Below are positions 1 to 64,000 of a DNA stretch of 64,000 bases, one piece after another (position 1 is the stretch's first letter; each line of letters starts with the position of its first letter). This stretch comes from Asaia krungthepensis NRIC 0535 (GTDB lineage Bacteria; Pseudomonadota; Alphaproteobacteria; Acetobacterales; Acetobacteraceae), in NCBI RefSeq assembly GCF_025995175.1, contig NZ_BAPV01000005.1, positions 62,001-126,000 on the forward strand, written 5' to 3'. The notes below the pieces were generated by a model. That model saw nothing but the letters and a program-made list of their open reading frames with translations, searched no databases and was not told the origin of the DNA. A program made the translations under genes and the position numbers.

Positions 1-1818
1 TATTCGGCGGACAAGGACGACGCCATGGACGCTATCGACAGCAAGGAAGCGCCCAAGCTCAGCCAGCATCAGGATGAGATCTATCTCAATCCCAAGCTTT
101 TCCACCGCATCAAGACGCTGTACGATAATCGTGCCAAGCTGAATTTGAACACCGAGCAGGCCATGTTGCTGGAGGTCTATTACCAGCAATTCGTGCATTC
201 CGGTGCCGAGCTGAACCATGCTGACCAGCAGAAGCTCCGCGCCATCAACACGCAGCTTTCCAAGCTCGAGACGGCCTATAACCAGAAGCTGATCGCCAGC
301 ACCAAGGCCGGGGCTCTGGTCGTGGACAAGAAGGAATCACTGGCAGGGCTCGATGACGGAGCGATTGCATCCGCCCAGAAGGCTGCCGAAGGTCGCAAGC
401 TATCCGGCAAATATGTCCTGCCGCTGCAGAACACCACCCAGCAGCCCGACCTCGCCTCGCTGAGCGACCGTAACACGCGTGAGGCGCTGTTCAATCAGAG
501 CTGGACGCGCGCCGAGAAGGGCGACGCGAACGACACCCGCCAGACCATTGCCGAAATCGCGCAGCTGCGCGCAGAAAAGGCCGCGCTCTTCGGCTATCCG
601 AATTATGCCGCCTATACGCTGTATGACCAGATGGCCAAGACGCCCTCTGCTGTGAACAGCTTCATTCGTCAGCTCGTTCCGGCGACTGCCGCCGAACAGC
701 ATCGTGAAGCCGCCGAGTTGCAAAAGGCGATCAGCGACGACCACCAGAATTTCACGCTCAAGCCCTGGGACTGGAACTACTACGCCGAACGCGTGCGCAA
801 GCAGAAATTCGACCTCAACCAGAACGACGTGAAGCCGTATTTCGAGCTACATACCGTGCTGACCGATGGCGTGTTCTATGCCGCGAACCAGCTCTACGGA
901 ATCACCTTCGAGCCCCGCAAGGACATCCCGGTCTATAATCCCGATGTCATGGTCTTCGAGGTCAAGGACAAGGATGGCTCGCCGCTGGGCCTGATGTATT
1001 TCGACTATTTCAAGCGCGACAATAAATCGGGCGGCGCCTGGATGTCGAATTTCGTGGGTCAGAGCGACCTGCTGAAGACGCGTCCCGTCATCTACAACGT
1101 GGCGAACTTCACCAAGGCCGCCCCTGGCCAGCCGCAGCTGATCACGTCAGACGACGTGACGACCATGTTCCACGAATTCGGACATGCACTGCACGGTCTG
1201 TTTGCAAGCCAGACCTATCCGACACTTTCGGGCACGGCCGTAGCACGCGATTTCGTGGAATTCCCCTCGCAGTTCAACGAGAACTGGGCGATGGACCCGA
1301 AGGTGTTCGCCCATTACGCCCGCCACTACAAGACCGGTGCCCCGATGCCGGCCGAGCTGGTCGCGAAGATCAAGAAAGCCGCGCATTTCAATCAGGGCTA
1401 TGCGCTGGGTGAAATCGTGGCCGCGGCCCAGCTCGACATGTCCTGGCATGGCCTGTCCGCCGATGCGCCGCGTCAAGATGTCGATCAGTTCGAAGCCAAG
1501 GCGCTCAATGAGACGGGTCTCGATGTCGCCGATGTGCCCCCGCGCTATCGCTCGAGCTACTTCCTGCATATCTGGGGCAATGGCTACTCGGCTGGTTATT
1601 ACGCGTATCTCTGGACCGAAATGCTCGATCAGGACGTGTTTTCCTGGTTCCAGTCCCATGGTGGCCTAACCCGCGAGAACGGCCAGCGCTTCCGCGACAT
1701 GATCCTGTCGAAGGGACACACCATGGATTACGGCCCGATGTTCAAGGCCTTCTACGGCAAGGACCCTGAGATTGGTCCCATGCTCTCCCATCGTGGTCTG
1801 CTCCCCGACGGGAAGTAA
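1..1818 (+). CDS. M3 family metallopeptidase (peptidyl-dipeptidase Dcp/oligopeptidase type), 5' truncated
   Basis: Zinc-dependent oligopeptidase that cleaves short peptides, in the periplasm or cytoplasm. The frame is open from base 1, so the true start lies before the window; the ATG at 25 is only the first internal Met. Numbering from it gives 597 residues against about 680-720 for Dcp-type enzymes, so roughly 100 N-terminal residues are missing. The gluzincin site is intact: HEFGH at 383-387, the third zinc ligand Glu412 in VEFPSQ exactly 25 residues later, and the C-terminal substrate-binding Tyr/His segment around HIWGNGYSAGYY. Ends 9 bp before a terminator-like hairpin, so it probably closes its transcript. 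Family certain; Dcp versus OpdA not settled. Confidence 0.93.
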   Translation, partial: YSADKDDAMDAIDSKEAPKLSQHQDEIYLNPKLFHRIKTLYDNRAKLNLNTEQAMLLEVYYQQFVHSGAELNHADQQKLRAINTQLSKLETAYNQKLIASTKAGALVVDKKESLAGLDDGAIASAQKAAEGRKLSGKYVLPLQNTTQQPDLASLSDRNTREALFNQSWTRAEKGDANDTRQTIAEIAQLRAEKAALFGYPNYAAYTLYDQMAKTPSAVNSFIRQLVPATAAEQHREAAELQKAISDDHQNFTLKPWDWNYYAERVRKQKFDLNQNDVKPYFELHTVLTDGVFYAANQLYGITFEPRKDIPVYNPDVMVFEVKDKDGSPLGLMYFDYFKRDNKSGGAWMSNFVGQSDLLKTRPVIYNVANFTKAAPGQPQLITSDDVTTMFHEFGHALHGLFASQTYPTLSGTAVARDFVEFPSQFNENWAMDPKVFAHYARHYKTGAPMPAELVAKIKKAAHFNQGYALGEIVAAAQLDMSWHGLSADAPRQDVDQFEAKALNETGLDVADVPPRYRSSYFLHIWGNGYSAGYYAYLWTEMLDQDVFSWFQSHGGLTRENGQRFRDMILSKGHTMDYGPMFKAFYGKDPEIGPMLSHRGLLPDGK

Positions 1819-1827
1819 CGGTACTGC

Positions 1828-1855
1828 CCCTCAGTACGTTTGTCCGTACTGAGGG
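1828..1855 (+). terminator. Hairpin after the M3 peptidase
   Basis: A perfect 11-bp inverted repeat, CCCTCAGTACG at 1828-1838 and CGTACTGAGGG at 1845-1855, encloses a 6-nt loop just after the stop codon. No good U-run follows, so it may be a weak terminator or a 3'-end stabiliser. Confidence 0.6.
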
Positions 1856-2305
1856 AGTTATCTTTCATCGACTCACTGTCCTGCGGGGACGACGTCTCGC
1901 TGTTCTCTCAGGGCAGGGCAGGTGATTCGGTGGAGGCGATTATTCTGCCACCGCTCCACCCTCAAAAAATCTCATACGCTCTGGTGACGACCGCCGTTCA
2001 GTTGTTGCGGAGAAGACTGATAACTGACCTAGCAATGGCAGATCTGTAAGAACCCGTCTCTCGCCCCGAACCCGTAGCCTTTGCCTGCGAGTCGATACGG
2101 ACGCGAAATTACTTCACTAGCCAAGGCTCAAGGCGCGCTCGGATTAAATACGGGAAATCGGCTGACCCCACGAAAAACGGCCGAACCGCAGGGAAATTCT
2201 GCTCGCATTTGAGCCTTTCGCGACGCTGGAGTCCCTCCCCCAGGCCCTGCGCCTTAAGATGAACCGGGCGTTTCAATGTGATAACGCGATCACCCTTCAA
2301 CGTCC
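1856..2305. other. Intergenic stretch without a recognisable gene
   Basis: About 450 bp between the peptidase hairpin and the Hint gene. Short frames exist on both strands (for example a 69-codon frame that begins inside the hairpin), but none has a plausible ribosome-binding site or a protein I recognise. It could be decayed DNA. Confidence 0.5.
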
Positions 2306-3772
2306 TCACGCACATCGCCCTCTGACAACGGGAAGGTCATTATGGACTACGTAAGGACCCCCATCGAGAATCTCGACAGACAGACGACGGATACCCTCAT
2401 GCACGCGCGCAGGCAGTGGAAGCAGCGCATTGCCCCGTGTCCAACGCATCGTGCCCGCGATTTCCTTCTCCCATCCGGGCAGCGTTTCTGACTCGAGATG
2501 CGTCGTCAGGCGCGTGGACACACCTCCCTCATCGAGAGTGACAGAGCCGACAAGTACGCCCAGAAGACGCCGATCATCAATGAAGGGCCCAATCGCATCG
2601 CATGGTCTGCTGGCCCGGCTCATTAGATAAAGAGACTGCACGTCATTGGGCAATGAGAAGTGGATGAACGCACCCTTGCCTCCGTAGCCGTCAATTCGCC
2701 TCCCCTTTTCAGTAAGTAGATAGAGGCCATTATCTTCGGTTGTTTCGGTTGACAAACGATCGACTGTGTCGCTGAAGGACGCGGCGCGGTCCTCGAATTG
2801 TTGATGGAGAGGCTCGACAAACTTTCTGGATGTTCTCAAAGGTGCTGCGGCCTGGCTCCAGTCGGTCGTGAGGCGCGGTGGCAGAGTCAGTGACGCATTA
2901 TAGAGCCTGCCACCGTGACCTGCATCCATGAGCGTTTCGCTCAATGCCCCGTCTGCGCGGATAATACTGTGCGGTTCGGTCTCCAAATGATAATAATTAT
3001 AGGATCTGATGGTTTTATCGTAGTAAATCGACCGCCCGTTTACGAGCATTCGAACCGGCACGAATGCGCCTTGCAGGTAGAGGCAATGCTCTGCTGTCAG
3101 GAGCATATCCTTGAAGGGCACATTGTCTGCCAGAGCGCTCTTTCGCACGCGTATTGGCCACCCGGCGATATCATCTGGCAGGTTTGCCATGACGTTGGCC
3201 TGCCCGCACCCGACCGCACGTATCGTTCGCACGCCGGAAGTCAGCTCATCATGAACGATAACCTCGTCTCCGGCTTTCAGTCGCTCGATCGGCATATCGC
3301 CGGAGGGTGTCTCAATAAGCGTCCCGGGAAGATAGCACGCTTCGAGGTCTATCTCACTCGCATAAGGCCCCATGTAATCGGTGATGCTGGCAAGTGGTAT
3401 CGGCTGATTGAGATACTGATTGGGGATATCGAAATAATTTGCCGTGATCCTGATGATGACACCGTGATCCTCACCGTTCGGTATGAGGTTTATTAAGGTA
3501 CCACCCGACCCTGTATAGGTGATTGTGGACGCACTGTTTTCGGCTGGGTTTACCTTGATCGAGAACTGACCCACGACATAGACGGGATTATTCACCATAG
3601 CCGTGCCAGATTGGACGTCTCCCCACGGGGCATCCAGCAACCTCCTGCTGCACCCGTCAAGGATCAACACTGCATCAGGACTCGTCCCAGTGTAGATGTT
3701 GATTGCAGACCATGCGCTTGGTTCAAAACTGCTGGAACGTAATTCCGTAGAAAAATAGTGATATTCCATCAT
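2306..3772 (-). CDS. Hint (hedgehog/intein) domain protein
   Basis: 488 residues. Residues 1-145 are a beta-rich segment full of Ser/Thr/Gly/Asn, like the short beta-repeat regions that precede Hint domains in alphaproteobacterial surface proteins. Cys146 opens a Hint_2-type module (CYLPGTLIETPSGD, then IERLKAGDEVIVHD), and the block with LLTAEHCLYL follows about 90 residues later. The last 190 residues are not assigned. In this family the Hint module is proposed to self-cleave or attach the N-terminal part; that is inference here. No signal peptide is evident, and export would need a non-classical or type I route. The gene stands alone between AT-rich spacers, which suggests acquisition. Start: ATG at 3772 with AT-rich promoter-like DNA upstream. 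Confidence 0.75.
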   Translation of the reverse strand: MMEYHYFSTELRSSSFEPSAWSAINIYTGTSPDAVLILDGCSRRLLDAPWGDVQSGTAMVNNPVYVVGQFSIKVNPAENSASTITYTGSGGTLINLIPNGEDHGVIIRITANYFDIPNQYLNQPIPLASITDYMGPYASEIDLEACYLPGTLIETPSGDMPIERLKAGDEVIVHDELTSGVRTIRAVGCGQANVMANLPDDIAGWPIRVRKSALADNVPFKDMLLTAEHCLYLQGAFVPVRMLVNGRSIYYDKTIRSYNYYHLETEPHSIIRADGALSETLMDAGHGGRLYNASLTLPPRLTTDWSQAAAPLRTSRKFVEPLHQQFEDRAASFSDTVDRLSTETTEDNGLYLLTEKGRRIDGYGGKGAFIHFSLPNDVQSLYLMSRASRPCDAIGPFIDDRRLLGVLVGSVTLDEGGVSTRLTTHLESETLPGWEKEIAGTMRWTRGNALLPLPARVHEGIRRLSVEILDGGPYVVHNDLPVVRGRCA

Positions 3773-4189
3773 GATTTTGGAAATCCCCCACCGAATTGTT
3801 ATATAGTTCTCCTATATATTTCCATATAATAGATCTTACCGGTAATCACTTCTGATTATCGCATCTGATCAGGAAAACTTTGATAATACAGATCTAATTC
3901 GCATTCATATCTGTTACGCAATGTAGATAGATGAAGGTCGTTATTCCTGAAACCACTCTCAGCCCCAAGGCTGGCCTGTCAGTGGACACGCGATGCGTGA
4001 CATTGCCTCGGGAAAACAGGATCGCCGGTATAAGAGGCAGACAACCCAAAGCTTGTCCCGGTGCAGGCCGGTCATGACGCCGAGAAGGATACGTGCAGCA
4101 AAGGTCAATCAAAACACCGTCACCAGGTAAGGGGCGAACGAGATGAGACGGCGAGGAGATAAGCAGACTGATATCCGGGCAGACCCGAA
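3773..4189. other. AT-rich intergenic region upstream of the Hint gene
   Basis: 417 bp with no credible gene. The part at 3780-3900 is clearly AT-richer than the surroundings and contains several TATAAT-like hexamers, consistent with the minus-strand promoter of the Hint gene. The rest lies behind the 3' end of zapE and shows nothing recognisable. Confidence 0.5.
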
Positions 4190-5314
4190 CTATTGCGCCA
4201 TCCAGCCACTCGACCGCATTTCATCCAAGCGCGACGCTGTACGTTCGAAAGCCCTGGCGTTTTCCCCGGTCTGATAGAGGGCCTCTGGCTCGGCAGCCGC
4301 AGTGGCAAAAAGCGCCGTATGATGTTCGTACAGGACATCGATCAGTGTGATGAAGCGCCGGGCCTTGTCATACTGGTCCGGCACCAGGGCCGGGATACCC
4401 TCGATGAAGAGCGTTCTGAACCGTGCGGCAATCGCCAGATAATCTGCCGGGCCGAGCGCTTGACCGCAAAGCGTCTCGAAGGTGAACCAGGCTGTGTCCT
4501 CCTTGCAGGAGGGCACAGCGATGCGTCGTGACCCTATGGCAAGAAATCCCGGTTCGGCCATGCCGCCGGTCACCGTTTCGAAGAGCTGACGCAGATGCGC
4601 GCGGTTTTCCTCTAAGTCAGGCACCAGCCATCTCAGAACGTCGATCTCGCGCCCCCGACGATAATCGCGCGCCGAATCCAGGGGAAGAACCGTGATATGA
4701 GCGGCGAAAGCCTCAAGATACGGGCGCATGGTGGCGCGGTTCTGCGCCTGATGCTTCATCAGATCGGCAGGAGCCGTGTTCGAGGTCGCCACCACCACCG
4801 TTCCCAGTTCCATTACCATGTCCAGCAGGCGCAGCACCAGCACCGCATCGGACATGTCATTGATCTGGAATTCGTCAAAGCAGAGCAGATCGTACTGGTC
4901 ATGCACTTTCTGCGCCAGTTCGCGCACGGGATCTTCCTTGCGCTCGCTACGACTCTGCCCCTTGTGCAAGGCCCGCAGCACCTCCTGCATGAAGACATGA
5001 AAATGGATGCGGCGTTTCTTCGTCACCGTTATCTCGCGGCAGAAGAGATCCATCAGCATGGTCTTGCCCCGCCCGACCTGCCCGACAAGGTAGAGCCCTT
5101 TCACAGGGGCCGGACGCCTCTTGGACAATCGGGACAGCAGGCCTGGCTTCACTTCGTGCCGCGCCTGCAGGGCCTGGGCGAGATGCTCCAGGGCCAGTGC
5201 TGCCTGCTTTTGCGCCGCATCCGCCTCGATCTGTCCCTGATCGATCAGTCGCTGATAGGTTCCGAGCACACCTTGAGATGTGGAATGGAGCGGGAGGAGA
5301 CTCACGTCAGACAT
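4190..5314 (-). CDS. zapE: Cell division protein ZapE (AFG1-like P-loop ATPase)
   Basis: ZapE is an AAA-type ATPase linked to Z-ring constriction under stress; mitochondrial AFG1 is the eukaryotic relative. The Walker A motif GQVGRGKT lies at residues 78-85 and is followed by the family segment MLMDLFCREI. Walker B appears as LLCFDEFQINDMSDA. The length, 374 residues, is normal. I chose ATG 5314 over an in-frame GTG at 5332 because AAAGAGAG sits just upstream of the ATG, while the GTG has no Shine-Dalgarno sequence. It is followed upstream, on the opposite strand, by sdhCDAB, an arrangement seen in many alphaproteobacteria. Confidence 0.93.
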   Translation of the reverse strand: MSDVSLLPLHSTSQGVLGTYQRLIDQGQIEADAAQKQAALALEHLAQALQARHEVKPGLLSRLSKRRPAPVKGLYLVGQVGRGKTMLMDLFCREITVTKKRRIHFHVFMQEVLRALHKGQSRSERKEDPVRELAQKVHDQYDLLCFDEFQINDMSDAVLVLRLLDMVMELGTVVVATSNTAPADLMKHQAQNRATMRPYLEAFAAHITVLPLDSARDYRRGREIDVLRWLVPDLEENRAHLRQLFETVTGGMAEPGFLAIGSRRIAVPSCKEDTAWFTFETLCGQALGPADYLAIAARFRTLFIEGIPALVPDQYDKARRFITLIDVLYEHHTALFATAAAEPEALYQTGENARAFERTASRLDEMRSSGWMAQ

Positions 5315-5562
5315 CGAACTCTCTTTGGACACGCGTCAGGGATCAGCCATCGATGTCCTAACACGTGCAGGCGTGTAACGCGCCCCTGAAACAGGGTCAC
5401 GCCTTGGTGAGACAATATTCCCCCAAAATGACGCAAACGCCGGATATACAAGACGAAAACGGTGCCAATTCTCACATCAATATGCACATGACGCGCCATA
5501 GGAATGAGACTATGTGGGTTATGTATCGCATAGCCCGAAGCACAGAATTCCGAGGTATCGCC

Positions 5563-6024
5563 ATGGCTTCCGACGGACGCGAAGCGTTCTATCACGGCAC
5601 CGACACTGATGGGCGGGCCATTCGACGTCCAATGTCACCGCATCTGGATATCTATCGTTTCCGCCTGTCCATGGCGCTTTCGATCGGCAATCGCATGGCG
5701 GGCGTCGCCTCGTCTCTCGGCGCCGGTCTGGCCGTCGCCTGGCTGGCCGCCCTCGCCCAGGGTCCGCGCGCCTTTGCGCGTGCCCAACGTGTGGCCACGC
5801 ACCCGCTCGGTCGTCTGGTCTTTTTGGGCTGGGGCGTTGCCACGCTCTATCATTTCGTCGCCAGCATCCGTCATCTGATCTGGGATAGCGGTGCGCGCTT
5901 CGAGAAAAAGGAAATCGACGAGGATGGCAAACGCTCGGTCTTCGTGACCGCCGGGCTGTCGCTCACGCTGGCCACCGCTTTTGTCGCCCTCTCCCGTCGC
6001 CGCAGCAAGGGAACACGCGCATGA
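5563..6024 (+). CDS. sdhC: Succinate dehydrogenase cytochrome b556 subunit
   Basis: Membrane anchor of complex II that binds haem b and ubiquinone. 153 residues with three hydrophobic segments (about 45-70, 85-110 and 130-148). The SdhC signature RPMSPHLDIYRF is near the N-terminus and the haem-ligand region YHFVASIRHLIWD is in helix 2. The frame is open upstream, but ATG 5563 has GAGGT seven bases ahead and begins right before the conserved part. It overlaps sdhD by ATGA, indicating translational coupling. Confidence 0.92.
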   Translation: MASDGREAFYHGTDTDGRAIRRPMSPHLDIYRFRLSMALSIGNRMAGVASSLGAGLAVAWLAALAQGPRAFARAQRVATHPLGRLVFLGWGVATLYHFVASIRHLIWDSGARFEKKEIDEDGKRSVFVTAGLSLTLATAFVALSRRRSKGTRA

Positions 6025-6428
6025 ACCGCTCTTCCGACATGCGCACGCCCCTGGCGCGCGCCAAAGGGCTTGGGGGCATGGCCGATGGTGCCGAACACTG
6101 GACGGCCGAGCGCATCTCGGCGGTACTTCTCGGCCCACTTTCCATCTGGGGTGTCGCCCAGATCCTGCGTCTCGCCGGGCGAGACCGCGAGGCCATTCTG
6201 GCCTGGGCGGGACGCGTTCAGAATGCCGCCCCTCTGGGCCTGCTGATCGCACTGACTGCGCGCCATGCCCAGCTTGGGCTTGAGGTGGTGGCCTCCGATT
6301 ACTCACGAGGCTGGCGGCGTTTCGGCCTGCGCCTGGTCATTCGTCTCAGCACCCTTCTTTTCGTGGCGCTCGGCTGTGCCTCGCTCGCCCGTATCCTCAT
6401 CACCCGCCCGAAGGAGGGACGCTCATGA
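6021..6428 (+). CDS. sdhD: Succinate dehydrogenase membrane anchor subunit
   Basis: Second membrane anchor of complex II. 135 residues with three hydrophobic stretches. The sequence [15 protein letters not shown] matches the SdhD pattern of haem-proximal His followed by the quinone-side Asp-Tyr. It starts inside the sdhC stop codon and overlaps sdhA by ATGA, so sdhC-D-A are tightly coupled. Sequence identity within this family is low, so the call rests on the motif, topology and position. Confidence 0.9.
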
Positions 6429-8227
6429 GCGCGGAATCCGCCAAGAAATACCGCATCGTCGATCACGCCTATGATGTCGTGGTGGTCGGTGCCGGGGGCT
6501 CGGGTCTGCGCGCCACGCTGGGCATGGGCGCAGGCGGTCTGCGCACGGCCTGCGTCACCAAGGTCTTCCCCACACGCAGCCACACCGTGGCGGCGCAGGG
6601 CGGTATCGGTGCCTCGCTGGGCAACATGTCCGAGGATAACTGGCGCTGGCACATGTACGACACCGTCAAGGGGTCTGACTGGCTGGGCGATCAGGACGCG
6701 ATCGAGTTCATGTGCCGCGAGGCCGAAAGCGCCGTGATGGAGCTCGAGCATTTCGGCGTCCCCTTTTCGCGTACCGAAGACGGCAAGATCTATCAGCGTC
6801 CCTTCGGCGGCCATATGAGCGAATATGGCAAGGCCCCTGTGGCTCGCGCCTGCGCCGCCGCCGACCGTACCGGCCACGCCATCCTGCACACGCTGTATCA
6901 GCAATGCCTGAAGCATCGGGTCGACTTCTACGTCGAGTATTACGTACTCGACCTGATCATGGACGAGGCGGGCGCCTGTCGCGGCATCGTGGCCTGGTGC
7001 CTCGATGACGGCTCCATTCATCGCTTCAGCGCCAAGATGGTCGTGCTTGCAACCGGCGGTTACGGGCGTGCCTTCCAGAGCTGCACCTCGGCCCATTCCT
7101 GCACGGGTGATGGCGGCGGGCTGGCCATGCGCGCCGGTGTGCCGACCCAGGACATGGAATTCGTGCAATTCCACCCCACCGGTATTTTCCCGGCAGGGTG
7201 TCTGCTCACCGAGGGCTGTCGCGGTGAAGGCGGCTATCTGACCAACTCCGAGGGCGAGCGCTTCATGGAGCGCTACGCGCCGACCGCCAAGGATCTGGCC
7301 TCGCGCGATGTCGTGTCACGCGCCATGACCATCGAGATCAATGAAGGCCGTGGCTGTGGTCCCAAAAAGGACCATATCATGCTGCATCTGGAGCATCTTG
7401 GCCCGGAATTGCTGCATCAGCGCCTGCCCGGCATCTCAGAAACCGCGCGTATCTTCGCAGGCGTCGATGTGACCAAGGAGCCCGCACCGGTGCTGCCGAC
7501 GGTCCATTACAATATGGGCGGCGTGCCGACTAATCTGCATGGCGAAGTGCTCCGCCCCACGGCCGAGAATCCCGAAGCCGTGGTACCCGGCCTCATGGCC
7601 GTGGGCGAAGCCGCCTGCGTTTCCGTGCATGGTGCCAACCGTCTCGGCACAAATTCATTGCTCGATCTCATCGTGTTCGGTCGCGCAGCGGGCAAGCGCG
7701 CCGCCGAGATCATCGACCCGAACGTGCCCGTGCCGCCTTTGCCGAAAAATGCCGGTGAGGCCATTCTCAAAGGCTTCGACAAGACACGTGAGGCTTCGGG
7801 AAAATTCACGGTGGCAGAGCTGCGCGAGCGTCTGCAGCGCATCATGCAGAGCCACGCAGCCGTCTTCCGCAACACCAAATCCCTTGCGGAGGGCTGTGAC
7901 AAGATCCGCGAGCTCTGGAAAGACGCCCAGCATATGGGGCTGGCCGATCGCTCTCTGATCTGGAACAGCGACCTAATGGAAGCGCTCGAATTCTCGAATT
8001 TGCTAGCCAATGCCACGGTCACCATCGAAAGTGCCCATGCGCGTCATGAAACACGCGGCGCCCATGCGCATGACGATTACCCCGAACGAGATGACGAGCA
8101 CTGGATGAAACATACCGTCTCCTATCTCGATAAGGATGGTGCGGTGAGCCTGCTCTACCGGCCGGTGCGGATGCAGACCCTGACCGATGATGTCGAGGTC
8201 TTCCCGCCCAAGAAACGTGTTTACTGA
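6425..8227 (+). CDS. sdhA: Succinate dehydrogenase flavoprotein subunit
   Basis: Oxidises succinate to fumarate on covalently bound FAD, at the cytoplasmic face of the inner membrane. 600 residues, the usual length. The dinucleotide motif GAGGSG is at 22-27, and [10 protein letters not shown] at 51-60 places His53 as the covalent FAD attachment residue. Substrate and FAD segments [13 protein letters not shown] and FHPTGIF are present. It lies in the sdhCDAB operon, overlapping sdhD and 11 bp before sdhB. Confidence 0.98.
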
Positions 8228-8238
8228 GGAGCCTCACC

Positions 8239-9018
8239 ATGGTTGAACTCCGCCTGCCCAAAAACAGCACGACCCGCCCCGGCAAATTCTATCCGGCGCC
8301 GAAAGACGCCACGCGCAAGGCGACATTTCAGGTCTATCGCTGGTCGCCCGATGACGAGTCCAATCCGAGCCTCGACAGCTATGAACTCGATCTCGACAAG
8401 GTCGGGCCGATGGTTCTGGATGCGCTGCTCTATATCAAGGACCATATCGACGCGACGCTGACCTTCCGGCGCTCCTGCCGTGAGGGGATCTGCGGGTCAT
8501 GCGCCATGAATATCGATGGCGAGAACACGCTGGCCTGCCTCAAGCCCATCAGTTCGATCAAGGGAACGGTCAAGATCAATCCGCTGCCGCATATGCCCGT
8601 GGTGAAGGATCTGGTGCCCAATCTGAACGGCGCCTATGCCCAGCTTGAATCTATCCAGCCCTGGCTGAAGAGCGACACCCCACCGCCGCCCGATACCGAA
8701 CGCCTGCAGAGCGTGGAGGAGCGCGAAAAGCTCGATGGCATGTGGGAGTGCATTCTCTGCTTCTGCTGCAGCACGTCCTGCCCGTCTTATTGGTGGAATG
8801 GGGACCGCTATCTCGGCCCGGCCACATTGCTGGCCGCCAATCGCTGGATCATGGACAGCCGCGACGACCATACAGGCGAACGTCTGGAGGCCCTCGACGA
8901 TTCCATGAAGCTCTATGGCTGCCGCACTATCATGAACTGCACCCAGACCTGCCCCAAGGGTCTGAACCCCGCCAAGGCCATTGCCAACATCAAGAAATTG
9001 CAGGTCGAGCGCGAATAG
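8239..9018 (+). CDS. sdhB: Succinate dehydrogenase iron-sulfur subunit
   Basis: Carries electrons from FAD to quinone through 2Fe-2S, 4Fe-4S and 3Fe-4S centres. 259 residues. The 2Fe-2S ligands are in [11 protein letters not shown], and the two ferredoxin-type cysteine clusters are [12 protein letters not shown] and [11 protein letters not shown]. Last gene of the sdh operon, with a strong bidirectional terminator 31 bp downstream. Confidence 0.98.
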
Positions 9019-9049
9019 ACACTCTCTCCGCGTGCAGATCAGGATAAAG

Positions 9050-9078
9050 AAAAGGCCGGGATTTTTTCCCGGCCTTTT
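9050..9078. terminator. Bidirectional terminator between sdhB and the MFS gene
   Basis: AAAAGGCCGGG (9050-9060) pairs perfectly with CCCGGCCTTTT (9068-9078) around a 7-nt loop. U-tracts occur on both strands, so it can stop the two convergent transcripts. Confidence 0.9.
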
Positions 9079-9092
9079 CTGTTCCCATGCGT

Positions 9093-10409
9093 CTATTCGG
9101 CCAGGCGTGAGTTGCGCTCGACATAAGGGCGCGACACGATGGCGGCGAGCAACCCGCACGCTGCCGCTGCGGAAAGCCACAGGGCGGGCATGGCCCTGTC
9201 ATGCGTGAAGGCAATCAGCCAGGTGCACACGACCGGGCTGAACCCGCCGATGCAGGTGGCCAGACTATAGGCCAGGGAGAAACCCGTCGTGCGAATACGC
9301 GTCGGCACGATCTCGGTCAGCCAGACGATCGCAGCCCCGTTATAGGCGCTGTAAAGGACCGCCAGCATCAGCTCGACACAGAGCAGCCTGCCGAAGCTCG
9401 GCGCGGTGTCCAGCCATTTCATCATCGGCCAGGCCAGACACAGAACAAGCATCGTTGCGCCGATCAGGAGTTTCTTGCGGCCAATCCTGTCTGAAGCGAA
9501 ACCGAAGATCGGCACCAGTACGAGATTGGCCAATCCCGCGCAGAGCGTGACCAGAAGCGCATCCTGTCGTCCCAGGTGAAGCACCTGAGTACCGAAGGCG
9601 GGGCAATAGGCGGTAATCACATAAAACGAGACCGTGCTCATGACCCCGGTGAGAATACCGATCAGTCCCACATACCAGTTGCGGACCAGAGACACGGCAA
9701 TCTCCCAGATACCGGGATGGGTCGTCTGGGAGGCAAAAGCCTCCGTCTCCTGCAGATTGCGTCGCAGGACGATCAGGACAGGCACGATCATGCAGCCGAA
9801 GACGAGCGGAATACGCCATCCCCAGACCGACATGGTATGACCGCCCAGAACGGATGTCAGCCCGAAGCCGATCGCCGCAGCCAGCACGACAGCGAGCTGG
9901 ATGGAGGCGGACTGGAACGCCACGATGAACCCGCGATTTTTCTCCGTGGCGATTTCGGACAGATAGACGGAGCTCGATCCGACTTCGACCCCGGCAGAAA
10001 ATCCCTGTATCAGACGCCCGAGCAGCACCAGCACGGGCGCCAGCATGCCGATCCTCTTGTAGCTGGGCGTCAGGGCGAGAGTCATGGTGCCGATCGCCAT
10101 GAGTGTAAGGGTCAAAATGAGCCCTTTGCGACGCCCGATACGATCAACATAGGCGCCCAGCACCAGCGCGCCGAGGGGACGCATCACAAATCCCGCACCA
10201 AATGTCGCGAAGGAAGCCATCATCTGGATCTGCGCGTCGGCTATCGGAAAAAACGCTTTGCCGATATCGATCGCGTAATAGCCGAACACCATGAAATCGT
10301 ACATTTCGAGCATGTTGCCGCTCGCCACCTGCCCGACGGCCCTTGCAAGACTCACGGGCTTTGAATCGGGTGGCGTGGCCTGCGCAATATTGCCCTGTCG
10401 CGTATCCAT
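9093..10409 (-). CDS. MFS transporter, metabolite:H+ symporter (MHS) type, TcuC/CitA-like
   Basis: Probable proton symporter for a di- or tricarboxylate. 438 residues with about 12 hydrophobic helices. The MHS-type N-terminus (ASGNMLEMYDFMVFGYY) is typical of citrate, tricarballylate and shikimate carriers. The MFS loop motif appears as DRIGRRKG after helix 2 and again as DRIGRKK in the second half. It is convergent with sdhB, so a role in supplying TCA-cycle acids is attractive but only inferred. It stands alone, without tcuA/tcuB nearby. Confidence 0.85.
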   Translation of the reverse strand: MDTRQGNIAQATPPDSKPVSLARAVGQVASGNMLEMYDFMVFGYYAIDIGKAFFPIADAQIQMMASFATFGAGFVMRPLGALVLGAYVDRIGRRKGLILTLTLMAIGTMTLALTPSYKRIGMLAPVLVLLGRLIQGFSAGVEVGSSSVYLSEIATEKNRGFIVAFQSASIQLAVVLAAAIGFGLTSVLGGHTMSVWGWRIPLVFGCMIVPVLIVLRRNLQETEAFASQTTHPGIWEIAVSLVRNWYVGLIGILTGVMSTVSFYVITAYCPAFGTQVLHLGRQDALLVTLCAGLANLVLVPIFGFASDRIGRKKLLIGATMLVLCLAWPMMKWLDTAPSFGRLLCVELMLAVLYSAYNGAAIVWLTEIVPTRIRTTGFSLAYSLATCIGGFSPVVCTWLIAFTHDRAMPALWLSAAAACGLLAAIVSRPYVERNSRLAE

Positions 10410-10594
10410 GTTGTGTTCTCGCCCTCTCGTTACCTGCCACGGGACACCCCGTTATTCCATTGGAACGGAATCATGATGGAGCCGACACTACAGGCAATCG
10501 AACGGAAGCCGAAAGAGCATCGCCAACAGCAAGGTCATGTTATCGCCAGCATAGAGGTGATAAAGCAGAACAACAGAAACGGGATTGTCCCACA

Positions 10595-11233
10595 CTAGAG
10601 CGGCTTGTGCGCCTCATATTCGGTCATTAACGCCGCCAGACCATGCTGGCGCTTCGTCTTGAGCCGAGCAGCCACGAGAATTGCCTGCGCCTCGCGCACG
10701 GCGCGGTCCAGTTCAGCATTGATGATCACATGATCAAATTCGCTCCAATGCGAGATCTCGGCCAGAGCCGCACCCATACGCTTGTCGATTTCCGACTCCG
10801 CATCGGAAGCCCGTGAACGCAGACGCCTGTCGAGTTCCTTCATCGAAGGGGGCAGTACGAACAGGCTTACGACATCGTCGGGCAAAGCATCACGCAGCAG
10901 TCTGTGCCCCTGCCAATCGATATCGAACACCATGTCCCGCCCGGCGGCGAGGGCCGCCTCGACCGGCGCACGCGGCGTGCCATAGCCGCGACCGAAGACT
11001 TCGGCCCATTCCAGCAATTCACCTGCCGCAGCCATGTCACGAAACTGCTCCATGGTGCGGAAATGGTAGTGCACGCCCTCTTTCTCGCCGGGGCGCGGCG
11101 CGCGCGTGGTGACCGACACGGAATGAACAAGACTTGAATCACCGGCGCGCAGCGCATTGGCGATGGTCGATTTCCCAGCGCCGGAGGGGGCCGAAATCAC
11201 GAGGCAGACGCCACGTCTTGCTACGGTCGTCAT
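10595..11233 (-). CDS. gmk: Guanylate kinase
   Basis: Phosphorylates GMP to GDP with ATP. 212 residues. P-loop SAPSGAGKST at the N-terminus, then the GMP-binding segments TTRAPRPGEKEGVHYHF and EWAEVFGRGYGT. The frame stays open another 200 bp upstream, but ATG 11233 has GGGAGAG just ahead and gives the normal length and N-terminus. Monocistronic as far as can be seen, divergent from the DUF1800 gene. Confidence 0.97.
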   Translation of the reverse strand: MTTVARRGVCLVISAPSGAGKSTIANALRAGDSSLVHSVSVTTRAPRPGEKEGVHYHFRTMEQFRDMAAAGELLEWAEVFGRGYGTPRAPVEAALAAGRDMVFDIDWQGHRLLRDALPDDVVSLFVLPPSMKELDRRLRSRASDAESEIDKRMGAALAEISHWSEFDHVIINAELDRAVREAQAILVAARLKTKRQHGLAALMTEYEAHKPL

Positions 11234-11454
11234 GTCACTCTCCCATTCAGGCTTGATCGACTGCGCTGAGCCATAACGGGTCGGGCCGCATTTGGGAACA
11301 TGGGAGCGGCGGGGCCTTACGGAAGATGGGCGCCAATTAACGTTACATCCCGGCTCTCTTTCCGCCATAAAGCGCCTACACAGTTTGACACGATCAGGGC
11401 CCTTCGAGCCTCGATCCCCGGTTGCGCCACCCATGCCAGTGAGGCGGAGGCATC

Positions 11455-12768
11455 ATGCAGGTCGTCGATGTGCAGAACAGGTTTGGCTGGGGCGCCCGCC
11501 TCGATGAAGCCCCTCCCCGTGAATGGCGTGCATGGCTTGCCGGGCAGATCGAAGGGCCGGACCGAGTCCTGTTTGAGGGAGTCGGCCCAAGTGCCGAAGG
11601 CCTGATAGCCTTGCGCAGCCAGAGACAGGACAAGCTGCGTGGCAACCCGCTGGTCAAGCCCATACTCCAGGCGGAACTGATCGCACAGCTTAGCGCCGTG
11701 CTGGAAAGCCCGCAGCCTTTTCGCGAGAGACTGGCCTGGTTCTGGTTCAACCACTTCACGGTCAGCCTGAAACAGGACAGGGTCAAATCCGTCGCGGGGG
11801 CCTATATGCGTGAGGCCATACGCCCCCATGTCACAGGGCGTTTCGTCGATATGCTTGTGGCTGTGATGCGCCATCCCGCCATGCTGATGTATCTCGACAA
11901 CGTCGCCTCGGTCGGGCCGCAGAGCCCGGCCGGCCTGCGTCAGAACCGGGGTCTCAATGAAAACCTCGCGCGTGAGTGTCTGGAGCTGCACACGGTGTCG
12001 CCCGCGTCCGGGTATACCCAAGCGGATGTCACCTCGTTTGCCGCAATCCTGACCGGATGGGGCGTGGACATGAAGGCCGACACCCCTGGCTTCCGCTTCA
12101 ATCCGCGCGCCCACCAGCCGGGTGACAAATCCCTCATGGGACAAAGTTTTCCCGAGGGTGAGGAAGGCGGCGTGGCGGCGCTGGCCTTCCTCGGCACCCA
12201 CCCTGCCACCTATCGTCACATCGCGACGCAGATGCTGCGCCACTTCCTGACCGATACGCCCAGCCCCGGACAGATCGCCCTGCTTGTCGCGGCATTGCAG
12301 CGTAGCGACGGCAGTCTTCTCGCCGCCACCCATGCGCTGATCGATTGCGCGGCCACCGTACCGGCCGGGACGAAGCTGCGCACCCCCATGGAATATGCGG
12401 CGGCGGCACTGCGGGCATCCGGAATCGGGAGCACTCTGGATGGTCAGGCCGCCAATGCCCCGCACCCGCCCGCTTTGGCTCTGGCTTCGGCCTGCGGCGC
12501 GTTGGGCCAGCCCGTCTGGACCGCTCCCATGCCCAATGGATGGAGCGATCTCGCCTCGGACTGGTCGGCACCCTCTGACATGCTGGCGCGCACCGACTGG
12601 GCCTATCGTCTGGCGGGCGGACTGCATGACGCCAATCCCGAAGAACTGGCTCAGACCGCTCTTGGCAGCGCACTCCGCCCCGCCACGCGGCTGGCCATGC
12701 AGCATGCCGGCTCGCGGCGCGATGCACTCACTTTGCTTTTCTCCTCACCCGAATTCCAGAGGCGTTGA
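11455..12768 (+). CDS. DUF1800 family protein
   Basis: Function unknown. 437 residues. The hallmark NENLARECLELHTV and the preceding WFNHF block identify the family. No signal peptide is visible at the chosen start (ATG 11455, with GGAGG five bases ahead). DUF1800 proteins are regularly encoded just before a DUF1501 protein, as here (3-bp gap), and the pair is often predicted to act in the cell envelope. Confidence 0.88.
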   Translation: MQVVDVQNRFGWGARLDEAPPREWRAWLAGQIEGPDRVLFEGVGPSAEGLIALRSQRQDKLRGNPLVKPILQAELIAQLSAVLESPQPFRERLAWFWFNHFTVSLKQDRVKSVAGAYMREAIRPHVTGRFVDMLVAVMRHPAMLMYLDNVASVGPQSPAGLRQNRGLNENLARECLELHTVSPASGYTQADVTSFAAILTGWGVDMKADTPGFRFNPRAHQPGDKSLMGQSFPEGEEGGVAALAFLGTHPATYRHIATQMLRHFLTDTPSPGQIALLVAALQRSDGSLLAATHALIDCAATVPAGTKLRTPMEYAAAALRASGIGSTLDGQAANAPHPPALALASACGALGQPVWTAPMPNGWSDLASDWSAPSDMLARTDWAYRLAGGLHDANPEELAQTALGSALRPATRLAMQHAGSRRDALTLLFSSPEFQRR

Positions 12769-12771
12769 CCC

Positions 12772-14019
12772 ATGATGCTTCGTCGTCGCTCTGCCCTGCT
12801 CGGTCTGGCTGCAAGCTGGACCCTCGGTCGCTCTTCCCTTGCACTGGCCGCTCCCTCCCTGCGCCGGGACGATCCGCGCTTCGTGGTCATCCTGATGCGC
12901 GGCGCACTGGATGGCATGGCTGCGGTCACGCCCTATGGCGATCCGGGGCTCATGGCCCTGAGGCGCGCCCTCGTCCTGCCCGAGCCCGGTCAGGAAGGAG
13001 GGCTGCTCGATCTGGGCGGGTATTTCGGTCTGCACCCTGCATTGGCGGGGCTGCATGCGCTCTATGGCCAGGGGCAGATGCTGCCCGTCCATGCGGTGGC
13101 CGCGCCCTATCGCACGCGCTCGCATTTCGACGCGCAGGATTATCTGGAGAGCGGGGCCGATCATCGTCTGACGAGCGGCTGGCTCAACCGCGCCGTGTCG
13201 GCCCTGCCGGGGCAGAATGCCCGTCCGGAAGGGCTGGGTCTGGCGCTCGGTCTCGATGTGCCGCTTCTCCTGCGCGGCCCGGCGCGGATCGGCAGCTATG
13301 CCCCGGCTGGAAGCCAGCACCCGAGCGATGCGCTGTACCAGCAGATCGCCCAGCTCAACACGCATGACCCCCTGACCGGTCCTGCCTTTCGTAACGGGTT
13401 GCAGGCACGCGGCTTTTCGGACACGGCTCTGGCGACAGCACCGGGCGAGAATGCCACCATGACGGGCGCTCCCGGGCCGGGCGGCGCACCTTCCATGGGG
13501 CAGGCTAATAATAGGCAGGATGGGTTTACCCGCCTCGCCTCGGCAGCGGGGGTGATGCTCGCGCAGCCCGACGGACCGCGCGTGGCGGCGCTGGAGATCG
13601 GCGGCTGGGACACCCATGCCGGGCAGATCGCTGCCCTGCGCTCGCCGCTCTCGCGCCTCGATGCCGGTATCGCGGCGCTCCGTGACGGGCTTGGCGATGC
13701 GTGGTCGCACAGCGTGGTTCTGGCCATGACCGAATTCGGGCGCACGGCGCGCATGAACGGCACAGGCGGCACCGACCATGGCACAGGCGCCGTGGCGTTT
13801 CTCGCGGGTGGCGCGGTGAAAGGGGGACGCGTAGCCGGGACCTGGCCAGGGCTGCGCCAAAGCCAGCTATTCGACAATCGCGACCTTGCCCCCACCACCG
13901 ATCTGCGGAGTGTGATCGCCTCGGTGCTCTGCGATCACCTGCATATGCCGCGCTCTGCCTTGGGCAGGGTCTTCCCCGACGGCGCCCCGTCGCCTCAGGC
14001 GGGTCTGGTCGCCGCCTGA
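12772..14019 (+). CDS. DUF1501 family protein, Tat-like signal
   Basis: Function unknown; the family has an alkaline-phosphatase/sulfatase-like fold. 415 residues. The N-terminus MMLRRRSALLGL followed by a hydrophobic stretch ending near LALAAP looks like a twin-arginine signal peptide. The family block MTEFGRTARMNGTGGTDHG carries the probable metal-site residues. Directly coupled to the DUF1800 gene upstream, so the two probably work together outside the cytoplasm. Confidence 0.88.
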   Translation: MMLRRRSALLGLAASWTLGRSSLALAAPSLRRDDPRFVVILMRGALDGMAAVTPYGDPGLMALRRALVLPEPGQEGGLLDLGGYFGLHPALAGLHALYGQGQMLPVHAVAAPYRTRSHFDAQDYLESGADHRLTSGWLNRAVSALPGQNARPEGLGLALGLDVPLLLRGPARIGSYAPAGSQHPSDALYQQIAQLNTHDPLTGPAFRNGLQARGFSDTALATAPGENATMTGAPGPGGAPSMGQANNRQDGFTRLASAAGVMLAQPDGPRVAALEIGGWDTHAGQIAALRSPLSRLDAGIAALRDGLGDAWSHSVVLAMTEFGRTARMNGTGGTDHGTGAVAFLAGGAVKGGRVAGTWPGLRQSQLFDNRDLAPTTDLRSVIASVLCDHLHMPRSALGRVFPDGAPSPQAGLVAA

Positions 14020-14035
14020 AGAACGCCCGTGACGA

Positions 14036-15100
14036 TCAGGGGATGATCTTGCGCGCACGCAGCAGGGAGAAGAGATCGCCAAACGAGACCCGCGTGTCAC
14101 GATATCCCGTAAAGCCGAATGCACGACTTTTGCTCATATCGGTCACGCATTCGATGGGTCGCCCCAGATCGGCATCGGTATGCCAGGGTGACGCCACACG
14201 GCCGAGATCGCTTTCTGCAAGACCATGACGCTGCGCCAACTCGGCCCAGACTCCCTCTTTCCCGGCCAGCATGGCCTCGAGTGAGCTCGCCTGGCCCGGA
14301 TAGGGCGCGGCCTCGATGCCGAACCAGGCAGCGATCTCAGACCAGAGCGTACTCCAGCGGAACACATCGCCATTGACGATATTGAACGCCTCGTTTCGCC
14401 CCGCGGGGCTGGTTGCGGCCCAGTGAATCTGACTCGCCAGCTGACGCGCATCGGTCACATCGGTCAGGGCGGACCATTGGACGGGCGAGCCCGGAAACAC
14501 GAAGGGCATGCCGGTTTCGCGGCAGAGCGACGCATAGACGGCCAGGGTCGTGCCCATATTCATCAGATTGCCCAGAGCAAAGCCGATGATCGTATGGGGC
14601 CGATGGACCGACCAGGCAAAACCGTGACGCGCCGCCGCGTCGAACAGCACATCCTCCTGGGCGTAGTAGAAATTCTCACCGTCCAGACGACCCATGCTTT
14701 CCCGGAACGGCGTGACCGGCGGCGCCCCTTTGGCATAGGCGTCGAACGGGCCGAGATAATGCTTGAGACCGGTGACGAGGCTGGCATGGACCAGCTTTTC
14801 TGGATGGGGCAAGGCCTCGAACACGTTGGCCAGCATGGCCGCATTGGCGATGCAGTTCTCGCGTTCGGTGCTGCGCCGCGTCCAGGTGGTGAAGAACACA
14901 TGGCTCGGCGTCAGCCCGGCCAGCGCCTCACGCAGCGAGGCAGGATCGAGCGTGTCGGCCTGCACCGGCAGGATCGTATCAGGCAGCGATTCCACACGGC
15001 GCGCGAGCCCGTGAACGGTCCAGCCTTCCGCCAGCAACCGGTTGGCGAGATTTTGTCCGACGAGACCCGTCGCACCGATGATCAGGGCAGTCTGGGGCAT
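14036..15100 (-). CDS. NAD(P)-dependent reductase of the PRISE-like extended SDR family
   Basis: 354 residues. The Rossmann motif GATGLVG is at 9-15. NFYYAQEDVLF and WSVHRPHTIIGF are the blocks of the PRISE group (progesterone 5-beta-reductase/iridoid synthase-like), where the catalytic Tyr lies in the NFYY segment. Substrate unknown; bacterial members act on enones or sugar nucleotides. Divergent from the HxlR regulator 99 bp away, a common arrangement in which the regulator controls the reductase. Confidence 0.82.
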   Translation of the reverse strand: MPQTALIIGATGLVGQNLANRLLAEGWTVHGLARRVESLPDTILPVQADTLDPASLREALAGLTPSHVFFTTWTRRSTERENCIANAAMLANVFEALPHPEKLVHASLVTGLKHYLGPFDAYAKGAPPVTPFRESMGRLDGENFYYAQEDVLFDAAARHGFAWSVHRPHTIIGFALGNLMNMGTTLAVYASLCRETGMPFVFPGSPVQWSALTDVTDARQLASQIHWAATSPAGRNEAFNIVNGDVFRWSTLWSEIAAWFGIEAAPYPGQASSLEAMLAGKEGVWAELAQRHGLAESDLGRVASPWHTDADLGRPIECVTDMSKSRAFGFTGYRDTRVSFGDLFSLLRARKIIP

Positions 15101-15199
15101 GGTGGCCTCCTTGTCTCAATTGTGCTGGTGAAGCTGGCCATAACCGCTCAGAAAGGACAATCCGGCACTATTTTGTGCCCTGGGTACCAAAAGGGAACC

Positions 15200-15628
15200 A
15201 TGATGGCCGATTGCATCCTGCCTGCCGAAACCGACGCCGATGATCCCATCGTCGCGTCATCGGACCTGCCCGCTCTGCCTGAAGCTCTGAAACAGGCCCC
15301 TTTCACCGAAGATTGCGCGCCACGCCGCCTTCTGCGCCTCTTCTCCGGCAAATGGATCACCATGATCCTGCACGCCATCCATCTGATGGGGGGCAGCGCC
15401 CGGCCCGGCGCGCTACAGCGCAACATCCCTGGCCTGTCGAAAAAGATGATGACACAGACCCTGCGTGAATTGCAGGAGCGCGGGCTGATCGCACGCGTGG
15501 TGCTCGAAATCATGCCCCCCCGCGTCGAATACCGCCTGACCCCGCTCGGCCAACGCTTCATCGAGCCGATCGAGCTGCTTTATCGGTGGGGCGCCCATCA
15601 TGCGGAGCTGCTGGACAAGCTCGACTAA
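15200..15628 (+). CDS. HxlR family transcriptional regulator
   Basis: Winged-helix regulator, about 142 residues. The core block CAPRRLLRLFSGKWITMIL is the HxlR start; LSKKMMTQTLRELQERGLIAR is the recognition helix region, and PRVEYRLTPLG is the wing. The frame runs much further upstream, antisense to the reductase; I chose the tandem ATG at 15200/15203, preceded by AAGGGA. It probably senses an electrophile or redox signal and controls the divergent reductase (inference). Confidence 0.9.
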   Translation: MMADCILPAETDADDPIVASSDLPALPEALKQAPFTEDCAPRRLLRLFSGKWITMILHAIHLMGGSARPGALQRNIPGLSKKMMTQTLRELQERGLIARVVLEIMPPRVEYRLTPLGQRFIEPIELLYRWGAHHAELLDKLD

Positions 15629-15714
15629 GGTTTCTCGGAAGTTTCACATTGTTTCTGACCGCGTAACGATAAAGACCCGTTCGACCTTCACAACGATCCG
15701 GGCCTTGTCGTTTC

Positions 15715-18126
15715 ATGCTTCGTCCTTCCAGGCTTGCCCTGCCCTGCTTCATCGCGCTCGCCGTCCTTTCCGCGCGCGGCGAGAGGGCGCTTGCACAAAG
15801 CGTTTCCTCCACCCCCTCCGGCAAGGCGACGAAAAAGCCAGCCTCTCATACCCCCCGCGCGCCATCGGCTCTCCGTGAGACCGACGCCGCCTCGAAACCA
15901 AACAGTGAGTCCATCGTCGTCGCGGAGAAACGCTCGCGCTCCCAGCTAAGCGTGGGTCAGACCGCGATCAGCCGCCAACTGCCGGGTACCTCACCGCTTC
16001 AGGCCCTGCAGATCCTGCCGGGCGTGGTCTATACGACGGCCGATCCGTGGGGCGCGACGGAACAGAACGCCGCACTCTATATCCACGGTTTCGCGCAGAG
16101 CCAGCTCGGCTTCACCATGGATGGTATCCCGCTGGGCGATCAGACCTATAACAACTATAATGGCCTCTCTCCCCAGCGCGCCATCGCCAGTGAAAACGTC
16201 TCGCGCGTTTCTCTCTCCTCGGGTGCGGGCGATCTTAGCACGGCCTCGACCAGCAATCTGGGAGGGACGATCCAGACCCTGTCGAGCGATCCGGAAAAAC
16301 AGCGAGGCGGCCAGATCGAGCAGAGCTTCGGCAGCTATGCGGCGTTTCGCACCTTCGTGCGCCTCGATACCGGGACGTTCGGCCATGAGAACCGGGCCTA
16401 TATCAGCTATCTGCGTCAGGATGCCCGCGCCTGGGATTATCACGAGCATCAGGGCGGCCAGCAGGTCAATCTGAAGTTCCTGCATGATGGCAAGCGCGAT
16501 CGGATCACGGTCTATCTGGACTGGATGGACAAGGCAGAAGGCAATGAAGATGCCGTGGTGCTTCCCTCCACGCTCTATACACGCCCCTCTTTCTATCCCG
16601 ATCTCGACCAGGCCATGGCGTATCTCGATGCCAGTGGCACCCCTCCCAAGGCAGCAGGGCTCAATTTCCGCGATTACGCCAGCACCGCGCTGCGTCAGGA
16701 TTTCCTCGGCTATATTCGCGACGAGCACCATTTTTCCGACCGCCTGACGCTCACCACGACAGTGTATGGCCACCGGGACGCCTCGGCGGGTGTGGTCACG
16801 ACGCCGGTCGGCGCTTCCGGCATTTCGAAAATCCTGACCGCCTATTATCCGGGTCAGGACATACGCAGCCTGTTCGGCGGGTCCGGCTATACCAATCGCA
16901 CTACCGAATACGGCATCACGCGTGAAGGCGCGATGACGGCCCTCGCCTATCATCTTGGCCATCATGACATCGAGCTTGGCGGCTGGTACGAGCGCAATGT
17001 GAACACGTTCGAACGGCGCTGGTATCCCTTCTCGGCGACGAACCCGCTCTCGCCGTACAAAAGACCCACTGACCCGCTGATCAATCAGTTTGCCAATGAT
17101 TTCCAGACCAACACATTCCAGACCCATATCCAGGATCGCTGGGCCGTCACGCGAGCGTTGAGCCTTCAGGCCGGGTTCAAATCGAGCCTGCAATATACCA
17201 ATGGGCGTCTTACCGTGCCGGGGCTTCCCGCCTCTCTGTCTCCTGCTGGCTCGACAACGGCGTCAGGCGGCCAGATCGACGCGACAGAGGCATTCCTGCC
17301 AAGCTTCGGAGCCGTCTGGCGCCTCGGGCCGCATGACCAGCTTTTCGCCAATATCCAGAAAAACATGCGGGGCTATCAGGCGCTGGGCTATGGCTATGCC
17401 ACGCCCTGGGGCATCCCGAGCCAGGCCGGTTTCGAGAACTTCCGGCGTACGGGACACCCCGAGACGTCATGGACCTATGAAACGGGTTGGCGTTTCAATC
17501 ATCCGCTCACCCGCTCGCCCGCCCTCAGCATCGATGGCCAGCTCTCCTATTACCATGTGGATTTCTCGAACCGTCTGCTCACGGTCAGTTCCTCGCCACA
17601 GATCACGAGCCTGACCGGTGCGGCATCGCTTCTGGAAAATGTGGGCGGCGTGACCACCAATGGCGCCGATGCCGAATTCACCCTGCATCTGCCCTGGCAT
17701 CTCTCACTCTACGACGCCGCCTCCTATAACCGCTCGACCTATGACAATAACTACCAGTCCGGCAGTGCCGTCGTGGCAACAGCGGGCAAATATGTGGTGG
17801 CAGTGCCGGAATGGATGAACAAGTTCATCTTCGCCTATAGTCATGACGGGTTTTATGCCCAGTTGACGGGCGACTATATCGGCAGGCGCTATGCCACCTA
17901 TCTGAACGATCTCTCGGTCACGCCCATGACCCTGTTCGGCTTCAGCAGCGGCTACACGCTGCATCATCTGCCGGTTCTGCGCGATGCCAGCGTTCAGTTC
18001 ACGATCACCAATCTGACGAATACGCGCAACTGGTCGACCATTCTGGCCACCAACGCCTCCAAGCAGTTCACCGCCTACCCGCAGGCGCCAAGACAGTTTT
18101 TCCTGACGTTCACAGGGCATTTCTAA
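15715..18126 (+). CDS. TonB-dependent receptor
   Basis: Outer-membrane gated transporter, 803 residues. Signal peptide about 1-28 ending in ERALAQS. The plug domain runs from about 75 (GTSPLQALQILPGV) to 170 and contains the receptor block SSGAGDLSTASTSNLGG. A beta-barrel follows to the terminal Phe (FLTFTGHF), as required for Bam-mediated insertion. The ligand is not evident. No SusD, siderophore gene or transporter lies next to it, and the adjacent aldo/keto reductase is convergent. The gene starts 86 bp after the HxlR gene and may be read through from it. Confidence 0.9.
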   Translation: MLRPSRLALPCFIALAVLSARGERALAQSVSSTPSGKATKKPASHTPRAPSALRETDAASKPNSESIVVAEKRSRSQLSVGQTAISRQLPGTSPLQALQILPGVVYTTADPWGATEQNAALYIHGFAQSQLGFTMDGIPLGDQTYNNYNGLSPQRAIASENVSRVSLSSGAGDLSTASTSNLGGTIQTLSSDPEKQRGGQIEQSFGSYAAFRTFVRLDTGTFGHENRAYISYLRQDARAWDYHEHQGGQQVNLKFLHDGKRDRITVYLDWMDKAEGNEDAVVLPSTLYTRPSFYPDLDQAMAYLDASGTPPKAAGLNFRDYASTALRQDFLGYIRDEHHFSDRLTLTTTVYGHRDASAGVVTTPVGASGISKILTAYYPGQDIRSLFGGSGYTNRTTEYGITREGAMTALAYHLGHHDIELGGWYERNVNTFERRWYPFSATNPLSPYKRPTDPLINQFANDFQTNTFQTHIQDRWAVTRALSLQAGFKSSLQYTNGRLTVPGLPASLSPAGSTTASGGQIDATEAFLPSFGAVWRLGPHDQLFANIQKNMRGYQALGYGYATPWGIPSQAGFENFRRTGHPETSWTYETGWRFNHPLTRSPALSIDGQLSYYHVDFSNRLLTVSSSPQITSLTGAASLLENVGGVTTNGADAEFTLHLPWHLSLYDAASYNRSTYDNNYQSGSAVVATAGKYVVAVPEWMNKFIFAYSHDGFYAQLTGDYIGRRYATYLNDLSVTPMTLFGFSSGYTLHHLPVLRDASVQFTITNLTNTRNWSTILATNASKQFTAYPQAPRQFFLTFTGHF

Positions 18127-18178
18127 GCGCCGGTCCGGCGCTATCGGGACCGGCATGCCCGGTCCCGAGAACAGAAAG

Positions 18179-19631
<1,453 letters not shown>

Positions 19632-19743
19632 CGTCGTCACTCCTGTTGCTCCGGCCCAAAGGGCCGTTTTTCCTACAAAACCATTCTCGCCATTCTGCGA
19701 TAAGCGCCTATATTCGGCACGCAGCCATATCGGGAATTCATCA

Positions 19744-20637
19744 ATGCGCCGCGACGAGCTGGTCGATCTGAACGCCTTTCTTGCCGTTGCGGAGGAGCAG
19801 AGTTTCACCCGCGCCGCGGCCCGGCTCGGCACCTCGCAATCAGCCCTGAGTCATACCGTCAGACGCCTTGAAACCCGTCTTGGCGTGCGCCTGCTGACCC
19901 GCACCACGCGACGCGTCTCGGCAACCGAGGCCGGTGAGCGCCTGCTTCAGACCCTGGTTCCCGCGCTGGACAGCATTGCGGGTGAAATCGCCTCGCTGAG
20001 CGAACTCTCCGAGCGTCCGTCAGGGACGATCAGACTGACCGCCTCCGAACATGCTGCACAGACCCTGATCTGGCCCGCGTTGAAACGCCTCTTGCCGGAT
20101 TACCCCGATATCGAGGTCGAACTCGCCATCGATTCAGGCCTGACCGATATCGTGGCAGAACGTTTCGATGCGGGGGTAAGGCTGGAGGAGACGATCGCGA
20201 GGGACATGATCGCCGTGCCGATTGGACCGCCGCTACGCATGGCGGTCGTGGGCGCGCCCGACTATTTTGCACGCTACCCGTGCCCACGGTCGCCGCAGGA
20301 CCTTTCCGCCCATCAGTGCCTCAAGCTGCGCATGTCCAGTTCTGGCGCCATCTATGCCTGGGAACTGGAAAAAGGACGACGCAGTCTGCGCGTACGTCCT
20401 GAAGGCCCCCTGACAATCAATAATGCCGCCATGCTTCGCCAGGCCGCGCTCGATGGATTTGGTCTTGCCTGCGTGATGGAAGACCAGATCATGGACCATG
20501 TGGCGGCTGGAAGGCTCGTGCGCGTGCTGGAGGATTGGTGCCCCCCCTTCCCCGGTTACCATCTCTATTACCCGAGCCGACGCAATGCCTCGGCCGCGTT
20601 TCGCATTCTCGTTGAGGCCCTGCGCTATCGCGGCTGA
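19744..20637 (+). CDS. LysR family transcriptional regulator
   Basis: 297 residues. N-terminal winged helix: LNAFLAVAEEQSFTRAAA, then LGTSQSALSHTVRRLE. The C-terminal periplasmic-binding-like effector domain is complete. It starts 112 bp from the cupin gene on the other strand, the classical LysR layout, so the cupin and aldo/keto reductase are the likely targets. The SDR/CMD pair downstream is convergent and may belong to the same regulon. The upstream extension of the frame overlaps the cupin gene and is rejected. Confidence 0.92.
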   Translation: MRRDELVDLNAFLAVAEEQSFTRAAARLGTSQSALSHTVRRLETRLGVRLLTRTTRRVSATEAGERLLQTLVPALDSIAGEIASLSELSERPSGTIRLTASEHAAQTLIWPALKRLLPDYPDIEVELAIDSGLTDIVAERFDAGVRLEETIARDMIAVPIGPPLRMAVVGAPDYFARYPCPRSPQDLSAHQCLKLRMSSSGAIYAWELEKGRRSLRVRPEGPLTINNAAMLRQAALDGFGLACVMEDQIMDHVAAGRLVRVLEDWCPPFPGYHLYYPSRRNASAAFRILVEALRYRG

Positions 20638-20685
20638 TCCCCGTCCCATCGCCCCAAACGTGGAATGAGGATCGGGGGACCGAGA

Positions 20686-21426
20686 TCAGTATTGCTGTGC
20701 CGTGGGGCGGAAGAGGATTTCGTTGATATCAACCTCCTCCGGCTGGCTCATGGCGAACACCACGCAGGACGCAAAGGATTCAGGCGGGATCGCATAATTC
20801 TCGTAGAATTCCTTCATCGAGCGGGCCGTGTCCTCATCGGTCACGCTGTTGGGGAGTTCCGTTGCGACCGCCCCCGGGGAGATGATGGTCGTGCGGATAT
20901 TATAGGGTTTGACTTCCTGTCTCAGCCCCTCGGACACGACGCGCACAGCACTCTTCGTTGCTGAATAGACAGCGCCGCCCGGCCCGACCTTGTGCCCCGC
21001 CACGGAAGAGACATTGATGATATGACCGCTCTTCTGCTTCTGCATCTGGGGAAGGACGGCGGCAATGCCATAGAGCGTACCCTTGAGATTGACGTCGATC
21101 ATGCGATCCCAATCCTCGATACGGCGCTTTTCGAGCGGAGAATGCGGCATGAGTCCGGCATTGTTGATCAGCACGTCCACCCTTCCATGCAGGGCGATGG
21201 CGTGATCGACGAGCGCCTGCACCTGCGCGCTGTCGCTGACATCGGTCTTCCTGACGGCATCACGCCCGATCGACAGATCATCGGCGAGTGTCTCGAGACG
21301 GTCGAGACGACGCGCACCGAGAACGAGCTTCGCCCCTTCAGCCGCAAGACGACGCGCAACCGCCTTGCCCAGCCCGCTGCTTGCGCCGGTTACAACCACC
21401 ACTTTCCCTGCAATCTGTGCGCTCAT
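20686..21426 (-). CDS. Short-chain dehydrogenase/reductase
   Basis: Classical SDR of 246 residues. Cofactor motif TGASSGLG (13-20), NNAG, catalytic Ser in INVSSVAGH and the YSATK Tyr/Lys pair. The C-terminus [10 protein letters not shown] is typical of the YdfG-like oxidoreductases that occur in such clusters. Translationally coupled to the upstream carboxymuconolactone-decarboxylase-like gene through an ATGA overlap. Substrate unknown. Confidence 0.92.
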
Positions 21427-21758
21427 GATGCTGCGTCCTTCCTGTCCTCGAAAATCTGTCTGGCGAGCGCGAGCGCCGAAGACGCTGTGGGCCAGCCGGA
21501 ATAAAATGCGAGATGGGTGATGATCTCGATGATTTCCTCCCGGGTCACACCGGTATCGAGAGCCTTGCGCAGATGAAAACCGAGCTCATTGCCGCGATAA
21601 AGCACAATCAGACAGGTTATGGTGATCATGCAACGATCGCGCTGGGACAGGCCAGGCCGGGCCCAGACCTCATCGAAAAGCACCGTATCGGTATAGCGGG
21701 CCAGATCCGGGGCGATATCGCCGAACGCCTGACGTGCCGTGGTGGATGGTTCAGCCAT
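21423..21758 (-). CDS. Carboxymuconolactone decarboxylase family protein
   Basis: 111 residues, an AhpD-like all-helical fold. The pattern of [19 protein letters not shown] followed by [11 protein letters not shown] is characteristic. It lacks the CxxC of AhpD-type peroxidases, so a hydratase, decarboxylase or partner role is more likely than peroxidase. ATG 21758 follows AGGGGAAGGG; the longer frame lacks such a site. Forms an operon with the SDR. Confidence 0.87.
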
Positions 21759-21827
21759 GATCAGGCCCTTCCCCTCTTTCTGTGGAACGTGAAGGACCAT
21801 AGCCTCGGCCGGACGCACCCGATTAGA

Positions 21828-22010
21828 TCATGAATTCAGCATGGGCTTATGCGGGGCATTCATGAAACCCCTCGTGCCGATTAAGGGCAGATATGCTCCG
21901 TCACCAGTATCCACCTCTCCCGGCTTATGCCCTGAGACCAAGGGAAGACACGGTTGCTTGCCCTCGGTCAGTACCGACAGGACAAGGGTGTCGCGCGTAG
22001 AGAAAAAACT
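21828..22010 (-). other. Structured intergenic element, possible non-coding RNA or repeat
   Basis: The 406 bp between the IolE-like gene and the CMD gene hold no convincing protein but several nested inverted repeats. On the minus strand, CTTGTCC and GGGCAAG enclose TCGGT-ACTG-ACCGA (about 21956-21985). A CCCTT/AGGGG stem is near 21868-21887. The last hairpin is TCATGAAT/ATTCATGA (21828-21835 and 21858-21865) with an inner GCAT/ATGC. Two stems pair fully only as minus-strand RNA, through G-U wobbles, and would have C-A mismatches on the plus strand. It could be an sRNA, a leader of the CMD/SDR transcript, or a repeat family. It matches no riboswitch I know. Confidence 0.45.
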
Positions 22011-22164
22011 GCCATTGCCCCGGCTTTCATTTCGACACCTCTGGTTATTCGTTCCCAGCCCCAATCGCCGCAGCCGGTTGCAGGATACATCTCAAAACGC
22101 GCGAGGCGTCTTGGAGGGGCGGACGGGACGTGAAGGATAGTCTCAGCCACTCAAGCATCAGCCC

Positions 22165-23103
22165 TCAGACGGAAGCCAACACTCCGGCGAAACACGACTG
22201 GATTGCCGCGCGCCCTCGCGTGACGGCAGCCAGAGGTGGTGCCAGTGCCGGGTCCTGTTCAGCCTCGACGACCATCCAGCCCCGATAACCACTCTGAACC
22301 ACGAATTGCGCGAGGGGCGAAAAGTCGATGCATCCATCACCCGGCACCGTGAACATGCCAGCGCGCACGGCAGCGTTGAAACTCATGTCCTGGCCCCGTA
22401 CCCGCTCCAGAATGGCCGGGCGCACATCCTTCAGATGGATATGGCAGATACGTGCCCCGTAGCGGTCGATCAGCCGTCGGTAATCGAACCCGGCGGCCAT
22501 GGCATGACCTGTGTCCAGAAGCAGCCCCGTCTCGACCGACAGCGCATCGAAAAGTGCACGGATCTCCTGCAAATTCTCGGCCACCATCATCAGATGGTGA
22601 TGATACGCCAGTCTCACCCCATATCGGGCCCGCAGCAGGGCATCGAACGCGCTCAGCCGATGCGCATAGGTTTTCATTGCCTCGCGATCCAGTACCGCCC
22701 GTCGCGACATCGGCTCATCCAGGGGGGCCGCAGACGGCGTCATGGCCCCGCACTCGCCATACACCATGGTCTGGCATCCCAATGCGCGCAGAAGCTGGGC
22801 GTGGCTTGCCACATCTTCCCACTCTTCCTCGACGCTCCGCTCCGCAAGGCGGCCTGAATACCAGCCCGAGGCCAGAGAGAGGTGATGCGCCTCAAGAATG
22901 GGCGCCAGTTCCGAAACCGTGCGCGGATATTTCCGGCCAAGCTCCGTTCCCTCATATCCGGCTTCCGCCATCTCGCTCAGGCAACGCGCCAGGGGTGTAT
23001 CGTCCCCCAAATCCTCCAGAACGTCATTCGTCCAGGAGAGCGGACTGCACCCCAGCCTCACACCCTCGGGCATCCCACCCTTTCCGGTTCTCGATCCCAT
23101 CAT
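22165..23103 (-). CDS. IolE-like sugar isomerase/inosose dehydratase (orphan paralogue)
   Basis: 312-residue xylose-isomerase-like TIM barrel. It resembles the iolE product at 38881-39780 throughout: LGCSPLSWTNDVLEDLG, YEGTELGRKYPRTVSEL, YHHHLMMV, LLLDTGHAMAAG, VPGDGCIDF and VEAEQDP. The metal ligands of the fold are therefore present. It is alone with a divergent LacI regulator and no other iol genes, so the substrate may be a different inosose or keto-sugar. ATG 23103 (second ATG just after) has AGGAG ahead; the frame continues upstream without support. Confidence 0.82.
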   Translation of the reverse strand: MMGSRTGKGGMPEGVRLGCSPLSWTNDVLEDLGDDTPLARCLSEMAEAGYEGTELGRKYPRTVSELAPILEAHHLSLASGWYSGRLAERSVEEEWEDVASHAQLLRALGCQTMVYGECGAMTPSAAPLDEPMSRRAVLDREAMKTYAHRLSAFDALLRARYGVRLAYHHHLMMVAENLQEIRALFDALSVETGLLLDTGHAMAAGFDYRRLIDRYGARICHIHLKDVRPAILERVRGQDMSFNAAVRAGMFTVPGDGCIDFSPLAQFVVQSGYRGWMVVEAEQDPALAPPLAAVTRGRAAIQSCFAGVLASV

Positions 23104-23237
23104 TTCACTCCTGCCCCGCATCCGGGTCTCGCGCGACATCCTCGTCTGGCACCTGTCGCTGCCACGCCGACCGGACGGCCGCGCCGTCTGTCCTGAAGCG
23201 ACGCTATGAAGGGAAGAGGCAGGGAGCGCGCACAGAA

Positions 23238-23255
23238 TTGATGTGTTCGCATCAA
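23238..23255. promoter_or_regulatory. Candidate LacI-type operator
   Basis: Perfect palindrome TTGATG-N6-CATCAA in the divergent spacer between the IolE-like gene and the LacI gene. Closer to the LacI start, a 9-bp direct repeat AGATCACAT occurs at 23267-23275 and 23281-23289. Position and symmetry suit autoregulation plus control of the IolE-like gene; binding is inferred. Confidence 0.5.
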
Positions 23256-23305
23256 TGGAATGAGATAGATCACATGAAGAAGATCACATTCCCGTTGGGA
23301 GCGTC

Positions 23306-24319
23306 ATGTCGCAGCGTGCCACGATACAGGATATTGCCCGTTACTCCGGTGTCTCGACCGCCACGGTCGACCGCGTCATCAACGGACGCGGTGGCGTACG
23401 ACTCGACAAGGAGCGTGTCGTCCTCGAAGCGGCAAGGGAGCTTGGAGACGGGCGTCGTCTGGTAGCGCTCCACGCCCGGCTGGCCCGCATTGCCGTTGTG
23501 ACCCAACCCCCCGGCAACCCGTTTCATGCGGCCTTGCAGGAGGCCTTTCGCACCATCATGCCCGCCTATCGCGAGCAGAACATCGCCTGTTTCGAGCACC
23601 ATGCCGCCATCAGCCAGCCGGAACGCGCCGCTTCCCTCATTCGCGCGCTTGCACGCGATTATGACGGGCTGATCCTCTGTCTGCCCGACCATCCCTCGAT
23701 CCGTCAGGCCGTGACCGATACCGGTCGCAAACTTCCGATCATCACCATTGCCTCCGACATCACCGCCTCCGAGCGTCTCGCCTATATCGGCTCGGATAAC
23801 CATCGTGCAGGCCGGATTGCTGCCGACATGATGGGGCGGTTGCTCGGCCCCCGCTCAGGGCGGGTCGCGCTGATTGCCGGCACGATGCATTATATCGGCC
23901 ATCAACAGCGCTATGCCGGCTTCATGGAAGCCCTAGACGAACGCTATGCCGCCCTGAGCGCCACCCCCGCCCTGGAATGCCTTGAAAACGACGACCGCGC
24001 CGCCGACGCCGTGCACGCCTTGCTTCATGAGCATCGCGACATAGTGGGCATCTACCATTTCTCTACCGGCGCCGACGCCATCGCAAGCCTCCTCGAAAAA
24101 CTGGGCATGGCCGACAAGCTGATCTTCATCACACACGAGCTCACCCCCCATCGCGCCAGCCTGCTGCGCTCCGGCATGATCGACCTGATCCTGGACCAGA
24201 ATCCTATGCTCGAAGCCCGTACCGCGCTCTCAACTCTCAGCCACCATCTCGGCCGCAGCCCCGCCCCCCTCGACGGCCCCCTTATCCCCCTCTCAGTGCA
24301 TACACGCGAGACGGTCTGA
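23306..24319 (+). CDS. LacI family transcriptional regulator
   Basis: 337 residues. The helix-turn-helix is at the extreme N-terminus (ATIQDIARYSGVSTATVDRVI), followed by the hinge and a type 1 periplasmic-binding domain (SDITASERLAYIGSDNHRAG). The closest relative in the window is the LacI protein at 28377, with the same unusual TVxRxxN recognition-helix region. Both also share the C-terminal pattern HEL/HEVNP followed by DQNP/DQTP. Probable sensor of an inositol- or sugar-like ligand controlling the divergent IolE-like gene. Confidence 0.92.
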   Translation: MSQRATIQDIARYSGVSTATVDRVINGRGGVRLDKERVVLEAARELGDGRRLVALHARLARIAVVTQPPGNPFHAALQEAFRTIMPAYREQNIACFEHHAAISQPERAASLIRALARDYDGLILCLPDHPSIRQAVTDTGRKLPIITIASDITASERLAYIGSDNHRAGRIAADMMGRLLGPRSGRVALIAGTMHYIGHQQRYAGFMEALDERYAALSATPALECLENDDRAADAVHALLHEHRDIVGIYHFSTGADAIASLLEKLGMADKLIFITHELTPHRASLLRSGMIDLILDQNPMLEARTALSTLSHHLGRSPAPLDGPLIPLSVHTRETV

Positions 24320-24330
24320 CCCCGCGCCCT

Positions 24331-24524
24331 GCGAAGGCTCCCTGCTGCAAGAACCTCCCTCCATGGGGCTCCGCCCCATACCCCGCCAAAGGACGGTCGT
24401 CCTTTGGAAACCTGTTTGACTAATCCGGGATGAAAGGGGCACGCCCGTTTCCGGGGAGCGGGGCAGTGCCCCGCGAAGGCTCCCTGCCGCACGAACCTCC
24501 CCCGTGGGGCTCCGCCCCGTACCC
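24331..24524. repeat. Pair of REP-like direct repeats with palindromic cores
   Basis: Two near-identical units lie between two convergent genes: 24331-24382 and 24473-24524. Both begin GCGAAGGCTCCCTGC and contain a GGGGCTCCGCCCC hairpin. Between them a perfect palindrome CCAAAGGACG-GT-CGTCCTTTGG spans 24386-24407. The hairpins could also terminate both transcripts. The style matches dispersed extragenic repeats; genome-wide copies cannot be checked here. Confidence 0.7.
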
Positions 24525-24529
24525 ATTTT

Positions 24530-25948
24530 TCACGGACGCGCTTCGGCAGGGAGATCGGCAGTGTCGAAGCGGCGCAAGGTCGCGACATCGGTAGCGCTTG
24601 GGGTCAAGGGGGTAGAGCCGAAGCGGTCGGTGACGAAATGCACCAATACAGCGATTTGCTGGTCAGTAAGGTCATGACGGAACGCGGGCATACGGGCCGC
24701 GCCATCGGCGCCGTCGCGATGCACACCCGCAAGGATGGTCATGATGAGATTATTCGGTCGCGAGGCCTGCACGGCGCTGCTCTGTCGGAGCGAAGGGTAG
24801 AAATCATCCCGCGTGCCGCGCCCGTCGATCTGATGGCAACTGGCGCAAGCCGCCATGTAGAGGGCGGCCCCGCCGTCGATATCGCGGTAATTGCGCCGAT
24901 CGGCGTAAAGGCCCGGAGTGGCGTTACGCTCTGCACGCGCGGCGTGGCGGATCAGACGATCATCGGGTGAGTCGAGCTGATACGCACGGGCTGGATCCGT
25001 AGTTGGGCGAACGGGTCGACCGCTGGAATCGGAGCGATTCTGCTGACGCAGATAGGCGGTGATAGCCTGAAGGTCGGACTCGGTCAGGTAACGCAGGGAA
25101 TGCTCGACGGCTTCGCCCATGGGGCCTGCGGCGACGCCTCTGTCGCGCGCGTGGCCGTCGCGCAGATAGGCTTCGATTTCGTCGTCGCGCCATGAGCCGA
25201 GCGGACCATGCGTACCGGCGGCGATATCGGGGGCGTACCAGCCGCCCACCTGAGCCCCTTCGAGTTTATGGCCGGCTTTTGCGGCCATCATGAAGTTGCG
25301 CGGCGTATGGCAGGTGCCGCAATGGGCCACGGACTCAACCAGATAGCGTCCTCGCGCCTGAGCGACGGTCTCGCCGGGGCGGGGCGCAAAGCGGGTGCGA
25401 TCGAGATAAAGCCAGTTCCATACGCGCATCAGGTTGCGCATGTTATAGGGAAAACGGAGCCTGGTCACAGGCCCGACAGGTGTATCGACCGGCGCGATAG
25501 CGCCCTGAAGATAGACATAGAGCGCGTGGATATCCTCATCGGTCATACCGGCGTAGGAATCGTACGGCATAGCCGGGTAAAGACGCGTCCCATTGGGCGA
25601 CACACCTTCGCGCACGGCGCGCGCAAAGGCGGCCTCCGACCAGCCGCCAATGCCATGGGTCATGGAAGGCGTGATATTGTTCGAATAGATCACGCCCATC
25701 GGGGACTGGATACCGTATCCCCCGGCGAAGGCTACGCCGCCCGGCTTTGTATGACAGGCTACGCAATCAGCCGCGCGCGCAATATAGGCGCCACGATCGA
25801 TCGTGGCTCGGCTATCTCCCGCGCTTGCGGCCCATGCGACGCTGACAAACGGAACGATGCACCCTGAGGCAATGATGGACAGGCCGAGGGAGCAGACCCG
25901 ACGCGCCCTAAAAAGGCTTTGTGCCGCAGAGAAGAGCGAAACAGCCAT
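24530..25948 (-). CDS. Tri-haem cytochrome c subunit of a membrane-bound FAD dehydrogenase
   Basis: 472 residues. Signal peptide about 1-42. Three c-type haem sites: CVACH (62-66), CGTCH (210-214) and CASCH (368-372). This is the subunit that passes electrons from the flavoprotein to ubiquinone in the periplasm-facing gluconate, sorbitol or 2-ketogluconate dehydrogenases of acetic acid bacteria. It is the last gene of the trio, 3 bp after the FAD subunit, with its AGGAG site inside the end of that gene. Its 3' end meets the repeat block. Confidence 0.92.
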   Translation of the reverse strand: MAVSLFSAAQSLFRARRVCSLGLSIIASGCIVPFVSVAWAASAGDSRATIDRGAYIARAADCVACHTKPGGVAFAGGYGIQSPMGVIYSNNITPSMTHGIGGWSEAAFARAVREGVSPNGTRLYPAMPYDSYAGMTDEDIHALYVYLQGAIAPVDTPVGPVTRLRFPYNMRNLMRVWNWLYLDRTRFAPRPGETVAQARGRYLVESVAHCGTCHTPRNFMMAAKAGHKLEGAQVGGWYAPDIAAGTHGPLGSWRDDEIEAYLRDGHARDRGVAAGPMGEAVEHSLRYLTESDLQAITAYLRQQNRSDSSGRPVRPTTDPARAYQLDSPDDRLIRHAARAERNATPGLYADRRNYRDIDGGAALYMAACASCHQIDGRGTRDDFYPSLRQSSAVQASRPNNLIMTILAGVHRDGADGAARMPAFRHDLTDQQIAVLVHFVTDRFGSTPLTPSATDVATLRRFDTADLPAEARP

Positions 25949-25951
25949 GTC

Positions 25952-27562
25952 TCAGATCTCCTTCAGCATGATGGAGGCCGAGCGAAGGGACAAGGCGCAG
26001 CCGGTCAGGGTCGGGTTCACGACCGAGGCCGCAGGCATGACGCCCGTGGTGGCGATGAAAAGATTCTCGTGGTCGTGGCTGCGCCCCTCATGGGTGACCA
26101 CCGAGTCACGCGGATCGCTCCCCATGATCACAGTCCCCATGGGGTGGTCGCGGTTTTCCCAGACGGAGAGATTCTGTTCGAAGATTTCGCCGCCGAGAAG
26201 CCTGAGAAAATCGGTGTAGTCGCTTTCGATGACGGCGCGCGCTGCGCGGGCGTAATCATTGACGTCGTAATAGATATCCATGAGGGGCAGGCCGTAGAAA
26301 TCGCGTTTGCTGGCGCTGAGCGACATGCGGTTTGTCGGCTCCGGCAGCATCTCGACATTGGTGCCCATAAACACCCAGCGGGCTGCCATATGGCGTATCT
26401 TCGCATCCAGCTCGGGGCCGATCACGCCCTGGGCGATAAGCCGCTCGGTAATCTGCACATTGCCGACGAAATTGCCCACCTCGTGACGGATACAGCCATG
26501 CTGTCGACGGAAATCACCGTCACGCCATTTCAGCACATCACCCTGCTGCACAGGGCCGCGTCCGGACCACATCGGCTCATCCGCGATCATCATGAGCGAG
26601 AACGCATTGTGGTCCATCAGATTGCGACCGACCATGCCTGAGGAATTGCCGACATCGGAAAGCAGCATGAGACGCGGGGTCTCCAGCGCGTGGGCGGCTA
26701 CCAGCACCATGCGCGCGGTCAGACGAATGGATCTCCGCTCCGGCGTGTAATAATGCACGGCAGCGATACGCTTGCCGTCGGGCGATTTTTCGAGGCGATA
26801 AACCGTGGCATCGCTGATCAGTCTGGCGCCGGCACGCTCGGCCTTGGTGGCGTGGCGGTCACCGCTATATTGCGCGCCGATGGGACAAATGGGCGAGCAG
26901 TTATTGTTGCCCACGCAGGCGGGTCGATCCTCATAGGGGTCCGTTGCGCGCCCGTTGGGTTGGTAGGTGAAGGGATACCCCCCCACGGCCACGCGCTCCC
27001 GAAAACGCTGATTGAAATAGCTGAATGCCTGAGGGCGCACCGGAAAGGGCGCCTGACGCGGGGGATAGGGTGCGCCGTTCTTGCCACTGTAATCGGCGGT
27101 ATCGTCCCCCGAAACACCCATTTCGATCTCGGCCTGATGGTAGAACGGTTCCAGATCGTCATAGGAGATCGGCCAGTCACGTCCCACGCCGTAGAGCGTT
27201 TTCAGCCTGAAATCATTGGGCAGAAGCCGCCAGCAGGCGCCGCCCCAGTGCCAGGTGGTGCCACCCACCATACGGAGCATGCCGGGCACGTACTCGATGG
27301 GCCCGTGGTTGGTAATGTAATCGGGCACGAAAGAACTCGGTGCCCAGGGCTCGTTGGGGTAGGGCTGATTGCGATTGCCCGCATCGGTGCTGACATTGCC
27401 GCATTCGCGAAAACTGTCGAGGATCTTCCAGCGCGGCACATGTGTGCCAGCTTCGAGAATGATGACCGACTTGCCATTGCGGGCGAGGTGATGCGCGGCG
27501 AGGCTCCCGATGACGCCCGACCCCACGACGATGACATCCGCATCGTATTCTTGCTGTGCCAT
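25952..27562 (-). CDS. FAD-dependent GMC oxidoreductase, large subunit of a gluconate/sorbitol/2-ketogluconate dehydrogenase type complex
   Basis: Catalytic subunit that oxidises a sugar acid or polyol in the periplasm. 536 residues from ATG 27562. FAD motif VVGSGVIGS at 12-20. The Cys-rich segment from 216 (CVGNNNCSPICPIGAQ; Cys216, Cys222, Cys226) matches the 3Fe-4S ligand region of FAD-glucose-dehydrogenase-type subunits. The active-site His lies in DHPMGTVIMG near the C-terminus. No signal peptide: the flavoprotein is expected to be carried out by the Tat signal of the small subunit. Gene order small-large-cytochrome is shared by gluconate, sorbitol and ketogluconate dehydrogenases, so substrate remains open. 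Confidence 0.92.
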   Translation of the reverse strand: MAQQEYDADVIVVGSGVIGSLAAHHLARNGKSVIILEAGTHVPRWKILDSFRECGNVSTDAGNRNQPYPNEPWAPSSFVPDYITNHGPIEYVPGMLRMVGGTTWHWGGACWRLLPNDFRLKTLYGVGRDWPISYDDLEPFYHQAEIEMGVSGDDTADYSGKNGAPYPPRQAPFPVRPQAFSYFNQRFRERVAVGGYPFTYQPNGRATDPYEDRPACVGNNNCSPICPIGAQYSGDRHATKAERAGARLISDATVYRLEKSPDGKRIAAVHYYTPERRSIRLTARMVLVAAHALETPRLMLLSDVGNSSGMVGRNLMDHNAFSLMMIADEPMWSGRGPVQQGDVLKWRDGDFRRQHGCIRHEVGNFVGNVQITERLIAQGVIGPELDAKIRHMAARWVFMGTNVEMLPEPTNRMSLSASKRDFYGLPLMDIYYDVNDYARAARAVIESDYTDFLRLLGGEIFEQNLSVWENRDHPMGTVIMGSDPRDSVVTHEGRSHDHENLFIATTGVMPAASVVNPTLTGCALSLRSASIMLKEI

Positions 27563-27569
27563 CAGAATA

Positions 27570-28127
27570 TCAATCCGTTTCGAGTGACAGGGGCGGCTGC
27601 GCCCAGAAACCGGGACCGCCCCGTGCATAGGTCGGGAGCACGGTCACGTCAGAGGTGGGCCGCCACATCATTGCCCCTTCATAGGTAATGAAGGCTGGCG
27701 TCCCGGCCTCGGAGCGGGGGAGCATCGGCCCCACCCGCCCCAGATACCAGGCTGCGACAATCTCGACCGAGACCTCGTGGAGGGCTTTTTCGGCCCGGAG
27801 CCCGGAAGCCGCATAATCCTGCGAGCGATGGATGCCGCGCTGCCTCATGGCCTCTGCCAGAAGGCGATAGCGCGCGGGGAATTCGGGATGTCTGGCCAGA
27901 AGCGCCACCCAGACGCGGGGAACGAGGGCCTCATCAAGATCCTCATGGCCAGTCAGCGCCATCGATACCGCGTGAAAGTCAGGCGGACAGGCTCCCGCTC
28001 CAGGCAGCGCCTCAGAGAGCGCGTCTGAGCGCGCCTCAGATGCGGCTCTTGTCAGGGCGGGAAAGGCAAGGAACGGCAGCGCCGCCACACCACAGCCCAG
28101 AAACCCCCGTCTCGTTGTGTTTACCAT
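27570..28127 (-). CDS. Small subunit (gluconate 2-dehydrogenase subunit 3 type) with Tat signal
   Basis: 185 residues from ATG 28127 (AGGA upstream; ATG 28142 is an alternative). The twin-arginine signal TTRRGFLGCGVAALPFLAF is at 4-22, followed by TRAAS as probable cleavage region. This small subunit acts as the export escort and chaperone of the FAD subunit. The body contains the family block VSVEIVAAWYLGRVGP and a C-terminal Trp/Pro-rich end. First gene of the trio, 7 bp before the large subunit, and divergent from the LacI regulator at 28377. Confidence 0.88.
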   Translation of the reverse strand: MVNTTRRGFLGCGVAALPFLAFPALTRAASEARSDALSEALPGAGACPPDFHAVSMALTGHEDLDEALVPRVWVALLARHPEFPARYRLLAEAMRQRGIHRSQDYAASGLRAEKALHEVSVEIVAAWYLGRVGPMLPRSEAGTPAFITYEGAMMWRPTSDVTVLPTYARGGPGFWAQPPLSLETD

Positions 28128-28336
28128 GAGAAGTCCTGCCATGACGCTCCGATTGGAGCCCGTTCTCCTGCGGGACGGCTTTGGTCGGGAAACCGCCTGA
28201 AACGGTTTCTCATGCCCTTTGCCGATGGTCAGGTCGGCCTGAGGAAAAGGCCTCACCCGTCGTCACACCTGTTTGATCAGGCGCCCGCGCTAATCGGCGT
28301 TACTCTATCCGTACGGGTGGGACGCGAACGATCATT

Positions 28337-28360
28337 GTGATGATCTGATCTCATCATCAC
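28337..28360. promoter_or_regulatory. 24-bp palindrome, candidate LacI-type operator
   Basis: GTGATGAT (28337-28344) and ATCATCAC (28353-28360) are a perfect 8-bp inverted repeat around CTGATCTC. It ends just before the ribosome-binding site of the LacI gene and lies in the divergent spacer to the dehydrogenase genes. The GATG/CATC arms recall the palindrome at 23238. Confidence 0.55.
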
Positions 28361-28376
28361 GGTGGGACGGGGACAT

Positions 28377-29417
28377 ATGCTGGACAAGATCACCCCGGAA
28401 AATGGCCGACGAAAACGTGCGACATTGCGGGATATCGCAGCCCTGGCCGGCGTAGGCACGGCAACGGTCGAGCGGGCTCTGAATAATCGAGGCAATGTGC
28501 GCCCGGACACCTGTCGCCGTATTCTCGGTATCGCGCGTGATCTCGATTATTTTCCTACCCTGCCAAGCCTGCATCAGGGTGTCCTGAGGGTCGATGTTCT
28601 GCTGGTGCGTCCCGACACGCTTTTCTACTCGCGGATGAGCCAGTCTTTCGAGAAACTCGCCGCCTCACTCGGCAAGGATATCCAGATCCATCGCAGCTTC
28701 GTACCGGAGAGCGATGTCGAGGCTTTTGCCGCGCGGATCCAGCAAGCACCCTATCCGCGTTCCGCCCTCATCCTTGCCTGCCCCTCCCATCCGGTCATTC
28801 TCGATGCCCTCACGCGCGTGGCCGATCAGGACATGCCTGTGATCCAGCTCGTGTCACGCAATCTGGCGAGCCTGCCCTATGTCGGGATCGATAATCGCGC
28901 GGCGGGACGTACGGCGGCTCTGTGCATGACACGCAGTCTGAGGCAGCGTCCCGGGTCGGTGATCGCGCTGTGTCATTCCATGGCCTATGCCAATCATCGC
29001 GAGCGTATCGAGGGATTTTCCGAATATCTCGCGAACGCGCCCTCACCCCACCCCGAACTGAGCGAAGTCCTCTTTGATCGTGACGACCCGGAAGAGGCAG
29101 CCCGCCTTTTGCATCAGGCCATACGCGACCGTCCCGATCTGGTCGGGGTCTATACGGCCGGTGGCGATAACCTGCGTATCGGCGACGTTCTGCGTCGACA
29201 TGCCACACGCCGTCTTTGCTGGATCGGGCATGAGGTCAATCCGATCACGCGCGGCTGCCTGATTGACGGCACAATGGATTTTGCCATCGACCAGACCCCG
29301 GAAACACAGGCGGGGCTCGCCTTGCACCTTTGTTTGCAGAAGCTCGGGATCATCCCTTCCCTGATCGGGTTCGATCCGCCGAAATTCCGCCTGGTGACCT
29401 CGGAAAATCTCGACTGA
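28377..29417 (+). CDS. LacI family transcriptional regulator
   Basis: 346 residues from ATG 28377, with GGGGA upstream. HTH at about 17-40 (RATLRDIAALAGVGTATVERAL), then a periplasmic-binding-like effector domain with VGIDNRAAGRTAALCM. Paralogue of the regulator at 23306. Its position opposite the dehydrogenase trio points to substrate-dependent control of periplasmic oxidation; unusual, since these complexes are often near-constitutive in acetic acid bacteria. Confidence 0.92.
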   Translation: MLDKITPENGRRKRATLRDIAALAGVGTATVERALNNRGNVRPDTCRRILGIARDLDYFPTLPSLHQGVLRVDVLLVRPDTLFYSRMSQSFEKLAASLGKDIQIHRSFVPESDVEAFAARIQQAPYPRSALILACPSHPVILDALTRVADQDMPVIQLVSRNLASLPYVGIDNRAAGRTAALCMTRSLRQRPGSVIALCHSMAYANHRERIEGFSEYLANAPSPHPELSEVLFDRDDPEEAARLLHQAIRDRPDLVGVYTAGGDNLRIGDVLRRHATRRLCWIGHEVNPITRGCLIDGTMDFAIDQTPETQAGLALHLCLQKLGIIPSLIGFDPPKFRLVTSENLD

Positions 29418-29945
29418 GACAACACCCTCTGCCCGAAACTGTGACCTCTCTCCAAGAGGATCAACCGCGCGGGGCGGACAGCGTCCTCCGCATAAGTCCG
29501 GTCGCAGGACAGTATTGGAAAATGCAAGGCTGCAGCCCTGCGTAGGAAATGACTGCCGAAAAGCAGGCTGAAGACATGAGGCGCATCAAGTAATCTTGAG
29601 GCACCTTTCAGGTCGGCTTGGCTCTCACGATGATGACAAAAAATGTCATTCTCTTTATCTCCCAATGCTCATGAAGCGCTGCAAGAAAAATTTCACTATT
29701 CAGGATCCGCCCCCCAAGCAATTGTTGAATGACAGGCGAAACGGCGCATTCAGACCGCTCCCGCGTCTTGTCCGATAGTTATGGGAGTGGCCCAACGCCC
29801 CAAATCCGCTTTGGGCCGCCTTACTGGCCGAGTGAATAGAAGCCGCGGAGCGACGCCTCATTTTTCGGCTCTGTCTCCGGCCGCGCTCATAGCAAGCCCG
29901 TTCACCTGGCCTGATTTTTACGGCCTATGAGAGAATCAAGAGAGC
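29418..29945. other. Intergenic region without a recognisable gene
   Basis: 528 bp between the second LacI gene and the phosphatase. Only short frames without support were found. A small palindrome ATGACA-AAAAA-TGTCAT lies at 29633-29649. The 3' part probably holds the phosphatase promoter. Confidence 0.5.
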
Positions 29946-31022
29946 ATGTTTCTGAAGAAAACGACCCTCGCCCTGCTGTCGATGACCACGTTGAGCTGCA
30001 TTGCCATGGCCCGCGCCGAAACGCCGGGCACGACCTCCGTGCAGTTGGAGATGGTCCCGCGCTACACGCTCACCTGGCCTGCATCGCTCGGTACTGTCGA
30101 TATTTTTGCCTCGCTGACACCCGATGCTTCCGCAATGAAACCGGTACAGCACCATGTGACAGCCCAGACTGCTCAGGTCACCGCCCCTTTCCAAGGAACG
30201 CATCGCGTCTATTTCTTCATCAAACCGGTTTCTGGCAAAGGCGGAGAATGGATAGCGAACCGCGTTCTTCCGCTCGAGGGCGTGGCGAATTTCCGCGATA
30301 TGGGCGGCTATGAGACAGCCGATCATCATCATGTCCGCTGGGGAGAATTCTACCGTTCTGCAGCGCCGAGCGGCCTTACACCGGCGGATTACGCTTTCGT
30401 CGATACGCTCGGCATCAAGAGCGTGACCGATCTGCGCACCCAGGCCGAACAACAGAAACAGCCGACCCATTGGCAGGGGGCGTCTCCTGCTTTCTTTCCC
30501 TCGGACAAACCGACCCTGCCCGCTGACATGACCGACCGCTCAAAGCTCGCGACGCTTGATGAGCCCCGCGCGAAGGCGCTGATGGAGAGCTTCTATACAA
30601 AGATGCCCTCGCTCTACGCACCCGAGCTCAAAGGGATCTTCGCCCGTCTTCTGGCGCATCAGACGCCCACACTAACCCATTGCACTGCTGGCAAGGATCG
30701 CACCGGTTTCGCCTCGGCGCTAATCCTTTACGCGCTGGGCGTGCCGGAGGAGACGATCCTCCGTGATTACGCCATGAGCGGTGATCTGCTGCGGGCCCAT
30801 CTGACGCCAAGCTTCAGGGCGGCCATGGCCGATCATCAGAATGGAGGCGCTATGGCCGCCTCGCCCTCCATGCGCGCGATGCTGAATTCCGACCCCGATT
30901 ATCTCAAGGCGGCGTTCGCTTCGATCAGGCAGCATTACGGATCGATCGACGCCTATATGGCTCAGGAAATTGGCGTAGGCCCGCAGGAAGTGGCCACGTT
31001 GCGCCGTCTCTATCTCGATTGA
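29946..31022 (+). CDS. Secreted tyrosine-protein phosphatase
   Basis: 358 residues. Signal peptide about 1-25 (MFLKKTTLALLSMTTL, then AMARAE). Residues 25-110 form an immunoglobulin-like beta region. The phosphatase domain follows with the entry block GVANFRDMGGYET and the catalytic loop HCTAGKDRTG, whose Cys and Arg are the nucleophile and phosphate-binding residue. This architecture matches Y_phosphatase3-type enzymes, which dephosphorylate phosphotyrosine or phosphoinositides. A phosphoinositide or inositol-phosphate substrate would suit the inositol locus nearby, but there is no direct evidence. Confidence 0.9.
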   Translation: MFLKKTTLALLSMTTLSCIAMARAETPGTTSVQLEMVPRYTLTWPASLGTVDIFASLTPDASAMKPVQHHVTAQTAQVTAPFQGTHRVYFFIKPVSGKGGEWIANRVLPLEGVANFRDMGGYETADHHHVRWGEFYRSAAPSGLTPADYAFVDTLGIKSVTDLRTQAEQQKQPTHWQGASPAFFPSDKPTLPADMTDRSKLATLDEPRAKALMESFYTKMPSLYAPELKGIFARLLAHQTPTLTHCTAGKDRTGFASALILYALGVPEETILRDYAMSGDLLRAHLTPSFRAAMADHQNGGAMAASPSMRAMLNSDPDYLKAAFASIRQHYGSIDAYMAQEIGVGPQEVATLRRLYLD

Positions 31023-31134
31023 GCGTTCCGCGCCGCGTCATGCCATGACCATGGAGCAGCGCCGGTTTGCATCATGTTCCCGACCCGCTTGTCAGGCAGG
31101 CGCCACTGCATGGCAGGGCGCAAGGCATGAAAAA

Positions 31135-31160
31135 GGGGAGAGCCAGAAACGGCTCTCCCC
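31135..31160. terminator. Terminator between the phosphatase and catalase genes
   Basis: GGGGAGAGCC (31135-31144) pairs perfectly with GGCTCTCCCC (31151-31160) around a 6-nt loop. The A-run before it becomes the U-tract of the minus strand, so it mainly ends the catalase transcript. Confidence 0.88.
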
Positions 31161-31189
31161 TCCTGCGCACCTCATTTCGGTGGCGTGGC

Positions 31190-32650
31190 TCAGCCCTTCT
31201 GGGCAAGCACCGCATCGCGGATGCGCTGACCGATTTTTTCGTCCACCTTGCTCCAGTAGTCGAAGACGCGCGACAGAACCGGCTCTTCCACACCGCCAGA
31301 GATATGACCTGCAGCATTCTGGACCAGACGCTCACGGGCCGCGTCGTCCATAACCTTGTTCACCAAGGCATTGGCCTGGCTGAAATCGTCATCATCGGGG
31401 CGCAGCGTATAAGCTGCACGCACGAACTCACCATCGGCCGCCCAGACCGCATTTTCGGGGAAACGTTCGGCGTCCGCCACCGGACCACCCTTTGAGTTGG
31501 GCACATAGACCGGATCGGACGCGTTATGTGAGCGCATGGTCCCGCCCTTGGAGTAGGAATGAACCGGGCATTTCGGCGCGTTCACCGGGATCTGCTTGTA
31601 GTTCACCCCGAGGCGCGCACGATGTGCATCGGCATAGGCGAAAGAGCGAGCCAGGAGCATCTTGTCCGGAGACAGACCCGTGCCGGGAACATGGTTGTTC
31701 GGCTCGAAAGCCACCTGCTCGATCTGCGCGAAGAAATCCGTCGGGTTACGGTCCAGAGTGAGCTTGCCCACTTCGATAAGCGGGTATTCGCCCTGAGGCC
31801 AAACCTTGGTCAGGTCGAAGGGATTGATATGATAGGTCTTGGCATCTTCATAGGGCATGATCTGCATCTTGAGCGTCCAGCTCGGGTTTTCACCGCGCTT
31901 GATTGCCTCGTACAGATCGCGACGGTGATAATCCGCATCGCTGCCAGCCAGCTTGTCAGCCTGATCCTGCGTCAGGCATTTGATGCCCTGATCGGTCTTG
32001 AAGTGATACTTGACCCAGAAGCGCTCACCCGCCTCATTGACCCAGAGATAGGTATGGCTTGAGAACCCGTCCATGTGACGCCAGCTCGCGGGAATACCGC
32101 GATCGCCCATGAGCCAGGTGACCTGATGGGCGGATTCCGGGCTGAGCGTCCAGAAATCCCACTGCATGTCGTTGTCGCGCAGACCGTTATCGGCTCGGCG
32201 CTTCTGCGAATGGATGAAGTGCTGGAATTTCATCGGGTCGCGCACGAAGAAGACGGGCGTGTTATTACCCACCATGTCGAAATTGCCTTCCTCGGTATAG
32301 AACTTCACCGAGAAGCCACGCGGGTCGCGCCATGTGTCCGGACTGCCCGACTCACCTGCCACCGTGGAGAAACGAACGACCGTTTCGGTCTTCTGACCCT
32401 TCTGCAGGAATTTCGCCTTGGTATAGGCGCTGACGTCATGAGTGACCTCGAAATGACCGAACGCGCCACCGCCCTTCGCGTGAGGCTGACGATCAGGGAT
32501 CATCTCACGATTGAAGGTCGCCATCTGCTCGATCAGGTAGTGATCATGCAGAAGGATCGGGCCGTCTGCCCCGACGCTGAGCGAGTAATCGGTACTGGCG
32601 ACGGGTGCGCCAGAATCGGTGGTGGCGGTCTTGATCTGATCGTCAGACAT
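31190..32650 (-). CDS. katA: Catalase (monofunctional haem catalase)
   Basis: Converts hydrogen peroxide to water and oxygen. 486 residues, small-subunit clade length. Active-site His is in [16 protein letters not shown]; the active-site Asn region is [15 protein letters not shown]. The proximal haem Tyr is in [17 protein letters not shown] 32650 has GGAGA ahead and matches the family N-terminus; the longer frame has no support. Monocistronic and convergent with the phosphatase gene. Confidence 0.97.
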
Positions 32651-32938
32651 CGGCGTTCTCCGGTGATGGATACATGCAGCTATAAGAAGCCTGCGCGTAT
32701 CAGGTTCCGAAGCTCGTTTATCGGGAATATTTATGAACGAAGTCCTGACAGGGAGCACCAGTCACTGCATTAAGTCAGTTGATAATGGTTATTACTATCA
32801 TCTGTTGTCGCGCTGCGTTTCGTTGCCCCCTGTCAACGCTGGGCTTTACTTGCAGTTGCGGGTTTTTGCGCAGGTGTCAGGCGGCGATTCTTCCGGAATC
32901 AGCACTCGAGGCTGGCCATAAGGCAATCATCTCTAAGG

Positions 32939-33790
32939 TCAGGGGTCGATCTCGTCCAGTTCGAAGCTTGCGGCAAAACGCTGGAGTGCCCTCTCGCTGC
33001 TGCCATCTGCCGCCCAGGATTCCAGACCGATCACTCCACGATAATCGAGGCGCTGCAGCGCACGCGCTACGGCCCTGTAATTGATTTCGCCTGTCCCCGG
33101 TTCGCAACGGCCCGGAACATCGGCTACCTGGATCTCGCCGATAAAGGGCAGGGCCTTCTCGATCAGGGCAATCAGGTTCCCCTCGCCAATCTGGGCGTGA
33201 TACAGGTCGAGCATCAGGCGGAGCGCGGGATGATCGACGCTCTGAACCAGAGAGAGGCAGTCCTCCGCGCGCCCGAACGGTACCCCGGGATGATCGACCT
33301 GCGCATTGAGGTTCTCGAGAACGAACATGACATCATGCTTCGCTCCCAGATCCGCGAGGCGGCATAACGTGTCGCGCGCAGTCATCCACATGGCCCCTGT
33401 GGCGGGCCCCATGCAGGGCAGGACGGGCAATCCATCAGGACCCAGCCCCGTACCGTGCAGATTGAGCCTTGGAACCCCCAGTTCCTTCGCAGCATGGATG
33501 GATTGCATGGCGGTTCGCACCATTTCCGAGGCACCGTCACGATCGGCCAGTGTACCGCGTACATAACCGGTCATTGAGGAGAACATGGCCCCTGTCGCGG
33601 CAAGTCGTTTCAGATCGTGCCGGGTCCAGTCCCAGATCTCGACCATGAATCCTTCCCGGGCGATGTGCCTCACGCGCTCTATGAAGGGCAGGTCGAGAAA
33701 CTGCATCTCGGCACATACCGCGAGAGCGAAATAGCGCTCCGTGCTGTGCACAAATGAAGGAACAGGATCGAGGCGGGTGTTAGACGACAT
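32939..33790 (-). CDS. Hydroxypyruvate isomerase family protein (Hyi-like TIM barrel)
   Basis: 283 residues, xylose-isomerase-like fold. Diagnostic blocks: MFVLENLNAQVDHPG, LMLDLYHAQIGEGNL and GEIQVADVPGRCEPGTGEI, which carry the Glu, Asp, His and Glu metal/catalytic residues of Hyi and related 2-oxo-tetronate isomerases. Last gene of the inositol region, 28 bp after the tautomerase gene. It may isomerise tartronate semialdehyde/hydroxypyruvate or another keto-sugar acid released from inositol relatives (inference). Confidence 0.85.
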   Translation of the reverse strand: MSSNTRLDPVPSFVHSTERYFALAVCAEMQFLDLPFIERVRHIAREGFMVEIWDWTRHDLKRLAATGAMFSSMTGYVRGTLADRDGASEMVRTAMQSIHAAKELGVPRLNLHGTGLGPDGLPVLPCMGPATGAMWMTARDTLCRLADLGAKHDVMFVLENLNAQVDHPGVPFGRAEDCLSLVQSVDHPALRLMLDLYHAQIGEGNLIALIEKALPFIGEIQVADVPGRCEPGTGEINYRAVARALQRLDYRGVIGLESWAADGSSERALQRFAASFELDEIDP

Positions 33791-33818
33791 AGGGACTATG
33801 TTTCCTGCTGGAGAACTC

Positions 33819-34208
33819 TCACAGCTCGCCCGTCAGAAACTGAGCGCGTCCATGGCCGAACGACCAGTGCGCATCGTTATTCTCGACAACCGAGACCATG
33901 ACGTCAGAAGGCTCCATAGCACAGCTTGCCTGCAGACGATCGGTCAAATTCCTGTAGAATTCGGCGTTCTTCTGATCGCCACGTGGGCGTGTGAACATCT
34001 GCAGAAGTAATACTTTCTCGGTTCTCGGTATATCCAGCCCGGTATCCTCGACAATCAGATGGGTCTTTTTGTGCTCCGAGACGATCTGATAGCGATCCCC
34101 TCGGGGGACCTCGAAGGTTTCTAGCATGGCTTCATGCGCTGCATCGAGCATGGCCTTGATATCGCTCTCGTTGCGCCCTTCGACGACATGGAAATGCAGA
34201 AGTGGCAT
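33819..34208 (-). CDS. Tautomerase family protein
   Basis: 129 residues of the Tautomerase_2 type. Pro2, directly after the initiator Met, would be the catalytic base once Met is removed (MPLLHFHVVEGR). HLIVEDTG and a C-terminal segment VSVVENNDAHWSFGHG are family features. It sits between the Gfo/Idh/MocA dehydrogenase and the Hyi-like gene, suggesting keto-enol interconversion of an intermediate from the dehydrogenase. Confidence 0.85.
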   Translation of the reverse strand: MPLLHFHVVEGRNESDIKAMLDAAHEAMLETFEVPRGDRYQIVSEHKKTHLIVEDTGLDIPRTEKVLLLQMFTRPRGDQKNAEFYRNLTDRLQASCAMEPSDVMVSVVENNDAHWSFGHGRAQFLTGEL

Positions 34209-34267
34209 TGTGTTTCCCTGTTTTCAGAATTCATGCCCCCGTGCCGTGCACGGGGGTGAGGCGTCGC

Positions 34268-35389
34268 TCAGAGCGTGAGCCAGCTACGGTCCTTATGGGA
34301 CATCACGGCCGCATCGATCAGGCGCTGCACCTCCCAGGCTTCCCGGAAATCCGGGCTTGCCGCGCGGTTCTGATCGATGGCGCGGATGAACTCTGCCATT
34401 TCGATCGTCTTGAGATCGTTGAAGCCCAGATGATGGCCACCCGCGACACAGAAGGCGCCGTAGGGCGCATGCTGCGGACCGGACTCGATGACCCGGAACC
34501 CGTTGCTGCGGGAGTTCTCGCCAACCTTGTAGTAGTGCAGCTCGTTCATGCGCTCCTGACTGAAGGCGAGCGTTCCCTTGCTACCGGAAATCTGGAAGGC
34601 GAGTTGCATGTTGCGTCCTGTCGCCAGCCAGTTGGCCTGCAGCGTTCCCGAGCACCCGCGCTCGAACGACACGATCATGCGGGCAATGTCATCCACCCCC
34701 ACCTCCTTGCGCTCGGCAGCCCCCTGCCTCACCGGTCGCGTCTTGAAGGGCGTGTCGAGCTGGGCGAAAACCTGCGAAACCGGTCCGAGCAGAAAGCGTG
34801 CGATGGCGATGATATGGCTGCCCACATCGGCTATCGCCCCCTGCCCGCCCGCCGGGTCACAGCGCCATGACCAGGGCGTTTCAGGATCGGCCATGAAACC
34901 CTCGGCATGGATCCCATTGAAATCGGTGATTTCGCCCAGTTCCCCCGAAGCAATCATCTCGCGCGCATATTTGAGCAGAGGGTTCTTGAGGTAATTGAAC
35001 CCGCTGGCGGTCCGCACCCCCGCCTTCTCGGCAGCAAGCATCATGTCCTGTGCATCGGCGGCGCTGACCGCCAGCGGCTTTTCACAATGCACATGCTTGC
35101 CTGCGGCGATGGCGGCAAGCGCCATTTCCTTATGGAACAGGGTCGGAGTGGTGATCGAGACGATATCGATCTCTGGGTCCGCAACCAGATCCCGCCATTC
35201 CGTCATGGCTTTCTGGAAGCCGAACTGGTTCCTGAACTGCTCGGCCCGGGCACCGTCGATATCGGCCACCGCATGCAGAACGGGTCTGGAAATATCATCG
35301 AAGACACTGCCGGCGGCCTGATAGGACAAGGCATGTGCCTTGCCCATGAAACCGGTGCCGATCAGACCGACGCGAAGAGATTTGCGCAT
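34268..35389 (-). CDS. Gfo/Idh/MocA family oxidoreductase (second inositol- or sugar-dehydrogenase)
   Basis: NAD(P)-dependent dehydrogenase, 373 residues from ATG 35389 (AGGAG upstream). Rossmann motif GLIGTGFMG at the N-terminus, catalytic Lys in CEKPLAVS, and DVGSHIIAIARFLLG with the substrate-side Asp and His. It resembles the broad group that includes scyllo-inositol and D-chiro-inositol dehydrogenases. Placed 16 bp after the sugar-porter gene, so it likely oxidises what that transporter brings in. Confidence 0.86.
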   Translation of the reverse strand: MRKSLRVGLIGTGFMGKAHALSYQAAGSVFDDISRPVLHAVADIDGARAEQFRNQFGFQKAMTEWRDLVADPEIDIVSITTPTLFHKEMALAAIAAGKHVHCEKPLAVSAADAQDMMLAAEKAGVRTASGFNYLKNPLLKYAREMIASGELGEITDFNGIHAEGFMADPETPWSWRCDPAGGQGAIADVGSHIIAIARFLLGPVSQVFAQLDTPFKTRPVRQGAAERKEVGVDDIARMIVSFERGCSGTLQANWLATGRNMQLAFQISGSKGTLAFSQERMNELHYYKVGENSRSNGFRVIESGPQHAPYGAFCVAGGHHLGFNDLKTIEMAEFIRAIDQNRAASPDFREAWEVQRLIDAAVMSHKDRSWLTL

Positions 35390-35405
35390 GATCCTGTTCT
35401 CCTGC

Positions 35406-36872
35406 TCAGACGTGACGGGTGGAATTGCGGGCAACCGAGGAGGATGCCGCAGAGAGCGTGCGATGATTGATCATCGTGTCCTCGATCTTTTCCAGCGCAA
35501 CGCCCTTGGTTTCGGGCACGAACTTCATCACGAACCACAGGGCGAACAAGCCAAGGATTGCGAACAGCCACATCGAGAAGGCGCCATGAAACTGCTCGGA
35601 GAGATATTTATTCTCGCTCAGCATCGGGAAGAACTGGCTGACCACGAAATTCATGCCCCATTGCGATGTCACGGCCAGGCTGATGCCGACGGCCCGGAAA
35701 CGATTGGGGAAGATCTCGGAAATCAGGATCCAGCATACAGGGCCCCAGGAAAGGCCGAACATGAGCATGAAGACGAGCATGCCCGAGAGCGCCATGAGCC
35801 CGGTGGACTGGGTGTAAAGCCCCCAGGACACCACAAGCAGACCGAGCACCATGCCAATCGAGCCCCAGAGCATGAGCGGCTTGCGGCCATGACGATCGAC
35901 AATCCAGGCACCGATAATGCAGCCGGCCAGCAGGGCGAAACCGATCCAGATCGTCTGGAACAGAGCGGCCTGAAGACTGCCGCTGGTCGATTTCAGCACC
36001 ATCGGGGCGTAGTACATCATGACGTTGATGCCCGTGACCTGCTGCAGCGCAGCAATGCTGGCACCCACGAAAATGATCCAGCGTGCACGCGCATCGCCCA
36101 GAACCTTGGTAAAGCCAAGCGAGGATTGCGCGACGGCACCCAGGGACTGCTTGATTTCGGCGTGGAGGTTACGGGCGTGATGCTCGTTGGAGATACGGGT
36201 GAGCGTCTTCAGTGCCTCGTCATGCCGTCCCTTGAGCACATGCCAGCGCGGTGACTCCGGAATGAAGAAGATCGTGGCGCAGAACAGAATACAGGGCACG
36301 ATTTCCGAGCCGAACATCCAGCGCCACCCCATATCGAGCAGCCATTCCGGCGTGGCAGAGCGCGCGATCAGGTAATTGACGATGAACACCACGACCTGAC
36401 CGAACACGATCGCGAACTGCTCCATGCTGAGCGCACGGCCACGCATGTCCTTGGGCGAAACCTCGGACATGTACATGGGGGAAACCGCCGAGGCGACGCC
36501 GACGGCGATACCGCCCAGCATGCGATAGACCACGAACCATGTGAAATCGGTCGCGAGCGCCGTTCCCACGGATTGCAGGCTGAACAGAAGGGCGCAGATG
36601 AAAAGGGTCATGCGCCGACCCAGACGATCGGCCATGGTGCCCGAGATCATCGCACCGACCATGCAGCCGATGACAACGTTGGACACCGCCCAGCCAGTCT
36701 GTGCGGGAGAGAGGTGAAAATATTCCTGCAGGGGGGAAATCGCCCCCGAGATCACCGAGGTATCGTAACCGAAAAGGATACCGCCCAGGGCAGCGATGGC
36801 GCAGATACGCAGCACATAGCCCACATCATGGCGCTCCGAAGACACCATGACCACGTCTTTTACTCTTCTCAT
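35406..36872 (-). CDS. MFS sugar porter, probable myo-inositol transporter
   Basis: 488 residues, 12 helices, sugar:H+ symporter family. Signatures: GYDTSVISGAI in helix 1, DRLGRRMT after helix 2, RMLGGIAVGVASAVSPMYMSE, PESPRW at the end of the first half, QQVTGINVMMYYAP in helix 7, and PETKG near the C-terminus. Bacterial inositol carriers (IolT type) belong to this family, and the position directly after iolG supports that substrate. ATG 36872 has GGAG upstream. The 173-bp spacer to iolG and a half-matching operator suggest its own promoter. Confidence 0.88.
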   Translation of the reverse strand: MRRVKDVVMVSSERHDVGYVLRICAIAALGGILFGYDTSVISGAISPLQEYFHLSPAQTGWAVSNVVIGCMVGAMISGTMADRLGRRMTLFICALLFSLQSVGTALATDFTWFVVYRMLGGIAVGVASAVSPMYMSEVSPKDMRGRALSMEQFAIVFGQVVVFIVNYLIARSATPEWLLDMGWRWMFGSEIVPCILFCATIFFIPESPRWHVLKGRHDEALKTLTRISNEHHARNLHAEIKQSLGAVAQSSLGFTKVLGDARARWIIFVGASIAALQQVTGINVMMYYAPMVLKSTSGSLQAALFQTIWIGFALLAGCIIGAWIVDRHGRKPLMLWGSIGMVLGLLVVSWGLYTQSTGLMALSGMLVFMLMFGLSWGPVCWILISEIFPNRFRAVGISLAVTSQWGMNFVVSQFFPMLSENKYLSEQFHGAFSMWLFAILGLFALWFVMKFVPETKGVALEKIEDTMINHRTLSAASSSVARNSTRHV

Positions 36873-36908
36873 CGAAGATTCTCCTTCCCCGGCGCTTCAT
36901 CGCCGGGC

Positions 36909-36922
36909 GGGATATTCATTGA
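36909..36922. promoter_or_regulatory. Degenerate IolR-type site upstream of the transporter gene
   Basis: GGGATATTCATTGA matches the operator GGAATATTCATTCC of the regulator promoter at 11 of 14 positions. It lies 37 bp before the transporter start. Weak, but well placed for repression of a second transcript. Confidence 0.35.
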
Positions 36923-37045
36923 ACGGGGTGAGATGAGCCCTTGCCGGATCCTGTGCGCCCTGTGCTGCAAGCGGGCCGCTCCCTGTATGACGCGGCAGAT
37001 CCGTTCGGCTCGATTTCGGGTCTGACTCTCCTTTTTCCGGAAAGG

Positions 37046-38059
37046 TCAGACCGTGTAGAGGGCCGGACGGGCCGACATTTCGATCGGCTCGATCCGACCG
37101 CTTTCCTGCGCCTTCACGCAGGCATCGGCGGCCACCGAAGCACAATAACCGTCCCATGACGTTGCGCCGTTGAGCTTGCCTGCCTTCACGCCATTGATGA
37201 AATCCTGAAGCTCGACGTCATAGGCTGCGATGAAACGCTCCTTCCAGTCCGTCATGATTTCAGTGGAAAGCGCGGCAGATTTGCGTAATTCGACGGCGGG
37301 CGGCATGGGCAGGCTTGCCTCGCCCAGTTCACCGACCACTGCGCATTTGATGTCATAGCCGTACTGACAGTTCACGAATATTTCGACATCGATACGGATG
37401 CCTTTTTTCGTCTCGAGCAGCACGATCTGCGGATCGCGCATATGCTCCATGGCCATACCGCTGCGCCGTGGGAAAATGACCTGCGCGCTGACATAGTCAT
37501 CGCCCAGCATCCAGCGGAATACATCGAGCTCGTGCACCAGCGTATCGGTGATGCCCATATCGGTCTTGTAATTGGCCCCCACGCGCTGATTGCGATGGGC
37601 AGCATGAATCATCAGCACTTCGCCGATCTCACCCTTGTCGATCAGGGCCTTGAGGGCGCGATACCCTGCATCATAGGGGCGCATGAACCCGACCTGCACA
37701 AGGCGCTTGCCATGGGCGGCCTCGGCCTCGACGATCTTCAGACAATCTGCGGCTGTCGTTGCCAGCGGCTTTTCACAGAAAACATATTTGCCGTGTCTGA
37801 TCGCCTCGAGCACATAGCGCGCATGCGTACCACCCCAGGAGGTGACAATCACCGCCTCGACCTCGGGGAGGGCAATCAGGGACTCCCCATCTTCGGGCAC
37901 TTTCGCACCGGGCGCGTATTGATCGGCCACTTGCCGGGCGCGATCCAGATTCACGTCGGTCACGGCCACGATCTGCGCGCCCGAGAGGGCCTGCATACAG
38001 CGGCGAATATGGTCTTCACCGATGGCACCCGTGCCGATAACACCAATCTTGAGGGTCAT
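37046..38059 (-). CDS. iolG: Inositol 2-dehydrogenase
   Basis: Oxidises myo-inositol to scyllo-inosose with NAD+, the first step of the pathway. 337 residues. [16 protein letters not shown] is the NAD-binding start, catalytic Lys in FCEKPLATT, then [11 protein letters not shown] and [14 protein letters not shown] with the catalytic Asp and His. These blocks match IolG rather than other Gfo/Idh/MocA members. 24 bp after iolB; a hairpin (GGTCTGA at 37019-37025 with TCAGACC at 37046-37052, inner CCTTT/AAAGG) overlaps its stop codon and may attenuate readthrough. Confidence 0.93.
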
Positions 38060-38083
38060 GTCAGCGCACTCCGCTTTTCCGGA

Positions 38084-38884
38084 TCAGTAGGGAAGATGGG
38101 CCTGGTCGGGATCCATGGAGAATTTCCATGCCCGGCGCGGACCCGCCATAACGTTGAGATAATAAAGATCAAACCCGTGTGGCGCGCCGACAGGGTGATA
38201 GCCCTTGGGCACCAGCACCACGTCGCGATCGGCCACGGCCATGGCCTCATCGAGCGACCCTTCCTTGGTGTAGACCCGCTGAAGCGCGAACCCGCTGCCG
38301 CGTTTCAGGCGGTGGTAATAGGTCTCTTCCAGATAGGTCTCGTTCGGAAAATCATCCGTGTCGTGCTTGTGCGGCGGATAGCTGGACCAGTGGCCGCCGG
38401 GCGTAATCACCTCGACCACCAGAAGCGTTTCGGCCTCTGCCGTATCGGGCAGGATATTGCGCACAAAGCGCTGATTCGTACCCGTGCCGCGCGTCAGTTC
38501 CCCTACATCCTCGGGGCGGATCACGCGGGCGGGGTATTTTCCTTTTGCAGGTGAGGCGCAAACGGCAAGTTCCACCGCGGTTTCGGCCTCGACGCGCCAT
38601 TCTGCACCGGAGGGCAGATAGACCGACCAGGGCGCGCCGCTGAAAGGGTCCATGCGCTCGCCCAGAACACCGAAATCCTCTCCGGCGCCGATGATACGCG
38701 CCTTGCCGCTGACAAGCACAAGGCAGACCTCATTCGGCCCGGTACGATCGGATATCCGTTCTCCTGCCTCGAGCGCTCGCACATTGAAACCGATATAGCC
38801 CCAGCCCGCGCTCTCCGGCGTGACGGAGACGGTACATTTCGAGTCATCGCGCTGATGCGAATGAACCAGAAGCTTCGAACTCAT
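38084..38884 (-). CDS. iolB: 5-deoxy-glucuronate isomerase
   Basis: Converts 5-deoxy-D-glucuronate into 2-deoxy-5-keto-D-gluconate. 266 residues, double cupin. The metal motif HKHDTD lies in WSSYPPHKHDTDDFPNETYLEE, and the late block VLVPKGYHPVGAPHGF completes the site. Both are strongly conserved in IolB. Starts within the iolE stop (4-bp overlap) and precedes iolG. Confidence 0.95.
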   Translation of the reverse strand: MSSKLLVHSHQRDDSKCTVSVTPESAGWGYIGFNVRALEAGERISDRTGPNEVCLVLVSGKARIIGAGEDFGVLGERMDPFSGAPWSVYLPSGAEWRVEAETAVELAVCASPAKGKYPARVIRPEDVGELTRGTGTNQRFVRNILPDTAEAETLLVVEVITPGGHWSSYPPHKHDTDDFPNETYLEETYYHRLKRGSGFALQRVYTKEGSLDEAMAVADRDVVLVPKGYHPVGAPHGFDLYYLNVMAGPRRAWKFSMDPDQAHLPY

Positions 38885-39780
38885 GACACGGCCCCTTTGA
38901 TATGGCCGGTCGCAATCAGCGTATCCACCAGATAATTGCGGCCCATACGGGCATAGACGAGCGGATTGGCGAGTTCGGGATCCTGCTCGGCTTCCAGCAC
39001 GATCCAGCCGGCATAATCCGGCAATTCGCGCATCACCCGGGCATAATCGATGCAGCCATCGCCGGGCACGGTGAAAACGCCCGACAAGACGCTGCGCAGG
39101 AAGCTCCAGTCATAAACGTCGGCCTGGGCGCGCTTGAAAGGACGGATATCCTTGCCATGAACATGGCGAATACGCTCACGATAGGAGCGCGCCAGTTCAG
39201 CAGGGTCCGAGCCGCCCCAGAGCGCATGGCCGGTATCGAGCAGCAGCTTCACCGAGGGGCCTGTCAGATCCATGAAACGCGCAATATCCTCACGCGACTG
39301 TACGACCGTGCCCATGTGATGGTGGTAAACGAGGTCGATGCCGTGATCGGCCAGGAAGCCCGCAACCACTGTCATGCGCTTGGCAAATTCAGTCCATTCG
39401 CTGGCCTGAAGATAGGGACGCGCCGATAGCGGTGTGTCGATCTGCCCGTGAATGGCATTCGAGGTTTCGGCGGCGATGCAGACCTTGCATCCCATGCCCT
39501 TGAGCAGTTCGAGACGAGGCTTGAGTGCAGCAATTTCCTCATCCGCACTGCGGGTGAGCAATTCGGTGGACCACCACCCGGAGATGAATTCCATTCCGAA
39601 CGGCTCAAGCGCGGCCTTCATCCCGGACACGGTCCGGGGGAATTTATGCCCCAGCTCCATGCCCTGAATACCGGCCTTCTTAGCCTGGGCAAGGCACATT
39701 TCGAGCGTGGTGGTTGCCCCCACCGACTGCATGTCGTCATTCGACCAGATGATGGGGTTGGCGCCGATCTTGATGGTCAT
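38881..39780 (-). CDS. iolE: myo-Inosose-2 dehydratase
   Basis: Dehydrates scyllo-inosose to 3D-trihydroxycyclohexane-dione. 299 residues, xylose-isomerase-like TIM barrel. Characteristic blocks: IGANPIIWSNDDMQSVG, GMELGHKFPRTVSGM, YHHHMGTVV, LLLDTGHALWGG, VPGDGCIDYA and VLEAEQDPE. ATG 39780 is preceded by AGGAGG; a longer frame exists but is unsupported. 37 bp after iolD, overlapping iolB. Confidence 0.95.
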   Translation of the reverse strand: MTIKIGANPIIWSNDDMQSVGATTTLEMCLAQAKKAGIQGMELGHKFPRTVSGMKAALEPFGMEFISGWWSTELLTRSADEEIAALKPRLELLKGMGCKVCIAAETSNAIHGQIDTPLSARPYLQASEWTEFAKRMTVVAGFLADHGIDLVYHHHMGTVVQSREDIARFMDLTGPSVKLLLDTGHALWGGSDPAELARSYRERIRHVHGKDIRPFKRAQADVYDWSFLRSVLSGVFTVPGDGCIDYARVMRELPDYAGWIVLEAEQDPELANPLVYARMGRNYLVDTLIATGHIKGAVS

Positions 39781-39817
39781 GTCTGCCTCCTGAAACAGGG
39801 GAATTCGCCAGATTGTT

Positions 39818-41674
39818 CTAGTTGCCGATGCGCTGCGTGCCGCGCTGGCGCTCATAGCCTTCGCGTGCTGTCGTAACCTGGGCGCGCTCCGAAACCTCCG
39901 GTACGGCCACATCCCACCAGGCGCCACCATCGGTCGTGGTGGGAGCGGGATCGGTATCGATCACGATGACCGTGGTGCGGTCGGCAGAGCGGGCACGTTC
40001 GACTGCCTCCGTCAGGGAGGGGAGATCAGGCACTTTTTCGGCATGCGCGCCCAGCCCATGGGCCAGTTGCACGAAATCGATCTTGAAGGGACGAACCTGG
40101 CGGCAATCTTCCCAGAGATTATTGAACGGCGCGCCACCACATTCCTGCTGCAGGCGGTTGATGCAGCCATAGCCGTGATTGTCGAGAAGCACGACGATCA
40201 GCTTCCGGTCGAGCAATACGGAGGTGGCGATCTCGGTATTGAGCATGAGCCAGGACCCGTCGCCCAGCATCACGATCACCTCGCGATCGGGGCAGGCCAT
40301 CTTGACGCCCAGCGCACCCGCCAACTCGTAGCCCATGCAGGAAAAACCGTATTCCATATGGTAGCCGCCCGGCTGCTCGGCCTGCCAATGCTTCTGGAGT
40401 TCGGCAGGCAGACCGCCCGCCGCACAGACCACCGTATCGGTGGGCCGCCCTGTGCGCTGTACGGCCCCGATAACCTGTGCATCGGTCGGCAGTCCCGTCT
40501 GGCTGCCATCGGGCAGCGCCTGATAACGGGCTGAGATCTCCATCCAGTGGCGATAGGCACGTTCGGCCTTGCCGGTCCAGCTGCTCTCGGCCTTCCAGCC
40601 TGTCAGGCCGGCTTCGAGCGCAGAAAGGGACTTGCCTGCGTCGCCCACCACGGCAAGGGCCTGATGCTTGGTCGCATCGAAGGGCTGCACGTTAAGCGAG
40701 ACGATCTTCATGTCAGGATTGGAGAACAGCCCCCAAGACCCGGTCGTGAAATCGGCCAGGCGCGTGCCCACCGCAATCACCAGATCGGCCTCAGCCGCCA
40801 TCTCATTGGCCGCCGAGCTGCCACTGACGCCAATCCCGCCCATATTCAGGCTGTTTGAGGTCGGCAGGGAGGAGCGCCCGGCCTGCGTCTCGCCTACCGG
40901 GATACCCTTGGCCGCACAAAAAGCCGCAAGCTGCTTTTCGATCCCGGCATAGAGCACCCCGCCCCCGGCAATGACCATCGGCTTGCGCGACTGGCTGATA
41001 AGGGCAATCGCCTCTTCCAGCTCACGTTCATCGGCACCCGGGCGACGAACGCGATGGATACGCTCGGCGAACAAGCTCTCGGGGTAATCGAAGGCCTCGG
41101 CCTGCACGTCCTGACACAGCGATAAGGTGACAGGGCCGCATTCGGCCGGGTCGGTCAGAACCGCCATGGCGCGCTGGAAGGCCGGAATGATCTGCTCCGG
41201 CCGGGTGATCCGATCGAAATAGCGCGAGACCGAGCGGAACGCATCGCTCGCACTCACCGTGCCATCGCCGAAGTCCTCGACCTGTTGCAGCACGGGATCG
41301 GGGATACGATTGGCGAACACATCACCCGGCAGAAGCAGAACCGGCAGGCGGTTGACATGCGCAACGGCAGCGCCTGTCACCATGTTCAGCGCGCCCGGTC
41401 CGATCGAACTCGTGCAGGCCATCACCTGACGGCGGCGCGATGCCTTGGCAAAGGCTGTCGCCGCATGAACCATGCCCTGCTCGTTATGCCCGCGCAGGGT
41501 TGGCAGAGTATCGCGTGCGCCGTGCAGGGCCTCGCCGATACCCGCCACATTACCATGGCCGAAAATAGCCCAGACCCCCGCAAAGAAGGGCTCGATACGC
41601 CCCTCGATCTCGGTCTTCTGCGCGATCATGGCCCGTATAAGAGCCTGGCTCATGGTCAGACGAATGGTTTTCAT
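39818..41674 (-). CDS. iolD: 3D-(3,5/4)-trihydroxycyclohexane-1,2-dione acylhydrolase
   Basis: ThDP enzyme that opens the inositol-derived ring to give 5-deoxy-D-glucuronate. 618 residues, three ThDP-family domains. Glu65 in RGHNEQGMVH is the cofactor-activating acid. The diphosphate/metal motif begins GDGSWLMLNTEIATS and ends with DNHGYG. The family-specific start MKTIRLTMSQALIRAM supports ATG 41674. 22 bp after iolC. Confidence 0.96.
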   Translation of the reverse strand: MKTIRLTMSQALIRAMIAQKTEIEGRIEPFFAGVWAIFGHGNVAGIGEALHGARDTLPTLRGHNEQGMVHAATAFAKASRRRQVMACTSSIGPGALNMVTGAAVAHVNRLPVLLLPGDVFANRIPDPVLQQVEDFGDGTVSASDAFRSVSRYFDRITRPEQIIPAFQRAMAVLTDPAECGPVTLSLCQDVQAEAFDYPESLFAERIHRVRRPGADERELEEAIALISQSRKPMVIAGGGVLYAGIEKQLAAFCAAKGIPVGETQAGRSSLPTSNSLNMGGIGVSGSSAANEMAAEADLVIAVGTRLADFTTGSWGLFSNPDMKIVSLNVQPFDATKHQALAVVGDAGKSLSALEAGLTGWKAESSWTGKAERAYRHWMEISARYQALPDGSQTGLPTDAQVIGAVQRTGRPTDTVVCAAGGLPAELQKHWQAEQPGGYHMEYGFSCMGYELAGALGVKMACPDREVIVMLGDGSWLMLNTEIATSVLLDRKLIVVLLDNHGYGCINRLQQECGGAPFNNLWEDCRQVRPFKIDFVQLAHGLGAHAEKVPDLPSLTEAVERARSADRTTVIVIDTDPAPTTTDGGAWWDVAVPEVSERAQVTTAREGYERQRGTQRIGN

Positions 41675-41696
41675 ATCCGTATACTCTTCCCTGACG

Positions 41697-43622
41697 TCAC
41701 ACGCTGGCCCCGGAGAGCACCGCCTGATCGCGGGACTCCCAGGCATTTACGAAGGCTTGGAACCGGCGGGCCATCTCGGCCACGGCTTGCTCGTCGCTGG
41801 TCTTGCCGGCCAGCCAGTCCCGTGCGGGCTGGGCAAAGATCGTGCGACCAATGGCGAAGCCCTTGACCCAGGGTGTGGCTGCCGAGGCCCTGAAAGCCTC
41901 CATCAGCTCTTCCGCCGGGGCATCGAGCCCCAAAATCACGACCCCACGGCAATGCGGGTCCCGTGCCTCGATGACGGCGCCGATCTTTTCCCAGGCCTTG
42001 GGGTCGCGCTGGCCCTCGAGCTTCCACCAATCTGGACGCAGCCCGACATCGTAGAGACGCGAGAGAATGGACGAGACGGTCTCGGAGGTCAGGGTGCCGT
42101 TCTTGCCCGCGATAATCTCGATCAGAATTTCCTTGCCGAGCTTGCGGCAGGCATCCTGCGCGCGGACCAGTTCACGCTCCTGACGCTGCTTGAGCTCCTC
42201 GGAATCATCGGGATGGTAGAAGCACAGGCATTTGATGACCTGTTCGCTGGGCCATTCCACCAGATGCGCGCCAAGGGAGCCACCACATTCGAAATCGAGC
42301 GGGCGCGACCCCGTCTTCTCGATCGGACGGGCGGTCCAGAGCCCGGCATGGGACGCTTCGAACAAGGCATCCTGACCGTAGCGCCCATCCATGAACACGC
42401 CAAAACCCGGGCGTCCCTGCGCCACGGATTTCGCGGCTGCAACTGCCAGCGTCTTGAATTTCGGGATACGGTCGAAAGAAGCGCCGACGGCCGTTGCAAT
42501 TTCCTCGAGCTGGAGACGGTGATCGCAGGCGAGCGCCATGATGGGCGTGGTCTGTGCGCGACGTGTCGTGACCCAGTGAAGATGGTTGATGGCCTCGTCA
42601 CGGCGGAGGGCGCGATGGGTGCTACCCTTTTGGAGGAAATAGCTCAGCTCTTCCCAGGTCGGGATTTCAGACGAGCAGAGAAGACGCGACACCGCAAAAG
42701 CACCGCAGGCATTGGCGAAGCGGCAGCATTCGACAATCTTCTCGCCGCGCACCCAGCCCCGCAGGAAGCCGGACATGAAAGCATCGCCCGCGCCCAGCGT
42801 GTTATAGACCTCGACCGGAAAACCGGGGCCAGAAATACCGTCTTCCAGCGATTGCGGAATAGGCCCTTCGAACACGACACAGCCCATGGGGCCGCGCTTG
42901 CAGACGATGGTCCCATCCGAGACAGCCCTGATGGCGCGGATAGCCTCAAGCGTGTCCTCGCTCCCACCCGCTATATGCAGTTCTTCTTCCGTACCCACGA
43001 TCAGGTCGCAATGAGGCAGGATCGTCATGAGATGACGGGTGACGTTATCGGATTTCACATAGCGTGATTCCCCGTCCCCGATACCGGCAAGCCCCCAGAG
43101 ATTGGGGCGATAATCCACATCGAACACGACCTTGCCGCCATGCTCATGCACGAGATCCATTGCCTTGCGCTGTGCCCTGGCCGAGGCCGGGCGCGAGAAA
43201 TGCGTGCCGGTTACGACGACCGCTCTGGTGCGCGCAATCAGTGCCGGGTCGATATCATCCTCGTCTAGGGCGGCATCGGCACAATCGGTGCGATAGAACA
43301 GGAGCGGGAAATTCTCCCGATCGCGTACGCCGAGAATGGCGAGCGCCGTAAAGCGATCGGGATCGACGCGCACGCCATCGGTACAAACCCCTTCACGCTG
43401 CAACTGCTCGGTGATGAAGCGGCCGAAATGCTCGTGACCCACCCGGGTGATGATCCCGGATTTCAGACCGAGGCGTGAGGTGCCGATGGCGATATTGGCG
43501 GGACATCCGCCCACGGCCTTGCTGAAACTCGCCATGTCTTCCAGACGGCCGCCAATCTGTTGTCCGTACAGATCGACCGAAGAACGTCCTATTGCGATGA
43601 TATCGAGATCCTGTCCGCGCAT
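41697..43622 (-). CDS. iolC: 5-dehydro-2-deoxygluconokinase fused to a DUF2090 aldolase-like domain
   Basis: Two-domain protein of 641 residues. Residues 1-325 form a PfkB-family kinase: VGGCPANIAIGTSRLG near 38-53, and NTLGAGDAF with catalytic Asp280 at 274-282. It phosphorylates 2-deoxy-5-keto-gluconate. Residues about 345-630 are a DUF2090/LacD-like barrel (IMALACDHRLQLEE, EIIAGKNG, DWWKLEG, FAIGRTIF) that probably cleaves the phosphorylated product, replacing a separate IolJ. ATG 43622 is chosen over 43640 because CAGGAGTCGGGG lies directly ahead. First gene of the inositol operon. Confidence 0.93.
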   Translation of the reverse strand: MRGQDLDIIAIGRSSVDLYGQQIGGRLEDMASFSKAVGGCPANIAIGTSRLGLKSGIITRVGHEHFGRFITEQLQREGVCTDGVRVDPDRFTALAILGVRDRENFPLLFYRTDCADAALDEDDIDPALIARTRAVVVTGTHFSRPASARAQRKAMDLVHEHGGKVVFDVDYRPNLWGLAGIGDGESRYVKSDNVTRHLMTILPHCDLIVGTEEELHIAGGSEDTLEAIRAIRAVSDGTIVCKRGPMGCVVFEGPIPQSLEDGISGPGFPVEVYNTLGAGDAFMSGFLRGWVRGEKIVECCRFANACGAFAVSRLLCSSEIPTWEELSYFLQKGSTHRALRRDEAINHLHWVTTRRAQTTPIMALACDHRLQLEEIATAVGASFDRIPKFKTLAVAAAKSVAQGRPGFGVFMDGRYGQDALFEASHAGLWTARPIEKTGSRPLDFECGGSLGAHLVEWPSEQVIKCLCFYHPDDSEELKQRQERELVRAQDACRKLGKEILIEIIAGKNGTLTSETVSSILSRLYDVGLRPDWWKLEGQRDPKAWEKIGAVIEARDPHCRGVVILGLDAPAEELMEAFRASAATPWVKGFAIGRTIFAQPARDWLAGKTSDEQAVAEMARRFQAFVNAWESRDQAVLSGASV

Positions 43623-43658
43623 CCCCGACTCCTGCAGCATGTTACGTTGCCCATGATA

Positions 43659-43672
43659 AGAACATACATTCT
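43659..43672. promoter_or_regulatory. IolR-type operator 1
   Basis: AGAACATACATTCT, a variant of the palindrome GGAA-N6-TTCC described for RpiR-type IolR of rhizobia. It lies 37 bp before the iolC start. Confidence 0.7.
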
Positions 43673-43689
43673 GTTCTTGGTCACGTCAT

Positions 43690-43703
43690 AGAACGTACAT
43701 TCC
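43690..43703. promoter_or_regulatory. IolR-type operator 2
   Basis: AGAACGTACATTCC, identical to operator 1 at 12 of 14 positions. Centre-to-centre spacing is 31 bp, close to three helical turns, so two dimers could bind on one DNA face. Confidence 0.7.
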
Positions 43704-43797
43704 CTAATATTCTTTAATTTCGCACGGGGATGTGATTAAGCTTCGGGTGACCCGCCCTTGCGGCTCGGGCCTCTTCGCGGAGACGCCCCGCTTTGGT

Positions 43798-43836
43798 ATG
43801 GAATATTCATTCCCTTTCTGGATTGCGCTGCCTTGA
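43798..43836 (+). CDS. Possible 12-residue leader peptide ahead of the RpiR regulator
   Basis: ATG 43798 opens MEYSFPFWIALP and stops with TGA overlapping the regulator's TTG start as TTGA. It has no strong ribosome-binding site, so translation is uncertain. If used, it would couple or limit regulator synthesis. Its first codons lie within operator 3. Confidence 0.3.
   Translation: MEYSFPFWIALP
43800..43813. promoter_or_regulatory. IolR-type operator 3
   Basis: GGAATATTCATTCC, an exact GGAA-N6-TTCC site, nearly a perfect palindrome. It lies 20 bp before the TTG start of the regulator, well placed for autorepression. Confidence 0.75.
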
Positions 43837-44672
43837 CCGAGTTTCCCGAAGACGCCTCGCCCCCCCAAACGGATTTCGATGCGTTTCACCAGCGTCTGCG
43901 CGGCTGCTATGCCGATTTGCCCAAGCGCCTGGTTCAGCTTGCCGATTTTGTAACGGCCTCGCCTGATGAGGTGGCGCTCGGAACCGTGAGCTCTTTGGCC
44001 GGACAAGCCGGAGTGCAGCCTTCGACGGTGGTGCGTTTCGCGCGCACGCTTGGGTTTGCGGGTTTTTCGGACATGCAGGCAGTGTTCCGGGACAGGCTGC
44101 GTGTACGCAATGTCGCCTATCGCGATCGGGTCAACGCGCTGCATCGTGTGGATGGGGAGCCGCTCGAAGCATCGGTTATTTTCAACGGTTTCTATGAGGC
44201 TGCTCTGGACTCCCTGCGCGCCCTGCAGGCGCATCTTCTACCCGATAGGCTGGAAGCGGCGGTCACGACACTGGCCCAGGCGCAATGCCTCTATCTGCTG
44301 GGGCTACGCCGCTCCATGCCGGTCATACGGTATCTGTCCTACCTTCTGGCGAAGCTCGATATACGCCATCAGATCATCGGGCTGGAAACCGGAATGGAAG
44401 AGGAAAGCTTTGCCCATGCCGGAGCGCAGGATGCGGCACTCGTGCTGAGCTATACGGCCTACGCCCCCCGGACGATCGAACTGTTTCAGGCGCTCGAAGC
44501 GCGCCACGTGCCAGTTATCAGCATGACAGACAATGCAGCGAGCCCTGTCATCCCGCAATCGGGGCTGTGGCTCGAAGTGCATGAGGCGGATTTTCAGGGT
44601 TTCCGATCCAATGCCGCCTCGATGGTGCTCGTCTCGACCCTGGCCGCCGCCATCGCGGAGAGGCGGGGCTGA
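43833..44672 (+). CDS. iolR: RpiR/MurR family regulator of inositol catabolism (IolR type)
   Basis: 279 residues. N-terminal HTH_6 domain: FHQRLRGCYADLPKRLVQL, then VSSLAGQAGVQPSTVVRFAR and LGFAGFSDMQ. A C-terminal SIS sugar-phosphate-binding domain follows (about 130-260; LYLLGLRRSMPVIRYL). Rhizobial inositol regulators share this architecture and bind a phosphorylated pathway intermediate. No in-frame ATG exists near the N-terminus; TTG 43833 gives the normal length, TTG 43758 would add 25 unlikely residues. Divergent from iolC with three candidate operators between. Confidence 0.85.
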   Translation: MTEFPEDASPPQTDFDAFHQRLRGCYADLPKRLVQLADFVTASPDEVALGTVSSLAGQAGVQPSTVVRFARTLGFAGFSDMQAVFRDRLRVRNVAYRDRVNALHRVDGEPLEASVIFNGFYEAALDSLRALQAHLLPDRLEAAVTTLAQAQCLYLLGLRRSMPVIRYLSYLLAKLDIRHQIIGLETGMEEESFAHAGAQDAALVLSYTAYAPRTIELFQALEARHVPVISMTDNAASPVIPQSGLWLEVHEADFQGFRSNAASMVLVSTLAAAIAERRG

Positions 44673-44733
44673 AACGCCCCCTGCTGCCCATCCCGTGGTG
44701 GGAGAACCGCACGCGGATTGTTCGGGTGGCCTC

Positions 44734-45423
44734 TCACATGGGTGGCTTTATCCCGCCTTCGCCCACGACAATGCGCATGGCCTCAATCTCGTTTTCCCCC
44801 TTTGCGTTGCCTGAAACCGGGCCGAACGCCACGACCTTTGCACCGGGGGTGAGGAGAGACTTGTCACCCGGTTCGAGCATGACCACCGGTATTGTCGTGG
44901 GCAACGTCACACTCTGCGAACCGCCCTTATAGGTGACCGTGATCTGACGGTCCCTCCCCATGCCGTTCCCTGGCCCCATGGCGCCGACCACGCCATTGGT
45001 CATCGACCCGGCCGGTCTGGCCGGCGCCACCGTCCCGTTGGTCATGGAAGTGACTGCGCCGTTGGTCATCGAACCCGCTTTTCCCAAATCCCAGGGATAA
45101 TTGCCTTCCCCCATGCCCCTCATGGAATTGGGGAAGATCGTGACCTCCAGAGCGCGGAGACGGCCGTCGCCTGAGGGAACGGCCGCCGTGCCGATGAAGC
45201 TGTCAGGGTGGATATCGTCCAGATGCGCCGGTTTGACTCCCGCATAGCCGGTTGTGGCGGTGAGATGCGCGGTGACAGGTCCCATGAAGGTGCTGATGAC
45301 CGCCTCGTTTCCACTGACTGAGGTGATGACGCCACGGATACGCTGGGGGGCGCCTGCCAGAGCAATACCGGGGAGAGACAGGAGAGTGATGGCAAGGCAG
45401 GAGCCCAGGGCCAGTATACGCAT
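44734..45423 (-). CDS. Secreted protein with SMTNG repeats, function unknown
   Basis: 229 residues. Signal peptide about 1-23 (MRILALGSCLAITLLSL, then ALAGAP). Residues 24-100 resemble the small OB/beta-barrel DUF5666-type modules (RGVITSVSGNEAVIST). A low-complexity middle repeats SMTNG three times and SMTNGAV/TSMTNG variants between 115 and 145, rich in Gly and Met. A second beta module ends the protein. No partner gene is evident. Met/Gly-rich linkers can bind copper or resist oxidation, but that is speculation. Confidence 0.75.
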   Translation of the reverse strand: MRILALGSCLAITLLSLPGIALAGAPQRIRGVITSVSGNEAVISTFMGPVTAHLTATTGYAGVKPAHLDDIHPDSFIGTAAVPSGDGRLRALEVTIFPNSMRGMGEGNYPWDLGKAGSMTNGAVTSMTNGTVAPARPAGSMTNGVVGAMGPGNGMGRDRQITVTYKGGSQSVTLPTTIPVVMLEPGDKSLLTPGAKVVAFGPVSGNAKGENEIEAMRIVVGEGGIKPPM

Positions 45424-45600
45424 GATGTTTGTTTCCTCTCAGGCCGCCACCAGGAGGGCGCGTCCCTGCACGGCTCTTCGACGCCGGAGCGCAAAGGGTT
45501 ACAGCGTGCCCGAGTAAAAACGCTCGCCCGCTCGTTGGGGCCACCCGGTCACTGGGCAAGCCTGTTGTGCCATGGTCCTTTGCGCTCTGGACGTGTCGCC

Positions 45601-46329
45601 TTACGAAGCCCGGCTGATGGTCGAGAGGGTCTTGTCATTCGGCGAGATAGCAAGTGGCGGAAAAGCGCCATAGGCGTCGATCTGGCTGAAATAATAGGAC
45701 GTCACGACGTCTATACCGACATTGCGCACCATACGGTCCAGACCGAGTTGCTGATATTCCTGTGCGCGTAATGGCAGGCAGCATTCCAGAAGACGGCGCG
45801 CGCCTTTGGGTGAAATGGCGTAGGCGCAAAGCCCGAACCCCTGCAACAGCCGGAAGAAACTTGCGTGGCGGTCCTGCAAGGGGAAGAAAGCGGCGTTTTT
45901 CTGCATGCGCTTTTCATCCAGCGTCACGACGCTTCTGGTGACGCCAGGGAGCGCATCCAGCGTGATGGGCGCGTTGAAATTATAGCCCAGCAGCGCGATG
46001 TCCCAATCCGGGGGCAAGGTCGCGATCAGCCTCGCGCTCTCTGTCTCGAAATTCTGGCAGAGCAAGGCGTCATCTTCGAAAATCATCAAGGGCTCGCCCT
46101 GCTGTACCGCCCGGCTCCACAGGCCAAGATGAGACAGGGCCGCCCCGATGGCGCCCGGCGTATAGACCAGCCCCGGATCGGCCATGCCGCGCTCAACGAG
46201 GCTCGCCAGCGGAACGCTTGCGCCCTCCGTACCCTCCACGCGCTTGATCGACGCAATATGGGCATTGCTGGCCATGAATGCGCTCAGACGCGCCGTATCG
46301 CAGGCCCTGTTGATGACCAGTTTACGCAT
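45601..46329 (-). CDS. Glycosyltransferase family 25 protein
   Basis: Probable LPS or capsule glycosyltransferase, 242 residues from ATG 46329 (GGAGGGGGGAGATC ahead). Typical GT25 features: a start MRKLVINRACDTARL, GAIGAALSHLGLWSRAV, and the acidic motif PLMIFEDDALL (Asp-Asp for metal/nucleotide sugar). Isolated from other surface polysaccharide genes. 177 bp downstream lies the SMTNG-repeat gene on the same strand. Confidence 0.85.
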   Translation of the reverse strand: MRKLVINRACDTARLSAFMASNAHIASIKRVEGTEGASVPLASLVERGMADPGLVYTPGAIGAALSHLGLWSRAVQQGEPLMIFEDDALLCQNFETESARLIATLPPDWDIALLGYNFNAPITLDALPGVTRSVVTLDEKRMQKNAAFFPLQDRHASFFRLLQGFGLCAYAISPKGARRLLECCLPLRAQEYQQLGLDRMVRNVGIDVVTSYYFSQIDAYGAFPPLAISPNDKTLSTISRAS

Positions 46330-46417
46330 GATCTCCCCCCCTCCTGTTCGGCGAGATGGCTTATCACATCCGGGCTTTTCTACTGCAAAACAGGCCGTGA
46401 GGGCGAAGCGCAGCGTT

Positions 46418-47368
46418 TCAGTAACCGCGCCGATGGTCGAAAAGAAGCGCAGGCATCTCGCCGCGTTCAAGCTGGGCGATACTCTGGGCCAGATAGCGCA
46501 CCTGAGCCTCTCTTGACGCTTCAGAGGCGACATGGGGCGTGAGCGTGATGGCAGGATGATCCCAGAGAGGCGAGACTGGTGAGAGCGGTTCCTGCGCAAC
46601 GACATCGAGCACGGCCCCGGCGAGATGTCCCGCCTCCAGCAGAGCCAGAAGATCGGCCTCGACCAGATGATCGCCGCGCCCGACATTGATAAGCCCCGCT
46701 CCGCGCTTGAGCAGAGACAGGCTTCCGCGGTTCAGGATCTGGCGGGTCTGGGGCGTGCTTGGCAGCAGATTGACCAGTAGATCGGTGCCAGCCAGAGCGG
46801 AAGCAAACCCCTCCTCACCGCCGAGGAGCCGAACCTCGCCATCGCGGGTCTCACCCGAAGCGCGACGCCAGGCCGTAACCTGAAACCCTGCCCGCGCCAG
46901 TCTTTGCGCCACGACCGAGCCGATCTGCCCATAGCCCAGCACTGTCACATGCGTGCTGGCAGAGGTGCGCGAGACTAGGTTGCGCGCCCAGACATGACGC
47001 TCCTGCTGCAATGCCCAGGTGCGTGCATCGCGCAGAAGGGTCATGCAGGCCCAGAGCACGTAATCGGCCATGAGCGTTCCGGTATCGCCGCCACCCATAC
47101 GCACCAGAGGCACATGGTGGGGAAAATCGGGACTGCTCACCAGATGGTTCACGCCAGCGCCAGTGCAGAGAATGCCCCGCATGTGATGCATGGCCCGCAG
47201 ATCATGATCATCGGCTTCCCAGACCAGCGCATATTGCGCCTCTTCTCGCGGGGTCTGGGTATCGAACCAGGAGACGACGTCGATTTCCGGGGCATGCTGC
47301 GCGAAGGAATCGCGCCACCCCGCATAAGCCTCGGGTCCATCCGCACTGATTATCAACCTTGGGGCCAT
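46418..47368 (-). CDS. D-2-hydroxyacid dehydrogenase, GhrA-like glyoxylate/hydroxypyruvate reductase
   Basis: 316 residues. NAD(P) motif GYGQIGS in the middle, catalytic Arg in LINVGRGDHLVE, Glu in DVVAQEPL, and His in LTPHVAS. The substrate loop GAGVNHLV fits the GhrA group, which reduces glyoxylate and hydroxypyruvate. ATG 47368 has AGGAG upstream. 61 bp after the pentein hydrolase gene, so probably co-transcribed and working on a 2-oxo-acid produced in that pathway. Confidence 0.88.
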   Translation of the reverse strand: MAPRLIISADGPEAYAGWRDSFAQHAPEIDVVSWFDTQTPREEAQYALVWEADDHDLRAMHHMRGILCTGAGVNHLVSSPDFPHHVPLVRMGGGDTGTLMADYVLWACMTLLRDARTWALQQERHVWARNLVSRTSASTHVTVLGYGQIGSVVAQRLARAGFQVTAWRRASGETRDGEVRLLGGEEGFASALAGTDLLVNLLPSTPQTRQILNRGSLSLLKRGAGLINVGRGDHLVEADLLALLEAGHLAGAVLDVVAQEPLSPVSPLWDHPAITLTPHVASEASREAQVRYLAQSIAQLERGEMPALLFDHRRGY

Positions 47369-47429
47369 GATCTGTCTCTCCTGTTCCCGGAATCGCACCG
47401 GGTTTCCGGCCCGGAGACCTTGTGGCGGA

Positions 47430-48296
47430 TCAGGCCAGACTGGCACGTCTGAGCGGCATCGTCATGCAATGAATGCTGCCGCCGCCCTGGGAAAACTGGT
47501 CGAGTTCGGGCTCATAAACCGTCAGCCCATGATCGCGCAGCAGCGCGTTGACCCGGCGCGAATGACGGGGGCTGACCACGCGGCCGTCACCCAGAGCCAG
47601 AACGTTGCAGGCCATATCCCGCATGGCTTCCTTGTAGCTTACCGGCAAGATCCGGATGCCCTGCGCCTCGAACCAGGCCAGGTCTTCATCCTCGAGCACA
47701 TCGGTCACGCCAATCGCCAGCCCTTCGGACACCATGGTGAAGATCACATCCAGATGCAGGAAATGCTCGGGGAAATGGATCATGCGGCAGGTCCATCCCG
47801 CCGCTTCGAAAGGCTTCAGGAATTCCTGTGCGCCCGTCACGTCGGTGCGTCCCCCGCTCACGCCGACCACGACCAGGCCCGGGCGGATGATATGGATATC
47901 CCCACCCTCGACATAGCCTTGGGTGCAACGACCGATGATTTCATCCTCGCCGTAAAATGCCTCGATCCCCTCGCTTTCAGGCTGGCGCTCGGGGCGCATC
48001 AGGCGGGTGACCACCGTGCCCCATGGCGTGGTCTGGGAGGAATCGCGGGTATAGACCTGATAGATCTGCCCTTCCCTAGGCGTCAGGAAGTGACAATGGA
48101 CGCCTGCCTCCTTCAGCACGGCCACAAGACCATCGAATTGGGCGCGCAGCTTTGCCGGGTCGGGGCGTGCGCCACTGGCAAGGCTGCGTATGGCGATATC
48201 GTTGCTGGGGTTCCAGCTATAGAAATCGGGTGGGCAGAGCAGCACATCCGTCAGCGTTCCGGTTTCACTATCGACAAACCAGCGATTGGCGGTCAT
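47430..48296 (-). CDS. Pentein-superfamily hydrolase (arginine deiminase/dimethylargininase type)
   Basis: Hydrolyses a guanidino compound. 288 residues. The catalytic triad elements are visible: acid in YVEGGDIHII, His in FLHLDVIFTMVSEG, and nucleophile Cys in GGGSIHCMTMPL near the C-terminus. Size and pattern fit dimethylarginine dimethylaminohydrolase- or citrullinase-like members better than full arginine deiminase (about 400 residues). GGGGAG precedes ATG 48296. Divergent from a LysR regulator and a polar-amino-acid ABC transporter, which suggests a guanidino amino acid as imported substrate. Confidence 0.85.
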   Translation of the reverse strand: MTANRWFVDSETGTLTDVLLCPPDFYSWNPSNDIAIRSLASGARPDPAKLRAQFDGLVAVLKEAGVHCHFLTPREGQIYQVYTRDSSQTTPWGTVVTRLMRPERQPESEGIEAFYGEDEIIGRCTQGYVEGGDIHIIRPGLVVVGVSGGRTDVTGAQEFLKPFEAAGWTCRMIHFPEHFLHLDVIFTMVSEGLAIGVTDVLEDEDLAWFEAQGIRILPVSYKEAMRDMACNVLALGDGRVVSPRHSRRVNALLRDHGLTVYEPELDQFSQGGGSIHCMTMPLRRASLA

Positions 48297-48527
48297 GCGC
48301 GGCTCCCCTTGATCTATCAGGCAGGAATGAAAGGCCTCGAACGGGCTGAAAGAACGCTAGGGGGCCGCACGCCATTGCTCAATCATAATGAGATGGAGTT
48401 TGGTTTGGCGTTTCATAAATTAAAAGACGCGACAAACCCCGTCATACTGCTCGAAGAAACCGTCATCCCACAGCATGGGCAATCGAAAAGGGCAGGTTGA
48501 TCACGATGACAGGGGGGATATCATATC

Positions 48528-49511
48528 ATGCTGTCTGAATCAGGATTCCTGCCCTTGTCCCGTGCGCGTACGCCCAACCAGCCTCGACGCCTCCCCCGTG
48601 CCAGCGGATTTCAGGGCCGCATTGCGGAGGTCGATCTGCGGTTGCTGCGGGTCTTTGCCTGCGTGGCGCAACATGGCGGGTTTGCCGCGGCCGAGCTTGC
48701 GCTGGGCAAGAGCAAATCCTCCATCAGCATCGATATTGCCGCGCTCGAAAACCGCCTCAGCATGGTGCTTTGCCATCGCGGTCGGGCAGGATTTGCGCTC
48801 ACGAGCGAGGGGGAAGGCGTGCTCGATGCCACGACGCGTCTGTTCAACGATCTCGATCTGTTTCAGCAGCGAATCAATGACGTGAGCGGCACGCTGTCAG
48901 GCCGTTTCTGCCTCTATCTGCCCGATAACATCCAGTTCCATGGGGAGACGGCGCTTTTGCGCGCCATACAGATCTTTACCAGCCGTTATCCGGCGGTCGA
49001 ACTGGATGTGCGCTCCGCCTCGACACGCGATGTCGAGTTCGCCGTTCGCAACGGCACGGCAACCGCAGGGATCACGCTCTACCCCCATCAGCAGCCGGAA
49101 ATGGAAGCGACCGCGTTGTTCAGCGAGCGGTCCAATCTCTATTGCGGCCCACGTCATCCGCTTTTCGAAGTGCCGGAAGAGGCTATCGATATCGCGGCTC
49201 TGGCGCAGGCACGCATGATCAGCGTGAGCGATGCCGCTTCGTCCCCGCGCTGGGACGAATTACGCCCCGCCATGAATTTCGCCGCGAAAGCCGAGAACAT
49301 CGATTCCCGCGCGCTGCTGATCCTGTCAGGCATGTATGTCGGGTTCCTGCCTGAGCTGTTCGTCACCCAGATGGTCCAGCAGGACCGGTTGCGTCATATC
49401 CGTTTCAATGACCTGCATCTGGTCAATCACTTCTATTTCCTGATACGCCCCACGCCGGAAAACGGTCTCATGGCCGAAACATTCCGCTCCATTCTCGAAG
49501 AGACATGCTGA
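48528..49511 (+). CDS. LysR family transcriptional regulator
   Basis: 327 residues; the N-terminal 35 residues before the HTH are an unusual basic extension. HTH: LRLLRVFACVAQHGGFAAAE, then LALGKSKSSISIDIAALE. The effector domain runs to the C-terminus. It overlaps the transporter gene by 7 bp, so regulator and transporter are one transcript, while the pentein hydrolase is divergent 231 bp away; all are probable targets. A later start would remove the extension. Confidence 0.9.
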   Translation: MLSESGFLPLSRARTPNQPRRLPRASGFQGRIAEVDLRLLRVFACVAQHGGFAAAELALGKSKSSISIDIAALENRLSMVLCHRGRAGFALTSEGEGVLDATTRLFNDLDLFQQRINDVSGTLSGRFCLYLPDNIQFHGETALLRAIQIFTSRYPAVELDVRSASTRDVEFAVRNGTATAGITLYPHQQPEMEATALFSERSNLYCGPRHPLFEVPEEAIDIAALAQARMISVSDAASSPRWDELRPAMNFAAKAENIDSRALLILSGMYVGFLPELFVTQMVQQDRLRHIRFNDLHLVNHFYFLIRPTPENGLMAETFRSILEETC

Positions 49512-51091
49512 TGCGGCTTCTGACCTGCCTGCTCCTCTGCCTCGCAGCTCTTCTGTCGAGCGCGTCTGTCAGGGCGCAGGAGCGCCCCTCCTTCATCGAG
49601 AACAACACGCTGAGTGTGTGCACCAACCCGACCCTGCCGCCCATGACCTTTGTCAATGGGGCGGATCTCTCGGCGATTGACGGGTTCGATATCGCACTGG
49701 CCAGGGAGCTCGGTGCGCTGTGGCATGTGCCGGTCACCTTCAAGACCATGGATTTTACGGGGCTGTTCCCGAGTCTGGCCGCCGGGCGGTGCAGCTTGGT
49801 CATCAGCGGGGTGCTGAAGCAGGCGGCACGCGAGCATCTTTTCGACGCCGTTGCCTATCTCGACACCTCACCGGTTATCGTGGCCCCGAGCCAGATTGCG
49901 CCGGTTACGAGTTTCGAGGCTCTGGCCGGCCAGAGCCTCGCCGTCGAATCCGGGACCAGCTATGCGGCCCGTATCGAGGAGATCAACCGGACCCTGATCT
50001 CGCGCGGCAAGCCCCCCATCGCCTTGCAGCAATATCCGAGCGAGGATCAGGTGGTGCAGCAGGTGCTTGTCGGGCGCTCGCAGAATTTCCTCAGTCAGGA
50101 TGTCGAGCTTTTCTATCGTCAGGCCCAGCTTGGCGGGAAGCTCCACGTGATCTTCAGTCCCAGCCTGCCGGGCTATTCCGAGTTCGCGCTCTATCTGCGC
50201 CGCTCCGGTCAGGACAAGGCGCTTCTGGCCGCTGCCATCGACACGCTGAAGAGACAAGGCAAAATCACGGCCCTCGAGAAGAAATGGAATGTGGGTAAAG
50301 CCGCGCGCGCCGCCCTCGGCGTGACGAGCGAAAGGCCGCGTTTCAATACCGCCACTTTCTTTTCGGCGCTGTTTTCCATGGCATTTCTCAAAGGCGCCGT
50401 GATGACACTGGTCATTGCGTTGGCCTCCCATGCCGCCGCCATCGTGATTTCCATTCCCATCGCGCTCAAGCTCAACGCGCCGCGCTCCCTCTGGCATCCC
50501 TTCCTGCGCGCCTATGTCGCCGTATTCCGGGGCGCGCCGACCCTGCTGCAATTACTGTTCATCTGGAATGCCCTGCCGCAATTCTTTCCCATATTTCGTG
50601 AAGGATGGTTCTCGCCGTTTCTTGCCACCTGGATCTGCCTGTCGATCAATGAATCGGCCTATCAGGTCGAGATCAACCGTGCCGCGTTGAGCGCCATCGA
50701 CCCCGGGCAACTGGCAGGCGGGCAGGCTTTGGGCATGAGTCCGTCGCAAATCTACCGCCATGTGATCTTTCCGCAGGCATTGCGCGTGGCCCTGCCGCCC
50801 ACCATCAACGAGTTCATCTCCCTGCTCAAGACCACCTCGCTGGCCTCGGTCATCTCCCTGCAGGAACTGCTTTTCATTACCCAGGTCCAGGTGGCGCGCA
50901 GCTTCGAGTTCACCGAGTATTACGCGGCGGCACTGGTCTATTATCTGGCTATGGTCTTCGCCTTCCTGCATCTGCAAAAACGCATCGAGACCCGCTTCGT
51001 CTGGGCCAGTCGCGCCAGTGCCGGAGGAAAGACAGGACCGCGTATCGAGAGCCCAACAGACGGAACGGAGGCGTCGCGCCATGCTGCATAA
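49505..51091 (+). CDS. Polar amino acid ABC transporter: fused substrate-binding protein and permease
   Basis: 528 residues in one chain. Signal sequence 1-24 (LLTCLLLCLAALLSSAS). Periplasmic-binding domain, family 3, about 30-265 (TNPTLPPMTFVNG, GFDIALARELG). Permease, HisM/GlnP type, about 285-510, with the ATPase-coupling loop LAGGQALGMSPSQIYRHVIFPQALR. Such fusion removes the need for a free binding protein. Followed by the ATPase gene with an 11-bp overlap. Tandem ATGs 49505 and 49511 are both possible. Confidence 0.92.
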   Translation: MLMRLLTCLLLCLAALLSSASVRAQERPSFIENNTLSVCTNPTLPPMTFVNGADLSAIDGFDIALARELGALWHVPVTFKTMDFTGLFPSLAAGRCSLVISGVLKQAAREHLFDAVAYLDTSPVIVAPSQIAPVTSFEALAGQSLAVESGTSYAARIEEINRTLISRGKPPIALQQYPSEDQVVQQVLVGRSQNFLSQDVELFYRQAQLGGKLHVIFSPSLPGYSEFALYLRRSGQDKALLAAAIDTLKRQGKITALEKKWNVGKAARAALGVTSERPRFNTATFFSALFSMAFLKGAVMTLVIALASHAAAIVISIPIALKLNAPRSLWHPFLRAYVAVFRGAPTLLQLLFIWNALPQFFPIFREGWFSPFLATWICLSINESAYQVEINRAALSAIDPGQLAGGQALGMSPSQIYRHVIFPQALRVALPPTINEFISLLKTTSLASVISLQELLFITQVQVARSFEFTEYYAAALVYYLAMVFAFLHLQKRIETRFVWASRASAGGKTGPRIESPTDGTEASRHAA

Positions 51092-51842
51092 TCTGCCTCC
51101 CGATCCGGATTGCGCGCTCAGCCTGCGCAAGCTCAGCAAATTCTATGGCGAGTTTCTGGCTCTGGACCGGATCAGCCTCGATATCGCCCATGGGGAGAAG
51201 ATCGTCGTGCTTGGCCCTTCGGGCTCGGGAAAATCGACCTTCATCCGCACGCTCAACCGGATCGAGCCGCATGATAGCGGTGTGCTGATGATCGATGGCG
51301 AGGTGATTGACGACAAGACCAGCCTGCCTTTGCTGCGCGGGGCGGTGGGCATGGTATTCCAGAACTACAATCTGTTCCCGCATCTGACCGTGCTGGAAAA
51401 CTGCATTCTGGCCCCGCGTCTAGTGCGCAAGGCCCATCGCGATGCGACCGAAAGCCTCGCGCGTGCCTATCTGGATCAGGTCGGTATCGGCGAACAGGCC
51501 GATAAATACCCGATCCAGCTTTCAGGCGGTCAGCAGCAACGCGTCGCCATTGCACGCGCCTTGTGCATGGCCCCCGATATCATCCTCTTCGACGAGCCCA
51601 CCGCTGCTCTGGATCCCGAGGCCATCAAGGGTGTGATCGGGATCATCGATAGTCTGGCCGAGCGCCGGATCACCACCATCTGTGTCACCCATGAGATGGG
51701 CTTTGCCCGTCACATCGCCGATCGCGTCGTCTTCATGGACAAGGGCGTCGTACTCGAAGCCTCGCCGCCCGAGCAATTCTTCACGGCTCCGCAAAGCGCG
51801 CGTGCACGCCAGTTTCTGGACCAGATGATCCATCACGCCTGA
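51081..51842 (+). CDS. Polar amino acid ABC transporter ATP-binding protein
   Basis: 253 residues. Walker A GPSGSGKST (45-53), signature LSGGQQQR (147-154), Walker B IILFDEP and switch His in CVTHEMGFA. GlnQ/HisP subfamily, matching the fused transporter upstream. Starts inside the permease gene with GGAGG ahead, so coupled. Together they form a complete importer. Confidence 0.96.
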   Translation: MLHNLPPDPDCALSLRKLSKFYGEFLALDRISLDIAHGEKIVVLGPSGSGKSTFIRTLNRIEPHDSGVLMIDGEVIDDKTSLPLLRGAVGMVFQNYNLFPHLTVLENCILAPRLVRKAHRDATESLARAYLDQVGIGEQADKYPIQLSGGQQQRVAIARALCMAPDIILFDEPTAALDPEAIKGVIGIIDSLAERRITTICVTHEMGFARHIADRVVFMDKGVVLEASPPEQFFTAPQSARARQFLDQMIHHA

Positions 51843-52036
51843 ACCAAGGCACGAGATTCAGGCTTCCTCCTCTCCGCCCCAGGAGAACGGGAGAGCTCGT
51901 GCGCTCTTGCGTCAAATTTCAAGGAAGGCGCGAAATGGGTAATGATCTGACAAAGTGAGGTTTGGTTTTTTCCAATCGACCATGATGTCGTTTCGCCTCT
52001 TCAATGACAGGGAAGCCACTGACGGGAGTCCTTTTC

Positions 52037-54370
52037 ATGATGACGCGCCTGCCCAAAGGATTTCGCCGCCTGACCAGCACGGCGCTTTCGCTCTCCGCCG
52101 GAATCGTGCTGGTTGGCTCGGGATTGAACGCGCCCTGTATGGGCGGTGTGGCCCATGCAGCCACCGCGCCAAGTGTCGCGGCCCAGAAGAATGCCACTCA
52201 TCGCGCGGTGTCGTCCCGGGTCGGTCAGGCGTCGCGCAGTGGCATTCGTTCACGGCGTCATGCAGCGCCCCATTCCGACCCGGAGGCCATTCAGGTCACG
52301 GGCTCGCGGGCGCAGCGCTTCCTGACCACGGCCGCGACGGTCAATGTGCTGAGTGGCCGCGAATTGCAGGAACTGCACATCACCAGCCCCAAGGATATTG
52401 CCGCCTATACGCCCGGCCTTACCGCGGTGAATGCCACTTCGGGCAGCACGCCTGTCTTCTCGATCCGCGGGATCGGGCTGGACGATTATACCGGCAATAA
52501 TATGGGCGGGATCGGCATCTATCAGGACGGCGTCTTTGCCCCCTATCCTGTATTCTATACGGGGCAGATGTTCGACACCCAGTCCGTCGCCGTCGAGAAG
52601 GGGCCGCAGGGTTTCGATTACGGGCGCAGTTCCACGGGCGGGAACATTGCGGTCGAGACGGTCAAGCCCGATGGCAAATTCGGCGGCTATGTGGATTGGG
52701 GCTATAGCAGCTATGGTACCAACACGGCGAGTGCAGCGGTCAATGTGCCAATTACCGACCGTATCCAGAACCGCACCGCCTTTTCCTATATCAATGGCGA
52801 TGGCTGGCAGCGCGATATCCACACGAACAAACGCTATGGCTCGCAGGATCAGCTCGGCTTGCGCAATCTCACGCGCTTTCTGATTGATGACCGTTCTAGC
52901 CTGCTGCTGAACATCCATTACACGCGCGACAAGGGTATTTCGATGTCGCCGCAGGATACGGATGGCGATGCGGTCAACGGCTTTCCGACCGGAACGGTGG
53001 GTGTGGGGCCGAACGCCGCCTATAACGCGGTCAATGTGGGCACGAACCGTGTGGGCCGCAACGAGAATGGCGGCGGCGTCTCGATCAATTACACGCATGA
53101 TTTCAACTGGGGGCAGTTTGTTTCGACCACTGCGTTCGACGCCTTCCGTCGCAGCGATTATGATAATTACGATGGTGAATCAATCAACGTCGGTGATTAT
53201 CATTGGAACGACACGTCCCTCGCCCAGTCCCATGACATGCATCTCAGGATGGATCTGGCAAAGCGCTTCCACCTGACGGTGGGCGTCTACGAATCCTGGG
53301 ATAAGATCAACGGGGCCTATACGAGTTACCGCTCCTTTCTGCTCGGCGTGCCCAACGGCAATCTGACGGATCGCTTCGTACAGCAGAATGTCTCGTCCGG
53401 GCTCTATATCAACACGGTCACCAATGTGCTGCGGAACCTCGATTTCATCGCCTCGGGCCGTTTCTCCTGGGATGATCGTGGCTTCAATGGCGGCACGATC
53501 GACGATGCTGGTGCGCTGACGACCAAGGGTGCCTATCTGTCACGCCTCGACACCACCCATTCCTATGCCCGCCTGACAGGGCGCGTGGGGCTCCGTTACA
53601 CCATCGTGCCCGGCACACAGGTCTATGCCACCATTTCCAACGGCTACAAGGCGGGCGCCTATTTTGCGGCCCCTGTTTCAGCCCCTCAGGCGCTCGATTA
53701 CGTGCGTCCTGAGAACATGATCGCTTATGAAATCGGCGCCAAGACCAGCCTGATGCACAACCATGTGCAGATCGAAGGCGCACTGTTCGATTACGAATAT
53801 CACAACCGCCAGACGCTGTTCGTGGCTGAAATGCCCATGAACATCACCTCGCTCAGCCTTGGGCCGATCCCCCGTGCCCGTACCCGTGGCGGTGAATTGT
53901 CGAGCACGCTGTATGATCTGATCCCGAATCTCGATCTGCGTGGCTCTTTCGCCTATCTCGATGCGCAGGCGACCAATGCGGTCAATGATATTGGCGGTCT
54001 GCCGCTGCTTTCCTCCGTTACCGCTCATTCGGTGCTGCCTTTTGCCCCGCGCTTCTCCTGGAATGCCGTGGCACGCTATGGCATCGACCTGCCGCGCGCC
54101 TATCGTATGACGCTCCAGACCAGCTACACCTGGAAGGACAATATGCTCGTGGCTCTGGGCGACCCCAATGGCGTGACCGACAAGATCAGCTCTTTCGGGA
54201 TGCGGATGGAAGTGGGGCCGAAAACCGGCAAATGGACGGCTGCCGTGTATGTCGACAACATGCTCAACAAGCACGGCAACACCTATTCCTTCACCGGGTC
54301 GGATAATTCCCGCGTGCAGTTCCTTCAGACGCCACGCTGGATCGGCTGCGATCTGCGCTATAATTTCTGA
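52037..54370 (+). CDS. TonB-dependent receptor
   Basis: Outer-membrane receptor, 777 residues from ATG 52037 (GGAG upstream; an earlier ATG at 52004 lacks one). Signal peptide to about 42 (GGVAHAA). TonB-box-like region EAIQVTGSRAQR, plug GRELQELHITSPKDIAAYTPG and VEKGPQGFDYGRSSTGG, then a barrel ending in terminal Phe (DLRYNF). 194 bp after the ABC ATPase and 12 bp before the isomerase gene. It probably brings the substrate of the downstream enzymes across the outer membrane; the ligand is unknown. Confidence 0.9.
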   Translation: MMTRLPKGFRRLTSTALSLSAGIVLVGSGLNAPCMGGVAHAATAPSVAAQKNATHRAVSSRVGQASRSGIRSRRHAAPHSDPEAIQVTGSRAQRFLTTAATVNVLSGRELQELHITSPKDIAAYTPGLTAVNATSGSTPVFSIRGIGLDDYTGNNMGGIGIYQDGVFAPYPVFYTGQMFDTQSVAVEKGPQGFDYGRSSTGGNIAVETVKPDGKFGGYVDWGYSSYGTNTASAAVNVPITDRIQNRTAFSYINGDGWQRDIHTNKRYGSQDQLGLRNLTRFLIDDRSSLLLNIHYTRDKGISMSPQDTDGDAVNGFPTGTVGVGPNAAYNAVNVGTNRVGRNENGGGVSINYTHDFNWGQFVSTTAFDAFRRSDYDNYDGESINVGDYHWNDTSLAQSHDMHLRMDLAKRFHLTVGVYESWDKINGAYTSYRSFLLGVPNGNLTDRFVQQNVSSGLYINTVTNVLRNLDFIASGRFSWDDRGFNGGTIDDAGALTTKGAYLSRLDTTHSYARLTGRVGLRYTIVPGTQVYATISNGYKAGAYFAAPVSAPQALDYVRPENMIAYEIGAKTSLMHNHVQIEGALFDYEYHNRQTLFVAEMPMNITSLSLGPIPRARTRGGELSSTLYDLIPNLDLRGSFAYLDAQATNAVNDIGGLPLLSSVTAHSVLPFAPRFSWNAVARYGIDLPRAYRMTLQTSYTWKDNMLVALGDPNGVTDKISSFGMRMEVGPKTGKWTAAVYVDNMLNKHGNTYSFTGSDNSRVQFLQTPRWIGCDLRYNF

Positions 54371-54382
54371 TCCGACACGAGC

Positions 54383-55258
54383 ATGACGGGAGACGACACG
54401 CCGATGCGCCTCGACAGCTTCCTGACACTCTGGGGCGATCTCCGCCCCTGGGATACCGTCATCGCCGATGCCCATCGTCGAGGCTATGACGGTATCGAGG
54501 CGCGTATCCCGGAACCGGAAAACCTCTCAGCCCGTTGCATGGCACTGCGCGACGCAGAATGCCCCTATATCGCCATTGCCCTGACCGGGGGCGGAGTCAT
54601 ACCCCGCCAGAGCGCGACGCTGGACGATCATCTGGCCGATCTGGATGATGCTCTTGGGCGCGCCGCGCTCCTCTCCCCCCGCTTCGTGAACGTGCTGGGC
54701 GGCAATGATCGCTGGAATACTGCGCTCCAGGCCGAATTCATCGGTCGTGCCCTGCAGCTGGGACAGAAGCACGGGCTGACGCTCAGCTTCGAGACCCATC
54801 GTGCCCGGCTCTGCGCCACGCCCTGGATGACGCTCGATGTTCTCGCGCAGATACCTGAGGCGCTTTTTACCGCCGATATCAGCCATTGGGTGGTGGGCTG
54901 CGAAAGACTGCTCGATGACCCCTGCGATGATTTCAGCGCTTTTATCGCGCGCGTGCATCACGTTCAGGCGCGCGTGGGCTACGATCAGGGACCGCAGGTT
55001 TCGCATCCCGCGGCACCTGAAAATCGCGCCGCACTCGATTTTCACCGCGATTTCTGGTGCCGGATCTGGGTGTCACAGCGCGCTCGCGGCTACGATGTCA
55101 CGACGCTGACACCGGAATGTGGCCCCGATGGCTACACCCATACCTTGCCCTTCACCGATCTGCCCCTTGCCGACCGCCACGCCATGAATGACTGGCTCAG
55201 GCAGGATCAGGTCAGATCCTTCGCGGGGTGCTTCCCCGCTTCAGCAGGAGAGTCCTGA
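54383..55258 (+). CDS. Sugar phosphate isomerase/epimerase-like TIM barrel
   Basis: 291 residues of the AP-endonuclease-2/xylose-isomerase superfamily. Visible pattern: DSFLTLWGDLRPWDTVI, GYDGIEARIP, LSFETHRARL, FTADISHWVVG and LTPECGPDGYTH, carrying the Glu, Asp, His and Glu positions for a divalent metal. Substrate unknown. It begins 12 bp after the TonB receptor and stops 1 bp before the oxygenase start, so it is within the same operon. ATG 54404 is an alternative start. Confidence 0.82.
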   Translation: MTGDDTPMRLDSFLTLWGDLRPWDTVIADAHRRGYDGIEARIPEPENLSARCMALRDAECPYIAIALTGGGVIPRQSATLDDHLADLDDALGRAALLSPRFVNVLGGNDRWNTALQAEFIGRALQLGQKHGLTLSFETHRARLCATPWMTLDVLAQIPEALFTADISHWVVGCERLLDDPCDDFSAFIARVHHVQARVGYDQGPQVSHPAAPENRAALDFHRDFWCRIWVSQRARGYDVTTLTPECGPDGYTHTLPFTDLPLADRHAMNDWLRQDQVRSFAGCFPASAGES

Positions 55259-55259
55259 C

Positions 55260-56294
55260 ATGACAGAAGAGACGTTCACGTCCATTCCGGTGATCGATAT
55301 TGCCGGGCTGTATTCGGCAGACAAGACCGATCGTCAGAAAGTGGCGGCGGCGCTGCACGAGGCGGCCAGCAGGATCGGGTTCTTCTATATTGCCGGTCAT
55401 CGCGTCGCGCCCAAACTCATCACCGATCTGCGCCAGGCCGCGAAGGATTTCTTCTCCCAGCCTCTGGAGGAGAAAATGAAGCGCTATATCGGGAGTTCCG
55501 CCTCTCATAAGGGCTTCGTTCCGGAAGGGGAGGAAATCTACAACAAATCCCGACCCGACCATAAGGAAGCCTTCGATATCGGCTTCGAGGTTCCTGCCGA
55601 TCACCCTCTGGTCCAGTCCGGAACGCCGCTTCTCGGTCCGAATGACTGGCCTGAAATCCCGCTGTTCCGCGAACGGGCAAGCGCCTATTACAAGGCCGTT
55701 TTCGAGCTGGGGCGCGCGTTGTTTCGTGGTTTCGCCCTCGCACTGGGGCTCGATGAACATAGTTTCGACGATGTAGCGCAGTTCCCTCCCTCGAAACTGC
55801 GCATGATCCATTATCCCTTCGATGGCGAGGCCCATGACGCACCGGGCATTGGCGCGCATACGGATTATGAGTGCTTTACCATTCTGCTGGCCGACCAGCC
55901 GGGTCTGGAGGTGCTGAACGGCAAGGGTGAGTGGATCGACGCACCGCCCATTCCGGGGAGTTTCGTGGTCAATATCGGCGATATGCTCGAAATGATGACG
56001 GCGGGTACCTTTGTCGCCACCGCCCATCGTGTACGCAGCGTGAAGGAGGAACGCTATTCCTTCCCGCTCTTCTATGCCTGCGATTATCATCACGAGATAC
56101 GTCCCCTCCCCGCTTTCGAGAAGGGCGACACCGCCTATGAGGCTGTGAAGATCGGCGATCACATGTGGGCGCAGGCCATGCAGACCTATTCCTATCTCAT
56201 CGCCAAACGCGAGCGCGGCGAGATCAGCTTGCCCGAGGGAACGCGACGCACCAACACGTTCGGGCATTTCAGCAAGACGGGAGTGACCGCATGA
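55260..56294 (+). CDS. 2-oxoglutarate/Fe(II)-type oxygenase (isopenicillin N synthase family)
   Basis: 344 residues. DIOX_N-type start IPVIDIAGLYSADKTD. The iron triad is His200 and Asp202 (GAHTDYECFTILL) and His256 (VATAHRVRS); the 2-oxoglutarate carboxylate motif RYS is at 265-267. So a 2-oxoglutarate-dependent hydroxylase or oxidative dealkylase is more likely than isopenicillin synthase itself. ATG 55260 has AGGAG ahead. Couples to the aldolase gene by ATGA: hydroxylation followed by retro-aldol cleavage is a plausible sequence. Confidence 0.9.
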   Translation: MTEETFTSIPVIDIAGLYSADKTDRQKVAAALHEAASRIGFFYIAGHRVAPKLITDLRQAAKDFFSQPLEEKMKRYIGSSASHKGFVPEGEEIYNKSRPDHKEAFDIGFEVPADHPLVQSGTPLLGPNDWPEIPLFRERASAYYKAVFELGRALFRGFALALGLDEHSFDDVAQFPPSKLRMIHYPFDGEAHDAPGIGAHTDYECFTILLADQPGLEVLNGKGEWIDAPPIPGSFVVNIGDMLEMMTAGTFVATAHRVRSVKEERYSFPLFYACDYHHEIRPLPAFEKGDTAYEAVKIGDHMWAQAMQTYSYLIAKRERGEISLPEGTRRTNTFGHFSKTGVTA

Positions 56295-57025
56295 CCACCC
56301 GGACCGAGAGGGAACTGCGCGAGGAACTGGCTGCCGCCTATCGGCTCTACGCGCAGTTCGGCCTGACCGACATGGTCTACACCCATCTCTCCGTGCGTCT
56401 GCCCGGAGAGGGGCATCGCTTTCTGGTCAATCCCTACGGGCTGCTTTTCGAGGAGATTACGGCAAGCTCGCTTGTGGTGGTGGATTCAGAAGGGCACCCC
56501 CAGCAGGAGACGAGCTGGCCGGTCAATCCGGCAGGATTTGTGATCCATTCTGCCGTCCATCGCGCCCATCCCGAGGCCGACTGCGTGATGCACAGCCATA
56601 CTCTGGCGGGCATGGCCATTGCGGCGCAGGAAGACGGAATCCTGCCCCTGAACCAGATCAATATGGAGTTCTACGGGCGCATCGGGTTTCACCCCTATGA
56701 GGGCATTGCGGCAGACGACAATCTGAGTGAGCGCGAGCGACTGGTGCGCGATCTGGGCGACCATATGGGACTGATCCTGCAAAATCACGGCCTGCTGACC
56801 ATTGGCAGCACCGTGGCTCAGGCCTTTTATCGCATGTATTATCTGGAACAGGCCTGCCGCGTGCAGCTCGCCGCACAATCGACCGGGGCCAAGCTGCACT
56901 GTCCGAGCGAAGCCGAGGTATTGCGCGCGCGCCAGCAATTCGAGACAGACCCCGATCAGGGCCAGATGATCTGGAAAGCCCTGCGCCGCAAGCTGGATCG
57001 CGAACAGCCGGATTACAGGGACTGA
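56291..57025 (+). CDS. Class II aldolase/adducin family protein
   Basis: 244 residues. Zinc ligands HSH in MHSHTLAG (His101, His103) and His166 in LILQNHGLLT; all three are in the usual family positions. Phosphate-binding and specificity residues are not clear enough to separate aldolase from decarboxylase or epimerase. Last gene of the TonB-isomerase-oxygenase-aldolase set, starting inside the oxygenase stop codon and ending about 340 bp before a strong terminator. Confidence 0.87.
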   Translation: MTTRTERELREELAAAYRLYAQFGLTDMVYTHLSVRLPGEGHRFLVNPYGLLFEEITASSLVVVDSEGHPQQETSWPVNPAGFVIHSAVHRAHPEADCVMHSHTLAGMAIAAQEDGILPLNQINMEFYGRIGFHPYEGIAADDNLSERERLVRDLGDHMGLILQNHGLLTIGSTVAQAFYRMYYLEQACRVQLAAQSTGAKLHCPSEAEVLRARQQFETDPDQGQMIWKALRRKLDREQPDYRD

Positions 57026-57362
57026 GCTACGCCACTCTGAAGCGCTGCGCACCCATGCCTCTCGTGTAGATCCCGATCGGACGATGTCGTTCAATCGGGT
57101 CAAGAAGCGCGCATAAACAGGGCTATAAAGCGTTTTCCATGCATCAGGGTGCCGGGAAAACGCTTTCGTCCGTCCTCTTCGGCATAACGCTATCGTGCCC
57201 GCCCGTGCCTCAGACCTTCGCAACGGCATTGGCGTGTGGCCGCCTCGCTTTTCCAGCTTTCCAAGCATGAACGCGCTTTTGCAGGGACTACCCGTCATGC
57301 TCCTCGAGCTTGCCCTGACACGCCCTGTGCCTTTTCGGGCGCAGGTCATGCCCGGAACGTAA
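57026..57362. other. Spacer with a 12-bp inverted repeat
   Basis: No gene is supported between the aldolase and the terminator. AAAGCGTTTTCC (57127-57138) and GGAAAACGCTTT (57155-57166) form a perfect inverted repeat around 16 nt, without a U-tract. It could be a processing or 3'-end structure of the operon, or an operator. Confidence 0.5.
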
Positions 57363-57396
57363 AAAACCCTCCGGGCGGTAAAGCCCGGAGGGTTTT
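57363..57396. terminator. Bidirectional terminator between the aldolase and the TonB receptor
   Basis: AAAACCCTCCGGGC (57363-57376) pairs with GCCCGGAGGGTTTT (57383-57396) around a 6-nt loop. A-rich before and T-rich after, so it serves both convergent transcripts. Confidence 0.92.
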
Positions 57397-57418
57397 TCAT
57401 GTCAGACGTGTCGGACGA

Positions 57419-60400
57419 TCAGAGAGCGACCTTCACACCGAACTGGAAGGAACGGAGAACGACACCGTTCTGCGTCCAGGACGGGTTGTAGAGATAGCCA
57501 CCATAAGTGCCGAAGTCGTAAGGCGACTTGAAACCGAGGAGGTTGTAGACGTTGGCATAAGCGCTCCAGCGGCGATTGAACTGGTAGTTCACCGTCAGAT
57601 CGACATCCCAGAAACCCTTGACCTTGCACTGGCCCAGCGGAACGAAGCTGCTGGACTGGAGGGCATCGGCGCAGTTGCCTGCTGTGTCCGATCCGGTCTG
57701 GTCTTCAGCCGTCGTGCGATAGCCGCTGGTGTAATAGACCGTCGGCGTGACGGCCAGCTTGCGCCACGAGAAGGTGTTGGACCAGTTGGCGCGCCATTTC
57801 GGCGTTCCCGAGGCGGAGACAGCGCCATAGGGGCCAAGCGTACCGGCGAAACGATAGACCGAGCCATCCGGATTGGTCAGGTTCATGCGGCGCACGAAGG
57901 TGGCCCCGCCCTTGCTGTACCAATGGACTTCGCTCAGGGCACCGGGGAGCTGGGTATTGATCTCGATCGAGAGATCGAAACCGTCCGTCACCAGCTTGTT
58001 AGTGTTCACATAACCCAGATTGATGATGCCAGGACGAAGCTGACCGCCGGGGTTCTGCGGATCGGCGATATCCGGCGTCACGGTCACGCCCGTCGGGAGG
58101 GCTTCACCTGCCAGATAGGCATTGGCCACATTCGTGGTGCCCACCGGGTTCGGTGCAATGTAGTGGTTCTTGCGGATATAGTAGTAGTCGGCGCTCAGCG
58201 TCATCCAGCGCGTGGGACGGAAGATCGGCCCACCCGAGAAGTTGGTTGAGGTCTCAGGACGCAGATTCGGGTTACCGGCGGTGTTCGAACCGATATAGTA
58301 GTTCTGCGCGTAGTTATTGGGGGTACCGTTGGCGTTCAGATGCTGGCTGATGAAGTTGGCGTTATTGGGCGTATAGGTGGTGTAACCCACATTCGAGCCA
58401 CCGGTTTCAGCAAAGCTCGGAACGCGGAAGCCCTTCTGGAACGTGCCACGCAGGGTCAGCTTTTCGGTCGGTTTGAACTGCACACCGAATTTCGGCGAGA
58501 AATGGCTGAAGCCTTCCGAGTAGTGATCGTAACGGCCCGACGCATCGGCGCTCAGCATCTTCACGATCGGCGCATCGGCCTGGAAGAAGGCCGACTCGAC
58601 CCAGCGGCTGCCCTGGGCATTCACCGGATTGATATAGCTCGTGTACTGATTGGCCGGATTGGCTGTGTCGAGCGGATTGGCGTTCGGGTCGTTCAGGGCT
58701 TCGTAACGTATGTTGCCACCGATCGCGAGCTTGGCCATACCGCCCGGCAGGCGGAACAGACCCTTGCTCAGCGTCGCCTCACCCGAATATTCCTGCGTAC
58801 GCGCATTGATGACGTTGCGCGGTGCGATCGAGTTCAGCACCGATTGCGAGTTCTGCGACGGATCCACGAAGTTGTAGCTGCCGCTGGTAATGGCATTCTG
58901 GATGCCCGAAATCGTCGGCACGCCCGTGATGGTCTGGTTCAGCAGCGTGTTCATGCCAACGAAGTTGACGTCGTAATTCCAGTCCGAACCCCAGCGCGAC
59001 GGGTGCCAGCCATTATAGCGCACCGAGCCACGGAAGTTCTGGCTGGTTTCCATGGTGGTGGGGATCAGATCGCCGAACCGGTAATTGACCTGCGCCTGCT
59101 CGCCAAGCGCTGCATAGGGATTGTTCGGGTTGAGCGAGCCATCGGGCAAATAAACCGGCAGATAGGTGTTCTGCGCGGTGGCCAGCTTGGCCTGGCTGTA
59201 CGAGGTGCTGCCATAGGTGGAATAGGGCGTGCCGGTGATGATCGAGCGCGCCTGCGACCAGGTGAACATGGCCGTGAGTTGCGAGCGCTCGGTCACATTG
59301 GCTGTGAAATGCGCGGTGGCGCTGACACGACGCAGATCGGGCGCTACCTGCGCGTATTTCTGCGTGTTCCACGAGCAGGCCTGGCTGGTGCCGGTGCTGC
59401 CACCGACCGAGCCGGTCACGACACCGCCCAGACTACCGCAGCCTGCCTGCTGGTTCAGCAGTGACCATGGTGCCGTATTGGTGCCGGTCCCCGTCACGGG
59501 GCGCACGAGGGCCACAGTCGAAGGTGAGAAATTGGTGATCGACCCGCCAGAGGCGATGTTGTCGTTACCATTGCCACCACCGATTCCGGTCAGATCGCCG
59601 TTGTTATAGGGCGCGCCGAGCTGACGGTAATAGAGCGGATCGTCCTGCTGGTATTCCGAGTTGATATAGAAGTTATAGCCGTCGCGATGCAGGTCGCCAT
59701 GGCCCCATGTCGCGTAGAGACGCTGATGCCCAGCATCGCCGCGCTGGGTCAGACCGCCTTCGGCATTGCCTTCAAAACCCTTGATCTCCTTGCGGGTGAT
59801 CATGTTGACCACACCGGCAACGGCGTCGGCACCATAGGTGGCCGAACCGCCATCCTGCAGCACGTCCACACCCTGCATGATGGATTGCGGCATCCAGTTG
59901 GTGTCGACGAAGTTGCGCTCGCCGTCATCGGCCAGCGGATAATAGGACAGGCGCTGGCCGTCCATGAGCACCAGGGTCGAGTCCGTGCTGAGACCGCGCA
60001 GCGAGGGAGCCGAGGCACCGGCGGCGAAGCCCCCCCCCTGCCGACCAGGCATTGGTAAGGTTGCCAGAACCGTTGGATGACAGGAGCTGCAGTGCATCGG
60101 TCACGGTCTTGATGCCGCGCTGCTGCATGTCCTTCATGGTGATGTGGGTGATGGGCGAGGCGCTGGTGGTGTTCGGATCGCGGAACAGCGAGCCTGTCAC
60201 CATGATCGTCTCGGGGCGCGAGGTCGCGGGAGCGTCCCCAACCGGAGCGGAAACAGCCCGAGCGCGCGTCGAGCGGCTCTGGGCATTGACCTTCACCTTG
60301 CTCTTGGCAGGAGCCTTCGCGGCGTTGACTGGGATTGTGGATGTTTCAGGGGCTGCAACACTCTGTGCTCTTGCGTCGCTGACAAAATGCAACAGGGCGA

Positions 60401-60515
60401 TACAGGCGGTGGCACTCATGAGACCGGCGGCAAGTGGTCGCTTGCGTCGGGTTGACGGGGCGACGATTGGGGCAGAAATGCCCGATTCGTGCGTCTCTCT
60501 TGGGGACAGCGTCAT
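57419..60515 (-). pseudogene. Large TonB-dependent receptor, split by a frameshift in a nine-G tract
   Basis: Upstream frame (ATG 60515 to the tract) holds a signal region (LMSATACIALLHFVSDARAQS), a TonB-box-like PETIMVTGSLF and the plug start up to NLTNAWSAGGG. The downstream frame continues the plug (AAGASAPSLRGLSTDSTLV, then LMDGQRLSYYPL) and a full barrel ending FQFGVKVAL. Reading eight instead of nine G would join them into one protein of about 1,030 residues. The second frame is intact for over 870 codons, which argues against old decay: sequencing error, recent mutation or phase variation. STNxxL-type large receptors of this size often take carbohydrates or peptides. Monocistronic. Confidence 0.85.
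60030..60038 (-). repeat. Homopolymer of nine G (C on the plus strand) at the frameshift
   Basis: Nine consecutive C on the plus strand within the plug-coding part of the TonB receptor. One base too many for an open frame. Such tracts slip during replication and are also the commonest place for sequencing errors. Confidence 0.85.
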
Positions 60516-60893
60516 GGAACGTTCCGTCAAAATGGGTTAATTCGCGATATTACGCATCGCAACGTTCCCAAGGCGTAACGGCAGATTGTTAACGCTCGCA
60601 AGGCGGGTTACACTTTTATTACATAGTTTGAAAACGACTGTGCAACAATGTCACAGTAGCGAATCCAGAGTTACCGAAGGGAAATCATTCCTTTTCAGTT
60701 ACTTACAGCCGCATGAATTCGAGACCCATTCAATCGGTGCAGCGCTGTTTCGAAAAAAATCGAATTTCCTGGGAACCGTTAATCGTTAACGATTGACAGG
60801 CATTGGAACACCGGGAGCAGCGCCTCCTTGCGGGGCATGCGTCATGGCCTTTCGCTGTCCGTCATTGTCATGCGGAACAGCGCAGAAAACAGA
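60516..60893. other. Intergenic region upstream of the split TonB receptor
   Basis: Relatively AT-rich. Contains the presumed minus-strand promoter of the receptor. A 67-codon plus-strand frame at 60586 has no ribosome-binding site or recognisable product and is not called. Confidence 0.5.
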
Positions 60894-60920
60894 AAAGGCG
60901 GGGCTTTTGGCCCCGCCTTT
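60894..60920 (-). terminator. Terminator after the polyol permease
   Basis: AAAGGCGGGGC (60894-60904) pairs with GCCCCGCCTTT (60910-60920), 5-nt loop. Read on the minus strand it ends in a U-rich stretch. Confidence 0.88.
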
Positions 60921-60952
60921 CGCTCCTTCGTCTCAAGAAGGAAACCGGTCAT

Positions 60953-62299
60953 TCAGTGGCTGAAGCCTTTGGCCGAGGCACGGGTAGAGTGCAGATGGGC
61001 TTCCACCTCAGGATCCAGCTTCAGGAAATACGTCAGGACAGCGCTGATGAAGTAGATGATGGAGTAGACAACCATCACGCCGAACACCCCGAAGGAAGGC
61101 TCGAAGATGTAGACGATGGCCGGTCCGATCCAGACGCTGGCGCCTGCGCCGAGGTTCAGCAGCGACATGGCTGCGGCTTTATTCTCGGGAGCGAGGTAAG
61201 GCATCAGGGCCGAGAGCGGCACGTAGCCAGCCAGGGTCATGCCGTAGAAGGCACCGGCGATCATGACGATGAACAGATGATCAGGGCCCAGCATGGTCGG
61301 CGCGAAATAAAGCGCCATGGTGCTGAGCGTCGAGCCGATGCCGCCCATGATCAGAACCGTATAGCGCCAGCTCAGCTTGTCACTGATGATACCGAGGAAC
61401 AGGTTGAAGAAGATATTGCTGATGAAGATGGCCTGAAGCACCGCCAGCCACTGGCCCATGGTGAAGCCGAGCGTATGGGTGAAGTAGAGCGGCATGAACA
61501 CCAGGAAGCCGAACTCGGCAGAAGTGTTGATGGCGCGCACAATGCAGCCAATGCCAACCTTGGGGCGCTGCCAGCCAATGGCCAGCGACATGAACAGGGT
61601 CTTGATGGCGCCCTTATTGCCTGTTTCGACGCGGGGAACGCGGTTCATGCCAAGCAGGGCCAGCGCACCGCCGAAGACAACGAAGCTGAGTGCGACCCAC
61701 AGCGTGGCGTAACCACCGATCACAGGCAGAAGCACACCGGCAATAGTGGTGCCGAGCGTGGGCAGGCCGGCCGTGAAGCAGAACCAGAACCAGCCAACAG
61801 CCGATCCGAGCTTCTGAACAGGTGCGGTGTTCACAACCCATACGAGGAAGCCGAAGGCGAAGAGCGGATAGCCGAAGCCGCGCAGGCCATAGAACAGCGT
61901 GATCAGCGTCCAGGATTTGGACGGCAGGGCGAAACCGAGAAACCCGATCTGGAACAGGATCCAGATGGCCAGACCGACGAGCATGACCTTGCGGCTGCCC
62001 CACATGTCGGACAGGGCACCCGAAGCCCAGGCGGAAACAGCCGCCGTCAGACCATAAATGGTGAAGAGACCGGCGACGTCATGCTCCTGAAACCCGAGCG
62101 AGACGAGATAGGGTGACAGATAGCCACTTTCCACGCCATCGCCGATCATGAAGAGCAGTGTGCCGATGAAACCCCAGATCATGATCGGCGGAATGCCGGC
62201 CCATGAAATGACGCGTCCGAAAGCCGTCTGTGGTTCAATGTCTGGCAAAGTGTCGGTTGCGGACCGTGCCCCTCCGACGAATGTCCCGCCTGCCATCAT
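60953..62299 (-). CDS. MFS transporter, polyol permease type
   Basis: 448 residues from the tandem ATG 62299/62296, preceded by AGGAGACAC. Twelve helices; GVESGYLSPYLVSLGF in the first external loop, SDMWGSRKVM in the loop after helix 2, and SWRYTVLIMGG in the second half resemble the ribitol/D-arabinitol permease group. Uptake of a sugar alcohol fits an acetic acid bacterium. No polyol dehydrogenase is adjacent; the nearest gene is the divergent transketolase, so polyol entry may feed the pentose phosphate pathway (inference). Confidence 0.85.
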   Translation of the reverse strand: MMAGGTFVGGARSATDTLPDIEPQTAFGRVISWAGIPPIMIWGFIGTLLFMIGDGVESGYLSPYLVSLGFQEHDVAGLFTIYGLTAAVSAWASGALSDMWGSRKVMLVGLAIWILFQIGFLGFALPSKSWTLITLFYGLRGFGYPLFAFGFLVWVVNTAPVQKLGSAVGWFWFCFTAGLPTLGTTIAGVLLPVIGGYATLWVALSFVVFGGALALLGMNRVPRVETGNKGAIKTLFMSLAIGWQRPKVGIGCIVRAINTSAEFGFLVFMPLYFTHTLGFTMGQWLAVLQAIFISNIFFNLFLGIISDKLSWRYTVLIMGGIGSTLSTMALYFAPTMLGPDHLFIVMIAGAFYGMTLAGYVPLSALMPYLAPENKAAAMSLLNLGAGASVWIGPAIVYIFEPSFGVFGVMVVYSIIYFISAVLTYFLKLDPEVEAHLHSTRASAKGFSH

Positions 62300-62826
62300 G
62301 TGTCTCCTGAGTCTCAAAAAGGCATCTTGCTGCCGAGCAGCGTGCCTGGCCCGACCTCCTTTGCGCGGGTTGAGCCGGTCCGGCAAATCACAAAAAAGAG
62401 TTATAATTACCAGAGCATCTGTTCGTATGTGACGTTCACCCTGGGCGATTTGGTATGATAAACGTTTTTTAATACGTTTATATGTGAACATAACACGAAC
62501 AAGTATGGGGATAACGTGGATAAATGACACAAACTTGAATGGAACCTCAGAGCCGATCCTTAATCATCCGATAAGATGGGATAGCGAATACGGATGGAAT
62601 TTCGATATTCCCATCACGCCTTTATGATTTATGAGCTCTATGCTTATGTCATATTTAGAGACTAGTTTTCGTGACAATGGTTTCGTCAGTAATGATCATT
62701 TGCGACAAAGTAGGTACCAGTCATGCTTTGCCAGACAGGGTTTATGAACAGAGTTTAATACATATCATTTCATCAGCAATCATAACATTCCCGTCCATCG
62801 TGCCGGGGAGATAGAGGGGATATCTC
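62300..62826. other. AT-rich divergent promoter region with an operator-like palindrome
   Basis: 527 bp without a gene between the polyol permease and the transketolase. Lower GC than the flanks. ATAAACG (62458-62464) and CGTTTAT (62475-62481) form a perfect inverted repeat with a 10-nt spacer, a plausible regulator site. No riboswitch is recognised. Confidence 0.55.
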
Positions 62827-64000
62827 ATGACCACCCGAACACAGCGCGCCAATGCCATTCGCATCCTGGCGATCGATGCCATTTTCAAGGCGCAATCGGG
62901 CCATCCCGGCACCCCCATGGGCATGGCCGATATTTCCGAAGTGCTGTGGCGCGATGTCATGCGATACAACCCCGCCAATCCCGCCTGGTCCAATCGCGAT
63001 CGCTTCGTCTATTCGAACGGTCACGGCTCGATGCTTCTTTACGCCCTGCTGCATCTGAGCGGGTTCGACCTCGGTATCGAAGACATCAAACAGTTTCGCC
63101 AGCTCCATTCCAGAACGCCCGGCCATCCCGAATTCGGCTATGCCCCTGGCATCGAAACCACGACCGGACCGCTGGGTCAGGGTATCGCCAACGCCGTGGG
63201 CATGGCGCTGGCTGAAAAGACCCTGGCCGCGCAGTTCAACCGCCCGAATCTGCCCATCGTCGACCATCACACCTATGCCTATGTCGGCGAGGGCTGCCTG
63301 ATGGAAGGGATCTCCCACGAGGCCTGCGCGCTGGCCGGGACGCTCGGCCTTGGCAAGCTGATCACGATCTATGACCGCAACATGGTCACCAATGACGGGC
63401 CGATCGAGGGCGTTTATACTGACGACACGCGCAAGCGCTTCGAGGCCTATAACTGGCAGGTGATCGGCGAGATCGACGGTCACGACCCCGATGCTGTCCT
63501 TGCCGCCCTGAATGCCGCCCGCGCCGAAGCTACGCGCCCGAGCCTGATCATCTGTCGCACCACCATCGGTCAGGGCTGCTCCGAGGGTTATGCCGGCACG
63601 CATAAAGTGCATGGTGGCGTCCTCCCGGCCGATGAAATCGCGAAGATCCGTGCCCGTCTGAACTGGACCGCCCCCGCCTTCGAGATCCCCGAGTCTATCG
63701 CCCGTGACTGGGATCACCGCCCGGCGGGTGCTACGGCTGAATCTGCCTGGAATGATCTGTTCACGCGTTATCGCGACGAATATCCCAAGTTGGCCGCCGA
63801 ATTCATCCGTCGCCAGAACAGGGCTTTTCCTCAGGGCTGGGACAAGCTTTCCCGTGATTTCGTCGCCTCACTTCAGGCCGTGCCGAAAGACATCGCGTCC
63901 CGCAAGGCCTCGCAAAATGCCATCGAGGCTTTCGCACCCCATCTCCCTGAGATGTTCGGAGGCTGCGCCGATATCACACCGAGTTGCCTGACGCGCTGGT
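62827..64000 (+). CDS. Transketolase, 3' truncated by the window end
   Basis: ThDP enzyme of the non-oxidative pentose phosphate pathway. 391 codons are visible of about 660-690. Clear blocks: [48 protein letters not shown] and [15 protein letters not shown]. The ThDP/metal motif is atypical: [12 protein letters not shown] puts Glu at residue 155 where E. coli TktA has Asp155. Asn185 is kept, but the loop reads [10 protein letters not shown] instead of the usual YDDNGISIDG. ATG 62827 follows GAGGGG. A paralogue with special function is possible. Confidence 0.92.

Follow-up and report, generated by a model that had tools for sequence, protein, structure and literature searches.

The window, a 64,000-nucleotide stretch of an Asaia krungthepensis contig, carries an array of seven plus-strand genes, all of which were confirmed by an open reading frame check and Pfam searches. 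The array opens with a LysR-type regulator (48528..49511; PF00126, PF03466), followed by a fusion of family 3 solute-binding protein and permease that belongs to a PAAT-type importer (49505..51091; PF00497 and PF00528, that is, SBP_bac_3 and BPD_transp_1) and the importer ATPase (51081..51842; PF00005). Downstream lie a TonB-dependent outer-membrane receptor (52004..54370; PF07715, PF00593), a xylose-isomerase-fold TIM-barrel protein (54383..55258; AP_endonuc_2 in Pfam), a 2-oxoglutarate/Fe(II) oxygenase (55260..56294; PF14226, PF03171), and a putative class II aldolase/adducin-fold protein of the PRK07044 family (56291..57025; PF00596, Aldolase_II). A sequence-only reading had described these seven genes as overlapping by 7, 11, and 4 bp at three junctions and as standing 12 and 1 bp apart at two others, and both the array and its junctions are exactly as described. 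It overlooked, however, two divergent members of the module on the minus strand: a predicted hydrolase with the arginine deiminase (ADI) fold, of the kind that modifies guanidino groups (47430..48296; PF02274 and PF19420, both above cut-off), and a GhrA-like D-2-hydroxyacid dehydrogenase (46418..47368; PF02826). Elsewhere in the window, at about 35.4-44.7 kb, the open reading frames read as an inositol-catabolism-like cluster; a possible rhizopine or inositol connection of the module was considered on this account but not adopted.

The single larger junction in the array is the 161 bp between the ATPase and TonB receptor genes; we tested it as a possible split with a simple pattern scan, which found no terminator-like site. 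Among the six Asaia/Swaminathania loci measured, the window included, this gap is between 61 and 161 bp long. The 11-bp overlap between binding protein and ATPase, the 1-bp gap between TIM-barrel protein and oxygenase, and the 4-bp overlap between oxygenase and aldolase-fold gene are identical in all six, and the 7-bp overlap of the LysR gene with the binding protein gene is kept in five.

The gene set is present in 13 acetic-acid-bacterium loci, counting the window, although eight of these are from Asaia/Swaminathania and hence close kin. The ADI-like hydrolase accompanies the module in 12 of the 13 and the dehydrogenase in ten. To look further afield, we took TIM-barrel loci of about 20 kb each from 28 of 32 further genomes outside the Acetobacteraceae, leaving out G987 (a 3.6-kb contig), G1191, G1223, and G1243. 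A core of TIM-barrel protein, 2-oxoglutarate/Fe(II) oxygenase, and PAAT-type importer occurs in 13 outside loci, one from Klebsiella and 12 from genomes of another order; the latter genomes were called Pseudomonadales-like, in part from a match to the Pseudomonas sRNA P9 at one locus (L145). The aldolase-fold gene joins this core in seven of the 13 and is absent from six, the dehydrogenase is found in three, and a guanidinobutyrase-like ureohydrolase in five, leaving eight with no adjacent guanidino hydrolase. The possibility that the downstream genes never occur together elsewhere thus falls away, because the TIM-barrel and oxygenase genes share 13 outside loci with the importer. Recurrence of the array exceeds chance, and the proposal of one conserved module holds, the gene set recurring in acetic acid bacteria and its core in other orders.

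In these tallies a Kozakia locus represented twice (L045 and L076) was counted once, with both copies kept among the 42 TIM-barrel rows. One locus with broken reading frames (L040) was omitted from the TIM-barrel, binding protein, and oxygenase alignments, another (L042) from the binding protein alignment and the oxygenase tree, and L077, a copy on a Klebsiella plasmid whose frames are broken, entered one neighborhood comparison only. Three candidates for wider membership were rejected. A second TonB receptor (57419-60530) is found only in Asaia loci, bar a short fragment match in Kozakia; 42%-identical oxygenases of other Acetobacteraceae lie in seven loci (L048-L054) that lack such a neighborhood; and the ADI-like gene fails as a pathway marker, with eight other loci carrying homologues that have no oxygenase or TIM-barrel gene alongside.

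An oxygenase lies near the TIM-barrel gene in 28 of the 30 TIM-barrel loci outside the Acetobacteraceae, the exceptions being the two most divergent, and this oxygenase is of one of two unrelated kinds: in 12 loci it is not the 2-oxoglutarate/Fe(II) enzyme but a desaturase-fold hydroxylase. Guanidine riboswitches are found in three of the 30. Two of the desaturase-fold-paired loci carry such riboswitches together with guanidine carboxylase genes, and at a Paraburkholderia guanidine carboxylase locus, which has two Guanidine-I riboswitches and one Guanidine-II riboswitch, the TIM-barrel gene adjoins an oxygenase. One outside locus has the formaldehyde-detoxification genes frmA-frmB just upstream, which supports guanidino N-dealkylation since formaldehyde is the expected product of N-demethylation.

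A precedent for this chemistry is MgdH/MgdL, the methylguanidine demethylase of Vreelandella boliviensis, the one characterized hydroxylase/lyase pair for guanidino N-dealkylation; its authors were aware of just one dedicated lyase that resembles it (PMC12508155). Like the module, the MgdH/MgdL system joins a 2-oxoglutarate/Fe(II) oxygenase to an adjoining second enzyme and an ABC importer. MgdL is a beta-barrel protein, however, whereas the second enzyme in Asaia is a TIM barrel, and MgdL-like queries had no match at the window locus. In the MgdL-like proteins themselves, Asp and Arg stand two residues apart (D-x-R), as do the published D49 and R51 (PMC12508155). BLASTP gives no support to the idea that the TIM-barrel protein is an MgdL homologue: the best match covers 52 residues at an E-value of 0.008 in a two-sequence comparison, an unconvincing similarity. 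The Asaia module also differs in its PAAT-type importer and its lack of a guanidine riboswitch, and modules of its type have an ADI-like or guanidinobutyrase-type hydrolase, an aldolase-fold protein, and a dehydrogenase where the MgdH/MgdL system has a guanidine carboxylase.

The oxygenase, in which H200, D202, and H256 are present, supports the same connection. In our tree it falls into one clade with oxygenases linked to guanidine carboxylase and those beside MgdL-like proteins, to which MgdH itself presumably belongs, and apart from 21 other Acetobacteraceae paralogues (support 100/100); these controls were drawn from 20 loci and the window genome's own paralogue. Within the clade, the PAAT-linked oxygenases form their own subclade (100/99), separate from the MgdL-linked one (100/97). 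The best PDB relative is 9OVH, a reconstructed ancestor of the ethylene-forming enzyme (EFE). EFE and plant homoarginine-6-hydroxylases are likewise 2-oxoglutarate/Fe(II) oxygenases, and the carbon that they hydroxylate adjoins a guanidino nitrogen; in the available portions of these sources, their substrates are alpha-amino acids and no dedicated lyase or importer is mentioned (PMC12329707, PMC11018352). By analogy with MgdH/MgdL, we infer that the oxygenase and TIM-barrel protein act together as hydroxylase and lyase to break an N-C bond in a guanidino compound, with a lyase from another family.

What the module takes up is suggested by its importer, which was correctly read as an amino-acid-like ABC system at the level of family: the fusion protein matches TIGR01726 in NCBIfam (61.8 bits, cut-off 42.2), and the PAAT make-up of SBP_bac_3, HEQRo-type permease, and ATPase is complete. 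All 24 aligned binding proteins keep the equivalent of Arg77 at the carboxylate site, and all 24 have lost the equivalents of Thr72 and Asp161, which we take to be the alpha-amino-binding positions of PAAT binding proteins in both numbering and role. The position just after the Asp161 column is acidic in acetic acid bacteria, as is the position just before it in the others, so that a shifted alignment could restore the Asp161 equivalent, and Asp is missing from this column in one of two control proteins as well. Retention of the carboxylate Arg with loss of the usual amino-group positions suggests a guanidino carboxylate as the ligand. The TonB receptor had been thought to imply a large or chelated substrate; it belongs to the module in 12 of 13 acetic-acid-bacterium loci and in none of the 30 TIM-barrel loci elsewhere, and such a restricted distribution says little about substrate size or chelation. 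Nothing speaks for the siderophore or metallophore that had been suggested, and we rejected it: the module contains no gene for iron or siderophores, and the receptor is absent from the core elsewhere. An opine, also suggested, may be the substrate, with no positive evidence on its side.

In the ADI-like hydrolase, D85, E130, H181, D183, and C277, which include the catalytic Cys, His, and acidic residues, are identical in 18 homologues, and the protein scores below every NCBIfam deiminase/DDAH equivalog cut-off (70.7 versus 414, 62.5 versus 489.1, and 52.3 versus 340 bits). The best NCBIfam match of the dehydrogenase, PRK15469 GhrA, at 187 bits is likewise below its cut-off of 403, and R241, E270, and H289 are kept in 11 rows. 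The aldolase-fold protein exceeds the cut-off of NF005451 (336.6 versus 207 bits) and keeps the metal-binding histidines H101, H103, and H166 in 18 rows. Its segment N-x-A-G-F-x-I-H, compared without FucA itself, has no Glu, like 3OCR and adducin; in FucA the catalytic residue is presumably Glu73. Retro-aldol cleavage would be no more than a candidate reaction for this fold.

Together these observations lead us to favor, at slightly better than even confidence, an operon that catabolizes a guanidino carboxylic acid. Uptake would be the task of the TonB receptor and PAAT-type importer, whose families are established. The oxygenase would then hydroxylate a carbon attached to a guanidino nitrogen, and the TIM-barrel protein would split the hemiaminal so formed, releasing the guanidino part and a carbonyl compound, steps suggested by relatives and neighbors. 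Opening of the guanidino group for its nitrogen would fall to the ADI-like enzyme, and in other bacteria to a ureohydrolase of the guanidinobutyrase type, and in the least certain step the aldolase-fold protein and dehydrogenase may process the carbon fragment. In favor of this scheme, the ADI-like gene of acetic acid bacteria takes the place of the ureohydrolase found elsewhere; two ureohydrolases from related loci match the guanidinobutyrase GbuA (PDB 3NIO, which we take to be from Pseudomonas aeruginosa) at 547.6 and 553.5 bits, compared with 312.5 and 302.7 for 3-guanidinopropionase, and the Asaia module has none. The window's genome likewise has no arginase-family protein (no PF00491 match) but does have urease. 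Against the scheme stand the absence of riboswitch and carboxylase, the unconvincing similarity of the TIM-barrel protein to MgdL-like proteins, the eight loci where ADI-like homologues lie apart from oxygenase and TIM-barrel genes, the outside loci that lack hydrolase or aldolase, the possible alignment shift in the binding proteins, and the divergent TIM-barrel loci with no oxygenase. If one substrate has to be named, 4-guanidinobutyrate or an N-alkyl derivative is the best guess, though one considerably more likely to be wrong than right.

Other schemes fit parts of these data. The oxygenase and TIM-barrel protein might cut the chain carbon off the guanidino group, yielding free guanidine and a semialdehyde acid, with the ADI-like enzyme or GbuA as a parallel hydrolytic route. 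EFE and the homoarginine hydroxylases, members of the same oxygenase superfamily, do likewise with arginine-type substrates, the EFE ancestor is the best PDB relative, and free guanidine is what the carboxylase genes adjoining the Paraburkholderia pair act on. We nevertheless judge this unlikely, if a serious contender. No guanidine riboswitch was found in the 14 PAAT-type loci searched, the window locus had no Rfam match at E<=1, and its genome has no Guanidine-I riboswitch. The genome also lacks a guanidine carboxylase, having only a 452-aa frame that resembles the first 445 residues of one, and an arginase-family protein. We therefore rejected degradation of free guanidine in Asaia by carboxylase or guanidinase; with no carboxylase, there would be no known way to dispose of free guanidine, and two routes for one compound within one operon would be wasteful.

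The operon might instead serve an alpha-amino acid of the arginine type, whether ordinary or N-methylated (NMMA, ADMA, homoarginine, octopine), from which oxygenase and TIM-barrel protein would remove a substituent before the arginine is used. Importers of this family typically carry amino acids and the hydrolase has the ADI/DDAH fold, but all 24 binding proteins have lost the alpha-amino-binding positions, and five outside loci encode a guanidinobutyrase and not an arginine enzyme, which makes this improbable. Closest to the original proposal of isomerization, hydroxylation, and aldolase cleavage is a scheme in which the TIM-barrel protein is a sugar-type isomerase or epimerase and the substrate an amino-acid or guanidino glycoside or an Amadori compound. 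Its fold matches are indeed mainly sugar isomerases and epimerases, and the module has an Aldolase_II fold. With such xylose-isomerase-like barrels (Art22, allulose/ribulose epimerases, a 3-keto-glucoside lyase) it has fold and metal-type residues in common; among the matches listed, however, identity is below 20%, and its partner genes point to guanidino chemistry. That its oxygenase partner can be of either of two unrelated kinds, in guanidine contexts where the aldolase is lacking, fits a lyase acting after an oxygenase better than an isomerase. Formaldehyde detoxification at one locus and the lack of a kinase, glycosidase, or sugar ABC transporter in the module by Pfam argue in the same direction, and we consider this scheme very improbable.

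Returning to the guanidino carboxylic acid reading, the module seems to couple an oxygenase to a probable lyase whose type has had no earlier link with guanidino chemistry; our literature search, with subscription journals mostly outside its coverage, found no paper on this TIM-barrel family in guanidine metabolism or on the Asaia operon. A broader possibility, to which we give a little less than an even chance, is that these TIM-barrel proteins, metal-dependent and with the xylose isomerase fold, make up a second class of guanidino-hemiaminal lyase, unrelated to the first. Bacteria would pair them interchangeably with 2-oxoglutarate/Fe(II) oxygenases or with diiron hydroxylases of the desaturase fold, so as to remove alkyl groups from guanidino compounds. 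The Asaia-type branch would have shifted to guanidino carboxylates, with an ADI-fold hydrolase of new specificity replacing guanidinobutyrase. If true, this would give a function to proteins that the records consulted annotate variously as "hypothetical," "xylose isomerase," or "sugar phosphate isomerase/epimerase." Asaia lives on flowers, fruits, and insects, and the module would offer a handle on guanidino compounds that serve bacteria of these habitats as nitrogen sources.

Our ORF and Pfam reading of the window, which lies on contig 5 of the 3.5-Mb genome, bears out the sequence-only reading's account of seven co-directional plus-strand genes and their junctions (48528-57025): LysR, a fused binding protein (SBP)/permease, ATPase, TonB receptor, xylose-isomerase-fold TIM-barrel protein (TIM), 2OG/Fe(II) oxygenase and aldolase-fold protein. 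An ADI-fold (ADI-like) hydrolase and a GhrA-like 2-hydroxyacid dehydrogenase are encoded on the minus strand, pointing away from the LysR gene, which is likely the module's regulator; both accompany the module in other loci. The array and its divergent genes are a real, conserved module. A second TonB-dependent receptor (57419-60530, minus), conserved only in Asaia loci among those compared, is divided over overlapping ORFs (57419-60097 and 59925-60530), which may reflect a frameshift or sequencing error. At 35406-43640 (minus), translations read as inositol-catabolism-like: an MFS transporter, Gfo/Idh, and IolB-, IolE-, IolD- and IolCJ-like proteins.

The nearest named relatives of the oxygenase are from Asaia species and Swaminathania salitolerans (87-99%), which marks the host as an acetic acid bacterium of the Asaia type. 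Matches at E<=1e-40 occur in 96/200 Acetobacteraceae genomes; identity is at least 71% in only 10 of the 200 (its own included), the next best being 42%. Of 13 acetic-acid-bacterium loci including the window, eight of which are Asaia/Swaminathania and hence not independent, all carry genes for the oxygenase, the importer and the aldolase-fold protein; the TIM, TonB receptor and ADI-like genes occur in 12, LysR in 11 and the dehydrogenase in 10. In Kozakia baliensis the module is plasmid-borne with transposases close by, and its aldolase-fold gene is relocated but retained, behind the dehydrogenase within the divergent arm. In another acetic acid bacterium the order is rearranged, and the TIM, ADI-like and dehydrogenase genes are absent from the 20-kb stretch examined.

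Searches with the TIM protein, in sets that share genomes, found it in 9/398 genomes of the phylum (own included), 18/244 of a second order and 17/119 of one family within that order. We compared 30 loci outside Acetobacteraceae, from 28 of 32 genomes and from two records of a plasmid collection: a window-type oxygenase lies near the TIM in 16, a desaturase-fold protein in 12 (by Pfam in seven, otherwise by similarity to two of those) and neither in two. Among the 16 loci with the oxygenase, 13 belong to the Asaia type and carry a polar amino acid (PAAT) importer; these 13 include an aldolase-fold gene in 7/13, a ureohydrolase, nearest to guanidinobutyrase 3NIO, in 5/13 and a dehydrogenase in 3/13. 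A chromosome-size Klebsiella pneumoniae record holds the oxygenase at 61%, in the order ureohydrolase, TIM, oxygenase, SBP, permease-ATPase, aldolase-fold, dehydrogenase, SDR; its ureohydrolase frame (L074:10122-11045) stops sooner than those of its relatives. The most divergent TIM homologues (L138 and L139, 29-33%) have no adjoining oxygenase, and one is close to a DctP-type binding protein and LysR; their function is possibly different. In two loci without oxygenase or TIM (L084, L085), an ADI-like homologue (46%) adjoins an aldolase/adducin-fold gene (33-34%), and these proteins may share a pathway there.

Several neighbourhoods point to guanidine. Paraburkholderia sprentiae carries TIM (42%) and oxygenase (55%) genes upstream of those for carboxyguanidine-deiminase-like UAAP1/2, urea/guanidine carboxylase and allophanate hydrolase, in a stretch with two Guanidine-I riboswitches and one Guanidine-II. 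In four loci a protein like MgdL, the lyase of the MgdH/MgdL methylguanidine demethylase of Vreelandella boliviensis, directly follows a related oxygenase (45-51%); two carry carboxylase and allophanate-hydrolase genes, and none of the four stretches has a guanidine riboswitch. Two desaturase-fold/TIM loci have guanidine riboswitches and carboxylase genes; the other ten lack the riboswitches. In one desaturase-fold/TIM locus, frmA and frmB, encoding S-(hydroxymethyl)glutathione dehydrogenase and S-formylglutathione hydrolase (both above equivalog cut-offs), stand immediately upstream of the TIM and desaturase-fold genes in a single row (L136:7665-11594); no other locus among 65 has both formaldehyde-detoxification enzymes. 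Vreelandella makes the same two during formaldehyde release from methylguanidine (PMC12508155). The L136 row may be a unit for N-demethylation that also removes the formaldehyde it forms. Near another TIM/desaturase-fold pair lies a ferredoxin-reductase-like protein (L131:6465-7601; NADH oxidoreductase type, below the NCBIfam cut-off), a possible electron supply for the desaturase-fold protein.

In a 52-row oxygenase tree, the 24 PAAT-linked sequences form one group (100/99) and the four MgdL-linked ones another (100/97); a 100/100 branch separates these and three TIM-linked guanidine-type rows from 21 other Acetobacteraceae paralogues. Eleven acetic-acid-bacterium oxygenases cluster with two second-order loci (92/85) that have a ureohydrolase and aldolase-fold gene, a grouping that suggests horizontal gain. 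The 31 guanidine-linked rows, unlike the remaining ones, are uniform at residues including E91, E92, D106, H184, E204, H301 and Q305; K84, K179, H277 and Y310 are invariant solely in PAAT-linked rows. Additional basic residues would be in keeping with a carboxylate, though common descent alone could explain the pattern.

We compared 24 PAAT-linked SBPs with AncQR at the ligand-site positions Arg, Thr72 and Asp161. The Arg that holds the carboxylate of the ligand is kept in 24/24. Thr72 is replaced by L, M, V, I or Y, and Asp161 by Q (11) or I (13). Both control SBPs, taken from these loci too, retain Thr and Arg; at the third position one has Asp and the other Asn. Because an acidic residue lies one column off the Asp161-equivalent in the acetic-acid-bacterium and the other PAAT-linked SBPs alike, this evidence is suggestive and no proof.

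From these observed families and neighbourhoods we infer each reaction of a pathway. A guanidino carboxylate would be imported and hydroxylated at a carbon next to a guanidino nitrogen; the TIM, as lyase, would cleave the product; the guanidino group would be opened by the ADI-like enzyme in the window or by guanidinobutyrase elsewhere; and the dehydrogenase and aldolase-fold protein would process the carbonyl fragment. The window's genome has urease, and no arginase-family protein, guanidine carboxylase or Guanidine-I riboswitch. That guanidine riboswitches are absent from all 14 PAAT-type loci fits release of a product other than free guanidine, and equally counts against a guanidine pathway. 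Read from its genes, the module is a putative new form of the hydroxylase/lyase strategy already known to act on guanidino compounds, and its chief interest lies in the TIM family rather than in the gene array itself.
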